From positions 2,431,001 through 2,495,000 of the forward strand of contig NZ_CP154630.1 in NCBI RefSeq assembly GCF_039555535.1: DNA of 64,000 nt, written 5' to 3'. This document shows, piece after piece, positions 1-64,000 of the stretch (its first letter is position 1; every line of letters starts with the position of its first letter). The DNA is from Stenotrophomonas maltophilia. GTDB lineage: Bacteria; Pseudomonadota; Gammaproteobacteria; Xanthomonadales; Xanthomonadaceae. A program made the position numbers and the translations under genes. The notes under the pieces are model-generated. The model was not told the DNA's origin. It saw only the letters and a list, made by a program, of their open reading frames with translations, and made no database searches.

Positions 1-134
1 GTGAAGATGACTAGACCCTCAAAGAGCGACTTTGCCGACTCCAGAAATTCGTAGAGGCCCGGGCGCGGGATCTGGCTTACAGCGTTGGAAATCAGCGTTC
101 CTTCTAAGTCCAAGGCGAGGATGGACGGGCGCAT
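1..134 (-). CDS. HAD-like hydrolase, N-terminal part only
   Basis: Forty-four codons are visible before the left edge. The protein begins MRPSILALDLEGTLIS. The hydrophobic strand followed by D-L-E-G-T is the first motif of the HAD phosphatase superfamily (normally DxDGT), with Glu in place of the second Asp, as in some enolase-phosphatases. The Asp nucleophile is present. The substrate cannot be told from this fragment. It is transcribed leftwards out of the window, just beyond a strong hairpin that separates it from the next gene. Confidence 0.5.
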   Translation of the reverse strand, partial: MRPSILALDLEGTLISNAVSQIPRPGLYEFLESAKSLFEGLVIF

Positions 135-174
135 TGTGTAATGGTCCTCTTTGGCGGGGGTGAACGTCGGTACC

Positions 175-221
175 GCTACCAAGCCCCGCCGGAGGGTGAT
201 CCGCCGGCGGGGCTTGGTAGC
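175..221 (-). terminator. Strong hairpin after the hypothetical gene
   Basis: Two perfectly complementary 18-base arms (175-192 and 204-221) enclose an 11-base loop, directly after the stop codon at 223-225. There is no T run on either side, so it is terminator-like rather than a canonical intrinsic terminator. Confidence 0.5.
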
Positions 222-222
222 A

Positions 223-855
223 TCAGACATCTTCGAACTCGCTCGCTTGCTTGAGTTGGTTCTCAAGGAAATCAATGCGCTTCTGAAGATCGGCACTTAG
301 ATAGGCTTTGTCCGTAAAGTCCATTGCTGTCTCAGGGATCATCTCCAGCTCGACGCGTGTGGATGTAGCTTGACGAATCGCCAAGGTGGTCCAGGCCTTA
401 TCGCCCTTGACGAATCCGACAGTGAATCGAGCCGTAACATGGTGTTCGGGCTTGAGGCCTTCGATGGAACGGAAATCGCTGCGCACCTTCGACGTGGCTA
501 CAGGCTGTACATCGCCATTGATGTACAGCGCCGCATTCCAGCTCGCTTCGCTCAATGGCAGTGTTGAGCGGTTGATGATGCGGGCGGTGATGACTGGCTT
601 GGGCCCAAAGAAGCTGTTTTCCATCCGGAACTCTGGATCAACCGCACTGACCCTCTTTAGCTCGGCGATAGTAGGAAGTTGATCGTTGGCCTCCTGTCGT
701 AGCGCTTCTATCTCCTTGGGATTGCTATCCCTGATGTGCTTAACCTGCCCTCTCACCACCTGCCTTACGGAAGCGTTTGGGTAGGTCTGGTTCAGTTTTT
801 CAAGAAGGTCGGCAGGGATTCGTGAGAAAAACAGCCGAATCGTCTCTAACACCAT
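223..855 (-). CDS. Hypothetical protein, 210 aa
   Basis: I do not recognise the family. An in-frame TGA lies one codon before the ATG at 855, so the start is at 855 or the adjacent GTG. The N-terminal third is helical and charged, the middle (about residues 70-170) looks beta-rich, and the last 25 residues form a probable coiled coil (LSADLQKRIDFLENQLK). No signal peptide or obvious catalytic motif is seen. It stands alone between a 170-base gap upstream, which holds only a 7-bp inverted repeat (978-996), and the hairpin downstream. Confidence 0.55.
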   Translation of the reverse strand: MVLETIRLFFSRIPADLLEKLNQTYPNASVRQVVRGQVKHIRDSNPKEIEALRQEANDQLPTIAELKRVSAVDPEFRMENSFFGPKPVITARIINRSTLPLSEASWNAALYINGDVQPVATSKVRSDFRSIEGLKPEHHVTARFTVGFVKGDKAWTTLAIRQATSTRVELEMIPETAMDFTDKAYLSADLQKRIDFLENQLKQASEFEDV

Positions 856-1027
856 GATTCAACGAGGAAACACCCCTCGACGTCAGGCAGTTCGTGGATT
901 ACAGACCTAGGCTTGATTGAACCAGAAGCCGCGTGACACAGGCATTCCTGGAGTACTGCTCAGGCACGCGTGCCCTTCTTGAATATTGGATTCAAGAGTT
1001 TCCACGCTCCTGACCCAACGGAAACCT

Positions 1028-1969
1028 TCAAGAAGGCTCTGACCGTCGCCTGATCCATTGCAGTAGTTCCTCGTGCGGGATCGTACGTCCAGCGTCGACG
1101 TCGGCCATACCCTCGCGGGTCCGCCGTTCCTTCTCTTCCTCGGTCAATCCCGGAAGGAGTGCTAGTAGCTTATCTTCAGGGCTCATAGGCCGATGAGCTG
1201 TGCTCAAGTTGGCTTGATTCTCGTGAAAAAATATGGGCAGGATCTGGGGATCATCCAAGCCCGCCGGCAAAGGCAGCGATACGTCGTGGACCGCCAAGTC
1301 GATGATGACGTCCAAATCTGAGCATAAGGGCTGTATGGCGGTGGTCACCAGACGAGCCGCCCGCTCGGCGAAAGCCAGGTCCACCACCAGCCAGATCAAC
1401 AGACCGGGAGGCTGTTCGACGCCCCCTGACGAGTGAGTTTCCAGGAGATAGGCCGACGAGACGAAGTCGGCGTGCTCAAGGCTGCCGCTGATGGCCGGAG
1501 CGAGCCAAGCCGGCGCGGCCTGGGCAGGTCTCACCGCGAACTCCGCCGGCGCCAGACGTTCCACCCTGGCCAGAAAGCCCGTATCCAACAATGTCGCAAC
1601 CTCTTCCGGGTACAGGACAACGCCGCCGTAGTTGGGATTGAGCATCAACGTCGCGCCGCGAGTACCGGTTAGCAGCTCACGGCCTGAAACTCCCAGAATT
1701 CTGACAGCAGACGAGCTGGCCGCCTGCGCCTTGTCGAGCGAGGTAAAGAAAGGGATCGCATCGAAACCGTCAGGATGGCGGAACTGGACCAGCCGCAGTG
1801 TCTGCGCGTCGTCCGAGATGGGCGCATGCACGTACACGATCGCATCCATCAGTCGCTTGAAGAATGCGCGTTCCTCGGCCGCACTGTCGCGGGCCCGTTC
1901 AAAGGAAGCCTCCAGCGCTGTCTCCGCAGACGTAGTCCCTCTTCCACGCGGCCTGCTCGGTTGCTTCAT
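1028..1969 (-). CDS. SseB N-terminal domain protein with antitoxin-like C-terminal tail
   Basis: Residues about 25-140 resemble the SseB N-terminal domain (AEERAFFKRLMDAIVYVHAP, then FTSLDKAQA and a GRELL-like helix), a family linked to serine sensitivity and found near type III or mobile-element genes. The last 45 residues (LTEEEKERRTREGMADVDAG, then a HEELLQWI helix) resemble the C-terminal tail of ParD/RHH-type antitoxins, so the protein may be a fusion. The start at 1969 was chosen because its ATG lies two bases after the stop of the upstream gene, which suggests translational coupling. An upstream in-frame GTG at 2011 would overlap that gene. Function is unknown. Confidence 0.6.
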   Translation of the reverse strand: MKQPSRPRGRGTTSAETALEASFERARDSAAEERAFFKRLMDAIVYVHAPISDDAQTLRLVQFRHPDGFDAIPFFTSLDKAQAASSSAVRILGVSGRELLTGTRGATLMLNPNYGGVVLYPEEVATLLDTGFLARVERLAPAEFAVRPAQAAPAWLAPAISGSLEHADFVSSAYLLETHSSGGVEQPPGLLIWLVVDLAFAERAARLVTTAIQPLCSDLDVIIDLAVHDVSLPLPAGLDDPQILPIFFHENQANLSTAHRPMSPEDKLLALLPGLTEEEKERRTREGMADVDAGRTIPHEELLQWIRRRSEPS

Positions 1970-1971
1970 GG

Positions 1972-2244
1972 TCAGATGCGATGAGGGCCGAGCGGGTACC
2001 CGGAGAACCAATCCGCCTCGATCTCGCTGCTCAGGTAGGGTCGTACGAAGGCCGACTGGGTCAGCGCTCGCAGCCGCTCTTCGTGCTCAGCAATCGCCTC
2101 GATGTCGCTGACGGTTGGATAGTGCCGCAGCAGTCGATATGCCTCTTGCCGCACCTCTTTAGGCACGGCTTGGCTGGCCGCTAGCTGCCTGAGGAACGCG
2201 CCCGCCTGCAGCACATTGCGGGTGCGCTCAGATGGCATCGTCAT
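1972..2244 (-). CDS. BPSL0761-family protein
   Basis: The protein begins MTMPSERTRNVLQAGAFL and contains VRQEAYRLLRHYPTVSDI, matching the short BPSL0761 family of proteobacterial accessory regions. The family function is unknown. About 90 residues, helical, no membrane segment. An in-frame GTG at 2265 lies inside a palindrome; the ATG at 2244 fits the family N terminus better. It is followed two bases later by the SseB-like gene, and the pair is likely one transcript. Confidence 0.65.
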   Translation of the reverse strand: MTMPSERTRNVLQAGAFLRQLAASQAVPKEVRQEAYRLLRHYPTVSDIEAIAEHEERLRALTQSAFVRPYLSSEIEADWFSGYPLGPHRI

Positions 2245-2264
2245 GACATCAAGAATGACTAGCA

Positions 2265-2279
2265 CTAAGGAATGCTTAG
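2265..2279. promoter_or_regulatory. Inverted repeat CTAAG-N5-CTTAG upstream of the BPSL0761/SseB pair
   Basis: CTAAG GAATG CTTAG lies immediately before the likely ATG (2244). The same arms and spacing occur at 22247-22261 in front of the XRE regulator, so both may be bound by that regulator. The match is seen directly; binding is inference. Confidence 0.4.
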
Positions 2280-2425
2280 CTTATCGCGTTTGTGGCCGGC
2301 CAGGGCACGGTGCAACTACAGACCTTGCGATTCCTGTATTAATGTAATATAATCAATAACTTAATTCGCATAAGTGAGCGTTATGTCCATGGAGTGAGGG
2401 CCAATAGGAACGAGCAGGTAGCCTG

Positions 2426-2451
2426 AGCCTTCCCATGATGGGAAGGTCAAC
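2426..2451 (-). promoter_or_regulatory. CueR-type promoter box facing left, without a matching gene
   Basis: On the minus strand this reads TTGACC then the dyad CCTTCCC-N5-GGGAAGG (2428-2446), the pattern of MerR-family copper promoters with a 19-base spacer. The -10 (CAGGCT, 2420-2425) is poor. The nearest gene to the left starts about 170 bases away and is not a copper gene, so the promoter may be a relic of a lost divergent copper gene. Confidence 0.55.
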
Positions 2452-2487
2452 AACGCGGGACGGATTACCACTCAACTTGCCTGTCGT

Positions 2488-2518
2488 TTGACCTTCCCAC
2501 CGTGGGAAGGCTCATCGT
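2488..2518 (+). promoter_or_regulatory. CueR-type promoter of the copZ-like gene
   Basis: TTGACC (2488-2493) is followed by the dyad CCTTCCC-ACCGT-GGGAAGG (2492-2510) and, after exactly 19 bases, a weak -10 CATCGT (2513-2518). The overlong 19-base spacer with a dyad is typical of MerR/CueR-activated copper genes. No cueR gene is in the window, so the activator must be encoded elsewhere. Confidence 0.75.
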
Positions 2519-2559
2519 CACGCCGTCGGCAAACCGCCGATGCTTTTGGAGGGTTGTCC

Positions 2560-2823
2560 ATGAATCTCGTTGTTGAAGGTATGACCTGTGGTCACTGTGT
2601 CCGAACGGTCACCCAAGCCATTCAGGCCCTTGACCCCCACGCCCAGGTGGACGTCGATCTGGGCAGTGGCGTGGTCAAGATCGAGGGCCTGCTTGCCGTA
2701 GAACAGGCGGTTGAGGCTATCCAGCGGCAAGGCTATGTGATCGCTGCGGTGCTCCCTTCTGAGGCTGGTACGCCGGCCGCCCCGGCCGTCGCATCCTCCT
2801 GCTGCGGCGGATGCCACCGCTGA
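2560..2823 (+). CDS. copZ: CopZ-like heavy-metal-associated (HMA) copper chaperone
   Basis: An 87-residue cytosolic protein with one HMA ferredoxin-like domain (residues 1-66) carrying the metal site GMTCGHC at residues 7-13. Known HMA chaperones bind Cu(I) through these two cysteines and hand it to P-type ATPases. The Cys/His tail SSCCGGCHR may add a second site. The ATG at 2560 is preceded by GGAGGG at a good distance; an upstream in-frame start would lie inside the promoter. The CueR-type box just upstream implies copper induction. Confidence 0.85.
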   Translation: MNLVVEGMTCGHCVRTVTQAIQALDPHAQVDVDLGSGVVKIEGLLAVEQAVEAIQRQGYVIAAVLPSEAGTPAAPAVASSCCGGCHR

Positions 2824-2837
2824 GTCCGCGCGAGGGC

Positions 2838-2879
2838 TTGATCCTGATCAATGACAGTCGGCCCCAAGAGGGCTAGACT
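2838..2879 (+). promoter_or_regulatory. FNR/Anr-type box and -10 element before the cus operon
   Basis: TTGATCCTGATCAA (2838-2851) matches the FNR/Anr consensus TTGAT-N4-ATCAA exactly. A -10-like TAGACT lies at 2874-2879, placing the dyad centre near -41.5 of a predicted start at about 2886, the geometry of a class II FNR promoter. Regulation by oxygen limitation is an inference. Confidence 0.55.
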
Positions 2880-2960
2880 GGCCATCATGAGAGCTCGCAC
2901 GTCCCCTGCCCTGATCTGCCCAGCGTCCGCAGGCGCTGCTTCGGGCGTGCGGGAGCTGTC

Positions 2961-3356
2961 ATGGTGAGGCTGCTGAGGCGATGGCGGCGACCCCGTTCTC
3001 GTGCCCGACTGGCATGGCTGGGACTGTGGGCGCTGCTGCTGCAGCAACTCGCGCTGGTGGCTTACGCCTGTCCGCTGGAATCGGTGGAAGCTGGACAAGC
3101 GACCCTGATGGTCGGTTGCGAAGAGATGTCCACGCCGGATCCCGATGCTCCGGCGTTGTGCGACCAGCATTGCCAGCGCGATCACATCGCCACGGCCGAT
3201 GCGAAGGCCCCTCAAGTGCCTTACCAGCCCGCGCTGGCCGCCTTCGCGCTGGTGCAGGCTCTGTTGCCACCGGTACACGCGCAGTTGTATCGGGATGTTC
3301 CGGTGTGCGTGTCCGATCCGCCTCCCCTGCAGCGCTTTTGTAGCCTGCTGATTTAA
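2961..3356 (+). CDS. Small exported Cys-containing hypothetical protein of the cus operon
   Basis: 131 residues. A basic N terminus and a hydrophobic stretch (about 17-34) look like a signal peptide or anchor. The rest contains six cysteines, including the metal-site-like CDQHCQRDH. Small proteins of this kind (DUF2946-like) often stand first in copper or silver efflux operons, where a role in metal sensing or binding is suspected but not established. The ATG at 2961 follows GGGAG at a normal distance. The next gene starts 74 bases on. Confidence 0.6.
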   Translation: MVRLLRRWRRPRSRARLAWLGLWALLLQQLALVAYACPLESVEAGQATLMVGCEEMSTPDPDAPALCDQHCQRDHIATADAKAPQVPYQPALAAFALVQALLPPVHAQLYRDVPVCVSDPPPLQRFCSLLI

Positions 3357-3429
3357 GCCCCCTCCTGGATTGACCCGTGCTCGTGCTGCATGCGTTGCAG
3401 CGCGCTCGTTGTCGTTTCCCGGAGGTCTT

Positions 3430-4734
3430 ATGGAGATGTCTTTCTTCTTGCGTGCAAGGCGCAAGATGGCGTGTGGGTTCGTGTTTGCCCTGGCGCTCAG
3501 TGGTCCTGTGCTGGCGGCATCGCCCGCTATCCCGATCAGCTACACAGAAGCCCTACAACGGGCGCTTGCTAACGCCCCAACCCTGCAGGTGCGCCGATCG
3601 CAGATCGATGCCAGTACCGAAGAAGCCGCGCGTGCTGGCGCGCTTCCCGACCCACGTTTGATCGTGGGGCTGGCGAACTGGCCCGTCAGCGGACCCGATG
3701 CCTTCAGCTTGCGGGCCGATGAGATGACCACCCAGCAAATCGGTCTGATGCAGGAGTTTCCTGCGCGTGCGAAACGACGTGCCGAGCACGCCTTGGCGCA
3801 AGCGACGCTGGCGCAAGCGCGCTCACTGTCGATGGCCGAACAGCAGATGGTGGCCCAAGCGGCCGCGCTGGCCTGGATCGAGCTGTGGAGTACGCAGCAA
3901 GCCGTAGATGCGTTGGAAGGTCTGCGCGAGCCGGCCCGTATAGCCGAGCGTGCGGCGCGTGCTCGCTTGGCAGGCGGCACGGCCGGGGCCAGTGATGTGC
4001 TTGCCGCCCAGGCCGCCCTACTGCAGTTGGACAATCGCCTGGAGCAGGTACATGCGGAGCACGCCGCCGCGCAGGCCGGCCTGGCGCGGTGGTTGGGTAT
4101 TGCACCAGAGGCGATCTTGGCCAGTGGTGCGGCACCGGATTTTTCGCAGTTGCCATTGGAGCCCACCCAACTGCTGGCCAAACTGGACCAACACACGCCA
4201 CTACTGGGCTGGGAGGCACGCGAGAGCTTAGCCCAGGCCCAGGTGGATGCGGCCGTGGCCGAAACCCGCCCGGATTGGAGTGTGGAGCTCACCTACGGAC
4301 GTCGCGAGCGCGCACCCGACGGCATGGCGCGCAGCGACATGCTCATGGTGGAAGTGGGTGTGGGCCTGCCGCTGTTCCAGAAGAACCGCCAAGCACGAGG
4401 CATCGCGGCACGGCGGGCCGAGCTGGAGGCGGTGTCCGCAGAGCGCGATGAGGCCCGGCGCATCCAAGCCGAGTCGGTGCAACGCGCGATAGCGCGATGG
4501 CGCGGGTTAACCGGCCAGTTGGAGCGCCAGAACACGCAGAGCCTGCCTTTGGCGCGCGATCGTGCACGCACGGCGTTGGCCGCCTACGGCGCCGGTGCCG
4601 ACCTGCAGCCGTGGCTGGAAGCGCGGCGCGATGAGATCGAATTGCACCTGGAGAACGCCCGTCTGCTGGGCGAACAGGGCCGTGCCTGGGCGGCACTGGC
4701 CTATCTGCTACCCCATGAGGAGAACACGCCATGA
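3430..4734 (+). CDS. cusC: Outer-membrane factor of Cu/Ag efflux (TolC/CusC family)
   Basis: 434 residues with a signal peptide (residues about 1-30) and two long-helix repeats typical of outer-membrane efflux proteins, starting ISYTEALQRALANAPTLQVR and ending with long amphipathic helices. In the family three subunits form the channel that takes substrate from the RND pump across the outer membrane. The start at 3430 has GGAGG nine bases upstream. The stop overlaps the cusB start as ATGA, so the genes are translationally coupled. The CzcC alternative is less likely given the CusA motifs downstream. Confidence 0.88.
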   Translation: MEMSFFLRARRKMACGFVFALALSGPVLAASPAIPISYTEALQRALANAPTLQVRRSQIDASTEEAARAGALPDPRLIVGLANWPVSGPDAFSLRADEMTTQQIGLMQEFPARAKRRAEHALAQATLAQARSLSMAEQQMVAQAAALAWIELWSTQQAVDALEGLREPARIAERAARARLAGGTAGASDVLAAQAALLQLDNRLEQVHAEHAAAQAGLARWLGIAPEAILASGAAPDFSQLPLEPTQLLAKLDQHTPLLGWEARESLAQAQVDAAVAETRPDWSVELTYGRRERAPDGMARSDMLMVEVGVGLPLFQKNRQARGIAARRAELEAVSAERDEARRIQAESVQRAIARWRGLTGQLERQNTQSLPLARDRARTALAAYGAGADLQPWLEARRDEIELHLENARLLGEQGRAWAALAYLLPHEENTP

Positions 4735-6245
4735 GCCCGACCAAGACGCGTCTCACACAGCTCGCCGTGGCCCTCGGGTTGCTGGCGCTCGGCTTTGCCG
4801 GCGGCTACGCCTGGATGACTCGAACCTCTGATACCACCCCGCCCCCCGGCACGAGCGTCGCAGATCAAGCACGCAAGGTGCTGTACTGGTACGACCCCAT
4901 GGCGCCGGAGCAGCGATTCGACAAGCCGGGCAAATCTCCGTTCATGGATATGGAGTTGCTGCCCAAATACGCAGATGAGGCCATAGGGGGCGGAACGCAG
5001 ATCGATCCGCGCCTGCAGCAGAACGTGGGCATACGCACTCAGGAAGTGACGGTAGAGTTACTAGGGACTGCCGTACGCGTGCCGGGCACACTGACGTGGG
5101 ATCTGACCCAGGAAAGCGTGATCAGTGCGCGCATGGAAGGCTTGATCACCCACGTGCAGGTAAAGGCGCCGTTTACCGAGGTTCGTCGTGGTCAAACGCT
5201 GGCCACCGTGCAGGCCCCGGCATGGAACGCGGCCATCGCCGAAGCACATGCCCTGAGCCAAGCTCAGTCCGCGGGCGCGCGTGAGCTGCAGGGTGCGGCG
5301 CAACAACGGTTGCGTTCGTTGGGTGTTCCTTCTGGCGCCTCGGCCAGAAGTGGCGTCGTGCTTAGCGCAGACCACAGTGGTGTCGTGACCGAGATCCTGG
5401 CACGCGAGGGACAGACGGTGATGCCCGGTACGCCACTGTTCAAGATCAATGGGCTGGACACGTTGTGGCTGGAGGCCTCGGTACCCCAGGCAGCGCTGGG
5501 CACCTTGCGGCCGGGGACCTCAGTGCAGGCCACGGTCAGTGCCTGGCCGGCAGAGCGCTTTGCCGGACAGATCCAGGCGTTGCTTCCCCAGGTCGACATG
5601 GCTAGTCGCACGCAGCGGGCGCGAATTGTGCTGCGCAACCCGCAGCGTCGGCTGGTGCCGGGCATGTTCGCCGAGGTTCTGGTGCAGCCCGACGCCGAGC
5701 AGGCCCTGCCAGTCGTTCCCACGGAGGCGCTGATCGCCACCGGGCGGGACAGCCGGGTCATCGTGCAGGATCCGGACGGGAGCTTCCGGCCAGTGCGGGT
5801 GAGTGTGGGACGTAGCGTGCAAGGGCGCACGCAGATCGTGGCAGGCTTGGCCGGTGGTGAACGCGTGGTCGTCTCGGGTCAGTTCTTGCTCGACTCCGAA
5901 GCCAGTCTCTCCGGTGCGTTGGAGCGCCTGGGTGCTGCACAACCGACACGCCCTGCCAGCGCATCAGGTGTGCACGAGCGCCATGACGCCGGGCACGAAC
6001 CACGCACTGTCGTGCCGTCACCGTCCAGACAGCCGGCGCCTGTCGCGCCAGACACCTCCACCTCTACGCCGCCGCGCTGCCCGGTGCAGTACTGGTATGA
6101 CCCGATGGTGCCGGAGAAGCATTTCGACAAGCCGGGCAAGTCACCGTTCATGGATATGCAGTTGGTACCCAAGTTCGGCCCCGCCGCAGCCGCTGATTGC
6201 CAGGCAAGCGAGGTCATGTCCGAAGCGATGGAGGGCACACCATGA
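4731..6245 (+). CDS. cusB: RND periplasmic adaptor CusB-like, with two heavy-metal-binding domains
   Basis: 504 residues. An N-terminal membrane anchor (about 9-29) is followed by a YHS-like heavy-metal-binding domain (51-80: YWYDPMAPE, DKPGKSPFMDMEL), the barrel-sandwich, lipoyl and beta-barrel domains of membrane-fusion proteins (about 100-400), a Pro/Ser/His-rich linker, and a second nearly identical metal domain near the C terminus (about 453-482: YWYDPMVPE, DKPGKSPFMDMQL). The usual CusB has only the N-terminal copy. Methionines and acidic residues in these domains fit Cu(I)/Ag(I). The gene is coupled to cusC and almost touches cusA. Confidence 0.88.
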   Translation: MSPTKTRLTQLAVALGLLALGFAGGYAWMTRTSDTTPPPGTSVADQARKVLYWYDPMAPEQRFDKPGKSPFMDMELLPKYADEAIGGGTQIDPRLQQNVGIRTQEVTVELLGTAVRVPGTLTWDLTQESVISARMEGLITHVQVKAPFTEVRRGQTLATVQAPAWNAAIAEAHALSQAQSAGARELQGAAQQRLRSLGVPSGASARSGVVLSADHSGVVTEILAREGQTVMPGTPLFKINGLDTLWLEASVPQAALGTLRPGTSVQATVSAWPAERFAGQIQALLPQVDMASRTQRARIVLRNPQRRLVPGMFAEVLVQPDAEQALPVVPTEALIATGRDSRVIVQDPDGSFRPVRVSVGRSVQGRTQIVAGLAGGERVVVSGQFLLDSEASLSGALERLGAAQPTRPASASGVHERHDAGHEPRTVVPSPSRQPAPVAPDTSTSTPPRCPVQYWYDPMVPEKHFDKPGKSPFMDMQLVPKFGPAAAADCQASEVMSEAMEGTP

Positions 6246-9200
6246 TCGCGCGCCTGATCCATGCTTGCATCGCCAATCGCGTGCTGGTGCTGGTTGCCGC
6301 CGCGCTGCTGGCGGTGGTCGGTATCTGGTCGGTAAAGAACACGCCGCTGGATGCGCTGCCGGACCTGTCCGATACCCAGGTCATCATCCGCACGCAATGG
6401 GCGGGGCAAACCCCGCGCATCATCGAAGACCAGGTCACCTACCCGTTGGCCACCACGATGTTGTCCGTGCCGGGCGTGAAGGCGGTACGCGGCTTCTCCT
6501 TCTTCGGTGATTCATTCGTCTACATCCTGTTTGACGATGCCACTGATCTTTACTGGGCGCGCTCTCGAGTGCTCGAGTACTTGAGCCAGGTACGCGATCG
6601 ACTTCCGCCGAATGTGAATCCGGCGCTGGGTCCTGATGCGACAGGACTGGGCTGGATCTACCAGTACGCCTTGGTGGATCGAACAGGTCAACGTGATGTG
6701 GGGCAGCTGCGTGCGTTGCAGGACTGGTTTCTTCGTTATGAGCTAAAAACCGTGCCGGACGTGGCTGAAGTAGCCAGTGTGGGCGGTGCGGTGCGCGCCT
6801 GGCAGATCCAGCCCGATCCGCAGGCGTTGGCGGCCCGTGGACTGACGGTGGCCGAGCTCATCGAGGCGGTGGATGCGGCCAACGGCGCTACCGGGGGCTC
6901 GGTGATCGAACAAGGCGAAGCCGAACTGATGGTGCGCAGCGAAGGCTACCTGCGCACACAGGAGGCGTTCGAACAGGTGCCGGTAACCGGCAACGACGGC
7001 ATCCCCGTCCTGCTCGGCGAGGTGGCCACGATCAGTCGCGGGCCGGTCTTCCGTCGTGGTATCGCAGAGTTGGATGGTCAAGGTGAGGTGGCCGGCGGCG
7101 TGATCGTCCTGCGGACCGGCAAGGATGCCTTGGGGGCCATTCGGAACGTCAAAGCGCGACTGCAGGCGTTGCAATCCAGCTTGCCCGAGGGCGTGGAAGT
7201 GGTGCCGGTGTACGACCGCTCCGAGCTGATCCAGGATGCGGTACGCAACCTCACCCACAAGCTTGGCGAAGAGTTTCTGGTCGTAGCGCTGGTATGCCTG
7301 CTGTTCCTGTGGCACCTACGCTCGGCGTTGGTGGCCGTCATCACCCTGCCTTTGGGTATCCTGGCGGCCTTCATCGTGATGCACGCCCAGGGGATCTCCG
7401 CCAACTTGCTGTCATTAGGCGGCATCGCCATCGCCATTGGTGCGATGGTCGATGCAGCGGTGGTGATGATCGAAAATGCACACAAGCATCTGGAGCACTG
7501 GCGGGAGGCGCACGGCCGGGAACCTCAGGGTGAGGAGCGCTGGCAGCTGATGGCCCGCTCGGCGGCCGAGGTCGGACCGGCCCTGTTCGCCAGCTTGCTG
7601 GTCATCACCCTGTCTTTCGTGCCGGTTTTTGCCCTGCAGGCGCAGGAAGGGCGATTGTTCTCGCCTCTGGCCTACACCAAGACCTACGCGATGGCCGCCG
7701 CAGCAGGGTTGTCGGTGACCTTGATCCCCGTCTTGATGGGCTACCTGATCCGCGGCCGCATCCGCCCGGAACAGCAGAACCCCATCAATCGCATCCTGAT
7801 CGCTGGCTATCGGCCCATCCTGCTGTGGGTCCTCAAACATCCCGGTGTCACCTTGCTGCTCAGCGGCCTGCTGCTAGTGCTCACCTTGATCCCCTTTAGC
7901 CGGTTGGGCAGTGAGTTCATGCCGCCCTTGGAAGAAGGCAGCCTGTTGTACATGCCCACGGCCCTGCCCGGCCTGTCCGCCGACAAGGCCCGTCAGTTGC
8001 TCCAGCTCTCGGGCCGGATGATCAAGACCGTACCGGAGGTTGAGCACGTGTTCGGCAAGGCGGGCCGTGCCGAAAGTGCGACCGATCCGGCACCGATCGA
8101 AATGTTTGAGACCACCGTGACCTTCAAGCCGCGGGATCAATGGCGCCCGGGCATGACCCCCCAGAAGCTACGCCAGGAGTTGGACGCAGCGGTCAAGATT
8201 CCCGGTCTGACCAACCTATGGGTCCCGCCCATTCGCAATCGCATCGATATGTTGGCCACCGGCATCAAGAGCCCGATTGGGATCAAGGTCTCCGGACCCG
8301 ATGTGGAGCAGATCGAGCGCCTGAGCCAGCAGATCGAGCAGGTGGCCAAGACTGTGCCCGGCGTGAGTTCGGCACTGGCCGAACGCGTCACGGGTGGGCG
8401 CTATGTCGATGTACAGGTGCGCCCGGAAATCGCTGCACGTTACGGATTCACTCAAGGCCAACTCCAGCAACTGATTGCCACGGTCGTTGGCGGTGATCCA
8501 ATCGGGGAAACGATCGAGGGGCGCGAACGCTATCCCATCGTCTTGCGCTACCCCCGTGGCCAGCGTGACTCGTTGCAGGCCTTGCAGGATCTGCCGCTGA
8601 TCGCGCCAGGCGGTGTGCAACTGACCTTGAGCCAGGTGGCGGAGCTGTCAATCAGCCCAGGCCCGCCGATGCTCAAGAGCGATAACGGCCGGTTGGTGGG
8701 CTACATCTACGTGGATGTGGCCGATCGCGACTTGGGATCGGTGGTCCAGGACCTGCAAGCCGCGGTGCAGACCCAGGTGAGTTTGCCTGCCGGCTATGGT
8801 CTGGCGTGGTCGGGGCAGTACGAGTATCTGCAACGGGCTTTGGCACGCCTGCAATGGGTGGTGCCCGCGGCGTTGGCGATCATCTTCCTGGTCATCTGGA
8901 TGGTGTTTCGCCGGCTTAGCGATGTATCCATCATCCTGCTCAGCTTGCCCTTGGCGTTGGTGGGCGGTTTCTGGTTGATCTGGGGGCTGGGCCATGCGAT
9001 TTCGGTGGCCAGCATGATCGGATTCATCGCCCTGGGCGGCGTTGCGGCTGAGTTCGGCGTCATCATGCTGCTGTACCTGCGTCATGCCTGGGAGCAGCGC
9101 TTGGCCAGCGGTGCGCCGGAAGATGTGTCTACCCTGCAAGAGGCTATCTACGAAGGCGCCGTGCAACGGGTGCGCCCGAAGGCGATGACGGTAGCCGTCA

Positions 9201-9382
9201 TCCTAGCCGGGTTGTTTCCGCTTTTCGTCGGTGCCGGTGCCGGCTCGGAGGTCATGCAACGTATCGCCGCGCCGATGCTGGGTGGCATGCTCACCGCACC
9301 GGTGCTCTCTATGGTGGTGATTCCCGCAGCGTTCTATCTAGTGCGGCGACGTGGATTGCGCGCGGCGCGGGGCGACCAATGA
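6242..9382 (+). CDS. cusA: Cu(I)/Ag(I) efflux RND pump CusA
   Basis: 1046 residues, the usual length for heavy-metal RND pumps, with two sets of six membrane segments and two large periplasmic loops. It drives proton-coupled export of Cu(I)/Ag(I). The three methionines that bind metal in CusA can be placed by context: LLYMPTALPG, RIDMLATGIKSPIG and PPMLKSDNG. That argues for a monovalent-metal pump rather than a Czc-type pump. The start at 6242 lies four bases before the cusB stop, with GGAGGG upstream; an earlier in-frame ATG (6197) lies deep inside cusB. It closes the operon. Confidence 0.92.
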   Translation: MIARLIHACIANRVLVLVAAALLAVVGIWSVKNTPLDALPDLSDTQVIIRTQWAGQTPRIIEDQVTYPLATTMLSVPGVKAVRGFSFFGDSFVYILFDDATDLYWARSRVLEYLSQVRDRLPPNVNPALGPDATGLGWIYQYALVDRTGQRDVGQLRALQDWFLRYELKTVPDVAEVASVGGAVRAWQIQPDPQALAARGLTVAELIEAVDAANGATGGSVIEQGEAELMVRSEGYLRTQEAFEQVPVTGNDGIPVLLGEVATISRGPVFRRGIAELDGQGEVAGGVIVLRTGKDALGAIRNVKARLQALQSSLPEGVEVVPVYDRSELIQDAVRNLTHKLGEEFLVVALVCLLFLWHLRSALVAVITLPLGILAAFIVMHAQGISANLLSLGGIAIAIGAMVDAAVVMIENAHKHLEHWREAHGREPQGEERWQLMARSAAEVGPALFASLLVITLSFVPVFALQAQEGRLFSPLAYTKTYAMAAAAGLSVTLIPVLMGYLIRGRIRPEQQNPINRILIAGYRPILLWVLKHPGVTLLLSGLLLVLTLIPFSRLGSEFMPPLEEGSLLYMPTALPGLSADKARQLLQLSGRMIKTVPEVEHVFGKAGRAESATDPAPIEMFETTVTFKPRDQWRPGMTPQKLRQELDAAVKIPGLTNLWVPPIRNRIDMLATGIKSPIGIKVSGPDVEQIERLSQQIEQVAKTVPGVSSALAERVTGGRYVDVQVRPEIAARYGFTQGQLQQLIATVVGGDPIGETIEGRERYPIVLRYPRGQRDSLQALQDLPLIAPGGVQLTLSQVAELSISPGPPMLKSDNGRLVGYIYVDVADRDLGSVVQDLQAAVQTQVSLPAGYGLAWSGQYEYLQRALARLQWVVPAALAIIFLVIWMVFRRLSDVSIILLSLPLALVGGFWLIWGLGHAISVASMIGFIALGGVAAEFGVIMLLYLRHAWEQRLASGAPEDVSTLQEAIYEGAVQRVRPKAMTVAVILAGLFPLFVGAGAGSEVMQRIAAPMLGGMLTAPVLSMVVIPAAFYLVRRRGLRAARGDQ

Positions 9383-9415
9383 GAGACAGACTGAGCACTT
9401 GAGGTAAGTCCCCAC

Positions 9416-9454
9416 AAAAAGACGCCAGTCATGGAAGAAGTCATGACTGGCGTC
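9416..9454 (-). terminator. Intrinsic terminator of the DUF4198 gene
   Basis: A perfect 13-bp stem (GACGCCAGTCATG, 9421-9433, with its complement at 9442-9454) is followed on the minus strand by five T (9416-9420). It separates the convergent cusA and DUF4198 genes. On the plus strand there is no T run, though the hairpin may still slow transcription from cusA. Confidence 0.8.
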
Positions 9455-9486
9455 AAAGGGGAGAGTACCGCCTACATGCTTACTTA

Positions 9487-10317
9487 TCAGTGCCCGGCGT
9501 GCGGGGAAATCTCAAAGCTCAGCGACGCCCGATCCGACACAAAATCCAAACCCTTTTGTGTAGAGGGCACAATGTGATTGGTGTGGATGTACCAGGTCTT
9601 GGCGGTGGTCACCTGGAAACTGGCTTGGCCTTGGGCATCGGTGCGCAGGAGCGTAGCGCTACCGTGCCCACCCTTGACCGGTGCGTCAGCACGATGACCG
9701 ACGTACACGCGTAGGTTGGGCACTGGCGTGCCCTGCTGCAGCACCTGGAACGACAGCTGTTCGCCGACCTTCACGCTTCCAGGATTGCGGGCCAAGCGGA
9801 TCTCCAGCGGATAGCCCAGCGAGGCAGCGAAATCGTCGGTCAGTTTTGTGCCCACCTGTCCAATGGTACGAGCATGCTTGGTATAGCTATAGGTGACCCC
9901 TTTGGGAAACTTGCTCGCATCATAGGTGGCCAGGGTATCGGGCAAGTCTTCCAACTCCAGGTACTTGCCGAACTCGCTGGCCGTACGCGTGCTGGTGGAG
10001 GCCATCGTCGAGACCCCCAGCAGATAGGTGCCCTCGCCCGCCGGATGCACGGTGAGCTGGCTCTGCTTGCCGACCTCTTTCCAACTGGCCAAGTCCGGTG
10101 CAGCCTTAGCGCCGCCCTGACTCAGCGAAACGTCCTGTAGACGCGCTCGGGTGACTGCACCTGCACTTTCATCGAAGGTGCCATTGTTCACCAACGCTGT
10201 GTTCGCCTCGCCCGCTGCGGTGCCAGGCTTGGAGAAAGCGACAAACAGGTCGTGCGCACCGGCACTGCCGGCCACAGCGAACAGCAGTAGTGTGGCGGAT
10301 AGTTGCGTGTTTCTCAT
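9487..10317 (-). CDS. DUF4198 periplasmic protein
   Basis: 276 residues with a clear signal peptide ending SAGAHDLF. The mature protein begins HDLFVAF and ends in SFEISPHAGH, so histidines occur at both ends. DUF4198 proteins (nickel-uptake-like beta proteins) are found beside TonB-dependent receptors and metal genes. The region around residues 180-210 (GEQLSFQVLQQGTPVPNLRV) has the Ig-like strand pattern of this family. Upstream lies the remnant of a TonB-dependent receptor, its usual partner. A role in metal binding in the periplasm is inferred. Confidence 0.75.
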   Translation of the reverse strand: MRNTQLSATLLLFAVAGSAGAHDLFVAFSKPGTAAGEANTALVNNGTFDESAGAVTRARLQDVSLSQGGAKAAPDLASWKEVGKQSQLTVHPAGEGTYLLGVSTMASTSTRTASEFGKYLELEDLPDTLATYDASKFPKGVTYSYTKHARTIGQVGTKLTDDFAASLGYPLEIRLARNPGSVKVGEQLSFQVLQQGTPVPNLRVYVGHRADAPVKGGHGSATLLRTDAQGQASFQVTTAKTWYIHTNHIVPSTQKGLDFVSDRASLSFEISPHAGH

Positions 10318-10343
10318 GATGTGTAGCTCCTCGTGATCGTGGC

Positions 10344-10720
10344 TTACCAGTGGTAACCAAAGCGGACATTCCAGCGACGACCCAGCAAGTCGTACGTCAT
10401 GGTGTCGGTGTCGGTGTTGGGGTTGTTCTTCACGAACGGCGCCTTCTTATCGAGCACTTTTTCAACGCCGGCGGAGATATCCCACTTCTTCTTGATGCCG
10501 TAGCTCAGTTGCAGGCTGTGGTACACCACGCTGGACACATGCGAGCCGATCGTGTCGGGCACGGCGATGATGTCGTCCGCGCTGCCGATGTACTGCGCCG
10601 AATAGACGCCGGTCCAACGGTTCTTGCCCATACGCAGTGAGCCCAAGCCACGCCACTGGGTGTAGCTACCCAAGCCGCTGGTGATCTTGCCGGCGTACTC
10701 AATGGTGGTGGCCCCGGGCG
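10344..10720 (-). pseudogene. C-terminal fragment of a TonB-dependent receptor
   Basis: The translation from about GATTIEYAGKITSG to the terminal WNVRFGYHW shows outer-membrane beta strands and ends in an aromatic residue, as TonB-dependent receptors do. Only about 120 of the usual 700 or more residues remain. The N-terminal part is replaced by unrelated sequence that on the other strand is a hutG fragment. The exact junction lies somewhere in 10700-10740. The stop is 26 bases before the DUF4198 gene, so both were probably one operon before the deletion. Confidence 0.6.
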
Positions 10721-10908
10721 TGAGCGCCCCCAACCCACGCGGGGTGAGTCTGGAGGTCCTGGAAGCCCTGCTGGATCTGGTCATGGCCTCGGGCAAGGTA
10801 CGTGTGGTCGACGTGGCGGAACTGTGTCCGCCCCTGGATCCGGATCAAGCCACCGCACGTGTGGCCGCGCGTTTGATCCACCGAATGGTCAGTGCGCAGG
10901 CTCAGTGA
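10705..10908 (+). pseudogene. C-terminal fragment of formimidoylglutamase/arginase-family gene
   Basis: In the plus frame the translation VVAPGVSAPNPRGVSLEVL and then VRVVDVAELCPPLDPDQATA matches the C-terminal end of arginase-family enzymes such as HutG (the APGVSAP loop and the VDVAEL-P-LD segment). The metal-binding core is missing. It abuts the TonB-receptor fragment on the opposite strand, showing that a deletion or recombination joined two unrelated genes here. Confidence 0.5.
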
Positions 10909-10937
10909 AGTGATATCGGCTGGCAAAAGGCAGTGAG

Positions 10938-11489
10938 CTAATGGGAACGCTCAGCCAGCAACTGCTTCATTTGCGCGATCTCCTGTGTCTGCGAGGTAAT
11001 AATGTCCTGGCAGAGCTTCACCAACTCAGGATCCTTCAGACGATTCTCCTCACACATCAGGATGGCGCCAGCGTGGTGGGGAATCATCGAACGGATGAAC
11101 TGTTTGTCAGTGACCGCTGCTTGAGTGCGAATGCCCCACCAGCAGAACAGCATGAACGCCACCGTCAGACCAGCCAGAATCAGATTGCGTCGGCGATCGG
11201 GGTACATGCTGGACATTAGCCACAGCTCGATCAGCAGCATGGGAGCGGCCATCAGGCCCGCCATGTAGAACTGGTTCACGTTGTTATAGACGTTAGCCCA
11301 CTGATCGACCATTGCGTACATCAATGCGTACATGGCCACGAAAGACAGGCCCATCATCAACAACAGGCGGCCGTAATGGCCTTGATGCCCTTGTTGTGCC
11401 TGGTGGGCAGGTTGGTGTGAGGCGTGCGGTTTTGCGTGCTGGGACTGCGGGTCTTGCGCGTTTTCGTGCGTACCGTGCGAAGAGGACAT
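10938..11489 (-). CDS. DUF305 membrane protein of the copper cluster
   Basis: 183 residues. A His/Gln-rich N-terminal tail (HGTHENAQDPQSQHAKPHAS) is followed by about three membrane segments (residues 41-125) and a C-terminal DUF305 domain with the signature SMIPHHAGAILMCEE and a helix rich in Met and Gln. DUF305 proteins are common in copper-resistance clusters and are thought to bind copper outside the cytoplasm; this is family knowledge without a defined reaction. It follows the EF-hand gene on the same strand after 74 bases. Confidence 0.8.
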   Translation of the reverse strand: MSSSHGTHENAQDPQSQHAKPHASHQPAHQAQQGHQGHYGRLLLMMGLSFVAMYALMYAMVDQWANVYNNVNQFYMAGLMAAPMLLIELWLMSSMYPDRRRNLILAGLTVAFMLFCWWGIRTQAAVTDKQFIRSMIPHHAGAILMCEENRLKDPELVKLCQDIITSQTQEIAQMKQLLAERSH

Positions 11490-11563
11490 AACAATCTCCG
11501 TGGGAATGGCAGAACGGCGGAAGAACCCGCGAACTGTTGGAACAGCTCCCGGGCTGAGAACAC

Positions 11564-11839
11564 TTACATACCCTTGCCGGCAGCGAATTCCTGCGGGCTC
11601 AGCTTGCCATCTTTGTTGCTATCGAGCATGCCAAAGTGCGGCGCCAGCTTGTGCTTGGCCAGTTCTTCCTTGGACAGCGAGCCGTCCTTGTTGGCATCGA
11701 GCTTGGTGAAATCGGCATCGGCCGCCGCCGGCTTGTGCTGACCGTGGTCGGTGGTGGGCGTGGTGGTCTGGCCGCCGGCGAAGGCCGCGCCCGCCATCAG
11801 GAATAAGGCCATCATCGAGAGGGAGGCATAACGCTTCAT
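11564..11839 (-). CDS. Exported EF-hand protein
   Basis: 91 residues with a signal peptide (MKRYASLSMMALFLMAG, cut near AFA-GG) and two EF-hand loops, DANKDGSLSKEE and DSNKDGKLSPQE, with acidic residues at positions 1, 3, 5 and 12. It likely binds calcium in the periplasm. The start at 11839 has AAGGAG upstream; a longer frame to 11956 runs into the ATPase gene. It follows the ATPase gene by 28 bases and is probably in the same operon. Its role in metal resistance is unknown. Confidence 0.8.
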   Translation of the reverse strand: MKRYASLSMMALFLMAGAAFAGGQTTTPTTDHGQHKPAAADADFTKLDANKDGSLSKEELAKHKLAPHFGMLDSNKDGKLSPQEFAAGKGM

Positions 11840-11867
11840 TGCAGTACTCCTTGTGGGATATGAGCCA

Positions 11868-14189
11868 TCAGTGACAGGAATGGCCGCGCGCAGGCTCATC
11901 GGCGCGGTCAGGGTGGGGGGTGGCAACAACGGTGGAGCCGGACAAACGCAGGGCATTGGTGACCACCGAAACCGAGCTCAGGCTCATGGCCAGGGCCGCC
12001 ATCATCGGACTGAGCAAAAGGCCGAAGCTGGGATACAGCAAGCCGGCGGCGATAGGCACGCCGATGGCGTTGTAGACGAAGGCGAAGCCCAGGTTCTGCT
12101 TCATATTGGCCACCGTCAAAGACGAGATGGCACGGGCTTGCACGATGCGCCTCAAATCACCCTTGACCAGGGTGAGCTGGGCGCTGGACATGGCCACATC
12201 CGTGCCCGTCCCCATCGCGATGCCCACATCGGCTGCCGCCAGGGCCGGCGCATCGTTGATGCCATCGCCAGCCATGGCCACGCGACGACCCTGGGCTTTG
12301 AGTTGCTGGACCAGGTCGGCCTTGTCCTGCGGCTTGACGCCACCACGCACATCCTCGATGCCCAGCGTGCGCCCCACGGCCTCGGCCGTCGCCTGTGCGT
12401 CACCGGAGGCCATCACCACGTGCAGGCCATCGGCACGTAGCAGGTTCAAGGCAGGCAAGGTCGTGGCTTTGATGGGATCAGCCACCGCAATGGCGCCGGC
12501 CAACCGACCATTGACCGCCAGGAACATCACGCTAGCGCCTTCTTTCCGAAGACGCTCGGCGCTGCTTTGCAAAGGTGCTACATCGGCGCCAACCGACGCC
12601 ATCAGGCTTTGGTTGCCGAGCACGACATCCTGATCGGACACGCGCCCGCGGACGCCTTGGCCGGTGAGCGAATCAAAATCTTGGGCGGCCACCAGGTTCA
12701 AGCCACGTCGCTGGGCTTCAGCCACGATGGCCTCGGCCAAGGGGTGCTCACTGCCCTGCTCCAAGCTGCCGGCCAAACAAAGGATCTGATCGGCGTCGAA
12801 GCCGGCGTTGGAGAGCGTGTCGCGAAAGGCTGGACGCCCCTCGGTCAACGTACCGGTCTTGTCCACGATCAACGTGTCGATCAGACGTAGCTGCTCGATC
12901 GCCTGAGCATCGCGGAACAGGACCCCGACCTGCGCAGCGCGGCCAGTGGCGACCATGATCGACATGGGGGTAGCCAAACCCAAGGCACACGGGCAAGCAA
13001 TGATCAGAACCGATACGGCATTGAGGACGGCAAAGGTCCAGGACGGTTCGGGTCCAAACAGACCCCATCCGAAGAACGTGAGCACCGCCGTGGCCAGCAC
13101 GGCCAGGACAAACCAGTACGCCACCTTGTCCGCCATACGCTGCATCGGCGCGCGGGAGCGCTGGGCTTGGGCTACCAACTGCACAATCTGCGCCAGTACC
13201 GTCCCGGATCCGACTTTGTCCGCCCGGATGACTAAGGCGCCCGTCCCGTTGAGCGTGGCGCCTATAACGTGATCACCGACAGCCTTCTCCACCGGAATGG
13301 GTTCACCGGTCAGCATCGACTCATCGACACTGGCGCGGCCTTCGATGACTTCCCCATCGACCGGCACCTTCTCGCCCGGTCGTACGCGAAGCAGATCACC
13401 CACGTGCACGTGATCCAGCGCAACGTCCTCTTCGCCCCCATCGGGTTTGACGCGGCGAGCCGTCTTGGGCGCCAATCCCAGCAGGGACTTGATGGCCGCC
13501 GAGGTTTTGGAACGCGCCCGCAGTTCCAGCAGCTGTCCGAGCAGGGTGAGCGAGACGATGACCGCTGCCGCCTCGAAGTAGACCCCTACCCGTCCATGCT
13601 CGCGGAAAGAGTCCGGAAACAGGTCCGGTGCCACGGTGGCCACCACGCTGTAGCCAAACGCGGCGGCCACGCCGATGCCGATCAGCGTCCACATGTTGGG
13701 GCTGCGATTGCCGATGGACTGTAGGCAGCGCTCAAAGAAAGGCCACCCCGCCCAGAGCACCACCGGGGCGCTCAGCACGAGCTCAATCCAGGTGCGCGCC
13801 TGCGTGGACAAGCCGGGCAGACGGTGTCCCAGCATGGCCAAGACCAGGACGATCAACGTCAAAGGCAACGTCCACCAGAACCTTCGGGTGAAATCGCGTA
13901 ACTCTGGATTGTCGTCCTCCTCCAGCGAGGGCATCTCCGGCTCCAGCGCCATGCCGCAGATCGGACAGGTGCCGGGACCTGGCTGACGAATCTGCGGATG
14001 CATCGGGCAGGTGTAGACCGTGGCGTGGGTACCGCTGGGTTGGGCCACCGCTGCTGGGGCGGTCACTTCAACTTGCTGGGGAGCATCGTCCGTATAGCGG
14101 ACGGGATTGGTGATGACCCGTCCATCCGCAGCCTCGACAGGGGCTGCGCCTGCAGAATGGTGATGGTCATGGGACGACGGTGAGTTCAT
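11868..14189 (-). CDS. Copper/silver-translocating P1B-type ATPase with N-terminal HMBD
   Basis: 773 residues. After a His-rich leader (SHDHHHSAG) comes a heavy-metal-binding domain (59-82, [20 protein letters not shown]), as in SilP and related pumps, instead of the HMA domain of CopA. Then follow the membrane CPC motif ([12 protein letters not shown]), the phosphorylation site [11 protein letters not shown], the HP motif [10 protein letters not shown] and the hinge [16 protein letters not shown]. It exports Cu(I) or Ag(I) from the cytoplasm using ATP. The C terminus GHSCH may also bind metal. The ATG at 14189 was preferred over 14288, which would overlap copD. Confidence 0.9.
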
Positions 14190-14250
14190 GCCGATGCTCG
14201 CTTTAGTGGGGATGGACTGCCAAGGCAGTGTGCCATTGCGGGTTACACAG

Positions 14251-15180
14251 CTATTCGGGGCTGAGCGTCCCGAGCACTGAAACAACAATCAGGATCAAGA
14301 TGGCCAGCGCGGCCTCAGCCGTAACACTCTGCCGCAAAGCCCGCACCTCCTGCGCGGGATCTCCGCTGGTCAGCGCTCGTTCCAAGCGCGGCACCAGCGT
14401 CCATCGGTGCAGCGCTCCCAAACCCAGCATTCCAGCGAACAGGGCCAGTTTGAAAAGCAGCAACTTCCCGTAGGTGCTCTGGAACAGGGCCGAAAACGAC
14501 CACGCGGTGAGATCCCCGTAGTGCGCGATGCCGGACACGATGAGCGCACCAACGAAGATCGTTCCCAGCGTCGAAAAACCATGCAGAAAGTCATGCGTTG
14601 ATCGCAGACGCCCGCTGCCGTTCGTCTCTTTGCCGCGCAGCAGCATGGCAAGGAACATCAGGACCGCTGCGATCCAGCCGCCTGCCGCGAGAAGATGGAC
14701 GATGCCTGCAGCAAGCCGGACCGCGCCTGCCAAGCCCTCGCCAGCGGCGGCGTGGCCGTTCCATGCCAGCGAAGCGAGTGCGCCGCCCGCCAGCATCGCC
14801 CCCAGCGGGAAGGCGGTCTCCACCTTCCCGCGGCGACGATGCCATCCGAGCACGAACATCAGGGCGACCAGCAGCGCGCCTCTCGCCATGGCTGCCCGGC
14901 CCGCGGACGTCTCGAGCAGATACCAGCCAAGCGATGCGCGATCAACCTCGGCAAGCGGCATTCCCATGATGCCCGCGGTCTTGAAGACGACATCGAGCCC
15001 GGTGAGCACGAGACCGGCTACGGCACCCGCCAATAGAACGCCCATGAGTGACCACCCGGCCAAGGCGTCGGCGAGTGCCGATCGACGCGACCCGTACCAA
15101 CCGAAGAGTGGAACCCCGAAAAGAACCATGATGACAAGGTATTCCAAGAATCTCAGTGCATAAGCCGACAGGTCGAACAT
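14251..15180 (-). CDS. copD: Copper homeostasis inner-membrane protein CopD
   Basis: 309 residues with about eight membrane helices and the CopD pattern of His residues in membrane loops ([14 protein letters not shown] segment, [10 protein letters not shown]). CopD is thought to move copper into the cytoplasm or to work with periplasmic CopC. The ATG at 15180 has GAGGAG at a good distance; a longer frame to 15300 would overlap copC. copC ends ten bases upstream, so copCD is an operon leading to the ATPase. Confidence 0.85.
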
Positions 15181-15190
15181 TCGCGACTCC

Positions 15191-15574
15191 TCAGCGCACC
15201 GTGAAGCTGAAGCTGCCCGGCATGGGGTGGTTGTCACCACCGACGGCGCGGTATTCCACGGTATAGACGCCCGGAGCCAGCGGTCCAGGCAACTTGGCAC
15301 GCAGGGTCTTGCCGTTGTTGACGATCTCGGTCGTGAAATTCTCGATCGGCATGGTGGAACTGCCGTGCTTCATGAGCAACTTGAGACGCGACGCCCGCGG
15401 AATCAATGTCTCGTTGAACACGAGATCGATCTGGCCTGGCGAGGCCACCACCGCATTTGCCGCCGGTGTGGACTGCTGCAGCGCGGCGTGGGCGTGCGCG
15501 ACCTGCAGCGAAAACTGCCCGGCCGCGATTGCGAGGACGAGCGCGAAGGAGCGAATGACGTTGGACGACTTCAT
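15191..15574 (-). CDS. copC: Periplasmic copper-binding protein CopC
   Basis: 127 residues with a signal peptide ending VAHA; the mature protein begins HAALQQSTPAANAVV, giving the N-terminal His brace that binds Cu(II) in CopC proteins. The single Ig-like domain ends with GGDNHPMPGSFSFTV, the second conserved His motif. Lack of a Met-rich loop suggests the Cu(II)-only type. It begins the copCD-ATPase-EF hand-DUF305 part of the block. Confidence 0.88.
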   Translation of the reverse strand: MKSSNVIRSFALVLAIAAGQFSLQVAHAHAALQQSTPAANAVVASPGQIDLVFNETLIPRASRLKLLMKHGSSTMPIENFTTEIVNNGKTLRAKLPGPLAPGVYTVEYRAVGGDNHPMPGSFSFTVR

Positions 15575-15716
15575 ATGGATAAATCCTCATTGGAATGTGA
15601 TGCAAAGCCCGTTCGGGAGGGGCCGCGCTGTGTTCGATGCGACAAGCGTTAGATGTCGGACTGTCACTGAAACCACGATTTGTCGGATTTTCTTGATACT
15701 TCCGCTTTCGCGAGAC

Positions 15717-15746
15717 GAGGATCCCACCGGCTCAGGCGGGATCCTC
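15717..15746 (-). terminator. Hairpin after the Csp-like gene
   Basis: GAGGATCCC (15717-15725) and GGGATCCTC (15738-15746) form a 9-bp stem directly after the stop at 15753. No T run follows, so termination may be partial. The next 130 bases up to copC hold no gene and presumably the copC promoter. Confidence 0.45.
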
Positions 15747-15752
15747 GACGCA

Positions 15753-16103
15753 TTACGCTGCCATGGCGCTGCAGCTTTCCGCGCAGCGGCGACAAACTTC
15801 GGCGCAGCGCGTCATCTCAGGGTCGTTCATGGCGTCGCATGCATCGGCGCACTGGCGGCAGATCTCCGCGCAGGCACCGCAAACCACGTCGTGAACGCTG
15901 GCACCGCGCAGCATCGCGTCGGCACTGGTTGCGCAGGTATCGGCACACGTCGCCAACAGGGCGATGTGCTCCGGGGCCGCGTGAACACCTCCTTTGGTCA
16001 GGCAGTAGTTGATGGTCTCCAGGCAGATCGCATGGCATTGCGTGCAGTTGTCGATGCACTCGTTCATGGCCTGGGGCCGGTGTGCTGCGGAATGGTGAGT
16101 CAT
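15753..16103 (-). CDS. Four-helix-bundle copper-binding protein (Csp-like)
   Basis: 116 residues with about 15 cysteines in helical CxxxC and CxxC patterns (NECIDNCTQCHAICLET, VCGACAEICRQCADACD, RCAEVCRRCAESC). Copper storage proteins of this family line the core of a four-helix bundle with Cys and store many Cu(I) ions. No signal peptide is seen, so it may be the cytosolic type. The ATG at 16103 follows GGAGAA. It lies 70 bases after the DUF411 gene and may be the last gene of the copLAB transcript. Confidence 0.85.
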   Translation of the reverse strand: MTHHSAAHRPQAMNECIDNCTQCHAICLETINYCLTKGGVHAAPEHIALLATCADTCATSADAMLRGASVHDVVCGACAEICRQCADACDAMNDPEMTRCAEVCRRCAESCSAMAA

Positions 16104-16173
16104 GTAGTTCTCCTTCTTCCTCGCGGGCGAGAATCGGCGCGCCCGCAACACCGTCCCCTGTTGCTGCGACGGA

Positions 16174-16698
16174 TCAGTGCTGTGCGAACGGTTCAGTGGT
16201 TCCGTCGCGATGTATCAGCTCGACCGTGAACGGCTGCTGGCGTCCCTCCGGGACCTCCATGCCCGGAGAACCAAGCGGCATCCCTGGGAGGACCAGGCCG
16301 CGTGCGTTCGGCTTTTCTTCGAGGAGACGCTTGATGTCCGCGGCCGGAACGTGGCCTTCGATGACGTATCCGCCGATCTCGGCCGTGTGGCAGGAGCCCT
16401 TTGCATAGGGGACACCCAACCGCTCCTTGACCAGACCCAGGTCATCCATGTCGTGCACATCCACGGTGAATCCCGCCTTCTGCACGTGGTCGATCCAGAC
16501 ACCGCAGCACCCGCAGGTCGGGGTCTTGTGGACGGTCATGCGTGGCAGGGCTGCTGGAGTCGCGTCGGCTGATTGGACGACAACCTGTGCGGAGGGCGAG
16601 GTTGTGGGTTGCGCGGATGAAGCATCCTGGGTGCAAGCACCCAGACCAGCCACGGCAAGGACCACAAAAGTCAGACGGTGCAATGTGAGCGTAGTCAT
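16174..16698 (-). CDS. DUF411 metal-binding lipoprotein
   Basis: 174 residues. A signal peptide with lipobox (AGLGAC, Cys near residue 21) indicates a lipoprotein. The DUF411 domain (about residues 50-150) has the metal motif KTPTCGCCGVW and conserved SCHTAEIGGYVIEGHVPA. DUF411 proteins accompany copper-resistance genes and are believed to bind copper in the periplasm. The start at 16698 is 15 bases after the SnoaL gene stop and has a GAGAG site. Confidence 0.85.
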   Translation of the reverse strand: MTTLTLHRLTFVVLAVAGLGACTQDASSAQPTTSPSAQVVVQSADATPAALPRMTVHKTPTCGCCGVWIDHVQKAGFTVDVHDMDDLGLVKERLGVPYAKGSCHTAEIGGYVIEGHVPAADIKRLLEEKPNARGLVLPGMPLGSPGMEVPEGRQQPFTVELIHRDGTTEPFAQH

Positions 16699-16712
16699 TT
16701 CAATCTCTCGAC

Positions 16713-17222
16713 TCAGCGCTTGGTCCGCGAGGACCAGTGGATGTGGACGATCCGCCAGCCGTCCGCGGTCTCCTTCAGCACCATCGTCTCGTCGCTCTGG
16801 ACGGTCAGTGGCTGGCCGTCCTTCTGGGCATGCAACTCGCTTTCGGTTCCGACCCACGCGAACTCGCCAGCGGCTCGTGCGCGCTGACGGAGCAGCTGGC
16901 GATGGGCGCCCTTGAGGAACGCCGCATCGCTGACTGCGTGATGGCCCATGTATTCCTCGCGGCTGCGTTCGGCGCCCCCGGACTCGAGGATGAGAACGTC
17001 GGCAGCGAGCAGGGCTTCGACCGTGGCCAGATCGCCGCTAGACAGGGCCCTGTTGAAACGCTCCGCTACGGCGACCGCGGCCTCTGCAGTGACTGGGACG
17101 TCGACGTCCGCAGATGCCGCGGCAGCGGGGTGATGTGCGTGCGGCTGTGTCGCCTGCGCCATTGCGGGGGACACGACGGCCAGTGCCAGTGCGAGGGTGA
17201 ACGAGATTGCTGTTGCGTTCAT
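16713..17222 (-). CDS. Exported SnoaL/NTF2-like (DUF4440) protein in the copper operon
   Basis: 169 residues with a signal peptide (cut near AMAQA) and a His-containing linker (QPHAHHPAA). The SnoaL-like fold (about residues 50-165) has the usual pattern: helix VAERFNRALSSGDLATVEAL, strand VLILESGG, and the C-terminal DGWRIVHIHWSSR. No catalytic residues can be assigned. It lies between cytochrome c and DUF411 genes with spacers of 14-20 bases, so it belongs to the copper operon. Its task there is unknown. Confidence 0.75.
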   Translation of the reverse strand: MNATAISFTLALALAVVSPAMAQATQPHAHHPAAAASADVDVPVTAEAAVAVAERFNRALSSGDLATVEALLAADVLILESGGAERSREEYMGHHAVSDAAFLKGAHRQLLRQRARAAGEFAWVGTESELHAQKDGQPLTVQSDETMVLKETADGWRIVHIHWSSRTKR

Positions 17223-17241
17223 TGCGTGGGCTCCAAGAAGA

Positions 17242-18012
17242 TCAATGGGGGTGCGCATGGCCGTCATCGGCCACGGGCGTGTGTGGTGCAGGGTGCGACT
17301 CCACCTTGCCGTCGGGATGGCCGTGGCTCACCAACCCGACTTCCGTGTCGCTGGGTGTCGGGCCGTGGTGATCGTCGTCCACGCCCGGCGGGTGCGCATG
17401 CGGCATGGAGTTGTTGCCCGGCTCGAATAAGGCAGGGTGATCCTCGGCCTTTTCGTCGTCATGGTGGCCTTGCGTCTCGCCGCCGCCATGCGAATGGCCC
17501 TCGCTGCTGTCGACAAGTTCCTTGTACGCAGTCGCGTCCAGCGTGGGCAACTTCTGCAGGAAGGCCGACATGTTCCATATGAACTCATCGTCCATGCTGC
17601 CGCCCCAAGCGGGCATGCCGCTGGCCTTGATGCCGTGCTTGATCACCCAGAACGCCTCAGCTGGAGCGACCGGCTGTTTGCTTAGGTTCGGTGGCGCGGG
17701 GTACAGGCCCTTGCTCATCTCGGTGGCCGCCGCGTCTGGTGAAAGATGGCAGGTCACGCACATGGCGTTGTAGTTGCCCGCACCCTGGCGGATACGCTCA
17801 GGATCATCAAGGTTCGTGGGTAGCTGAAGCTTGGCGGCGCGCACCTCAATGGAACGCTCGCGCGCCGTTTCAAGTAGCGCATACACCGGGCGACTATGCG
17901 GATCGTCGGCGGCCACGTTGTACACGCCCAGAGAGAGCGTGGCGGTTGCGACCACCGCAACCAATGCCACGCCGGCACCGAGCCATACCCACATCTTTTT
18001 GTTGGATTTCAT
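17242..18012 (-). CDS. Membrane-anchored c-type cytochrome with a His-rich tail
   Basis: 256 residues. An N-terminal anchor (about 8-28) is followed by a class I cytochrome c domain with haem site CVTCH (about residues 85-89) and a Met ligand in SGMPAWGG. The last 90 residues are rich in His, Asp and Gly (EGHSHGGGETQGHHDDE, MPHAHPPGVDDDHH and more), unlike ordinary cytochromes, and likely bind Cu or other metals. It may pass electrons to or from CopA, but this is inference. It starts 13 bases after copB. Confidence 0.8.
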   Translation of the reverse strand: MKSNKKMWVWLGAGVALVAVVATATLSLGVYNVAADDPHSRPVYALLETARERSIEVRAAKLQLPTNLDDPERIRQGAGNYNAMCVTCHLSPDAAATEMSKGLYPAPPNLSKQPVAPAEAFWVIKHGIKASGMPAWGGSMDDEFIWNMSAFLQKLPTLDATAYKELVDSSEGHSHGGGETQGHHDDEKAEDHPALFEPGNNSMPHAHPPGVDDDHHGPTPSDTEVGLVSHGHPDGKVESHPAPHTPVADDGHAHPH

Positions 18013-18024
18013 TGTCAGTTCCCC

Positions 18025-19293
18025 TTAGAACCAGGTACGAAGGCCGATGACCAAGCGCGTGTCTTCAAAGGACTCGCCATGCTCGCGTCGCATGTCTGCG
18101 GTATTGCCAAACGCGCGCTCGTACACCACGCCGATGTAGGGAGCGAACTTTCGGGTGAACTCATAGCGAAGTCGTAGCCCCGCCTCAGCGGCACTCAGAC
18201 CCGAACCTATCCCGCGCAATGGATCGTTCTTGCCATAGGCGGTGACTTCCACCAGCGGCTGCAAGATCAGCCGGTTGGTTAGCAGCAATTCGTACTCGGC
18301 CTCGACATTGGCGGCAGTCTGGCCCCCTTCGCCGAGATAGGCTGTGGCGGACACTTCGAACTTCATCGGCGCCAAGCCCTGTACACCGATAGCGGCGAAG
18401 TTCTGCGATGCCCCAGGCTTGAAGTCATGACGCACACCGGCCACCACATCCCACCACGTGGAGATACTGCGGCCGTAAAGCACTTCCAGATCAGCCGACT
18501 CGGTCTGACCATCCGTGCGTTCGCCTTCACTGCGGAGCCAGACGCGATTGAGGTCCGTACCGATCCAGCCCTGGCCCTCCCAGCCCAGCCCGGTGCCCGG
18601 ATCGGCATCCCAGGTTTCCAGGCGATTGAGCAGCACGTAGCTCTTGATCGAGTTGTCATGCACCGGATGCGCGTGTTCCGGCGCGATGGCCGCCTTGCGA
18701 TCCGCGTCCGTCACCGCGGGAATCGGGGTGCGCGGCTGCGTTGGCGCTGCAGGCCCGTGTCCCATCTGACTGTGGTCCATGCCCTCCATCGATTGCATTC
18801 CCGCTTCTGGTGTAGCGGGCGCGGGCGAATCATGGCCCATCTGCGAATGGTCCATCCCCTGCATCGCAGGCGTGGCCGTGCCGGAGGTGTCGGCTGCAGC
18901 GGGCTGTGCCATCTGACTGTGATCCATGCCCTGCATCGACTGCGCCTGCGCTGTGGGCGCCGCAGGTGTGCTCGCGGGCGAGCCGTGCCCCATCTGCGAA
19001 TGGTCCATGCCCTGCATGGCAGGCTCGGCTGCGTTAGCCTGCGGCTCGGCGTGGCCCATCGCCGCATGATCGATCGTCGCTTCGCTCGTCTTGGCCGGTG
19101 TTGCAGGCTTTTGGGCTGGCGCAGGTTTTGATGTCGGTGCCTGATGTGCAGAGTGATCCTGAGTCTGGGTCTGCGCGCCCTGCTCCATCTGCATGGAGCC
19201 GTGCTGCATAGATTGGGCGCTGGCCGCATTGGCCAGGGCCAGCGAGATAGCCGTCAGCGCAGTCAGGGTGGTATCGCGTCTATTGATGTTCAT
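18025..19293 (-). CDS. copB: Outer-membrane copper resistance protein CopB
   Basis: 422 residues with a signal peptide (cut near ASA-QS). A Met/His-rich region (about residues 25-190) holds four copies of a motif like [11 protein letters not shown], followed by the conserved CopB beta-barrel domain (about 210-422) ending [14 protein letters not shown]. CopB is thought to bind or export copper at the outer membrane. Its ATG overlaps the copA stop as ATGA, so the two are translationally coupled. Confidence 0.9.
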
Positions 19294-21158
19294 TCGTCGA
19301 CCCTCACCGTGCGCATCATTCCGGCTTCCATGTGATAAAGCAGGTGGCAATGGAACGCCCAGCTGCCCAACGCATCGGCACGCACGCGATACGTGCGTCG
19401 GCTACCTGGCGGCATATCCACCGTGTGCTTGCGCACCATGAAGTTGCCGTTGTCGTCCTCCACGTCACTCCACATGCCGTGCAAATGGATGGGATGGGTC
19501 ATCATCGTGTCGTTAACCAATACGATGCGCATACGCTCGCCGTAGTTCAGCCGCAGCGGCTCGACATCGGAAAACTTCTGACCGTTGAAGCCCCAGGAGA
19601 ATTTCTCCATGTGTCCGGTCAGATGCAGCTCGATCTCGCGACCGGGGTCGCGTCCGTCAGGGTCTTCAAAGGTGCTCTTGAGCATGGAATACGTCAGCAC
19701 ATGACGGCCGTTATCGCGCAGGCCATTGCCCGGATCATCCAAGCGCGAACTCACACTCATGGCTTGGTTGTCCAACAGGGGATTGTTGGTCTCGCTAGCA
19801 GGGTGTGATTGCATGCCCCCGTGCTGCATGCCTGCCATGGCACCATCGCCGGCGGCGGGCATCGCATGGCCTGCATGGGCCGAGGTCGCGTTACCGCTGA
19901 CAGGTGGGGTCATGCCAGGCATGCCCATGGCCGCACCACAGCCGCCTTCCATGCCCTTGCTGCCGCCAGACATATCCATCGACCCATGATCCATGCCCAT
20001 GTCTGCCATCGTCAGCAGCGGCCGGGGATCCACAGACGGAACGGGCGCGCGTAATCCTTCGCGCACAGCGAGCGTGCCGCTGATGTAGCCGGTGCGACCG
20101 GAGTCTTGGGCAAAGATGGTGAATGCGTCCTGCCCGGAGGGCTCCACGATCACATCGAAGGTTTCTGCTACCGCGATGCGGAACTCGTCGACGGAAACCG
20201 GATGGACATACAAGCCATCTGCCGCCACCACGGTCATCTTCAGCCCCGGAATACGCACATCGAAGTACGTCATGGCAGAGCCATTGATGAAACGCAGGCG
20301 CACCTTCTCGCCACTGCGGAACAAACCGGTCCAGTTGCCCAGTGAGGTCGTGCCGTTCATCAGGTAGGTGTAGGTGTTGGCGTTGACGTCGGACAGGTCC
20401 GTGGGCGTCATCCGCATCACGCCCCACATCTTGCGATCTTCCAACGTGGCCGACAGGCCGTTGCGCTTCACATCGCGCGCAAAATCGCCGACCGTGCGCT
20501 TGTAGTAATTGTCATGGCCCGGCATCTTCTTCAAACGATCGAACAGGGCCGTCGGGTCCAGGTCTGTCCAATCGCTCAGCATCACGACGTAGTCGCGATC
20601 GAAACTGAAGGGCTCCGGCTCCAATGGGTCGATGACGATCGGGCCATAGAGCCCGGCTTGTTCCTGGAACCCTGAGTGGCTGTGGTACCAGTAGGTTCCG
20701 CCCTGATGCAGGGTGAACCGGTAGTGGTAGGTCTCACCACGTCCGATACCGTCAAAGCTCAGACCCGGCACGCCGTCCATGTTGGCCGGCAAAATGATGC
20801 CGTGCCAATGGATGGAGGTGTCCGCGCCATGGATGGAGTTAGCGGGCAATGCATTAGAGACGCGCAAGTTGACCGTGGTGCCTTCCCGCCACCGCAGCAA
20901 CGGCGCCGGAACGGACCCGTTGACCGTGATCGCGGTGCGGGTCTTGCCGGTGAAGTTCATCGGCGTCTCGCCAATGGTCAGGTCAAACTCAGTGCCCGAT
21001 AGTACGTTGGGTTGTCCCGGCCCCTTGAGCGCCCAACTGGCTTTGGGCCAGAAACCTAATCCTGCGACTGCGCCTCCCAAGGCCAAGCCTTGGACAAATC
21101 GCCGCCGCGAAGGCAGCAGCGGTCCACCGCGTGGACCACGAAAATCATCATGCGACAT
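19290..21158 (-). CDS. copA: Periplasmic multicopper oxidase CopA
   Basis: 622 residues with a twin-arginine signal ([17 protein letters not shown]). All copper sites are visible: [34 protein letters not shown] and [16 protein letters not shown] Met-rich insert (about residues 400-470, with [12 protein letters not shown] and [13 protein letters not shown]) is typical of CopA/PcoA and binds Cu(I), which the enzyme oxidises to Cu(II). It is preceded by copL and followed by copB, the copLAB order known from Xanthomonas. Confidence 0.93.
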
Positions 21159-21271
21159 GAAAATGCTCCAAGCGTCGTGTTGCCACCGGCGGGCGGTGGT
21201 ACAGAGCGGGCGGCTGGCCTAAACAGGCATGCAAGCCACACCAACGGCGCCATTGCGGCGCCTAGGGACGC

Positions 21272-21691
21272 TTAGCCGATCGGTGGTCGGATCAGATGAG
21301 GCAAGGCAGGTGCCGCATGCCCTAGGGGCAGCGGCATGACATCCAGGCCCAAGGCCAGTTGCACCGAAACATGCAGGCGCGCAGGAAGTGCGCTCGCGCA
21401 AGCGTGTACGCAGGCGCACCGGCACGCAGAAGACTTGCAACAGTCGGGACCGGCATGGTCGCCATGCCCAGTGCCAGCCTTTTCAATCGATGTGGCATCG
21501 GGATGATGCTCAGCACTGTGATGGGCGAAGCAGTCTTCGTCGACTTGCACCGCGGCAGCCACTTCGCTGGCCTGCTCTTCCATGACCGGGTTCATACTGA
21601 CGGACGCAAACGCCGACCACGCGCCGTTAAGCACGAGCATGGCGATCAGGAACAGTCGCAGTAGAAGTGAGGAGGCTGACACGGGCGACAT
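21272..21691 (-). CDS. copL: CopL-family metal-binding regulatory protein
   Basis: 139 residues with a signal-like hydrophobic N terminus and a Cys/His-rich centre (CFAHHSAEHHPDA, DCCKSSACRCACVHACAS). In Xanthomonas and Stenotrophomonas copL lies directly before copAB and is needed for copper induction of the operon; the mechanism is debated. Here it is 113 bases before copA on the same strand. The start codon lacks a clear ribosome site, and a TATACC-like -10 lies close, so a leaderless start is possible. Confidence 0.85.
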   Translation of the reverse strand: MSPVSASSLLLRLFLIAMLVLNGAWSAFASVSMNPVMEEQASEVAAAVQVDEDCFAHHSAEHHPDATSIEKAGTGHGDHAGPDCCKSSACRCACVHACASALPARLHVSVQLALGLDVMPLPLGHAAPALPHLIRPPIG

Positions 21692-21865
21692 GGTATATCA
21701 CTTTAGACAAGGCGCGTGTGTATCGGTCGTGAACAAAATCTCAAGTAAGCCTGAGATGTCGCGACTTGTCAGTCGCACTAGCCGCGGACACTGCAGCTCC
21801 CTCCAGAAGCGCCCAAAGGGCGGGTTGAGGCGAAGAGTTGCCCATAGGGCGAGCGCTTGTTCGGT

Positions 21866-22216
21866 TTACTTCTCGGGCGTGGCCTCGATCAGCTTCACCA
21901 ACTCGCGCTTCTGCTGCTTGCTTAGCGAGCCCCAGCGCAGGAGCAACTTGGCCAGCAGATCATCGTCGGTGTAAAGGAAGGCGGCGGGGATCCCCAACGC
22001 TTGGGCCAACCACTCAGCAATCTCCAGCATGGGCTCGTGCTTGCCACGCTCGTACTGGTTGATTCGGGGGCTGGCCACGTGAGGATCCAGACCGGCCCGG
22101 ATGCCCAACTCCTTCTGCGACAAACCCGTGTGCAGGCGGGCTTGTTTGAGGCGTCGAGCGAAGGTCGGTGTTGAGTCGACGGACAAAGTCACGCGCGCAC
22201 CCCATGGAGACCCCAT
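21866..22216 (-). CDS. XRE-family (Cro/CI-like) transcriptional regulator
   Basis: 116 residues. A helix-turn-helix occupies residues about 18-75 (LKQARLHTGLSQKELGIRAG, then RINQYERGKHEPM and LAQALGIPAAFLYTDDD), and a short helical tail follows (SKQQKRELVKLIEAT). It likely represses its own promoter: the dyad CTAAGA-TAT-TCTTAG lies 30-45 bases before its start. The gene is divergent from the unrecognised gene at 22342. The ATG lacks a clear ribosome site, and a GTG at 22189 is an alternative start. Confidence 0.8.
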   Translation of the reverse strand: MGSPWGARVTLSVDSTPTFARRLKQARLHTGLSQKELGIRAGLDPHVASPRINQYERGKHEPMLEIAEWLAQALGIPAAFLYTDDDLLAKLLLRWGSLSKQQKRELVKLIEATPEK

Positions 22217-22246
22217 AAGGATGGCGGATGTACCCAGCCTTGCATA

Positions 22247-22261
22247 CTAAGATATTCTTAG
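22247..22261. promoter_or_regulatory. Likely operator of the XRE regulator
   Basis: CTAAGA-TAT-TCTTAG is a perfect 6-bp inverted repeat between the divergent XRE gene and the gene at 22342. The core CTAAG-N5-CTTAG recurs at 2265-2279. Confidence 0.55.
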
Positions 22262-22293
22262 CTTTGAGGCAACCGGCGACACCGGTAGCGCCG

Positions 22294-22306
22294 CCCCCCC
22301 CCCCCC
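22294..22306 (+). repeat. Run of 13 C between operator and gene start
   Basis: Thirteen consecutive C lie between the operator and the ATG at 22342, or inside the frame if translation starts at 22228. Such tracts often change length by slippage and can vary promoter spacing or reading frame. The exact length also may be uncertain because homopolymers are error-prone in sequencing. Confidence 0.7.
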
Positions 22307-22341
22307 AGGAGCCACGCCGCTCCCTCATCCCCGGAAACCGC

Positions 22342-23100
22342 ATGCCCGGAACCTCGTCAATGACGCCATCTGGGGTCGCCAGCATCGAGGAGTTGGGCCT
22401 TCGTGGCACCCTTTTCCTAGCCGCACTGTTAGCCGCGCAGCTACGACGCCTACCGGTGGCGCCCACACGCCGCTCCACCTTGCTGGTGCTGGACACGCTG
22501 CGAGACTTGGCCTTGATCCAAGTTCCCTGGCCAGCCGATCGATGGCAGATCCGCCCCGATGCCGAGGTCACGCCCATCGAAGATCTGCAATGGGCTTTCG
22601 CCTGGTCTACCCACGAGCGCAGGCACCTGCTCCCGGTGCTGGAAGACCAACTCGGCGATATGGCACACGATGTAGACTTGGCGGACGCGAAACTGGAGCT
22701 GTGGGATGAACTTGCACTCTGGGAGACCGAGCAGTTTCTGGAGCAGCAATTGCTCAAACATCACTTCGACCCAGGCTGGGCACGTGATGTGGGGTTCGTC
22801 TTTCAATCCGGACCGCGGGGCTTGCCGATCGCGCGGTGGCGTTACTGCTGCTGGGCGGCGGTACGCCAAGGTGCCTCGGTGGCGATGCGTCTTGGCGTGC
22901 ACGACAGCGCCCATGTGCGGGAAGCCATCTTTCAGGAGGTCCAGAAGCGCCTGCGCTACCTGATGACCAGTTCGCCCGAGCAAGGCATGTTCAATCCCTA
23001 TCATTTGGCACCGGAGTCCTCAGTAGCCAAACTGTTTGTAGATTGGGTCGTCCCTATGGAATGGGCGTACTGGACAGGTGAGCGCCACCCCAGCCGCTAG
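22342..23100 (+). CDS. Unrecognised protein, 252 aa
   Basis: Not recognised. The ATG at 22342 (MPGTSSMTPSGVASIEELGL) is preferred because an earlier in-frame ATG at 22228 would put the operator and the C13 tract inside the coding region and encode a run of prolines. The protein is helical, rich in Leu, Trp and Glu (ELWDELALWETEQFLEQQLL), without membrane segment or signal. Two adjacent cysteines occur in RWRYCCWAA. It lies between the XRE regulator and the KfrA-like gene, in a setting that suggests mobile-element backbone. Confidence 0.55.
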   Translation: MPGTSSMTPSGVASIEELGLRGTLFLAALLAAQLRRLPVAPTRRSTLLVLDTLRDLALIQVPWPADRWQIRPDAEVTPIEDLQWAFAWSTHERRHLLPVLEDQLGDMAHDVDLADAKLELWDELALWETEQFLEQQLLKHHFDPGWARDVGFVFQSGPRGLPIARWRYCCWAAVRQGASVAMRLGVHDSAHVREAIFQEVQKRLRYLMTSSPEQGMFNPYHLAPESSVAKLFVDWVVPMEWAYWTGERHPSR

Positions 23101-23120
23101 CAGACAAACGAGCAGCCTCG

Positions 23121-24173
23121 TCAGTCGGCTCCCCCATCTTGCGCATGGCCGCGCCTAGTTTTCTTCACCGCATTTTGTGCTGGCGTCAGTTGATTCAGTA
23201 GAGGCTCTAGCGCTTCAAGACGTGCATTGGCACGCAACGCATCGGCTTCAGCGCTCTCGCGGCGCTCACGCTCCCGCGCAAGGGTGTCTTGAACTTGAGC
23301 TAGCTCGTTGCGCATGGTATCCAAGGTCTTGGCGTCAGTCTTCCAGCGCTCCTGCAGTGCCAAATAGTCCGTCGCGGTCTGGCGCAACGCCACGACCTCG
23401 CTGTGTTGGCCTTCGTGGGCCTGTCGTAGCTGGGCAAGCTCACGCTCAATCCGCCCGTGGCGCTCCAGCCATTGACCATTGTCGCGGTTCAGCACCAACA
23501 GCTCCTGATTCTTCGCGCCCAAGGCTTCATTGGCCTGACGTAAGGCTACTTGCAGCTCTTGGACCTGATGCTCGTGACGGCGAAGCTCTTGCTCACGCTG
23601 CTCTTTGGTTGAAGTGCGGTAGTGCTCAAGCGCTTCCCGGGCATGGGCATGCTTGTCCTCCAGAGAACGCGTATGCGCCTCATGATCAGCCAGCCGCACC
23701 GTCATGCCAGCGATGCGCTCGTTCAACTGGGCGATTTCCGCGATCCTGTCACCTAGATTCTGTTGAAGGAGGGCGTGAGCAGCTTGCTCTTGGTGCAGGC
23801 TTGCTTCGGTGCGCTGCAGCCGACTGCTCAAGGCGGCAGCCTCCTCTTGGGCACCGGAAAGCGCCTGTTGCCGACTGTGGAGCTCAGCCTGATGGCGCTC
23901 ACGCTCCTGGGTGAGGATGGACTCTGCTTCCTCCTGGAGCCGCGAGGCCAAGCGCGCAACCAAGTCCTGCAAAGCATCACTAACGGCTACCGTCCTCGCC
24001 GGACCGCCGCCTTCCTCTCCTTCCAGTTCACGCAAGTAGCGGTGGATCGTGGTCTTGGAGCCCGTGTTGCCCAAGGCCACTCGCACCGCGTCGACTGACG
24101 GCTTCTTGCGTTGGGCCAGCAGCGCGTCGCGCGCCTTCTGGACGTCACTCTTATAGAGTCCTGCGCGCGCCAT
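23121..24173 (-). CDS. kfrA: KfrA-like DNA-binding coiled-coil protein
   Basis: 350 residues. The N terminus (GLYKSDVQKARDALLAQRKK, then VRVALGNTGSKTTIHRYL) is the KfrA N-terminal DNA-binding domain. Residues about 80-340 form a long Ala/Glu/Gln/Arg-rich coiled coil. Plasmid KfrA proteins bind their own promoter and have an alpha-helical tail linked to plasmid stability or nucleoid organisation. Palindromes that may be its operator lie 20-50 bases upstream (24195-24223). Its presence suggests the neighbourhood derives from a plasmid or integrative element. Confidence 0.8.
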   Translation of the reverse strand: MARAGLYKSDVQKARDALLAQRKKPSVDAVRVALGNTGSKTTIHRYLRELEGEEGGGPARTVAVSDALQDLVARLASRLQEEAESILTQERERHQAELHSRQQALSGAQEEAAALSSRLQRTEASLHQEQAAHALLQQNLGDRIAEIAQLNERIAGMTVRLADHEAHTRSLEDKHAHAREALEHYRTSTKEQREQELRRHEHQVQELQVALRQANEALGAKNQELLVLNRDNGQWLERHGRIERELAQLRQAHEGQHSEVVALRQTATDYLALQERWKTDAKTLDTMRNELAQVQDTLARERERRESAEADALRANARLEALEPLLNQLTPAQNAVKKTRRGHAQDGGAD

Positions 24174-24194
24174 CGTGCCACCTCACTTTATTTC

Positions 24195-24223
24195 GTAATG
24201 TATTACATACCATGTAATTACAT
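24195..24223. promoter_or_regulatory. Tandem palindromes upstream of the KfrA-like gene
   Basis: GTAAT-GT-ATTAC (24195-24206) is followed by the perfect 12-bp palindrome ATGTAATTACAT (24212-24223). Both share the GTAAT/ATTAC half-sites and lie just before the KfrA-like start, matching the autoregulatory layout of plasmid kfrA genes. Confidence 0.55.
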
Positions 24224-24269
24224 ACTATTAAAGCAGGTAGACGACCGCTCGTCGGCGAAAATAGTTATA

Positions 24270-24292
24270 CGGGATAATATTGAATTATCCCG
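24270..24292. repeat. Inverted repeat CGGGATAAT-N5-ATTATCCCG
   Basis: A perfect 9-bp inverted repeat with a 5-base spacer. A short T run (24302-24306) follows on the plus strand at some distance. It could be an operator or a weak terminator; no gene reads into it from the left. The rest of 24293-24535 carries no gene that I can support. Confidence 0.4.
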
Positions 24293-24535
24293 CCTGATCG
24301 TCTTTTTGCTCCAGATTTCACCGGTGGCACGTACGAAACGGTCCGAGAGGAGACGCCCCTGCAGACGCCTATGGCACCTCTATCGACCAGGCCATCCAGA
24401 GGGGCCTCGTGCTGGGTTAAAATTGAGCGCGAATGGCCCATTCTTCTCCCACGACCACGCCAATGCCGCCCTAGACCCAGCCTGGGCCTAGATCGTCAAG
24501 ACGTGGTTACAGCGCACAGCGCTTGAGGGAGTCTT

Positions 24536-26143
24536 ATGCCGACCCATACCGCGGAGGCCGCGCGCCGCCGCACGTTTGCCATCATTTCGCACCCGGATGC
24601 CGGGAAAACCACCCTGACCGAGAAGTTTCTGTTGTTTGGCGGCGCCATTCGCCAGGCCGGTAGCGTCAAGTCCCGGAAGTCAGCCAAGCACGCCACGTCC
24701 GACTGGATGACGCTGGAGAAGGAACGCGGCATTTCGGTCACCTCGTCGGTGATGCAGTTCCCCTACGATGGCCGCATCGTCAACCTGCTCGATACGCCGG
24801 GGCATGCCGACTTCTCCGAGGACACCTACCGTGTGCTGACCGCGGTCGATTCGGCGCTGATGGTCATCGACTGCGCCAAGGGCGTGGAAGAGCGCACGAT
24901 CAAGCTGATGGAGGTCTGTCGGCTGCGGGACACGCCGATCATGACCTTCATCAACAAGCTCGACCGCGAAGGCAAGTCGCCGGTCGAACTGCTGGACGAG
25001 GTCGAGCGCGTCCTCGACATCCCCTGCGCACCGATCACCTGGCCGATCGGCATGGGATCGAGGCTCAAGGGCGTGATCCATCTGATGACCGGCGAGGTCC
25101 ACCTGTTCGAAACTGGCAAGAACTTCACGCGACAGGATTCGACGATCTTCCCATCCATAGAGGATCCTGCACTGGTCAAGCGCGTCGGAGCGCAGCTCCT
25201 CGATGAGGTCCGGGAGGAGCTGGCCCTGGTTCAGGGCGCGTCTCATCCCTTCGATCGCGAACTGTATTTGGCAGGTCTGCAGACTCCGGTATTCTTCGGC
25301 TCGGCGGTGAACAACTTTGGTGTCCAGTTGCTGCTCGACTTCTTCGTCACGCATGCGCCGGCACCCAAGCCACGCGACGCATCCCTGAGGAAGGTTTCGC
25401 CAGAGGAGCCGGCTTTCAGTGGCTTCGTGTTCAAGATCCAGGCCAATATGGATCCATTGCATCGCGACCGCGTCGCCTTCCTGCGCGTGTGCTCCGGCAG
25501 CTATCAGCACGGCATCAAGGCACTCCATGTCCGCACGGGCAAGGAGATGCGGCTTGGCGATGCCTTGACGTTCATGGCGTCCGAGCGTGAGTTGGCCGAG
25601 CACGCCTACCCGGGCGACGTCATTGGCATTCATAACCACGGCACGATCGCCATCGCCGACACGTTCACCGTCGGCGATCCGTTGCAGTTCACCGGCATAC
25701 CGAGCTTTGCCCCCGAGCTGTTCCGGCGCATCCGCCTGCGGGACCCGTTGCGTCTCAAGCATTTGCAAAAGGGTCTGACCCAGTTGTCTGAAGAGGGAGC
25801 CACGCAGTTTTTCCGGCCACTGTTGTCCAACGACCTGATCCTCGGGGCAATCGGAACCCTGCAGTTCGAGGTGGTGGCCTATCGGTTAAAGGACGAGTAC
25901 GGCGTGGAAGCGAGTTTCGAACCGGTCCAGATCCACACTGCGCGCTGGATCCAGGCTGAGAGCGATTCCGATCTCGAAGAGTTCCGTGAGAAGGCGGCAA
26001 CCCATCTTGCGCTCGATGCTTCCGGAGCCCTGGTCTACCTGGCACCCAGTCGCGTCAACCTGCAGATGGCGCAGGAACGTGCACCGAAGATTTGCTTCAC
26101 AGCCACACGCGAGCACTCCCAAGCCGTGGGTCGCGCGGACTAG
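24536..26143 (+). CDS. prfC: Peptide chain release factor 3 (RF3), probable accessory copy
   Basis: 535 residues, close to the usual 525-535. The GTPase motifs are intact: [25 protein letters not shown] and [10 protein letters not shown], and domains 2 and 3 follow ([37 protein letters not shown]). RF3 removes RF1/RF2 from ribosomes after termination. The start has GAGGGA five bases upstream. The last residues after ATREH are atypical and lie in a 22-bp repeat that flanks an IS remnant. Given the stress-gene cassette alongside, this is probably an extra copy, but a second prfC is not visible here. Confidence 0.88.
26114..26135 (+). repeat. 22-bp direct repeat, copy 1 (end of prfC)
   Basis: Identical over 22 bases to 26387-26408. 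It codes for the end of RF3 (HSQAVGR) and lies just before the ISL3 remnant. Confidence 0.85.
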
Positions 26144-26386
26144 GGGTTGTCCGTGTAAAAATGGTTCTTTGCGGATTACCGTGGAGCCTCGGCTGACCAA
26201 CGGTGCCCTTGAGGCCTGATTTCCTAGATTCGAGGATGCAGCCATGCTGGACCGGAAGACGATCGAAAAGCTGGATGGCCGGGAAGGCTATCGGGTAGAG
26301 CGCGTGGCGTGGCCTGAGGATGACAGCCGGACCGTCACGATCTACCTCAAGCCATCGGCGCGGACGATGTACTGCGAGCACTGCGA
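26144..26386 (+). mobile_element. 5-prime fragment of an ISL3-family insertion sequence
   Basis: From 26244 the frame begins MLDRKTIEKLDGREGYRVER and continues to YCEHCD, the N terminus and first zinc-finger Cys pair of ISL3 transposases. The homology stops at about 26386, where the second copy of the 22-bp repeat begins, so over 85% of the transposase is missing. The sequence 26144-26243 (starting GGGTTGTCCGTGTAAAAATG) looks like the IS terminus and leader. The fused tail up to 26501 is not IS sequence. Confidence 0.7.
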
Positions 26387-26408
26387 CACTCCCAAGCCGT
26401 GGGTCGCG
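26387..26408 (+). repeat. 22-bp direct repeat, copy 2
   Basis: Perfect repeat of 26114-26135, at the internal breakpoint of the IS remnant. ISL3 elements normally duplicate only about 8 bp, so this is not a plain target duplication. The 110 bases from here to the nudix gene stop hold no gene. Confidence 0.85.
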
Positions 26409-26518
26409 TGCAGCGCAGGGGAAACCATCACGTTCATGAACCCCTCACCTCCGGTCGAATCGGCAATTGATCGGCGCGGACGTCGACCGCGTGCTCGATA
26501 GGCATTGATGCCGGACGT

Positions 26519-27084
26519 CTAACCCCCACGCTCCCGCATCACCTCGCGCACGATGAACAGCGACGCGATCGAGCACGCTTCAGAGCAGTCCTCGCGCAGG
26601 GCCAATTCGTGGAGGCGATCGAGCTGCCAAGGGACCACCTCGAGCTCTTCGGGTTCGTCCCCCGGCAAGCGCTCCGGGTACAGGTCCTCCGCCAGTACCA
26701 GATGGATGGCGTTGCTCATGTAGGTGGGGGCCAAGATCAGTGGCCGCAGATAGCGCATAACCTTGGCGCCCATTCCGACCTCTTCCTTCAGCTCGCGATT
26801 GGCGGCCTCGAGAATCGACTCGCCGGGGTCCATACGTCCCTTGGGCAGGCCAAGTTCGTATCGATGGGTGCCCACCGCGTACTCGCGAATCAAAAGTACC
26901 GTGTGCGGATCGGGCATCGCGGCGATGATGACGCTTCCAGGTGAGCGGGTGTGGAGCCGCTCGTAGAGCCGTCGCTCCCCGTTCGCGAATTCGAGATGCA
27001 CCTGTTCCAGGCAATACGGGCCGAGCTCGGTCGCATCAGCCCGATGGATGACCGGTAGGCGCAGGATCGTGTTGAGGCGGGACA

Positions 27085-27085
<1 letters not shown>
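26519..27085 (-). CDS. nudE: NUDIX hydrolase, NudE-like (ADP compounds hydrolase)
   Basis: 188 residues. The Nudix box is complete: GRMDPGESILEAANRELKEE followed by VGM (about residues 83-105), preceded by the NudE-type RYELGLPKG. NudE enzymes hydrolyse ADP-ribose, NADH and ApnA dinucleotides and so clear nucleotides that build up under stress. The start overlaps the groEL stop (TGATG), so it is the last, coupled gene of the stress cassette. Confidence 0.85.
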
Positions 27086-30893
<3,808 letters not shown>

Positions 30894-30962
30894 TATGTTT
30901 TCCTTTCATCAACAAGGATATGCCGACCACCGCAGAGGCGGCCCAATGGGTGCCGCGCGGAC

Positions 30963-31352
30963 TCAGCGACCGGCGTTTCGGCGCATGTTGTGCTGTTTCG
31001 CCTCGGCCAGTTCCTCGGTGCACTCCAGGCAAAAAGGCGCGGCGGGATCGGCCATCAAACGGCCATGCCCGATTTCGAGTTCACATCGGCAGCAAATGCC
31101 GTAGCGCCCCGATTCGTAGCGATCCAGCGCCGCCTTGATCCGATCCAACTGGATCATCAGGCGACTGCTGCCCGCCTTGGCCATGTGCTGCTGGGAGATG
31201 GCGTCGATCCTGCTGACGCGGCCTTGCGTGGTCTGATCGAGGGCGACGGGTTGGCCCGCGTCTTCCAAACCGGCGAGGGTGATGCGAATGTCCCGCTGCT
31301 CCTCTACGAGCATGCTGAAGAATTCGTCCAGACTTTGAACGTGTACGGACAT
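30963..31352 (-). CDS. TraR/DksA-family zinc-finger protein
   Basis: 129 residues. A helical N terminus is followed by the DksA zinc finger C-X2-C-X17-C-X2-C (CCRCELEIGHGRLMADPAAP, then FCLEC). DksA proteins act in the RNA polymerase secondary channel and tune transcription under stress with ppGpp. This one is shorter than DksA (151 aa). GAGGAG precedes the ATG. It heads the group dksA-pnp-groEL-nudE after a promoter and a structured leader of about 220 bases, so it may both respond to stress and set expression of the group. Confidence 0.8.
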   Translation of the reverse strand: MSVHVQSLDEFFSMLVEEQRDIRITLAGLEDAGQPVALDQTTQGRVSRIDAISQQHMAKAGSSRLMIQLDRIKAALDRYESGRYGICCRCELEIGHGRLMADPAAPFCLECTEELAEAKQHNMRRNAGR

Positions 31353-31378
31353 GGTGACTCCTCATCTTGGTAGGCGGT

Positions 31379-31535
31379 ATGCCGGGAGCGGCATCCGGAA
31401 GCGGGCATTGCGCCCGCGGCCAAGAAGTGAGCGTTAGATTGGAGTGGTCATGAGAGAGCCTCGTCTTGACCCTCTGAACCGCACCCCATTGTGCGGAAAC
31501 CACATCACCTAGTAGAGCTTGAGGCCATCCTCAAG
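31379..31535 (-). other. Structured 5-prime leader of the dksA-pnp-groEL-nudE group
   Basis: Between the predicted transcription start (about 31574) and the dksA-like ATG (31352) lie hairpins at 31518-31535 (7-bp stem, CTTGAGG arms), 31401-31417 (6-bp GC stem) and 31379-31394 (6-bp stem). A long folded leader before an operon containing pnp could be a target of RNase/PNPase autoregulation or a thermosensor; neither is shown. Confidence 0.4.
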
Positions 31536-31566
31536 ATCGACGAGACAGGCGGAGGGGTGTTGTATC

Positions 31567-31595
31567 GTGAATTTCACTAAATCATAGCATGTCAA
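31567..31595 (-). promoter_or_regulatory. Promoter of the dksA-pnp-groEL-nudE group
   Basis: On the minus strand an extended -10 element TGCTATGAT (31589-31581) is present, and a perfect dyad GTGAA-A-TTCAC (31577-31567) covers the predicted start site, as an operator would. A TTGACA (31595-31590) lies too close to be its -35. The bound factor is unknown. Confidence 0.45.
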
Positions 31596-31596
31596 G

Positions 31597-31618
31597 TCCC
31601 CCGTCAAACGACGGGGGA
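31597..31618 (-). terminator. Hairpin at the end of cfa
   Basis: A 9-bp stem (TCCCCCGTC, 31597-31605, and GACGGGGGA, 31610-31618) lies directly after the cfa stop. No T run follows. It may separate the sulP-uspA-cfa part from the promoter of the dksA group. Confidence 0.55.
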
Positions 31619-32785
31619 TTACCTCGGGCCTTCTGGGCGCTGATAGCCGCCACGAACCCCATCCTTGGACAGCACCCACTGCCACAGTTGCAGGTCGCGG
31701 GCGCGGAATGCACCGGCGCAGGACAACAGGTAGTAGCGCCACATCCGATGGAACCGTTGCCCCAGTTCGTCCTCGAAATGAGGCCATGCCTGCTCGAAGT
31801 TGGCATGCCACGCCATCAATGTGTTGTCGTAGTCGGCGCCGAAGTTGTGCAGATCCTCGACGACGAAGAGCTCGTCGCAAGCATCACCGATCTGGCCAAT
31901 CGACGGCAACTCGCCGTTCGGGAAAATGTAGCGATCGATCCACGGGTCGGTAGTGGACTTGCGCCGGTTCTTGCCGATGGTGTGAAGCAGGAACAGGCCG
32001 TCATCGGCCAGGCAGCGATGAGCTACTTCCATGTAGCTGCGATGGTTCTTGCGACCCACATGCTCGAACATGCCGACGCTGGCGATGCGATCGAAGCGCT
32101 CGTTGATGGAGCGGTAGTCCTGCAGCCGGAACTCCAGTGGCAGGTCGGCATAACGCTCCGTCGCCCATGCGGTCTGCTCCTTCGAAACCGTCACCCCCAC
32201 GCACTCAACGCCGTAGTGCTCGGCGGCGTACGCCATGAAGCTGCCCCAGCCACAACCGATGTCGAGCACCCGCATGCCGGGCTCCAGGCGCAACTTGTGG
32301 CAGATCATGTCGAGCTTGGCTTCCTGCGCCTCCGCCAGGTTCTTCGCATCGGCCCAGTAGCCGCAGGTGTAGGTCATGCGCGGGTCCAGCATTGCCGTGT
32401 AGAAATCATTCCCGAGGTCGTAATGGGCCTCGCCGACTTCCCAGGCCTGTCGCGATGTCTGCCGATTCAGCAGCTTGGCCCGTAGCGAATGAAACATGAG
32501 CCGCAACGGTTTGACGTGGCGATCGAGCCGCGCACGCAGGATGCGATCGAACAGTTCGTCCAGCCGATCGCACTCCCATGCGCCGTTCATGTAACTTTCC
32601 CCAAGGCCGAGATTGCCCTGTGCAAATACGCGCTCCGGGACGCCATCGACCAGCAACCGGATATCCCATGGGCGATCACCGCCCAGTCGAACATCAGCGA
32701 TCTCCAGCAGTTCGTCCATCATTCGATGGAGGTGGTTTCGATTGATTGTTTCAGTGGATTTATGCTTGGTTGATGCTTCGGTCAT
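31619..32785 (-). CDS. cfa: Cyclopropane-fatty-acyl-phospholipid synthase
   Basis: 388 residues. The SAM site VLDIGCGWGSFMAYAAE, the family segment HYDLGNDFYTAMLDPRMTYT and the C-terminal GEYELSF-like region (RMWRYYLLSCAGAFRARDLQ) are all present. The enzyme adds a methylene group from SAM to unsaturated membrane lipids, which protects cells against acid, heat and oxidative stress. It begins 24 bases after uspA on the same strand and fits the stress theme of the cassette. Confidence 0.9.
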   Translation of the reverse strand: MTEASTKHKSTETINRNHLHRMMDELLEIADVRLGGDRPWDIRLLVDGVPERVFAQGNLGLGESYMNGAWECDRLDELFDRILRARLDRHVKPLRLMFHSLRAKLLNRQTSRQAWEVGEAHYDLGNDFYTAMLDPRMTYTCGYWADAKNLAEAQEAKLDMICHKLRLEPGMRVLDIGCGWGSFMAYAAEHYGVECVGVTVSKEQTAWATERYADLPLEFRLQDYRSINERFDRIASVGMFEHVGRKNHRSYMEVAHRCLADDGLFLLHTIGKNRRKSTTDPWIDRYIFPNGELPSIGQIGDACDELFVVEDLHNFGADYDNTLMAWHANFEQAWPHFEDELGQRFHRMWRYYLLSCAGAFRARDLQLWQWVLSKDGVRGGYQRPEGPR

Positions 32786-32809
32786 TTGACTTACTGCCGG
32801 TGGTTGGCG

Positions 32810-33700
32810 TCAACGGAGAAGGAGCACCGGGACGCGGCAGGTGCGCAGCATCGTGGTGGTGGTGCTGCCGACAATCAGCTGGCGGATACGCGAGTGGCCA
32901 TAGGCCCCCATGACCAGCAGATCCACATGCTCGTCACGGATGTAATGGCCGATCACCTCTTCCGCTTCGCCCGGTCGCACCGCGCCGGCCGCAGACAATC
33001 CGGCCGCGGCCAGCGTGTCCAGCGCCCAGCGCAATGCGGCTTCGTTTGTGGCATTGGTCGCTCCGACGGTGAGCACACGGATATCGAGTCCACTGAACAA
33101 CGGGCTGGCCGCCACCATTTCCACGCCCTTGCGGGTCGTGGCGCTCCCATCGAACGCGATCAGCACGCGTTCGATTTCCGTGTAGCTGCGCGACGCCACC
33201 AGCAATGGGCGATGGACTGCACGTACCACGCGTTCCAGTTGGCTGCCCAGGTGTCCCTTGGCGAAATCCGCATGCTCGCCACGCTTGCCAAGGACAAACA
33301 GGCGTGCATCGCCTTCCAACTCGATGAGGGTGTCCACCAAGGACCCATGCCGCATCCGCGTCTCCGCCTCGATGCCATGGAAAGCGGCCGCAATCCCCTT
33401 GGCCTGTTGCAGCACTAGGCGGCCTCGTTCTTGGCCCAGCTTGCTGCGGGTCTCGTCCAGCAAGGCGAGCCCTTCCAGCAACCTGGGCTGGGCATCCGCT
33501 CCGAGGTTCCCACTGAAGTCCGCGGTACTGGCCGCTTCCGGATGGCGGTCAAGCACATGAAGGTATTCCAGCGGGGCTTCCAGTCTGTGCGCTGCCCAAG
33601 CGGCGTAATGCGCCACGCTCTCGCTGTAAGCGGATGCGTCGGTGGCGGCCAATACACTGCCGCTGTGATCTATATGGGAGTGTCCAATCTTGTCTGTCAT
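32810..33700 (-). CDS. Universal stress protein with two Usp domains
   Basis: 296 residues made of two UspA domains. The second ends with the ATP-binding signature [20 protein letters not shown] (G-x2-G-x9-G-S/T); the first has the weaker [17 protein letters not shown]. Tandem Usp proteins bind ATP or act in general stress survival. The gene starts 10 bases after sulP and precedes cfa by 24 bases, so the three are likely one transcript. Confidence 0.88.
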
Positions 33701-33710
33701 GGTTGCTTCC

Positions 33711-35195
33711 TCAGTGGCCCATCAGCCGCTCGACGGCGTCGGGCTTGTCGTGGACGCCCAAGCGATCCACCAGCGTCGCACTGGCTTCGTTCATTCCTAG
33801 GATTTCGACCTCAGTACCTTCACGCCTGAACTTCACCACAACCGTGTCCAGTGCGCCCACCGCGCTGAGATCCCAGAAGTGGGCACGGCCCACGTCAATT
33901 TGAACGCGCTCCAAAGCCTCGCGGAAATCGAAGCTAGCAATGAACTGGTCAGCCGAGGCAAAGAAAACCTGCCCGGTCACGGTGTAGCACCGCAGACGCC
34001 CACCTTCTTCAGAAGTGGAGCCGATATGAAGCACCTGGCCTACCTTGCGAGCAAAGAACAGCCCCGAGAGCAGTACGCCGATCAAAACGCCCTTTGCCAG
34101 ATCATGGGTGGACACCGTCACGATAACTGTGGCGATCATCACCACACTAGAAGTCTTGGGATTTGCCTTAAGTGCCGCCAGTGAACCCCAGTTGAAAGTG
34201 CCAATGGAGACCATGATCATTACAGCGACCAGCGCCGCCATGGGAATCAGCTTTACCCAAGGGCCTGCAAATACCACCATCAACAATAGGAATACGCCCG
34301 CGGCCAGTGATGAGAGGCGACCACGACCGCCGGACTTAACGTTGATGACAGACTGGCCAATCATGGCGCAACCGGCCATGCCGCCAACAAAGCCGGATGC
34401 GATGTTGGCTATGCCCTGACCGACCGCTTCGCGGTTTTTGTTGCTCGGCGTATCGGTCAGATCATCGACGATCTTTGCAGTCATCATCGATTCCAGCAGG
34501 CCCACGACCGCCAATGTGGCGGAAACCGGGAAAATGATCTTCAGTGTCTCTAGATTCAAGGGAACATCAGGCAACAAGAACACCGGCAAGCTGTCGGGTA
34601 GTTCGCCCATGTCCCCCACGGTGCGGATATCAAGCTTGAGCAGGAGCGCGACTATCGTCAGGACCACGATGGCCACCAGCGGCGAGGGAATGACCTTGGT
34701 CACGCGTGGCAACAGATAGATGATGGCCAACCCTGCGGCGACCATCGCATAAACGGTCCAAGGGACGTTGGTTAGCTCGGGGAGCTGCGCCAGGAAAATC
34801 AGGATCGCCAGCGCATTGACAAAACCGGTGATGACCGAGCGCGAGACGAAACGCATCAACGCCCCGAGCCTAAACGTGCCAGCCAAGATCTGCAGCATCC
34901 CGGTTAGGAGCGTCGCTGCCAACAAATACTGCAGTCCGTGCTCCTTCACCAAGCCAACCATCAGCAGCGCCATGGCCCCGGTAGCTGCCGAGATCATTCC
35001 CGGACGACCGCCGGTAAAGGCGATAACCACTGCAATGCAGAATGAGGCGTAGAGGCCCACCTGGGGATCAAGCCCGGCAATAATTGAGAACGCAATGGCC
35101 TCAGGAATTAGAGCGAGCGCAACAACTATGCCGGCAAGCAAGTCGCCACGAATATTGCCGAGCCAGTCCTGGCGCAGTCGAGTAAGCGTAGTCAA
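33711..35195 (-). CDS. SulP-family inorganic anion transporter with STAS domain
   Basis: 494 residues. About eleven to twelve membrane segments with the SulP signature region ([22 protein letters not shown]), then a cytoplasmic STAS domain (about 395-490: [20 protein letters not shown]). SulP proteins carry sulfate, bicarbonate or related anions. The ion here cannot be told. It is the first gene of the sulP-uspA-cfa series. Its promoter must lie within 35196-35430, near the transposon boundary, so expression may have been changed by the insertion. Confidence 0.85.
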
Positions 35196-35270
35196 AACAG
35201 AATATCCCTAGTCCCGACTGGTCGTCGGGCCAACAGTGTGATTTACGAAATAACAACCCTAAGCCCGCTT

Positions 35271-35288
35271 GCGGGCTTGATCCGATGA
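35271..35288. terminator. Hairpin between sulP and the transposon recombinase
   Basis: AAGCCCGC-TT-GCGGGCTT, an 8-bp perfect stem. No clear T run on either side. The 239-base region 35196-35434 otherwise should hold the sulP promoter and the recombination site of the transposon, but I could not define either. Confidence 0.4.
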
Positions 35289-35434
35289 CAGGATTTAGGG
35301 CGGCGTAATCACTATGGGCACTGGCTCGGGAGTAGAGTTGGGTCCGCTGTTGTTTGCGGCCGCTGGCTGGAGAGCCTAGCACAATCTGCATAGTTGCGTC
35401 GAATGATGGACGATTGGCCGGCCACCTTTGAAAC

Positions 35435-36724
35435 GTGCGTGTTCTGGGCCAGGTGACTATCCTCGATCAGTACATTGATGCCGCCACCCGCGAGAACACT
35501 GTGCGCAGCTACGCTTCGGCGTTACGGCACTTTGAGGTCGAGTGGCAAGGACACCTTCCGGCCACCCCAGACAGTGTGGCGCGGTACTTGGCCACCTACG
35601 CGCAGACCCTGGCCACCAGCACGCTGCGGCATCGCCTGGCGGCGATCGCTTTTTGGCATCGGGATCACGGATTTGTGGATCCCACCCGCTCGCCACTGGT
35701 GCGCAAGGTACTTAAAGGGATTCAGACCCTCCACCCGACCCGGGTCAAGCAGGCTGCGCCACTGCAGATCCGGCGGCTGGTCGAGCTCGATGACTGGCTG
35801 GCCGCAGCGATTGCTGCGGCCCATGCCCGGGGCGACGGGGCGGCGGCGCTTCGCCATCAGCGGGATCGCGCGTTGGTGCTGCTCGGATTCTGGCGTGGCT
35901 TCCGTGGCGATGAACTGCTGCGTCTGGAAGTGGCCCATCTCACGCTGGTGCCGAGACAGGGGATGACCTGCTTCCTGCCGCGCAGCAAGGGCGATCGCCA
36001 AGCGGCCGGCGTTACCCATAAGGTGCCGGCGTTGTCGCGGCTGTGTCCGGTAGAGGCGACCCAAGTGTGGCTGCAGGCGGCAAACGTGCAAGACGGGCCG
36101 GTGTTTCGGGCAATCAACCAGTGGGGCCACGTAAGTGCCGAAGGGCTCCATCCCAACAGTTTGGTGCGCCTGCTGCGCGAGTTGCTGGCCAGTGCCGGCT
36201 TTGCCGATGCGGGGCTCCACAGCAGCCATTCGCTGCGCCGCGGCTTTGCTAGTTGGGCCAACGATCAGGGCTGGGACATGAAGGCGTTGATGGAGTACGT
36301 GGGCTGGCGCGATGTTCAGTCGGCCATGCGTTACCTGGACGGGCGTGACCCGTTCGCCCGGGATCGCATTGAAGCGAGCCTGCCCAGCCCAACCGCGCCA
36401 GCTCCGGCGATGGCGCTGCCGGCGCCCGAGGTCAAATCTGCCCTGCAGCTGCTCCTACGCATGGTGCTGACCCCGTTTGCCCGCGCCGGCCGCGGCGCGG
36501 CCAAGGCCCGGGGCAGAATCGAAGAGATCTGCTTGGCCCCGTTCCAAGCGGTGCGGCTGAACACCGCCAGCAGCGAGTACCGGTTGACTGTTCCCACCGA
36601 TCCCGACCGGGATCTGGATGAAATCCTGGCCACGTTGCTCGATGACATGCACCGCATGGCCGATACGCACCAGTGCTTCCTGGAAGCGTCGCTCAGTACA
36701 GACGACGGCCGGCACTGGGACTGA
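35435..36724 (+). CDS. Tyrosine recombinase of a Tn3-family transposon (TnpI-like)
   Basis: 429 residues. An N-terminal SAM-like core-binding domain (about 5-95) precedes the catalytic domain with R in FWRGFRGDELLRLEV, the HSLRRG box and Tyr in AMRYLDGRD, all spaced as in phage-type integrases. About 130 further residues at the C terminus are not typical of integrases. In Tn3-family elements with TnpI-type enzymes it resolves cointegrates. The start is probably GTG (35435); GTG at 35453 is an alternative. tnpA follows after 24 bases in the same direction. Confidence 0.85.
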   Translation: MRVLGQVTILDQYIDAATRENTVRSYASALRHFEVEWQGHLPATPDSVARYLATYAQTLATSTLRHRLAAIAFWHRDHGFVDPTRSPLVRKVLKGIQTLHPTRVKQAAPLQIRRLVELDDWLAAAIAAAHARGDGAAALRHQRDRALVLLGFWRGFRGDELLRLEVAHLTLVPRQGMTCFLPRSKGDRQAAGVTHKVPALSRLCPVEATQVWLQAANVQDGPVFRAINQWGHVSAEGLHPNSLVRLLRELLASAGFADAGLHSSHSLRRGFASWANDQGWDMKALMEYVGWRDVQSAMRYLDGRDPFARDRIEASLPSPTAPAPAMALPAPEVKSALQLLLRMVLTPFARAGRGAAKARGRIEEICLAPFQAVRLNTASSEYRLTVPTDPDRDLDEILATLLDDMHRMADTHQCFLEASLSTDDGRHWD

Positions 36725-36748
36725 TCCCCCTCACACCCTCCGGATCCA

Positions 36749-39741
36749 ATGGCTACCCTTCACGAGACCGCCTACCCGCGACTGAAGCCTGATCCCACCG
36801 CCAAGGAACTGGAGGAGATCTATACCCCGACCGCCGCTGAGATTGCATTCGCCAAGCAGCTGACCACCCAGCCGGGTCCGCAGCTGGCGGTACTGATTCA
36901 TCTCAAGCTCTTCCAACGCTTGGGCTACTTCACGGTGTTGGCCGACGTACCCGAGCGGATCCGGAAGCACATCGCCAAGGCCGCCCGACTCGGGCGCGTA
37001 TTGGACACCGACCAGCTCGAACGCTACGACGCTTCCGGCAGCCAGCGCCGGCATATGCCGCAGCTTCGGCAATTCATCGGGGTACGTCCCCTGGATAAAT
37101 CGGGCTTGGCTTGGCTGGACACCGTGGCCACCGGAGCAGCCCAGACCAAGCACACCATCCCGGACATCGTGAACGTCCTGCTCGAAGAGCTGGTGCACCA
37201 TCGCTACGAACTGCCCGGTTTCCGCACTCTGGAGCTGGCCGCCATCGGCGCCCGTGAGCGGGTCAATCTGGGCTACTACCGCAGCATCAGCCACGCACTG
37301 ACGCCTGCCACGCGCACGCTCATCGACGAACTGCTGCGCGCACCGGAAGGGTCCAGGTTCACCGGCTGGCAATCACTCAAGCGCGAGCCCGGCCGGCCCA
37401 CCAACAAGGAAGTTCGGTTCTATCTGCAGCACATCCGCATGCTGCAGCAGTTGGCCGACCAGCTGCCTCCCATTGATGTGCCGGTGCCCAAGCTCAAGCA
37501 GTTCCGTGCGATGGCTCGGGCCTATGACGCCAGCGAGCTGGCCGAACTGGCTCCGGACAAGCGCTATGCGCTGGCCACCATCTTCATTCGCGCCCAGCAT
37601 GCCAAGACACTGGATGATGCAGCCGAGTTGTTCATCAAGCAGGTGCGCGGGCTGGAGAACACGGCCCAGCAGAAATTGCTGGCCTACCAGCTCGAACATG
37701 CCAAACGGGCCGACTTCCTCATCGGCCAGCTCAAGGAAATCCTACAGGCCTATCAGCTCGACGGCAGCGATAGTCAGCGCGTGGATGCCATCGACAACAG
37801 CCTGGAAGCGGAAGTGTCGACCTTGCTGGCCGAATGCGAAGAACATATGGCCTACGCCGGGAAGAACTACCTGCCATTCATGCTGCAGCCCTATGGCGCG
37901 GTCAGGCCGCTGCTGTTCAATGGGCTGGAGCTGATGAAACTTCGGGCGACCAGCCACGACGCCGGCATGGAGCCACTGATCGCAGCGGTGCTCTCGCTGC
38001 GCAACCAGCGCCGTGAGCTGATCGAGGTCGCCTCCCTCGGTTTGGACCCGGAAAAGGACTTTGACTGGATGTCCAAGCTCTGGCGTCAGCACGTGTTCGG
38101 CAAGCGGGCCAGTGCAGCCGGCGCCGGCTGGATGCACCGTAAGTACTTCGAGCTGGCCGTGCTGGTGCAGGTCAAGGACGAACTGAAGTCCGGAGATCTC
38201 TTCATTCCCAGCAGCGAACGGTTTGATGACTACCGTGAGCAGCTGGTCGATGAAGCCACCTTGGCCCAGGAACTGGAAGCCTACGGCCAGGTGTCAGGCC
38301 TGCCCACCGACGCCGAGTCTTTCGTGGCGGGATTACGTGCACAACTGACCTCCCTGGCCGATGAGGTCGACGCGCGTTTCCCGGAGAACGTACATGCGGA
38401 CATCCTGGATGGGCGCCTGGTGCTGCGGAGGGGCAACGCGCCGAAGTCTCCAGCGCGATTACCACCGTGGATCGCCTCATCGCCGAACGGCTTCCAGAAT
38501 CCAGCATCGTCGATGTCCTGATCGATGCCAGCCAATGGCTGGATCTGCACCGTTTCTTCCGCCCGATCGCCGGCACCGAGAGCCAGGTCGAAGATCTGCC
38601 CCGACGTGTGATCACCACGCTATTTTGCTATGGCTGCAACCTGGGGCCGACGCAGACGGCGCGGTCGATCAAGGGCTTCAGCCGGCGCCAAGTCGCTTGG
38701 CTAAACCTGAAATACGTGACCGAGGATGTGCTTGAGAAGGCCATCGTGGAGGTCATCAATACCTACAACAAATTCGACCTGCCTGGCTATTGGGGCAGCG
38801 GCAAGAGCGCATCAGCTGATGGCACGAAGTGGAGCGTCTACGAGGACAACCTGCTGTCGGAGTATCACATCCGCTACGGCGGCTACGGTGGCATCGGCTA
38901 CTACCATGTGTCCGATAAATACGTGGCGCTCTTCAGCCACTTCATTCCCTGTGGCGTGCACGAGGGCATCTACATCCTCGACGGTCTGTTGGCCAACACT
39001 TCCGACATCCAGCCTGAGATCGTCCATGGCGACACGCAGGCCCAAAGCTACCCGGTCTTCGGCCTGGCCCACATGCTGGGCATCCAGCTGATGCCCCGGA
39101 TCCGGAACATCAAGGACCTGACATTCTTTCGGCCCGAACCGGGTAGGGCTTATAAGAACATCCAGGCACTGTTCGGGGACAGCATCGACTGGCAACTGAT
39201 CGCCACCCATCTCCACGACATGCTGCGGGTGGTGATCTCAATCCGATTGGGCAAGATCACCGCGTCCTCGATCCTGCGCCGGCTGGGCACCTACAGCCGG
39301 AAGAACAAGCTGTACTTCGCATTCCGAGAACTTGGCAAGGCCGTCCGAACGCTGTTCTTGCTGCGCTACATTGATGACAACGAGATCCGCAAAACGATCC
39401 ATGCTGCGACCAACAAGAGCGAGGAATACAACGGCTTCGTGAAATGGGTGTTCTTTGGCAGCCAGGGGATCATTGCTGAGAACGTCCAACACGAGCAGCG
39501 CAAGATCATCAAGTACAGCCAGCTGGTGGCCAACATGATCATCCTCCACAACGTGGAAGGCATGAGCCGGACCTTGGCCGAGATGAGGAAGGAGGGGATT
39601 GAACTGACGCCCGAGATCCTGGCCGGCCTGTCGCCTTATCGGACCAGCCACATCAATCGCTTCGGCGATTACCACCTGGATCTTGAAAGGGAAGTGGCGC
39701 CGCTGAGCTACACAGCCAAGGTGCTTGAACAGACCCCATAG
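36749..39741 (+). pseudogene. tnpA: Tn3-family transposase TnpA, broken by a frameshift
   Basis: The first frame (36749-38521) begins MATLHETAYPRLKPDPTAKE with the DUF4158-like N terminus of Tn3 transposases. Homology then continues in the -1 frame (AEGQRAEVSSAITTVDRLIA) to 39741. Together they give about 995 residues, the family size. The shift lies near 38424-38435 and fits loss of one base near a GGGG run. Catalytic residues remain in the second part: Asp in VLIDASQWLD, Asp in IVHGDTQAQS and Glu in SEEYNGFVKW. No slippery heptamer is seen, so it is likely inactive unless the missing base is a sequencing error. Confidence 0.82.
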
Positions 39742-39792
39742 ATGGGGAGAGCCTGCCCGAGAGACGAGCAATCAACCTTGAAATTCAGTCGC

Positions 39793-42429
39793 TTAGGCAG
39801 CTTTTGGCCCTGTACGTAATGATTCCCTGCCGACCATCGACCAAAGCCCTGGACCCAATCGCTCTAAGCAACCTAGCTCTGCTGCGGCCATCTCACCAAG
39901 AGAGATGACCTTCTCTTTGATCATCTCGTCACTGAAGGCTACTTGCCCCCCCCTACTCTCGATGTGATCCCAAGTATTGGACAGCACATAGGCCTCGATC
40001 TCAGAATAGAGGTCGGATGGTGCCGCAACGCGCGAAAGTGACTCCAGCCGAGCCAGTAGATCAGGATGAGCTGAGTCGCCATCGAAGCCAAGCGTCTTCT
40101 TTACCGAGACCCACATCTGCGGCCATTCCCCTTTCGAAGCATGACTTCTGACTATCTCCTCGAGATCATCAAAACAGCCCGCAAACGTCCATAGTTCCCG
40201 GAAATGACCTGCCAGAAGTGAGCGCGCCCAGTCGCGAAGAGTCAAGTCATCACATGTCAGCACCGGTCGCAGCAAGTTCAAGAAGCCGATATACCACTCG
40301 AGCTCTTCGGCACGCGTTCGCGGCTGCCAGCCAGCATCACGTCTACGTGCACCGAAGTCGAACGCAGAGAAAGACGTCCAGTGCGTCGCTTCGAACGCAG
40401 CATGGAACAGCTCGGCTGCGATCTCGCGATGCCTCTCGGTGCCCGACTCGAGTAGCTTGCTGACAAACGCACACCGCCGTTCTGGTCGCGCCAGCGTACC
40501 TGACAGGTGCAACGAGAACAGATGCCGCATCTGTCCAACTATGCTGTCCCTGTTCTCACCTGACTTCTCGCCCTCGGAGAACTTCAGCATGACCGTCGCA
40601 GCACGATCAAACTTATCGTCGTCGTAAGCTAGCTGGTGCAGCAGGCGCACGAACAACCTGAAGTTTCGGTTCTCGCGCGAGGCAAAGCCTGGCTTGGTTG
40701 CGGCGTTCTCGATCAGCTGCAGCACGGTCTCCGGGAATACCGGCGCTATGTATAGCAATGCAGACAGCGTGCCTTCGTTACACGATCCAATATCATGCAG
40801 CGGTCCGCCGGGGCTCACCCAACTATTTGCCATCCGAACCGCAGGCTCGAAATCGTGCAGGTATCCCAGTCGATGCGCACATGAGACGAAAAGTCGGAGG
40901 TTCTCTGGCTTTAGCAGCTCGGCATTGATTGCATCGACAGGGATGTTCTCCAGCGCACGCTTCGCCAAACGATTGGCAAGTGCATGAGGAAGAACTGCTC
41001 TCCACTCACCACGACTCTGCGCGAGCTGACGACGCATCAACTCAGCCTGAGCCCGATGCAGACCACGACGATCGAGGCCAACGATGGCACTTAGGACGCC
41101 AAGCTCATCATTGAACTCGGACGAGGAGACATTGAAGGAATAGACGAGCGATAGCGCTTCAGCGCATTCCAGAAGTTCATTGGACGCTCCTTTTCGTTGA
41201 CTGAACAACCTATGGAAAAGGTCCTCGTCGGAGAAGTTTGTCAACGTCTCATCTGCATCTACCCGGCTGGCCAGCGCGATCGCGATGCGCGAATTGCCGC
41301 CGGAAAATTCGGCGATTTTGCCCGCGTTCAACTTCCCGATGTCTGGGTGCCGCCGCTGGATCAGCATCGAGACCGTCTCCTCGCTGCACGGCTCGAGGTG
41401 GATCACTTCGGTTTCCTCAGGACGATCGTCCGAGATGTCGTACTCGATTGTCAGAAGGCTGAGCATCGCGCTACTTGCGGAGACCTGCTTCTGCAACTGC
41501 CGATGCACGTCTGGCGGGCAGTTGTCCAGCACCAATTGAACCGCATGATCGTTAGCAACGATGTATGAAACTAGCTCGGATGCCGTCGGTGTCAAGTTCT
41601 CACCCAGGTCGGCGTAGATTGCGCTAGCTGGTGACAAGGCCTCCTCACCAACGTTCGCCTCAAACAGGGCCTGCGCGAATCGCGTCTTCCCCACTCCGGA
41701 GAGGCCGGTGATGCGCACCGCACTACCGCGGCGGCGCAACCGTTCTCGAGCTAGATGTATACCCTCAGAAACAGGCATAGGAGTCTTTGCGCTCGAGTTC
41801 GCGTCAATCACGCAGGGGTGGTCATCAACAAGGAATGCGTCGTTCTGGGCTGGGGGAGTAGCTGCCCACCTCCCGAAAGGCCTCCAGCCGGACAAGGGGC
41901 GGCCGAGGCGCGCACGAACCCACAGCGCAACGCTTGGATGCCGCCGTAGCCAAGTCGCCAATCGATCTCGACCATAAAAGTCAACGCGCAGAGACGCTTT
42001 TCCAGGAAGGGTCTCCGCGACCGCCTCCATCGCCCGCACTCGACTCGCCAACATGCTGTCTGAACAATCGTCCTTGCCACTAACGATAATGTAGGCACCA
42101 TTTCGATCGGCAAGATCTGCAAGTACGAGCTTTGGGGTGCCACCCTCCAACATCTCGTCCCTGCATGCCGCCGCACCCATAGCATGCTTCTTGACCTGGA
42201 AACCGCAGATCCCACGAGGAACAAAGCCGTCGTTGGACGGCAAGTCCATAGCCTCAATACGGACATCCAAACCGCCATCAGGTGCCTCCTGCGCACCTCC
42301 CCACATAACGCTCTTCGGCCGACGCCCCTGCTGGATTACCTCCGCTTCGCAAAGACGGGCAACCAATTCACGCAGATCGCCAGCACTGAGCGCTGTGATA
42401 TCTACAGCATCAAGTTCAAAAAATCTCAT
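39793..42429 (-). CDS. STAND-type NTPase with N-terminal restriction-endonuclease-like domain
   Basis: 878 residues. The N-terminal domain (about 1-190) shows a PD-(D/E)xK nuclease pattern: Asp51 and Asp55 in APDGGLDVRIE, and GFQVKK (Gln78, Lys80), as in Mrr-like enzymes. A P-loop NTPase of the STAND type follows (GLSGVGKTRFA, residues 242-252; Walker B near LVLDNCPP, about 300), and then about 450 helical residues that may form a sensor of TPR-like repeats. Such nuclease-STAND proteins (as in Avs systems) cut DNA on recognising a phage protein, but this one is shorter than Avs and not assigned. It lies 91 bases after jetD on the same strand. Confidence 0.72.
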   Translation of the reverse strand: MRFFELDAVDITALSAGDLRELVARLCEAEVIQQGRRPKSVMWGGAQEAPDGGLDVRIEAMDLPSNDGFVPRGICGFQVKKHAMGAAACRDEMLEGGTPKLVLADLADRNGAYIIVSGKDDCSDSMLASRVRAMEAVAETLPGKASLRVDFYGRDRLATWLRRHPSVALWVRARLGRPLSGWRPFGRWAATPPAQNDAFLVDDHPCVIDANSSAKTPMPVSEGIHLARERLRRRGSAVRITGLSGVGKTRFAQALFEANVGEEALSPASAIYADLGENLTPTASELVSYIVANDHAVQLVLDNCPPDVHRQLQKQVSASSAMLSLLTIEYDISDDRPEETEVIHLEPCSEETVSMLIQRRHPDIGKLNAGKIAEFSGGNSRIAIALASRVDADETLTNFSDEDLFHRLFSQRKGASNELLECAEALSLVYSFNVSSSEFNDELGVLSAIVGLDRRGLHRAQAELMRRQLAQSRGEWRAVLPHALANRLAKRALENIPVDAINAELLKPENLRLFVSCAHRLGYLHDFEPAVRMANSWVSPGGPLHDIGSCNEGTLSALLYIAPVFPETVLQLIENAATKPGFASRENRNFRLFVRLLHQLAYDDDKFDRAATVMLKFSEGEKSGENRDSIVGQMRHLFSLHLSGTLARPERRCAFVSKLLESGTERHREIAAELFHAAFEATHWTSFSAFDFGARRRDAGWQPRTRAEELEWYIGFLNLLRPVLTCDDLTLRDWARSLLAGHFRELWTFAGCFDDLEEIVRSHASKGEWPQMWVSVKKTLGFDGDSAHPDLLARLESLSRVAAPSDLYSEIEAYVLSNTWDHIESRGGQVAFSDEMIKEKVISLGEMAAAELGCLERLGPGLWSMVGRESLRTGPKAA

Positions 42430-42520
42430 GATTCCCTTCCCGCAATGATCGGGGCACGCGCATCAAGGCATTAAAGACGGCGCAAAGCAATTTGTCGCCT
42501 AGGTCAGACTGCCCAGAATT

Positions 42521-43732
42521 CTAGGAGCCTGGAAACTGTGGAAGGAGAACCTCCTGCTCCAGCGTCCCCGGATGCGTTTCCACATGAATGGCCAAGTCAT
42601 TCCACCCGATGGATCGACAAGTTCGAGATATTGCGCTAGACACCGATTCAGCCGTTGGCTTGAGAGCGTAACCGAGACCAATGAGCTCCCTGGGATCCAT
42701 CAACCACGGCTTCAGGGTGAACCCCGCCTCGGCGGCAGATCCTGCGATGACGGCGCCAATTCTCATCCCCCCCTCATCCAAGTCGCCGAAATGAAACGCC
42801 TGAGTTGTCTGGCAAGGAAGTGATTTCAAGATCAGCATGTAGACCTGTCTCCAGGATGGGGACGGCATACCACCGGTATAGAGCAGCACGAGGCCGACTT
42901 GATCAGATGCAGCTTCAGCAAACTCATGGAATGTCTGTCGATTCTCTATGGTGAGAACACGCCAACTCAACACGGCTGGATTCGGCACGAATCCAGTGAT
43001 GTGGGCAGGAGCGAAGCCGAGATATGGATGAACCACTCCCACCACCGTAGTCGACGTAACAACCGTAAGCGGACCTGAGATCAGTACGGGCAATGGTTCC
43101 TTGTGCAGGCCTATGGCCGAGAAGACCTCGCTACTATCAAGTCCAGATGGTGCAATAGAGTTGAACCAAAGCAAATCGATCCATTTCACGATGCCCTCCA
43201 CTCGCTTGCTGTCACCAAACATCATGGCCGAAACCCGGCGCAACAGTTCGTCCCTGACGACACCTCGCCTTGCTGAAATGAGTCTGATTGCATCCAGTAT
43301 TTGCGCTACAGAAGCATCGGTAGCCTCTTGCCCGCGAACCTTATGGCCCAGCGACCAGCGCTCAATGACCTCGGTCAGTACGGGGAAAAGGCCGGTGTGA
43401 GTGTCCAGCATGGAACGGGCCTCTGATACGGAATCACGACGAAGTCGTGCGCCCAAGAAGTTCGCCAGCTTTGCGAGGTTCAGTACGGCAACGCCCGCAA
43501 CATCTAGAGGCGGCTGCACCATCACCTTGGCCTTGATTTCGATGGCTCCAGAGCGCTCAGCCAGTTCAAGTTCGGAACGAAACGCTCTTGCATCCTCGAT
43601 GCTGCGCAGGCTGAAGAACTCTGGGCATGATGACTCCGTCAGCCTGAGAGCTATTCGCTCATCCTTGCCACGACTCACTGCATTCTGGGAGCGATTGAAA
43701 ATTGACGTAAGGAAGGCCCGGGCTATAGTCAT
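42521..43732 (-). CDS. jetD: Wadjet nuclease subunit JetD
   Basis: 403 residues. The N-terminal arm (DUF3322-like) is followed by a TOPRIM-like DUF2220 domain with Glu in LTIENRQTFHEF and the Asp pair in FHFGDLDEGGMRIG. In Wadjet, JetD cuts small circular DNA such as plasmids once the JetABC SMC motor has extruded it. The ATG overlaps the jetC stop (ATGA). The catalytic residues are present, so the system is probably active. Confidence 0.88.
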   Translation of the reverse strand: MTIARAFLTSIFNRSQNAVSRGKDERIALRLTESSCPEFFSLRSIEDARAFRSELELAERSGAIEIKAKVMVQPPLDVAGVAVLNLAKLANFLGARLRRDSVSEARSMLDTHTGLFPVLTEVIERWSLGHKVRGQEATDASVAQILDAIRLISARRGVVRDELLRRVSAMMFGDSKRVEGIVKWIDLLWFNSIAPSGLDSSEVFSAIGLHKEPLPVLISGPLTVVTSTTVVGVVHPYLGFAPAHITGFVPNPAVLSWRVLTIENRQTFHEFAEAASDQVGLVLLYTGGMPSPSWRQVYMLILKSLPCQTTQAFHFGDLDEGGMRIGAVIAGSAAEAGFTLKPWLMDPRELIGLGYALKPTAESVSSAISRTCRSIGWNDLAIHVETHPGTLEQEVLLPQFPGS

Positions 43733-46700
43733 GCAACGACCCCTTCCCCATGGGGCATTCGACTTGCTTCAACACGCTTGAGCTCCTCCTCGAAAAGCTC
43801 GGGATGCTTGCGCCAGTTATCGGAATCCAGAATTACATGACCATCGTCATCAATGCGTACGTGTTTGATGGAGATAAGATCGTCGTCACGGTACATCTCG
43901 ATGTAGGTATCCACCGATTCGTTGATCTTACCCAAGGCATCGTCCGGTGCCGCGACGATGGGCTGAAGGCCCAATGCCTTCAGGTACTCAAAGACGGCAC
44001 GGGTATTCACTGAGTCAATCTTGTCACCCAACTCATCGAAAATTATCAGCGACATGCCGCCTTGATCACCGCGCAACTTTCCCAATGCGCGCGCCATCGA
44101 CGCTGCAGCAACGATGAAAAGAGGCGCGCGGTGCTCGCCCCCGGAACCCTTGTCCATGCGCTTTGAGAAGTCGGTCACCGTCACACCATTGCTGCGAACG
44201 TCAATCTCGAAGTTGAAGAAATTGCGATAGTCCTCCAGAAGCCTGTTGGCCTCTGCATCCTTTCCCTCAAGCATCGCCCTGAACTCAGGAGGAGCATCCA
44301 CCTGTCCAGAGAAGATATCCCCCTCCGGTCCCGCACCAGCCACCTTCAGTATGAATTTGTACAGCGACTCATGATCTTTATTGAGATTGGTGACGAAGTG
44401 ATACTTCTCGTTGTTCGAGAATGGCGGCAAGCGCTCCATCGTACTGTTCAGCTCATTGAGCGTGCTGCGCATGCTGGCGAAGTGGTCGCTCAGGCGGGCG
44501 GCGATCTGCACCTTGAACGTTTGCTCTGCCGCTTCTGCAGCTTCCGCGGAAAGCACTTGGTAGTGATGGAGCTCGGATTCCTCTAGCCGTTGCTTCTCCT
44601 GAGCCATCGTCTCGCACATGGCACCCAAGTCGCCCACCGCGATATCCATCTGCGGATCGAATTGGTTTGCGTATGTAGACATGTCACTTGCCAAGGCCTG
44701 CACCTGGGAAGACAGCTGATTGCCACTTCTAACCGTAGCGTCACTAATCTTCGCCACAATCGTATGCAGCGATAGGCCGGAACCATCAAACTCATCGCGT
44801 TTTGTTTCGAACCACTCATCACCCACGTATTCATTGCGGCGACTGAGAGCCGCCTTTGAGCAGATTCCGTTGGTTCTATCCGCAAGCTCGTCTAGCCGTC
44901 TCTGTGCTTGCCGGAAAGCCTCACCATGAGTTCCGACGTCTCTGCTGCTTTCTTCCAGCTTCGACTGTGCTGCCAGGGCAGCTCGCCTTGCCTCTGTGAT
45001 GAGCAGCTGACGAGCAAGGAGATCAGGTGCGCTTGCGATCTCTTGCATCGCCGCCTTTGCATCAAGCGCGGATTGCTCCTGAATGTGCGAGTTCAGCCAT
45101 CTTTCAATGTCCTGGATACGTCCTTCAAGTCCCACCAACTTCTCAAGGGCTTCAACCAACTGGCGCGACCGGTTCGCCTCCTGCTCGCATTCGGCTGCGT
45201 TCTGCCCCAAAGTGCTGCGCTGCTGCCGAAGCACCGCCAGGCGATGGCTCGCATCTTGGCGTCCCAACACCAGTTCCGTTGCAGACAAGGGGCGTCGACG
45301 GCCGAAATCAGCACGTCCAGCCTGCTCGCCAGTACGGGTGAAGCCCTCTGGGCTATCCGTGGTGACGCGCTCCAATCGCTCCAGCCGGCCGAGTCGAAGA
45401 CGGATATAGTCCACCGCCACTTGATTGTCACCCGCGATCAGGTGCGCGAGACCCATTGGCGGAACCACACCCATATCCGCCTTCGACTTCACCGGGTTCA
45501 CCAACAGTACTGAATCCGGCTTTGTATCCCACGGAATCTTGTTGAAAACGGACAAGGCATCCTCAAACTTGCCGCTACGGACAACCAGGGCAGTGCGCGA
45601 ACGACCAAGGAATCCCTCGATTACGGGTGCCCAGTCGGCATCTGTGACTGTAACCAAATCGCAGACGGGCGTGCACAGAAGTCCTTTGTCTCCAAGTATG
45701 TTCACAACTGCTTGGACGGCCGGCGGGAGTTCCGCTTTGCCTTCCTGGATGCGTTTGATCTGCTCGTTAGCGATCCTAAGTTCATTTCCAAGCTTGGACA
45801 GCCTCTGCTCGTCATGGTCTAGCTGACGCCGTGCCGACTGGATGATCGGAGCAACCCGCATGCTGGACTCGCGCAATGCTGCCGAGGCCTGCGAAACGTC
45901 AAGCACAAGCGCATCGGATACGGATGTACTGGAAACCGCATCAAGAAGCTCAACCCACGGCATCGCCAGATGCTGCCAGCCTCCGAGATCGGGTTTCACG
46001 CGGTTGGCCTTCTCGAAGCCCGCCACCACCTCGCGAATGGCCTGGGCCACGTTGGTTTTGATAGGTCTAAGTGATCTCTCTCGTTCGCTGGCCAGGTCAC
46101 GGGCGGCACTGATCGCCGGATCTGCTGCTGATTGAAGCTCTAGTTCGATGTACACGCCGTTGAGTCGATCATGCTCCGCCTTGGCGCTGTCGACTGCATT
46201 CTGCGCTGCCTGATGCCTGTCCCGCGCTTCATGCAGCGTAGTTTGTGCCGCATCAACAGCATCCATGTGTTGTTCACGCTCATAGTCATCCAACAGCGCC
46301 CTATAGGTCGCTGCGTGCATCCGAGTCTGAGTAGCCTTATGACCGGCTGCGATCAAGCTTTTGACGTTCTCAAGCCTGTCCAGTGTTTCCAGAACCTTGG
46401 CTTGAAGCGAGCGCAGATTGTCGAGCTGGGAGCGGAAGTTCTTGAGCTCGATAGGATAGGCATCGACAATGTAATTTCGAACAAAGCTGCTGGTGTCAGG
46501 AACTTTCTGCAGATTAAGCGCATTCTTCATCGCTCGCCGAAAAGCTCTCGGGTCGATGCTGCCCCCTCCTTTGGGGCGCAAGGCGAACAACATTGCTTCA
46601 ACCTGCTTCTCCGCCGACGGAGGCACTGCGAGCCTACCATTCACGCGACTGACTGCGTCCTCCATCAGCTTATTGAACGTTCCCCAGGCCAACGGCAAAA

Positions 46701-47148
46701 GTTCCGCCTCGGCGTTCGCTTCAAGATGATCATCTAACGCGAGCGCAACCCCTTGGACCACATAGCGCCCGTAGACGTGCAGCTTTGGGTCGCCCACTGA
46801 CGCGCCCAGGGCCAGGCCAACCGAAACCGGCGGCAATTCGCCCTCAGTGTCGCGAAACACCATGGTCAAATAGGACGTCGCATTCTCACGAATATGCTCG
46901 TCACCGCGATAGTAGCCGAGGCAGTATTCGCGCACTGAACGCCCTCGAGTGCCTGATACCCCCCCTGACTGCGCATTGAGATCGATTTGATTCTGATCCC
47001 CTCCGTACAAGACGATCTGCATCGCATCCAGAATCGCAGATTTTCCAGATCCGTTAGGCGCCACAATGCCTGTTGCAGGGCTAAAGCTCAGGGTTTCGGC
47101 ACGGAATAGGAAAAACTGTACCAAGTGAAATTTCTCAAGCAGATACAT
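43729..47148 (-). CDS. jetC: Wadjet SMC-like ATPase JetC
   Basis: 1139 residues of the MukB/SbcC-like type. The Walker A is APNGSGKSAILDA (near residue 35), long coiled coils (about 250-440 and 630-900) flank a hinge (about 480-600), and the C-terminal head has a signature GSGGEHRAPL and Walker B SLIIFDELGDKIDS. It forms the loop-extruding motor with JetA and JetB. The start at 47148 was chosen for its GGAGG at six bases; upstream ATGs at 47154 and 47169 are less well placed. It overlaps the jetB end by 14 bases. Confidence 0.9.
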   Translation of the reverse strand: MYLLEKFHLVQFFLFRAETLSFSPATGIVAPNGSGKSAILDAMQIVLYGGDQNQIDLNAQSGGVSGTRGRSVREYCLGYYRGDEHIRENATSYLTMVFRDTEGELPPVSVGLALGASVGDPKLHVYGRYVVQGVALALDDHLEANAEAELLPLAWGTFNKLMEDAVSRVNGRLAVPPSAEKQVEAMLFALRPKGGGSIDPRAFRRAMKNALNLQKVPDTSSFVRNYIVDAYPIELKNFRSQLDNLRSLQAKVLETLDRLENVKSLIAAGHKATQTRMHAATYRALLDDYEREQHMDAVDAAQTTLHEARDRHQAAQNAVDSAKAEHDRLNGVYIELELQSAADPAISAARDLASERERSLRPIKTNVAQAIREVVAGFEKANRVKPDLGGWQHLAMPWVELLDAVSSTSVSDALVLDVSQASAALRESSMRVAPIIQSARRQLDHDEQRLSKLGNELRIANEQIKRIQEGKAELPPAVQAVVNILGDKGLLCTPVCDLVTVTDADWAPVIEGFLGRSRTALVVRSGKFEDALSVFNKIPWDTKPDSVLLVNPVKSKADMGVVPPMGLAHLIAGDNQVAVDYIRLRLGRLERLERVTTDSPEGFTRTGEQAGRADFGRRRPLSATELVLGRQDASHRLAVLRQQRSTLGQNAAECEQEANRSRQLVEALEKLVGLEGRIQDIERWLNSHIQEQSALDAKAAMQEIASAPDLLARQLLITEARRAALAAQSKLEESSRDVGTHGEAFRQAQRRLDELADRTNGICSKAALSRRNEYVGDEWFETKRDEFDGSGLSLHTIVAKISDATVRSGNQLSSQVQALASDMSTYANQFDPQMDIAVGDLGAMCETMAQEKQRLEESELHHYQVLSAEAAEAAEQTFKVQIAARLSDHFASMRSTLNELNSTMERLPPFSNNEKYHFVTNLNKDHESLYKFILKVAGAGPEGDIFSGQVDAPPEFRAMLEGKDAEANRLLEDYRNFFNFEIDVRSNGVTVTDFSKRMDKGSGGEHRAPLFIVAAASMARALGKLRGDQGGMSLIIFDELGDKIDSVNTRAVFEYLKALGLQPIVAAPDDALGKINESVDTYIEMYRDDDLISIKHVRIDDDGHVILDSDNWRKHPELFEEELKRVEASRMPHGEGVVA

Positions 47149-47791
47149 CGCCATCCTCCGTGACTTCATTCATTGCGTCGAAAGTAGCCGCATCCCCCTC
47201 ACCTGCCACTTCCTTACGGAAGGATTCCAGATGGCTCAAGTATTCCTTCCGCAGCAGATCTCCGATCGCGGGATGGATGCGAACCTTCGCGAGCTGATTC
47301 CGTACATCGTCCTTGTCCTCAAAGGCAGCAATCCCCCAGCGCTTGAACTTGGTCATCAAAGAGCGGAAGTCCCCAGGCGAGGGAAAGTCCCTGCCCGTTT
47401 CCTTCTCGTAGTGCTCTTGCAAGTCAGGCAAATCGACGAAAGTTTCGCCATTTGGCTCTTCGCGCCCCTCGAAACGGACGCGATGATGAACGCCGGCGAG
47501 CACCAACAGCAGCAGGGTTTCGTCCTTGCTGGCTCGCTGTTGGGTCAGTACGTGCACGGGCCGCGCCACGATGTACTGGTAGTTGGTGTCGTGCAACAGC
47601 TCGATGCCAAGGGGACGAACTGCCTGCTCAAAGTCATTGATATTTCGGCTGACAATGCCGTAATCCTTCCGGGTCGCCCGGTCAGAGGCGGACAAGACCT
47701 GATGGGTTACTAGCCGATAGGCCGCCTGCTCGTAGTCCTGCTCTTCGTACATAGTGTCGCGGCTAAGCGCCTTTTCCCAGTGGCGTGCCAT
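47135..47791 (-). CDS. jetB: Wadjet subunit JetB (DUF4194)
   Basis: 218 residues of the MukE-like DUF4194 family (YEQAAYRLVTHQVLSASDRA, VARPVHVLTQQRASKDETLL, FMTKFKRWG-like helix in DFRSLMTKFKRWGIAAF). JetB bridges the kleisin JetA and the SMC protein JetC. Its ATG lies one base after the jetA stop, and its end overlaps jetC, so jetABCD is a tightly coupled operon. Confidence 0.88.
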   Translation of the reverse strand: MARHWEKALSRDTMYEEQDYEQAAYRLVTHQVLSASDRATRKDYGIVSRNINDFEQAVRPLGIELLHDTNYQYIVARPVHVLTQQRASKDETLLLLVLAGVHHRVRFEGREEPNGETFVDLPDLQEHYEKETGRDFPSPGDFRSLMTKFKRWGIAAFEDKDDVRNQLAKVRIHPAIGDLLRKEYLSHLESFRKEVAGEGDAATFDAMNEVTEDGDVSA

Positions 47792-47792
47792 G

Positions 47793-49214
47793 TCATTTCA
47801 CCTTGGTGATGTAGAAGTCCGGCATGTCCAAATACGGCCCGGCAATTCGTTCATCACCGGCGCTTTGGAAGCGATATCCAGGTAGTCGCTTTGAAATTCC
47901 TTCATGGTGCTTCTTTCCGAGGCCTGTCATTGCTTCCTGTGCGTAGGTGGACAGCGTCTGCACCATTCGAAATTGCTTGATACCGGTGATGGGAAGCTGA
48001 GACGCCCGGATCTGCCTACCTCCTCCCATGACACCCTGCAAGTACACCCTCACCTCTGTTGGCATGGCGGTACGCGCATCACGCGCACGCCTGTGCAGGT
48101 TCATCCGCGCCTCCTGCTCGGCTGTCATCTGCCGCGGAGAATCCGCGGTCCTGGGAATGGGCGGACGGGCGATGCGTGGTTGAAACAGGAGTTCACCGGA
48201 AAGCAATGCTCCGGGCCCAACGGGCATGGAGGCGTCGAAGTTCTCCGCAGCATTGACTCCGGCGATAGCCTTTTTGATCCGTCTCTCGAGCTGGCCCGGC
48301 GCGCGAAGCTGGTACTCGATCATGGCCAGCATGCGACGCTCGATATGGCGCTGATCCTGGCCCAAGCGATCGAAGTAGTCTTGCAGACGATAGACATTGC
48401 TCAATCGCCTGATCGCCTTCTCATAGACAGCCTCAGCCGTGCCTTTATCACCTTTGTAGCGTCGCTCGGCCAACCACACGATGATCCGTTCCCGATGATC
48501 CCCGTAATGGATTTCCTGAGTTAGGCTCAACACCTGCGCCTTTCGTGCGAGGGGGTGATCGGCGCCAGCCAAGTCCGCATAGTCAGCCATGACGTGCTTG
48601 GAAATGTAGTCTTCAAACAACCGACGGATAGCCGCCCCGGGGGTCGCGGACTTGAATATCTCGCGCTGCAGGGTACGCACGTTCAGACTCATGGCGGCAA
48701 TCCCGGACAGAAGCGCATGGGCGCTGTCGCCGGCGTTTACGAAGTCGTCACCGTAGACATTGCTTGCAGGATCAAGCACCCGACGTAATGTGTCTTCAAT
48801 GGAACGCATCTTCGCGCCCACCATCGCCGGCGTGTCTTCTGTGAAGACCTGCAAGGTGGCAAGGAAACGGCTTACCACAGCAGTCATGGACAGAGTGCGC
48901 GTGAGTCCCACCTGCTCTTCTTCGAACCAGCCATTCTCCGTGAGATGGCTCAAGTACATGTTGGCGCGAATGTTGAGCGGAGTGAGCTGGCCTACCCCCT
49001 CTTCTGCCTGCCAAGCGTCATCGTGTTCGAGGTAGTTCTCGATGAACTGCGTCAACTGCCGCCGTTCCCAGCCGGTCGCCGGGGGAACCTCAGCCTCTGG
49101 CCCGAAGAATTCTTCGTACAGACCCAAGAGCAGCCGCCAGTAGTTCTCCCGATTTGCCGAGGCCAATGGGCGAAAGAGTTGCGATGGCAGTACCTCAAAC
49201 AGAGAGCTGGACAC
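47793..49214 (-). CDS. jetA: Wadjet kleisin subunit JetA (DUF3375)
   Basis: 473 residues of the DUF3375 family (MukF-like kleisin) that defines type I Wadjet. The N terminus has a winged-helix region (about 10-110), the middle is helical with a helix-rich neck, and the C terminus holds the conserved MPDFYITK end. It is the first gene of jetABCD and is divergent from a WYL-type regulator across a 118-base region with operator-like repeats. Confidence 0.88.
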   Translation of the reverse strand: MSSSLFEVLPSQLFRPLASANRENYWRLLLGLYEEFFGPEAEVPPATGWERRQLTQFIENYLEHDDAWQAEEGVGQLTPLNIRANMYLSHLTENGWFEEEQVGLTRTLSMTAVVSRFLATLQVFTEDTPAMVGAKMRSIEDTLRRVLDPASNVYGDDFVNAGDSAHALLSGIAAMSLNVRTLQREIFKSATPGAAIRRLFEDYISKHVMADYADLAGADHPLARKAQVLSLTQEIHYGDHRERIIVWLAERRYKGDKGTAEAVYEKAIRRLSNVYRLQDYFDRLGQDQRHIERRMLAMIEYQLRAPGQLERRIKKAIAGVNAAENFDASMPVGPGALLSGELLFQPRIARPPIPRTADSPRQMTAEQEARMNLHRRARDARTAMPTEVRVYLQGVMGGGRQIRASQLPITGIKQFRMVQTLSTYAQEAMTGLGKKHHEGISKRLPGYRFQSAGDERIAGPYLDMPDFYITKVK

Positions 49215-49251
49215 TGTGCAACTCCACAGAAGTTGGGCTATCTACTTCACA

Positions 49252-49302
49252 TTAGCATAAACGCTAACATATCATAAACGCTAACTTAGCATCAATGCTA
49301 AG
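49252..49302. promoter_or_regulatory. Operator-like repeats between jetA and the WYL regulator
   Basis: Three related units: TTAGC-N6-GCTAA (49252-49267), a 13-bp direct repeat CATAAACGCTAAC (49256-49268 and 49273-49285), and the perfect dyad CTTAGCAT-CA-ATGCTAAG (49285-49302). They cover the shared promoter region of the divergent genes and suit a dimeric WYL/BrxR-type repressor controlling both itself and Wadjet. Confidence 0.65.
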
Positions 49303-49332
49303 CTGCGTGTCATCTGACCCCGGCCCAGCCCC

Positions 49333-50190
49333 ATGCCCCGCCCCCGCCCCAATCCAAACAAAAGTCCGGAAACACTTCGAGCCATCGAAACGCTGCTCCT
49401 CTGGGAGGGGCAAGTCACCAATGAGCGAGTACGCCAAGTGTTTGATCTGCATATCACCACGGTAAGTCGATTGCTAACCCAATATGCTGAACTCAATGGA
49501 GGCGGCCTTGAGTACCGAAGCCATGTGCGCGGATACGTGGCGATGTCTGGCTTCAGACCCCTCCTAACCGAAGGGCTGATCGAAGAGTACCTTGCGTTTG
49601 AGCGCCCCCAGGAAGCTACAGGCTTTATCGAGAGCTCCCAGCTTATCCTCGGCGGCGTTGAACGACGCCACTTCGCACTGCTTAATCGTGCCTGCAGAGA
49701 GGGCAAGGGGCTCGTTGGCGAGCACCGGTCCATGCGCAACCCAGCACCTCGCACCAAACGACTGTTCCCTCATGCGCTGGTGCAGGCAGGCAGGCGCTGG
49801 CATGTTCGCGCATTTGTCATCGCCGAGGACGAGGCGGAAGCCGGACGCTTCCTGGACCTGTCTATAAATCGGCTGAGCGGCTTGAAACAGCTGGCTGATC
49901 CTCGGCCAGAGCGGGCCGAGCCTAGCCAGGACGCCGCCTGGCAGACACAGGTAGAGCTGTCGATCGTCCCCCATCCGCATCTGACACCAGATCAGAAGGA
50001 TATGGTGCGTATCGAGTATTTCGGAGGTAAGGCAGCCTACAGGTTAAGAACCCGTGCCGCACTACTCCAATACCGACTACATGAACTGCGCTGCGCCACC
50101 GATGCAGAGAAGGAGCCGCCGAACGAATTTCACCTCTGCGTCGACGATCCAACCGCGATCCAACCGTGGCTATTTGGCGAGCTGAATTAG
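49333..50190 (+). CDS. WYL-domain transcriptional regulator (BrxR/CapW-like)
   Basis: 285 residues. A winged helix-turn-helix (about residues 12-75: ALLLWEGQVTNERVRQVFDL-like region with TVSRLLTQYAELNG) is followed by a WYL fold (about 120-200: LFPHALVQAGRRWHVRAFVI, then FLDLSINRLSGL) and a C-terminal dimerisation domain. BrxR and CapW proteins repress defence operons and are thought to sense a nucleic-acid or nucleotide ligand through WYL. It faces jetA with shared operator repeats, so it probably controls Wadjet, and it reads towards the hydrolase-caspase genes. Confidence 0.82.
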   Translation: MPRPRPNPNKSPETLRAIETLLLWEGQVTNERVRQVFDLHITTVSRLLTQYAELNGGGLEYRSHVRGYVAMSGFRPLLTEGLIEEYLAFERPQEATGFIESSQLILGGVERRHFALLNRACREGKGLVGEHRSMRNPAPRTKRLFPHALVQAGRRWHVRAFVIAEDEAEAGRFLDLSINRLSGLKQLADPRPERAEPSQDAAWQTQVELSIVPHPHLTPDQKDMVRIEYFGGKAAYRLRTRAALLQYRLHELRCATDAEKEPPNEFHLCVDDPTAIQPWLFGELN

Positions 50191-50543
50191 CGGATGGCAT
50201 GATCGTAGCCAAACTTGAGGCCCGGCACGGATACCGCGCTACCCCTGCCTGGGTAGCTACCCTACATAGGAACCGTATCAGATGGACGCCATTGGCATTC
50301 AAAGCCAATTCTCCGTCTGTACCTCAATGATCAGGTCGATGAGCCGTGCCCTCGTGTCCCTATCGATCGAGCGCCAAATGCAAACTACCGCCCCAGCTGC
50401 GGCATGGTCCGGGGCATTCAACTCTAGCCCTTCGCTTACTCGGCATTGAGGTGACCAATCCCTACCTAGGCGATTACTGATTGCCCACTTCATAAACTCA
50501 TGGCACTCTGGGTTGGCATCATTCTGGTCACAGGGGGCCAGGT
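50191..50543. other. 353-base gap between the WYL regulator and the hydrolase gene
   Basis: No plus-strand gene is seen. It holds the weak minus-strand candidate at 50299-50493 and presumably the promoter of the hydrolase-caspase genes. No terminator or clear promoter could be defined. Confidence 0.5.
50299..50493 (-). CDS. Possible small protein, 64 aa
   Basis: Begins MKWAISNRLGRDWSP and ends DLIIEVQTENWL. The open frame continues upstream with Cys-containing codons into the start of the hydrolase gene but without another convincing start. The ribosome site is weak. It is convergent with the WYL regulator and might be a relic or an antitoxin-like small gene; I cannot assign it. Confidence 0.3.
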   Translation of the reverse strand: MKWAISNRLGRDWSPQCRVSEGLELNAPDHAAAGAVVCIWRSIDRDTRARLIDLIIEVQTENWL

Positions 50544-52109
50544 ATGGGCAGTCTGCATCAAATCCACAGTCGCAACGGCCGTATCGGTGCCGGAACCGAT
50601 ACGAAGCCAGAGGATATCGACGCTATCGTCACGGCGCTTCGTAAGGACGGGCGTGGTCATTTGCTGCTTTACTTTCACGGGGGCCTGGTCGACAAGGCCG
50701 CGGGTATCGGTATTGCCCAGCGACTTGAGGGGCGCTTTTCTCAATCGGCCTATCCGGTTTTTTCCGTGTGGGAGTCGGGTTTCGTTGAAACGATCCGCAA
50801 CAACCTGCGCGAGCTGCCGGATGAGCCGGTATTCAAGAATCTGGTGCGCAAGGCGCTAGAGTACGCGCTCCGCCGCTTGGGAGGTAGCAACGGCGCCCGG
50901 ACCATCACGCCGGGCAACGTCGATGCAGGGAAGGTCCGCCAGGCAGTTGATACATATTGGAGCGATCCCAGTCGCAATCACGTGCCCTACCGTGATTTCA
51001 AACCTGTAGTGGGGCCCTCAGGTGCGCGTGCGGCGAGTGCGCTGATCGACGACGCCGAGATCGAAGCCGACTTGCAAACCGACAGCGAGTTTGTGGTCGC
51101 CATGCAAACCCTGCCAACCGCGTTAGACGAAGCACGCGATGCATTCATCGGGGGCGGAGCGAGCGTTCGAGATACCCCGTTCTCGCAGGCGGTATCAACG
51201 CAGGTCGCCGGGGTCGAGGGAGGCCGCGGGTTGATCGTCTGGTTCAAAGTTTCCCTTCTGGTGAAGCGCATCCTGCAGGGTGTTCTGCGTCGGTACGCGG
51301 ATCAACGCGATCACGGCCTGTATGCAACGGTCGTAGAGGAAGTGTTGCGTGGTGTTCATTTTGGTGGCAGTGGACTCAATGAATGGGGCAAGGCACTCCA
51401 GTGGAACCGCATGAAGCAGGACTCACTCGATGCGTTCGGCGACGGCTCCGACCTGTATGCCGGAACTGCGCTGCTGGAGCGGCTGCGTGCCGCCCATGCC
51501 TCTGAAGGGCTGCTATCGAGGATCACTCTAGTCGGCCACAGCACTGGCGCCGTCTACATCGCCAATTGGCTTGACAAGGCATCAGAGCTTCTGCCGGCCG
51601 AGATTGCATTCGACGTCGTGTTCCTGGCGCCCGCCATCACCTACGAGCGCTTTGCCGCCACGATCACCCAACATGGCGATCGCATCCGTCACTTCCGCTT
51701 GTTTGGCATGCGCGATGAATTCGAACGGGACGATCAGGTCGTCGGAGACGACTCTAAATTTCCCAATGGGCAGGACTGGAAGCGCTTCATCTATCCCAGC
51801 TCCCTCCTCTATCTGGTGTCGGGTGTCCTCGAATCGCGCCCAAATTCCGACGGAACGCTCGTCGACGAACCGGACATGCCGCTGCTGGGCATGGAACGCT
51901 TCTTCGCTTGGCACCACATCTACTCAGATAGCAAGTTTCCCGAAATAGGTGCAGTCCGCGCGTGGCTCGGAGCTGCACCGAACCGTACGATCTGGTCCAA
52001 GTCCCAAGGACAGACAGCAGGCTTGAACAGCACAAGCATTGATCACGGAGCTTTCGACGACGACGAAGATACGCTGCTCAGCGTTGAGAGCCTCCTCGGC
52101 GGATGGTGA
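50544..52109 (+). CDS. Alpha/beta-hydrolase (lipase/esterase-like) paired with a caspase
   Basis: 521 residues. The alpha/beta-hydrolase core is visible: a strand into an HGG oxyanion loop (LLLYFHGGL, residues 40-48), the nucleophile elbow GHSTG (Ser333) after strand SRITLVG, a probable acid near LFGMRDEF, and a candidate His in FAWHHIYSD. About 250 residues between the first strands and the elbow are an unusual insert or lid with helices. No signal peptide. The caspase gene follows 57 bases later. The substrate may be lipid or protein ester; this is inference. Confidence 0.65.
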   Translation: MGSLHQIHSRNGRIGAGTDTKPEDIDAIVTALRKDGRGHLLLYFHGGLVDKAAGIGIAQRLEGRFSQSAYPVFSVWESGFVETIRNNLRELPDEPVFKNLVRKALEYALRRLGGSNGARTITPGNVDAGKVRQAVDTYWSDPSRNHVPYRDFKPVVGPSGARAASALIDDAEIEADLQTDSEFVVAMQTLPTALDEARDAFIGGGASVRDTPFSQAVSTQVAGVEGGRGLIVWFKVSLLVKRILQGVLRRYADQRDHGLYATVVEEVLRGVHFGGSGLNEWGKALQWNRMKQDSLDAFGDGSDLYAGTALLERLRAAHASEGLLSRITLVGHSTGAVYIANWLDKASELLPAEIAFDVVFLAPAITYERFAATITQHGDRIRHFRLFGMRDEFERDDQVVGDDSKFPNGQDWKRFIYPSSLLYLVSGVLESRPNSDGTLVDEPDMPLLGMERFFAWHHIYSDSKFPEIGAVRAWLGAAPNRTIWSKSQGQTAGLNSTSIDHGAFDDDEDTLLSVESLLGGW

Positions 52110-52166
52110 CATCTTCGAGAGCACGCCAAAGGTGCCCTTGTGTACGCAACAGGGAGAGATGTGGAC

Positions 52167-54923
52167 ATGCCGCGAGATGATCACTACGCGATCGTGCTGA
52201 CAATTAACCGTTATCCCGGCCTGAGTGACCTCCATGGACCTGAGAACGATGGCGAAGAGTTCCGGCAATGGCTCCTCGATCCGGAGTACGGCGACCTGGA
52301 CACCCGACGTATCCAAGTCATACGGTCGCAGGATTATGGCGTGGCAGCGACCCCGGACGACGCAAACCCGACCGAGAAGGAGCTCAAGAAGGCGCTTAAT
52401 CTATGGCTGCGCACCCCGAACGGATGGCATGACCGCATTGGACAGCGCTTGTATCTGTTCTTCGCCGGACACGGGTTCACAGCCGGTTCGGCGATTCACG
52501 ACCCGGCACTATTCTCGGCCGTCGCGCAAAACGGCGACACGGCGCATATCGCCGTCCTGCGTTATGCGTCGAAAATCGCCAACGCGGGTTTCTTTGATGA
52601 AATCATCCTGGTAACGGACTGCTGCCAGGACGTACTCAAGGCGAGCCAGGTGCTCGAGCCGACTTGGACCCCGCCGGACCGGCAACGAACGGCACACGTC
52701 CGATTGTTCCAGGCGTATGGAGCGCCGCGGGGACGTCAGTCCTTTGAGCGCAACATTGGCCCGGCCGGGCAGTCTCGCGGCCTGTTCACTAGCGTCCTAC
52801 TGGACGCGCTGCGCAGCGCACCGCCTGACGCCGACGGATGGGTGACGGATCGCGCCGTCGCGGACTACTTCCAGGTGCTATGGGCCGATCGCTACGAACA
52901 GGAAACCGGATACACGCCACCACTGACTCCCGCAACGAAGCGGATTCGAATATATCAGCGCCCGGCGTCGGCGCCAGCTTCCGCGCTCCCACGCCGGGTT
53001 GCCGTCGACCTGAGCCGCATCATTGCTAAATTCGCGGCCATCGACCGGCAACCGGATCCTGACATCTCACCTTACCCACCCGCGCCGCCCACCGACATGA
53101 CGCCAAATGGGCAGCTACGCAGTAGCCAGCTTCGCCAGCTCGAGCATCCCATCGTGGAGCTGACCCCGGGTCTGCATCTCGTCGTTACACCAGGGAATCT
53201 ACCCGACGTCGCCTTCGAGGTTCCCTACCCGGTGCTGCCAGCTGCAGGCAACACCCCTCCCGTTGCTGCACCTATCGACATGCCCGCTTTGCGAACCGAC
53301 GAGGTTGCAGCGCAGCCGGTGGTGTTGAGGACGGACAATCCCAACGCGCAGATCACGGTGCTCGATGCTAGCTACGCTCGTGTCAGCATCGGTACGGGAG
53401 TGGTCTCGCTGTCCTTAGCTCCGGGACTCTACAAAGCCCTGGTGCACGTCGGGGCCGAATCGGCGCAATCGCTGTTCGTTGTTGCGGATGCGCCCCTCGA
53501 CCAGCGGTTGCCCGGGCCCGAATTTTCCGCGGCTGCGCCCGTCATCGGCACGTCAACCACGCACCAAAATCAGTCCCTTCATGCCGCTGAATACTCGATG
53601 ATTCCGACGGAGCCAAGCCGCGATCTCAGCGAAATCGGTGAGGTCTTTGTCTTCGCGCGCGACTCCAGTTTCAGTCCCGACGGCTCTCTAAACCCCGCGC
53701 CACCGTGGCGGCAGTGGCACCTCAGTTCCCTTGTAGGGGCAACCTTGGAGGAGCGCCTCATCCACAGTGGTACGGACGACAGGCTCGGCTACGCCTACCT
53801 CAAATTAGCAGCAACAGCTGGCAGCCTCGCACTGCGAACGGCCAGCCCTTGGGACGAGTCGAATGAAGACGGACTGGTCGTCCCGGTGATTAAGGGGTGG
53901 CGTACCGAGATCTACCTTGACTGTACCTCAGCTCCGCCAACCCCTCCGATGGTGGACACTCAGGGCGCACGAATGCTCGACTTGGCGACTGCCTCCATCC
54001 ATCTGGTCCGGATGGGAAGTGCGTCACTGCTGTTCGATCCGATCGGGCTTGCGACGGAGGCGGCGCGAGCGCAGCTTACAGTCGGCCGGGAGGTGGCGGT
54101 GCCATCAACCGAGCAAGCAATGGCCAGCCCGATGTGGGCCTTGTACGCGGCCCTCGCTGCCTTCCAGCGGGGCGGGCAGCACATCGATACCGTTGGACAA
54201 TGCGTTGCAGCCGTTCCTAAGGAAATCAGGGAGGGTCTATCCGATTTTGCGGTGCTCGCGCAATGGCTAGGCCTATCGAACGTGGCCCATCCGCTCCGTA
54301 ACCCACCCGCGCTGGCGGCCTCATGGAGCCTTGCCTCAAAGCTGGAGGCGCGAGGCGGACTGGCCTCCGAACTGTTCGAGGAGATCGGCCAATGGCGGTC
54401 CGGTGGGAGTCTATGGACTCTCTGGCAGCGTTCAGTTGATGACCGCTGGTTGTTGCGAAATCGGCTTTCTGACCAGGCTATGGGCACTCTGAAGGGTAAT
54501 GCACAGGGGATTGACGACGCGGCAACCCCGCAAGTGCTCGCCCCCGCCTGGTCACTGGACACCTGGGTTCCGGTCGAAGACGGCCTGAGGTGTCCTAATC
54601 CCACCCATAGCCCCTTCCAGCAAGCACTCCGTCGGCGTCTTCTGGATGCGCTGGCTGAGCGCCACACCGATGCCGACAGCGGCGCCTTCACCACTGTGTC
54701 GCTGCCACCCGAGTCCGATGTCTTCGCCTTGGCAGCGGAGCTCATGCTGTCGCCGATATACGCCATGGCCGCCTATAGCAAGCTGTATGCGGAAGCCCGC
54801 CGCCAATCCGACCTGGGCCCTCTCATCGAGTGGGTAACGGTGAACGGAGATGAACCCGACCCAGACTCGACAGCCACCAAGTCGAAGCGCAGCACTCACC
54901 TGCAATCAATGGACGACTACTGA
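52167..54923 (+). CDS. Caspase-family (peptidase C14) protein, 918 aa
   Basis: Residues about 5-260 form a caspase-like domain: YAIVLTINRYPGLSDLHGPE, the catalytic His102 in LYLFFAGHGFT and the Cys pair 152-153 in ILVTDCCQDV (Cys153 is the likely nucleophile). The remaining 650 residues have a Pro-rich linker (about 290-330), beta-rich segments and a helical C terminus, and resemble nothing I know; they may sense a signal. The ATG at 52167 has GGGAGAG eight bases upstream and is preferred to the GTG at 52140. It is linked to the hydrolase gene, which may be its substrate or partner. Confidence 0.75.
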   Translation: MPRDDHYAIVLTINRYPGLSDLHGPENDGEEFRQWLLDPEYGDLDTRRIQVIRSQDYGVAATPDDANPTEKELKKALNLWLRTPNGWHDRIGQRLYLFFAGHGFTAGSAIHDPALFSAVAQNGDTAHIAVLRYASKIANAGFFDEIILVTDCCQDVLKASQVLEPTWTPPDRQRTAHVRLFQAYGAPRGRQSFERNIGPAGQSRGLFTSVLLDALRSAPPDADGWVTDRAVADYFQVLWADRYEQETGYTPPLTPATKRIRIYQRPASAPASALPRRVAVDLSRIIAKFAAIDRQPDPDISPYPPAPPTDMTPNGQLRSSQLRQLEHPIVELTPGLHLVVTPGNLPDVAFEVPYPVLPAAGNTPPVAAPIDMPALRTDEVAAQPVVLRTDNPNAQITVLDASYARVSIGTGVVSLSLAPGLYKALVHVGAESAQSLFVVADAPLDQRLPGPEFSAAAPVIGTSTTHQNQSLHAAEYSMIPTEPSRDLSEIGEVFVFARDSSFSPDGSLNPAPPWRQWHLSSLVGATLEERLIHSGTDDRLGYAYLKLAATAGSLALRTASPWDESNEDGLVVPVIKGWRTEIYLDCTSAPPTPPMVDTQGARMLDLATASIHLVRMGSASLLFDPIGLATEAARAQLTVGREVAVPSTEQAMASPMWALYAALAAFQRGGQHIDTVGQCVAAVPKEIREGLSDFAVLAQWLGLSNVAHPLRNPPALAASWSLASKLEARGGLASELFEEIGQWRSGGSLWTLWQRSVDDRWLLRNRLSDQAMGTLKGNAQGIDDAATPQVLAPAWSLDTWVPVEDGLRCPNPTHSPFQQALRRRLLDALAERHTDADSGAFTTVSLPPESDVFALAAELMLSPIYAMAAYSKLYAEARRQSDLGPLIEWVTVNGDEPDPDSTATKSKRSTHLQSMDDY

Positions 54924-55196
54924 GAGGCGAATCGTAAGCGCGGCCTTCACGCGAACCCCATCCAAGTATTCTTAGCGGTGTCTAGGCAAAGTTGTCCCAA
55001 GTCACTGCCGACCTGCGTTGCCAGCCCGAAGCGGTTATAGGTCAAGAATCTAGATGAGGTGCGACGCCCGGCCTACAGGATGACATCCTCCCGCGTGTTA
55101 GGCGGCTCTCAAGTAGCGCCATTTCTTGGTGGTCCTTGTGCCTTCGCTGTGGCAGTTTGCGATTCGGACCTCACACTACTCACATAGAATGCTGAA

Positions 55197-55682
55197 ATGC
55201 CGGTAAGCGCCAATCTCGCCTACGACCTTCTCAAGACCGTGAGCAAACTGGAATTCCAGCTCCGACGGCACGGGGACTTCTTCCGGAAAGACCGGACGGG
55301 GCAACCGACGTCCGACGTGGCTTGGCGCAAGGTGCAAGAGCGCGTCCGAAAGTTGGGCGACGATTTCGCGTCAGAGGTTCCTGAGTCGGCGCGTGCGCGC
55401 CTTCTCTGTCAACGCGATGAGCGCCCCATGAAGCAGATGATTATTGAAGAGAACGGGAACTTGGTGGCCCGCTTTTGCCCCTGCCCATTGGATGCCGAAT
55501 CGGATGCGGTCGCGCTGGTGGAAGCCATGCGGCAAGTCCGCAACAACCTCTTCCATGGTGGCAAAGAAGATTCGGAAGTGGATCCGTACGAAGAAGACAA
55601 CGATTGGGTCTACGCCGCGACGCAGGTTGCGATTGCTCTCCAGCATGCGTTGTCTAACGGACGGCTCGACAATCGCGAATGA
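55197..55682 (+). CDS. Small HEPN-like protein with R-X4-H motif
   Basis: 161 residues, helical, with Arg115-N-N-L-F-His120 (RNNLFHGGKE) after the helix VALVEAMRQV. R-X4-6-H in this setting is the catalytic motif of HEPN ribonucleases found in toxin-antitoxin, abortive infection and CRISPR effectors. No obvious antitoxin neighbour. It follows the caspase gene after 273 bases with no recognised element in between, so it may be separate or a third component. Confidence 0.55.
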   Translation: MPVSANLAYDLLKTVSKLEFQLRRHGDFFRKDRTGQPTSDVAWRKVQERVRKLGDDFASEVPESARARLLCQRDERPMKQMIIEENGNLVARFCPCPLDAESDAVALVEAMRQVRNNLFHGGKEDSEVDPYEEDNDWVYAATQVAIALQHALSNGRLDNRE

Positions 55683-55826
55683 AACCACCTCACGAAACTC
55701 TCGGGACGGCCCTAGGCCGTTGACGAGCGTGCAGCAAGGGGCGACGCGGCGATTGGCATAGCGCTAGCTAAGGCGAGGGGTGCCGACTAAACGCAGCATT
55801 GGCCGGGGGCATTCATGGTAGGTCGG

Positions 55827-56444
55827 TCACATCAGATCCGTAATTCTGAGATCATCTGGGTCCGATCTTCTGAACCAGGCACGCTTGCGCGCCAAAGGCC
55901 GATGCTCGAATGATCGCGCACCTCGTCGAACTATCTCTCGCCCAAGGAGCTCAATAGCTGACTGCTTCCATGATCCTCTGGATGTAGTGACTAGTACGAC
56001 CTTTTTCCCAGGGAACATGTTGCTCCTAACAAACTCCCAAGCCGGCGGCGCTGGGCAACCACGCCAGATGGGTGTTCCCAAATAGATAGCGTCATAGGGA
56101 GCTAGATCCATCCACGCGGGATTTATCCACGCGTCATCAAGACCCCCATCAGCCATAGCATTCACCCACCCGGCCAAGCCCAATGAGTAGTCAAATGCTT
56201 CGACAGCACGCAGATCGGCGTGTAACTGGTTCGCCAGATAACTAGAGGCTAAGGCGGTGTGCCCAGAGCGAGAGTAGTAGACCACCAGGGCATCGGGTAA
56301 AGGAGATCTCGATGGGGCCGGCGCCTTTAGCTTCTGAAGTTTCTCCAGCCTTCGTCGCGCTGCCCACACGACACAGCAATCAATCACCTTGATCCCAGCG
56401 GCAAGCGCGACGATGACTACGACGAGCTTGGTGATTAGCATCAT
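55827..56444 (-). CDS. Membrane-anchored flavodoxin-like protein
   Basis: 205 residues. An N-terminal membrane helix (about 3-30) precedes a flavodoxin fold with the FMN phosphate loop in VVYYSRSGHTALASSYLA and the second loop region DAIYLGTPIWRG. It probably binds FMN and carries electrons at the inner face of the membrane. It stands alone, 105 bases from the LpxR-like gene, and its partner is unknown. Confidence 0.7.
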   Translation of the reverse strand: MMLITKLVVVIVALAAGIKVIDCCVVWAARRRLEKLQKLKAPAPSRSPLPDALVVYYSRSGHTALASSYLANQLHADLRAVEAFDYSLGLAGWVNAMADGGLDDAWINPAWMDLAPYDAIYLGTPIWRGCPAPPAWEFVRSNMFPGKKVVLVTTSRGSWKQSAIELLGREIVRRGARSFEHRPLARKRAWFRRSDPDDLRITDLM

Positions 56445-56549
56445 TCAGTACTCTCCATCATGCACTCCCGCGTTACTTCTGTAGTCGCTCTGCGAGGTAC
56501 TGCACTCAAGGACATTGCATGGTCGAACACCCGCGATCGTCGCCACCTA

Positions 56550-57623
56550 CTATAGCGAGCGGCTAATAGTGAAGCTTCCGAACACCGGCGACTGGCGCTG
56601 GCCATAGAACTCCCGGGTGCTGTGGTAACGCGCCATTGCGAATCTCCAGCGCCCGCGCATCACCGCGATGCCGTAGCCGCCTTGGGCGACCACGTGGCGC
56701 TTGTCCACGCTGTGGCTGTTGCGGAAGGTATTGCCGTCCAGAGTGATGTCGCGGATTACCCATGCCGCGTCGGTGGTCGCAAACAAGTGCCAGGACCAGC
56801 CGCTGAGGCGGCCACCACGGGTCGGCGCGGTGTTCTCGCCGGCCGGGCGCAGCGGCGTGCTGCCGAAGTCGTCGGGCAGCTTCCAGCCGAAGCGCACTTC
56901 GCCACCGGCGTTGGCCTTGGTTTCCAGGTTGCCGATCGCACCGCCATAGTGACTGATCGCATCCCAGCCCCAGCCGCCGGCATTGACACTGGCATCGGCC
57001 GGCCAGCGGCGCATGCGCTCGTGGGTCAGCATGAACACCGGCTCGTTGTGCAGCTGGTTGTCCCAACCCTTGAACTTCTCGTCCCCTAGCGCGTCGTGCA
57101 CGGCGTTCTGCACCTGCCTGCCCTGGGCCCAGGGCCCGACCACGCCCACGGCCAGCTGGGTGGTCTGCAGGCGGTCGCCGCTGCGTGCGTTGAAGCCGAA
57201 GCTGGCCAGCAGCACGCCGGCATACGGCCGGTCATCCTCGATCAGGTCGCGGCGGGTCGGGTCGGTGGGGGTGAAGATGGCCTGGCCGATGCTGAAGATC
57301 ATGTTCTGCTGCTCGAACCTGCCGGGGTGCAGGCCTTCCAGGTACTGGTTCACCCAGCGCGCCATGCGCGGCAGGCACGGGTCGGCGGTGTAGTCGACCA
57401 GGTTCGGCGAGACCAGGGTCAGCTGCGCGCCGTTGGTATAGCCCTGGTCTTGGTGGCGGCCACCGAACAGGTCGTTGTCGACGCGGAAGCTGATCTGCGG
57501 CGGGTGATCGCGCATCGCGTCCGGGCCACATTGTTCGGCCGCCTGGGCCACCGGGGCTCGGGCAGCGGCCAGGAACACGAGTGCCGCCATCACAGACAAC
57601 CGACTAAGCGCCAGTCTTTTCAT
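56550..57623 (-). CDS. LpxR-like outer-membrane protein (DUF2219, lipid A deacylase family)
   Basis: 357 residues with a signal peptide (cut near AQAAEQ). The mature N terminus has the DUF2219 signature SFRVDNDLFGG with the Asn-Asp pair and DQGYTNGAQLTL with the conserved Thr. The rest is a beta barrel ending in FGSFTISRSL. LpxR removes the 3-prime acyloxyacyl group from lipid A in Salmonella; many members of the family are untested. Activity here is plausible but not shown. Confidence 0.8.
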   Translation of the reverse strand: MKRLALSRLSVMAALVFLAAARAPVAQAAEQCGPDAMRDHPPQISFRVDNDLFGGRHQDQGYTNGAQLTLVSPNLVDYTADPCLPRMARWVNQYLEGLHPGRFEQQNMIFSIGQAIFTPTDPTRRDLIEDDRPYAGVLLASFGFNARSGDRLQTTQLAVGVVGPWAQGRQVQNAVHDALGDEKFKGWDNQLHNEPVFMLTHERMRRWPADASVNAGGWGWDAISHYGGAIGNLETKANAGGEVRFGWKLPDDFGSTPLRPAGENTAPTRGGRLSGWSWHLFATTDAAWVIRDITLDGNTFRNSHSVDKRHVVAQGGYGIAVMRGRWRFAMARYHSTREFYGQRQSPVFGSFTISRSL

Positions 57624-58133
57624 GGGCTTGCTGCCATTTGACTCAATGTGAGGTTCAATTGAAGATCTAATGCGCTGTCGCAGTAGACCCGGAGGAAGGG
57701 GTTTGAGCCATACACCAGGCCATCAGCCGGCCGCACGCCAATTGCTTTCAAAGGCGGCGCATCCCTGCAGCAGTATCTAGCGCTCTTGGGCTCGCCAAGA
57801 CGTTCGCCTGAGCAAGAGATCGTCCAGGCCCTCCCCTAGTGCCGCAACAGCCGGCGCCCCAGGTACTGACCTAGACTGAAGGGCACGTCACCTCGCTGCG
57901 AAGCAACGTCAGCCGCTCAAGATGGACGTTTCAGAATCACAGTCAGTTTGTTGATCTCTGACTGAGAGAATGGCCACCCCGCCAGCAACTCCGCATCATG
58001 TGAGGTGGGGCATATGCGCTCAGCGGGCTCGCCAGATGCGTCCAGGAATGACTCCGGTCGCAGCGAGTTTTGTGGAAGGCTCCCAATCGCAGGGCTAGCC
58101 TCCGTGCTGAGCACGGAGGCACCACCGCACTAG
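57624..58133. other. 510-base gap without a convincing gene
   Basis: The minus strand holds one open frame of 65 codons (57917-58114, ending LTVILKRPS) with no recognisable similarity. A perfect 11-bp hairpin with a one-base loop (58098-58120, GCCTCCGTGCT arms) just after the transporter stop is terminator-like. Nothing else is seen. Confidence 0.5.
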
Positions 58134-58877
58134 CTACTTACGCCGACCTATCCACGCCGAAATGGAGCTACGAAGCAATCTAATGGCCCAGACTGCGACA
58201 ACCGACGCTCCGATGAGGCCTGTGACTGAGTCCAGCCACGTCACGTCCCAGATCATCCCCACGACAAGTGCAGTAATTGCGAGTGCCGTTACAGCGGTGT
58301 CCGTAGCGACGTGAAGATAGGCCGCACGAAGATTGGGACTCCTGCGCGCATCGGCCCCCTTCTCGTCAGCATGGCGCTCATGCGGAACGTGGCAGTGATC
58401 AACCGCAGCACCTTCGCGATGGTAGGCAGAATGTAGCCACCGCGCTGAGAATATATTTGTAATCAAACCCGCAACGGCGATGGCAAGCGCTTCTGAGTAC
58501 TGAACAGCCTCTGGCGCATGGAGACGCTCCGTCGATTCATAGGCCATCGAAGCGGCAATCCAAAGCATGATCATCGCGCTTACGCTCGCCGCGATGAGCT
58601 CAACCGCTAGCACCCGAGCCGCGCGCTCTGGGCGGCTCTGATTCCGCTCAGCGTACCAAGCGATAGAAAGTGCGAACAGGAGTACCAGCACGTGAGAGCT
58701 CATGTGCCAGCCATCTGCGAGAAGAGCCATCGAGTTGAAGGCCCATCCTCCAGCAATTTCGACGGACATCATGACCGCAGTGAGAGTCGCGGCCTTCGTA
58801 ATTGCCCGTGCGTTGCCGGTGCTCTGTACGCCCTGCAGAGTCCGCTCGTGCATTGCGTTGGGGGGAAGCAAGGACAT
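58134..58877 (-). CDS. Cation diffusion facilitator (DmeF-like), short form
   Basis: 247 residues with six membrane segments and the transport sites LADGWHMSSH (second helix) and HVATDTA (fifth helix). A His/Asp-rich loop (DHCHVPHERHADEK) lies between helices 4 and 5. The family exports divalent cations such as Co, Ni or Zn. The protein stops shortly after helix 6 (SSISAWIGRRK) and lacks the cytoplasmic C-terminal domain of about 70-80 residues found in most CDFs, so it may be a natural short form or a truncated gene. Confidence 0.8.
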   Translation of the reverse strand: MSLLPPNAMHERTLQGVQSTGNARAITKAATLTAVMMSVEIAGGWAFNSMALLADGWHMSSHVLVLLFALSIAWYAERNQSRPERAARVLAVELIAASVSAMIMLWIAASMAYESTERLHAPEAVQYSEALAIAVAGLITNIFSARWLHSAYHREGAAVDHCHVPHERHADEKGADARRSPNLRAAYLHVATDTAVTALAITALVVGMIWDVTWLDSVTGLIGASVVAVWAIRLLRSSISAWIGRRK

Positions 58878-58938
58878 GGTCGAAGACTCCAGGCTCTGAG
58901 CGAAAATGTATACGCCGGTGGCGTACTGTCAGGAAGTA

Positions 58939-58962
58939 CCGCCCCTTGCATGCAAGGGGCGG
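58939..58962. terminator. 24-bp perfect palindrome between gfa and the transporter
   Basis: CCGCCCCTTGCA followed by its exact complement, 12 bases after the gfa stop. It would form a strong GC stem on either strand. No T run follows, so it is terminator-like only. Confidence 0.5.
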
Positions 58963-58974
58963 CATTTACACTGC

Positions 58975-59550
58975 TTAGGAGAGAACGCCGCTGAGTCGTG
59001 CAGCATGCGCGGACAGCGCATCCATGAGCGGCGGGTTCAACACGTCGTACGGCTCCAGGGACAGAGCCTTCAGGCGGCTACGGACGCCGTCCATCTGTTC
59101 CGGCCTTGCGCCGCCGCCTTCGATGATCGAAGACACGAATGCGGCGAAGCGCGGTTCTTCCCAGCCCTTCTGTTCGGACAGTTCAACGTGAATGAAGTCC
59201 AGGCCGTAGAAGGCATGGGACTTGTTCTCGATGCGGCCAAACATGTGGACACCGCAGTCCTTGCACGCGTGGCGCTGGATGGTCGCAGCCGGATCGACAA
59301 TCGCCAGCTTGTCGGCATTCGCCGTGATCGAAACGGTATCGCGGGGAACGACACCGACCACGGAGAAGATGGCGCCTTCCGGCTTCCAGCACTTGGTGCA
59401 ACCACAGGCATGGTTGTGGGCCACATTGCTTGCGACGGAGATCTCAACCGGCTTGTCAGAGCACAGGCACTTCAGCGTGCCGCCCTTGAAGCCGGCGGTT
59501 CCGGCAACGACGCCGGAATCGACCGAGGGATGGATAGTTTGGTGTTGCAT
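58975..59550 (-). CDS. gfa: S-(hydroxymethyl)glutathione synthase (Gfa)
   Basis: 191 residues. The zinc ligands of the glutathione-dependent formaldehyde-activating family are present: CLCSD, the [12 protein letters not shown] segment, and [10 protein letters not shown]. It speeds the joining of formaldehyde with glutathione, the step before the dehydrogenase encoded just upstream. AGGAG precedes the ATG. It lies 56 bases after adhC on the same strand, so the two form a formaldehyde-removal operon. Confidence 0.92.
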
Positions 59551-59606
59551 GGACTTAAACTCCTATTGTTGGAAGTGCAGCACCGGTTGCCCGGTGCTGC
59601 GGTGCA

Positions 59607-60854
<1,248 letters not shown>

Positions 60855-60981
60855 CTAGTTGGCGAGCTGTTGGGACCAAGTATTGGACTTCGATGGATTG
60901 CTGTATATGGAACAGATTGGATTTCATAATTCCTTGCGTTGGAATTGTTGACTCGCAGCTCCGCCCCTCAGCTCGCCCGCA

Positions 60982-62271
60982 TCAATGCAACTTGAGGCGA
61001 GGCTCCGTACTCCGTCCCAATGCGTCTGCCAGCATGCGCGCAACCACCCGGCGTGTACCGAACAGGCTCCTCTGGTGCATGCGATACAGTGAGATGTAGA
61101 ACATCCTGGCCAGCCAGCCCTCGACCTTGAATGACCCCATGAGGTTACCCATCAGCGTGCCAACGGCGCCCTCCCTCGACAGGGACACCAGCGATCCATA
61201 GTCTCGATAGGTGAAGCTGGGCAGCGGGCGTCCCTCGATACGGCGGGTAATCGCCTGCGCAAGGAAGTGAGCCTGCTGATGAGCGGCCTGTGCCCTGGGG
61301 GGAACGTTTGTACCGCTGTGTCCATTCGGGCAGGCTGCACAATCCCCGAATGCGAAGATGTTCGGATCCTGCGTTGTCTGCAGCGTTTCAGATACCTCGA
61401 GCTGGTTGATGCGATTGGTCTTTAGGTTCCCGAGGGATGCAAGGAAGACGGGAGCACGGATGCCCGCCGCCCATACCTTCAGCCTCGCAGCAACCTTGAT
61501 GCCATTGGCGAGTTGCAGGCCCTCTTCATCCACTAGGGTCACAGCCGAGCCACACATGACACGAACGCCTTCATGTACAAGTCGCTCGGCGACCGGCAGG
61601 CTCACGCGCTCTGGCAGAGCTGGCAGCACTCGCGGACCAGCCTCGATAAGCGTGATTTTCAGATTCTCGGGAGAGATCTTGTCCAGCCCATAAGCGCTAA
61701 ATTGCCTTGCAGCATCACGCAGCTCGGCCGCCAGCTCGACACCGGTGGCGCCGGCGCCGACGATCGCAACCTCCAGTGTTTCTGACTTGCCGCGCGCTTG
61801 CGCGCCCATGTACTCGCTCAGCAGCCGCTTCTGGAAAGCAATGGCGGCATCGGGATCGTCCAGGAACAGGCAATGATCCGCTGCACCGGGAGTTCCAAAG
61901 TCGTTCGTTCCGCTACCCACGCTGATCACCAGGGTGTCGTAGGAGATCGAGCGACGGGGCGCAATAACGTTGCCCTCCTCATCGTACAGTGGGGCAAGCT
62001 CGATCTTTCTGGACTTCTGATCCAAACCCGTCATCCGCCCCAACTGAAACTGGAAGTGATTCCAGCTAGCCTGGGCGAGATAGTTGAGCTCACTTTCTGC
62101 GGCATCCAACGCGCCTGAGGCAACCTCGTGAAGAAGTGGCTTCCACAGATGCGTCATCCGAGCATCGACAAGAGTGACTTTTGCTCGCCCTGAGCGCCCG
62201 AGCTTCCGGCCCAGCTGCGTAGCCAGCTCCAGCCCTCCGGCCCCACCACCAACAATGACAATACGATGCAT
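60982..62271 (-). CDS. ndh: Type II NADH:quinone oxidoreductase (NDH-2)
   Basis: 429 residues. N-terminal FAD site IVIVGGGAGGLELATQLG, second NAD(P)H site VAIVGAGATGVELAAEL and the NDH-2 segment FAFGDCAACP. The C-terminal amphipathic end (LARMFYISLYRMHQRSLFG) is the membrane-binding part. It passes electrons from NADH to quinone without pumping protons. The ATG at 62271 is preferred because the protein then begins MHRIVIVGGG; a start at 62316 would add an untypical tail. Confidence 0.9.
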   Translation of the reverse strand: MHRIVIVGGGAGGLELATQLGRKLGRSGRAKVTLVDARMTHLWKPLLHEVASGALDAAESELNYLAQASWNHFQFQLGRMTGLDQKSRKIELAPLYDEEGNVIAPRRSISYDTLVISVGSGTNDFGTPGAADHCLFLDDPDAAIAFQKRLLSEYMGAQARGKSETLEVAIVGAGATGVELAAELRDAARQFSAYGLDKISPENLKITLIEAGPRVLPALPERVSLPVAERLVHEGVRVMCGSAVTLVDEEGLQLANGIKVAARLKVWAAGIRAPVFLASLGNLKTNRINQLEVSETLQTTQDPNIFAFGDCAACPNGHSGTNVPPRAQAAHQQAHFLAQAITRRIEGRPLPSFTYRDYGSLVSLSREGAVGTLMGNLMGSFKVEGWLARMFYISLYRMHQRSLFGTRRVVARMLADALGRSTEPRLKLH

Positions 62272-62343
62272 TTTGATTCCCCAGGTATTTGAGTTGCCAG
62301 CGACGCCCACGAGCACTTCATGGCCCAGGCATCTAGACGTTGG

Positions 62344-63216
62344 TTAGTTCAGGACCTCAACGGAATGGAAGCGGAGCTGACCATCCCAATCCTTGTCGAC
62401 GGCTACCTGCGCTCGTGCACGGCTTGCTTCGAGCGCTGCGAAGTCAATGTCAGCAATCGCCCACTCCTGATCGTCGGAGGTCGCTGCGAGCACGCCGTCA
62501 CTGGGGAAGCCATGGTCCATCGGTGAGAGGATCATTGCCTCACCGGTGTTGACATCAAGCGCTTCACTCCAGTCGGCGACGCCAGCGGTGACCGCCTTTG
62601 CCACGAACATCCGATTCTCAAGCGCTCGCGCTCGGCACCCAACATCGACACGGGTGGCACCGGCGTCGGTGTCGGTGCAACTTGGCACCAACAGCAAGCG
62701 CACCCCTGCCTCCTGCTGGAGGCGAACAGGAAGCGGAAATTCGCTGTCATAGCAAACCGCAATCCCGACACGCTTTCCGTCCTGCTCAAACGCCGCGATG
62801 CGATCGCCAGGCTCGATGACAACTGCCTGCTTCTCGAAGCCAGTAAGCTGAAGCTTGTCCTGCCATCCGCTGCGACCATCAGCTGTGAACCACCAGGCAC
62901 GGTTGCGATACATCCCATGGGATGTTGCGGTGAGGAACGTTCCTGCCTGGATGGTCATTCCCAGTTCGACAGCCAAGGTGCTATAGAGCTCACACCATGC
63001 GCTCTGATAGATCTGGAGCGACTCCAGGGTGGACCTCAGGCTAAGCTGAAGAGCTTCTGGAAGAGTCGAACCCAGTTCCAGCGACAGGTATTCCGGAAGT
63101 ACTGCAAGCTCAACTCCTTGTTCCCGTGCGTCATTCAGAATTCGGCGCTGGCGCGCAGCGAACTCGGCAAAGGTCTTCGGACGACCGATCACGTACTTAG
63201 CTGCTGCAATCTTCAT
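62344..63216 (-). CDS. Carbon-nitrogen hydrolase (nitrilase superfamily)
   Basis: 290 residues with the Glu-Lys-Cys triad of the superfamily: Glu42 (VLPEYLSLE), Lys121 (GWQDKLQLTG) and Cys155 (GIAVCYDSEFP). It hydrolyses a nitrile or amide; the substrate is unknown. The ATG at 63216 overlaps the upstream GNAT stop (ATGA), so the two are coupled. An upstream in-frame start (63291) would overlap the GNAT gene deeply. Confidence 0.85.
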   Translation of the reverse strand: MKIAAAKYVIGRPKTFAEFAARQRRILNDAREQGVELAVLPEYLSLELGSTLPEALQLSLRSTLESLQIYQSAWCELYSTLAVELGMTIQAGTFLTATSHGMYRNRAWWFTADGRSGWQDKLQLTGFEKQAVVIEPGDRIAAFEQDGKRVGIAVCYDSEFPLPVRLQQEAGVRLLLVPSCTDTDAGATRVDVGCRARALENRMFVAKAVTAGVADWSEALDVNTGEAMILSPMDHGFPSDGVLAATSDDQEWAIADIDFAALEASRARAQVAVDKDWDGQLRFHSVEVLN

Positions 63217-63818
63217 GTAACGTCCTCCAAGGAACGGAGCCAAAGTGAAAGTGTCTGCTCGGTTTCGTGCGTGGCCCCATGCTGCCGCCAAGGAAGAGCG
63301 ACCTTCATCGCGCTCTGTTGTGCATACCCACGGCGAGTCCAGAAGCCTTCATTGCTTCGATATCCAGGTGGCCTAAGCGGATCAGTCTCCGACCGAACCA
63401 CCGACGCGAAAGAAGACCACTTGAAGCCCTTTCGTCGGGCTTGCTCCTCTCTTCGATCAAAGAAGACGTGGCCCAAGCCAGCTCCTCTGTACTCCGGCCT
63501 CAGTACGGACTCCCCGCAGTAGAAGACTTCTTCTGGCCGGGGACCGTGCTCCTGGAAGGGACGAATGAAAGCGGCATCGGCGCTCAACAAAGGAAGGCCA
63601 GTCGATGCACCTACAACGTCCCTTCCATCCCTGGCCAGGACAACGATGCCCCCGTCAGACGTCGCATAATTGCGGAGGTAGTGACGCTCATAGTCCATGT
63701 CTCCTTCGTACAGGTAGGGATAGCTACTGAATATCTCGATCCGCAACTGAGCGACGCGATCGAGCCAGTCCTCGATTTCGGTGCCGACCAGTACCTCTAC
63801 TCGCACGTTGGTAGCCAT
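63213..63818 (-). CDS. GNAT-family N-acetyltransferase
   Basis: 201 residues. The acetyl-CoA pyrophosphate loop is in VLRPEYRGAGLGHVFFDRRE, preceded by the strand FYCGESV. Substrate unknown. The ATG at 63818 (MATNVRVEVLVGTE) follows the SnoaL stop by one base. Coupling to the nitrilase-like gene suggests a shared small-molecule pathway. Confidence 0.82.
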   Translation of the reverse strand: MATNVRVEVLVGTEIEDWLDRVAQLRIEIFSSYPYLYEGDMDYERHYLRNYATSDGGIVVLARDGRDVVGASTGLPLLSADAAFIRPFQEHGPRPEEVFYCGESVLRPEYRGAGLGHVFFDRREEQARRKGFKWSSFASVVRSETDPLRPPGYRSNEGFWTRRGYAQQSAMKVALPWRQHGATHETEQTLSLWLRSLEDVT

Positions 63819-63819
63819 T

Positions 63820-64000
63820 TCAGGGCGCCTTGTGGACCTGGGAAATCCAGTCCTCCAGGTTGTAGTAGTTGGTGACGCGCGCAATCTTTCCATCACGGAT
63901 GTCAAAGAACGCGCCACCGGGAAGAACATAGATCTGCCCTGCCGCTGCAGGGAGACCTTCGTCCGTGTGGTGGTAGAGTCCGTGCACCACGTACTCCGCG
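63820..64000 (-). CDS. SnoaL/NTF2-like protein, C-terminal part only
   Basis: Sixty codons are visible, running in from the right edge: AEYVVHGLYHHTDEG, then LPGGAFFDIRDGKIARVTNY and a final DWISQVHKAP. The strand-turn pattern F-x-I-R-D-G-K-I-x-R-x-T-x-Y-Y is the typical C-terminal end of SnoaL-like proteins. It is the first visible gene of the set with GNAT and nitrilase. Confidence 0.7.
   Translation of the reverse strand, partial: AEYVVHGLYHHTDEGLPAAAGQIYVLPGGAFFDIRDGKIARVTNYYNLEDWISQVHKAP

Follow-up and report, generated by a model that had tools for sequence, protein, structure and literature searches.

The 64,000-nucleotide stretch of Stenotrophomonas maltophilia DNA analysed here (the window) carries an alpha/beta-hydrolase gene followed on the same strand by a gene for a caspase fused to a region that we call X (Table 1). 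The initial annotation had reported a same-strand pair 57 bases apart, and this was borne out with the 918-aa caspase start at ATG 52167, which is the database form (P0121) and gives the His102/Cys153 numbering; an alternative GTG start at 52140 would give a 927-aa caspase-X (ORF 52140-54923, + strand). The WYL-domain protein upstream is possibly a regulator of the surrounding island. The 161-aa HEPN-like ORF downstream was rejected as a third component, since it had matches only at Stenotrophomonas copies of the cassette, and it was left out of the cassette because no match lay near the non-Stenotrophomonas copies. The left portion of the window holds stress and metal genes.

Table 1 Features of the hydrolase-caspase-X locus and its context (positions in the window)
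Feature	Position	Strand	Evidence
PD-Lambda-4_A homologue (context)	39793..42429	-	PADLOC
Type I Wadjet jetABCD (context)	42521..49214	-	PADLOC (JetA, JetB, JetC, JetD), Pfam
WYL-domain regulator (possible), ~350 bases upstream of hydrolase	49333..50190	+	ORF, Pfam, PADLOC
Alpha/beta-hydrolase, 521 aa	50544..52109	+	ORF; weak Pfam, motifs, family alignment
Poorly conserved insertion, hydrolase residues 112-232; proposed caspase-cut gate	50877..51239	+	Family alignment
Nucleophile Ser333 codon (GHSTG)	51540..51542	+	ORF translation, alignments
Caspase-X fusion protein, 918 aa	52167..54923	+	ATG start; ORF, Pfam, database form
Caspase domain (Peptidase_C14), His102 (GHG) and Cys153 (DCCQD)	52167..52967	+	Pfam, alignments
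X region	53283..54740	+	Separate gene in deeper branches; profile comparison
161-aa ORF with RNNLFH motif (R-x4-H, HEPN-like by eye)	55197..55682	+	ORF, searches near relatives

The hydrolase gave a weak Pfam match to Abhydrolase_6 (E 0.00098, 20.3 bits, below the cut-off of 26.3; search to E 0.1), so its assignment comes mostly from motifs and the family alignment. A GxSxG nucleophile followed in order by Asp and His fits the alpha/beta-hydrolase superfamily; the triad is Ser333-Asp391-His501, and an HGG motif at residues 45-47 is presumably of the oxyanion type. Among 115 database hydrolases longer than 480 residues, the window's own included, Ser333 was kept in 114, His501 in 114 and Asp391 in all 115, and the sole protein without the Ser (P0112) was also without the His. 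In the 31 locus-derived rows, Ser and His were invariant and Asp was kept in 30; the locus rows behind the catalytic-residue and insertion-arginine counts include L005-L010, which are closely related and overlap with the database set, and the near-duplicates L021/L022 and L103/L107. The intact GHSTG elbow described earlier was thus confirmed, and the triad is near-invariant in the family.

The caspase protein matched Peptidase_C14 (E 9.3e-08; 32.5 bits, above the cut-off of 21.4) and the PADLOC "caspase" model (E 5.2e-10), and its dyad, which the initial annotation had called intact, was kept in 47/47 aligned caspases. From this significant domain match and the His-Cys dyad, the protein is assigned to the Peptidase_C14 caspase superfamily. 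Because catalytic residues are kept across the aligned relatives of both proteins, the two genes are not chance ORFs. An Asp stands at C-2 of the caspase, which we take to confer a basic cut specificity, as for metacaspases.

Pfam (E up to 0.1) matched nothing in the last ~650 residues of the caspase protein, as first described, and the comparison went further: this stretch, proposed in the initial annotation as a possible sensor, forms a conserved subunit of its own, X, which is encoded by a separate gene in deeper branches and fused to the caspase in the window's protein. At its start, X bears a weak resemblance to an Ig-like/gingipain C-terminal domain (X profile against gingipain R2, E 5.3e-04). 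In some relatives X carries exchangeable modules, namely GroEL (chaperonin) and PNPase, both full-length, as well as S1, CHAT, TIR-CHAT, trypsin-nuclease, trypsin-PLD and pYEATS; TIR, CHAT, trypsin, nuclease and PLD modules are typical of conflict systems. The X profile missed the third gene of L103 and reached only E 0.29 with that of L107, and pYEATS in L103 is linked to X by gene position only. Run against proteins, the X profile returned 7 matches, mostly near one rhizobial sequence and none with a listed extra domain. A tail of more than 250 residues beyond the X profile was seen only in L017 and L024 among the proteins compared.

The hydrolase and the caspase are partners within a conserved hydrolase-caspase-X cassette that occurs across distant bacteria. 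The order hydrolase then caspase was found at 23/23 full-length reference-genome loci, plus L087, and at 7/7 full-length plasmid loci, and the caspase-X family was present in exactly those 5 of 91 Stenotrophomonas genomes that have a full-length hydrolase, so the co-occurrence proposed at the outset held. Database searches with either protein, in which the 8000 best candidates were scored, pointed the same way: 23 of the 48 caspases listed came from entries whose longest contig was identical in size to that of the source of a listed hydrolase (120 listed hydrolases, the best 120 of 633), against a chance expectation of 0.26 and a maximum of 2 in 500 simulations. Pairwise hydrolase and caspase distances correlated at r = 0.972 over 48 operons (0/2000 permutations as high), a correlation that in part reflects shared ancestry; L103, whose X the profile missed, is omitted from it, as are L001-L004, L097, L011, L022 and L107, which are duplicates or truncated. 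Shared entries, gene order, distance correlation and co-occurrence in Stenotrophomonas together rule out a chance pairing in this island.

The variable insertion of the hydrolase is a candidate cleavage gate. Its mean conservation was 0.56 versus 0.69 elsewhere in the protein, and it holds four near-invariant arginines (R119 in 108, R162 in 109, R198 in 113 and R228 in 112 of the 115 database hydrolases). Arginine enrichment by column was modest (4/11 vs 14/127, Fisher p = 0.038), and R-S dipeptides occurred 3.34 times per hydrolase versus 0.95 after shuffling; relatives usually have S after the first three arginines, and the window's hydrolase has T, A, D and G after the four. The spacing from HGG to GHSxG was 263-300 residues in the readable caspase-linked hydrolases versus 119-131 in five readable papain-type ones (rows of 26, 27, 78 or None were excluded as motif misreads or unread). 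The caspase-less relatives L081-L083, three closely related sequences, kept a spacing of 255 but were without the arginines. In L084 and L089, which join amidase, hydrolase and caspase in a single chain, most of the insertion was missing (25-31 residues between the flanking profile blocks). The insertion is not peculiar to caspase partners, and the conserved arginines may be structural. Taken with the precedent of the Canu system discussed below, conserved arginines in a variable insertion suggest that the hydrolase is activated by caspase proteolysis. The earlier model of a protease that switches on the hydrolase thus gains circumstantial evidence from the arginines and from Canu, but caspase-less relatives keep most of the length and the single-chain fusions do without the insertion.

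Type I Wadjet and PD-Lambda-4_A adjoin the pair, and the defence-island setting described for the window therefore stood. A near-identical mobile island with Wadjet carries the cassette in five Stenotrophomonas species, and the cassette rides a recently transferred defence island. A Tn3 element with inverted-repeat borders was sought inside 34500-58500 and dropped, as no convincing repeat pair was found. The island's free-standing GroEL and PNPase were rejected as the source of the fused modules, being only 60% and 48% identical to them, and the GroEL/PNPase segment of the island had no match of at least 300 bases in the examined stretches of G063 and G089. The defence setting did not extend to the relatives as a general rule. 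PADLOC scanning of 111 of the 127 selected neighbour ORFs at 20 other loci gave scattered matches only (best 25 of 45 matching families listed, members unnamed), and the Pfam families listed for these neighbours (best 25 of 103) were ordinary; the one placed neighbour match was a subtilase at L006, and 9 other selected ORFs had no match. Ordinary neighbourhoods of this kind are among the outcomes that the initial annotation had named as refuting its proposal. That the defence context comes down to a single, near-identical mobile island shared by five Stenotrophomonas species also counts against a defence role. Hydrolase relatives were absent from the viral contigs and phage records searched. 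Beyond the genus, the cassette is rare in the class and phylum, because full-length relatives were found in 0/369 genomes of the class search and 1/398 of the phylum search, which scored up to 4 and up to 3 candidates in each genome, respectively.

Four known arrangements resemble the cassette in part. In VMAP ternary systems, as described by Kaur et al. 2020 (PMC7159879), a domain of the caspase superfamily goes with an alpha/beta-hydrolase encoded next to it, and the authors take the two to work together; GAP1-N1 systems have a related hydrolase with caspase or trypsin. The adjacency seen in the window was thus already in print, which qualifies the novelty claimed at the outset, but the cassette is not a VMAP system. 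VMAP-C was absent from the window's protein (Pfam, E 0.1) and from the window's genome; it was above cut-off in 1/18 genomes with the cassette, with a weak match in one more, and X showed no similarity to it (hhalign probability 0.3% against one VMAP-C protein). The strict gene order of VMAP systems also includes a MoxR ATPase and a vWA gene, neither of which was matched by Pfam among 19 window ORFs. In the phylum of G849, VMAP-C was found in 0/149 genomes, but the control searches were silent too and the result is uninformative. The same source describes EACC1 "system 4", a caspase with many exchangeable C-terminal domains, as in this cassette's family, but with a 5' gene for transmembrane EACC1 where the cassette has the hydrolase; the NCBIfam model caspase_w_EACC1 gave 29 bits (cut-off 140) with the window's caspase.

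Canu comprises CanA, a caspase with an Ig-like fold, CanB, and CanC, a gated MBL nuclease; its caspase activates the gated pro-nuclease, and anti-phage activity was demonstrated (Tuck et al. 2025, PMC12799240). Like Canu, the cassette has a caspase in an operon with an enzyme bearing insertions with conserved candidate cut residues, and a further conserved component; X is at most a candidate counterpart of CanB. In contrast to Canu, the candidate effector is an alpha/beta-hydrolase (Pfam matched no MBL in any of the 19 window ORFs), the candidate cut residues are arginines and not glycines, and the cassette is known from sequence alone. As to the Ig-like fold that follows the caspase in Canu, the X profile gave the weak gingipain R2 match. 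In bacterial gasdermin-caspase systems, the protease is thought to switch on a membrane-damaging partner. The cassette likewise has a protease and a candidate membrane-damaging partner, but that partner is a hydrolase whose triad is complete, and no gasdermin was matched in the window ORFs scanned (Pfam, PADLOC).

We put the probability at slightly under one half (about 0.47) that the cassette is a cytoplasmic protease-gated effector belonging among the prokaryotic conflict systems. Its sensing or oligomerising hub would be X, which in the window is part of the caspase protein; on a trigger, the caspase would cut the arginine-bearing insertion of the hydrolase and release its esterase or lipase activity, which would harm the membrane or metabolism of the cell itself and lead to death or growth arrest. 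The target would most likely be phages or other mobile elements, and in some relatives the modules joined to X would serve as further effectors or sensors.

It is rather unlikely that the two enzymes act in parallel as effectors or processors, the caspase mainly cutting itself, X, an X-fused module or cellular proteins, with the hydrolase not a substrate. The GroEL, PNPase, trypsin-nuclease and trypsin-PLD modules lie C-terminal to the caspase or a caspase-linked protein, as if released by cutting, effector deployment by auto-proteolysis has been proposed for EACC1 (Kaur et al., PMC7159879), and single-chain hydrolase-caspase proteins exist without the proposed gate. However, the window's and most compared proteins have no long releasable tail, yet a hydrolase is present at every locus, and hydrolase distances follow those of the caspase at r = 0.97 and those of X at 0.78. 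A non-immune device for stress response or protein quality control is improbable; in it, X joined to GroEL or PNPase would detect damage to protein or RNA, and the cell would be remodelled by the two enzymes. For this reading, the full-length chaperonin and PNPase modules, the ordinary neighbourhoods among the families listed and the stress and metal genes of the window would be suitable evidence, whereas the sporadic spread within the genus, the movement on a defence island, and the TIR-CHAT, nuclease and PLD modules typical of conflict systems argue against it.

Single-chain proteins join this hydrolase type to papain or caspase, and some add the cell-wall lytic domains Amidase_2, GH19 or muramidase (the papain match beside muramidase being below cut-off). 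Lysozyme and peptidoglycan-binding genes lie upstream of the cassette in two rhizobial plasmid loci, one of which has an annotated DUF2235 gene. These observations favour a toxin cassette directed against rival bacteria or used for lysis, in which the hydrolase and the protease would work, together with cell-wall enzymes, outside the producer or in a target cell. We hold this to be very doubtful, as neither of the window's two proteins has a signal peptide obvious by eye, a cytoplasmic location is indicated by the GroEL, PNPase, TIR and ATPase-like modules found fused, and Pfam found no cell-wall enzyme among the 19 window ORFs scanned.

A more specific and quite improbable version of the protease-gated effector is that X acquires copies of essential cellular machines, namely GroEL and PNPase with its S1 domain, which serve as integrated baits for a caspase-lipase immune switch; when a phage protein that targets the chaperonin or the RNA exonuclease meets such a bait, the caspase would fire, and the gated hydrolase would be unleashed. 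If true, it would be a bacterial counterpart of the integrated decoys of plants and, to our knowledge, the first protease-gated lipase in prokaryotic immunity.

Gasdermins are among the bacterial effectors known to be gated by proteolysis. Such gating is also established for pro-nucleases (PMC12799240), and other enzyme classes may follow, with protease co-evolution and active-site-blocking insertions as hallmarks (Tuck et al. 2025, PMC12799240). The cassette, with its lipase-like effector, displays the co-evolution hallmark and hints at the blocking insertion at the level of sequence. A caspase/alpha-beta-hydrolase pairing that had already been noted is now a defined three-part unit with named residues, and whole housekeeping proteins such as GroEL and PNPase joined to X offer a concrete way into how such systems sense infection. 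Inherited together across distant bacteria, the pair points to a so far unstudied switch for cell death or immunity, with a caspase that may turn on a lipase-like enzyme.

An alpha/beta-hydrolase with a GHSTG motif and a 918-residue protein with a caspase His-Cys dyad had been proposed on the same strand 57 bases apart, with no recognised domain in the C-terminal approximately 650 residues of the latter (here X), and all of this was borne out. The hydrolase frame and motif were found as described, with only a sub-threshold alpha/beta-hydrolase match in Pfam; the caspase protein had His102 in GHG and Cys153 in DCCQD, with Peptidase_C14 over the cut-off; the 57-base gap is counted from the ATG; and X gave zero Pfam matches.

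Features of the window, of related loci (L) and of protein entries (P)
Feature	Location	Strand	Remarks
Alpha/beta-hydrolase	50544-52109	+	521 aa; GHSTG at Ser333
Caspase-X protein	ATG 52167; in-frame GTG 52140	+	918 aa (927 aa from GTG)
ORF, 161 aa	55197-55682	+	RNNLFH motif
Extra LpxR gene	56550-57623
Phage-type integrase, Tn3-family transposase	35435-39741		left of island; transposase in two ORFs (DUF4158, DDE_Tnp_Tn3)
PNPase gene	28689-30893	-	left of island
GroEL gene	27085-28719	-	left of island
Metal-related genes	3370-21158		left of island
Amidase-hydrolase-caspase	L084:4106-6928
Amidase-hydrolase-caspase	L089:7707-10574
X with full-length GroEL	L017		1.3e-217 to bacterial chaperonin
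X with full-length PNPase	P0157		48% identity over 690 residues to stand-alone PNPase
X with S1 alone	P0154, P0168
X with CHAT	P0126
X with TIR-CHAT	L024		ATPase stretch slightly below cut-off
X with trypsin + PLD	L101
X with trypsin + non-specific endonuclease	L105
X with pYEATS	L102, L103, L106

The initial annotation had proposed counting how often the two genes are neighbours. Loci were scanned with one profile each for hydrolase, caspase domain and X. Genome contigs contained 29 loci encoding a hydrolase relative, 23 of them full-length or nearly so (three near-identical Stenotrophomonas loci and one pair of near-duplicates included), and in 23/23 the next gene on the same strand was the caspase. 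X followed in 22, the contig of the remaining locus stopping within the caspase. The order hydrolase, caspase, third gene was also seen in one locus from the phylum search (L087) and in 7/7 full-length matches on rhizobial plasmids (L101-L107), where the X profile gave no match to the third gene of L103 and a weak one in L107. Judged by record titles, hosts include Proteobacteria, Chlorobi, Verrucomicrobia, Chloroflexi, Planctomycetota and Bacteroidota.

In the reverse search the caspase-X family turned up in five Stenotrophomonas genomes out of 91, precisely those with the full-length hydrolase, and in 17/17 further cassette genomes its matches were confined to one contig, with a single stray caspase (G849:C135). 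Among 48 caspase database entries, 23 had exactly the same longest-contig size as one of 120 listed hydrolases (0.26 expected). Pairwise distances of hydrolase and caspase correlated at r = 0.972 over 48 operons, and none of 2000 permutations was as high (maximum 0.344); correlations with X were lower (hydrolase-X 0.781, caspase-X 0.770). Shared ancestry accounts for part of the correlation, which nonetheless shows the cassette to travel as one unit. The cassette is rare outside the genus, with full-length relatives in 0/369 genomes of the class and 1/398 of the phylum when few candidates were scored per genome.

The predicted active sites of both enzymes are strictly kept. Ser333 and His501 were present in 114 of 115 database hydrolases and Asp391 in all 115, the sole exception (P0112) having lost Ser and His together; in 31 locus rows the triad counts were Ser 31, His 31 and Asp 30. 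Caspase His102, Asp151, Cys153 and Asp155 were kept in 47/47; among 33 locus rows, 32 had the dyad and the last was truncated.

Analysis of the hydrolase pointed to residues 112-232, which are poorly conserved (mean 0.56 vs 0.69 in the rest). HGG-to-GHSxG spacing was 263-300 residues in readable caspase-linked hydrolases vs 119-131 in five papain-type ones. Within this insertion R119, R162, R198 and R228 were kept in 108, 109, 113 and 112 of 115 hydrolases, and Arg/Lys occupied these positions in 27, 16, 17 and 28 of 28 caspase-linked locus rows, six close relatives included. Arg made up 4 of 11 columns at least 93% conserved, vs 14 of 127 elsewhere (p = 0.038), and R-S dipeptides numbered 3.34 per sequence vs 0.95 after shuffling (0.22 per 100 residues elsewhere). 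Three caspase-less relatives had Arg at none of the four positions (119 being Lys). Three observations speak against a gate: these relatives kept a spacing of 255, so an insertion this long also occurs without a caspase partner; L084 and L089, which carry the caspase in the same chain, have only 25-31 residues separating the flanking blocks and so are missing most of the insertion; and in the window's hydrolase the residues after the four arginines are T, A, D and G. In metacaspases the basic P1 pocket includes Asp at C-2, and an Asp at this place in the caspase would fit cutting after Arg. The conservation is suggestive of the insertion as a candidate gate, and the arginines can also be structural.

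Distant hydrolases of the cassette type are joined to papain-like proteases in single proteins (e.g., L025, L086, L088, L091-L094), L088 also having GH19 over the cut-off, and L085 combines a muramidase with the hydrolase and a sub-threshold papain match. L084 and L089 encode single-chain peptidoglycan amidase-hydrolase-caspase proteins, possibly self-contained lysis devices. The papain and caspase single-chain proteins thus tie this hydrolase repeatedly to a cysteine protease. One relative of 474 aa, found in three genomes of Stenotrophomonas (L081-L083), departs from this: it has only a portion of the segment that holds the arginines, and neither caspase nor X was matched within the 18-kb stretches or in the genomes themselves (G034, G039, G015).

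In the window's branch the caspase and X form a single protein; in deeper branches (L012-L024, L087, rhizobia) X has its own gene. Beyond the profile match 60 residues remain in the window's protein, and among X proteins measured only L017 and L024 had tails of >250 residues. The window's free-standing PNPase and GroEL genes overlap, their products are only 48% and 60% identical to the X-fused modules, and their segment had no match in the examined stretches of Stenotrophomonas genomes G063 and G089; the window's PNPase gene is a second one, another lying at G000:C1:1535430.

Across window 39838-64000, identity to G063 and G089 was 99.98-100%; across 40544-62106 it was 99.5% to L002 and 99.99% to L004. 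Identity breaks sharply at 39838, adjoining the integrase/transposase genes, and the five Stenotrophomonas genomes with the cassette all carry the island's identical extra LpxR gene plus an 82-94% identical copy elsewhere. The segment with this LpxR gene is, by its identity pattern, a recently moved island. The window's defence setting, with type I Wadjet jetABCD and PD-Lambda-4_A left of the pair (PADLOC), is real but is one event. The 161-aa ORF had no Pfam match, its motif is by eye typical of HEPN ribonucleases, and it has weak relatives on Rhizobium plasmids. Left of the island, RND efflux, heavy-metal P-type ATPase, multicopper oxidase and CopB genes are copper/metal resistance cargo.

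The defence-island setting of the window was not supported as a general one: around 20 other loci, PADLOC matches among 111 neighbour ORFs were scattered (AbiEii, helicase-type DpdE/ZorD, mads_3, subtilase, phospholipase; of 45 families 25 are listed, and each of these but one matched one ORF only). Pfam families, among 25 of 103 listed, were ordinary (e.g., glutamate synthase, DNA polymerase III, Hsp90, LysR regulators), which counts against guilt by association.

According to Kaur et al. (2020, PMC7159879), a caspase linked to VMAP is always accompanied by an alpha/beta-hydrolase gene next to it, a related hydrolase occurs in GAP1-N1 systems, and EACC1 caspases bear many exchangeable domains. 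The cassette differs in that VMAP-C was over the cut-off in only 1 of 18 cassette genomes, and X did not resemble the one VMAP-C protein compared. A subsequent paper (PMC8195603) predicts membrane-lipid hydrolysis for alpha/beta-hydrolase effectors, and Tuck et al. (2025, PMC12799240) show for Canu that a caspase switches on a gated pro-nuclease, and suggest further gated enzyme classes as possible. Titles and abstract openings, with subscription literature mostly outside the search, gave no paper on the cassette. The initial interpretation is supported in part: the strict hydrolase-caspase partnership stood, and a defence-island setting was not supported as general among the neighbour families listed. 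The best reading, given a chance of slightly under one half for this mechanism, is a protease-gated alpha/beta-hydrolase unit of conflict-system type, in which triggered caspase-X would cut the arginine-bearing insertion and free a harmful esterase/lipase activity.
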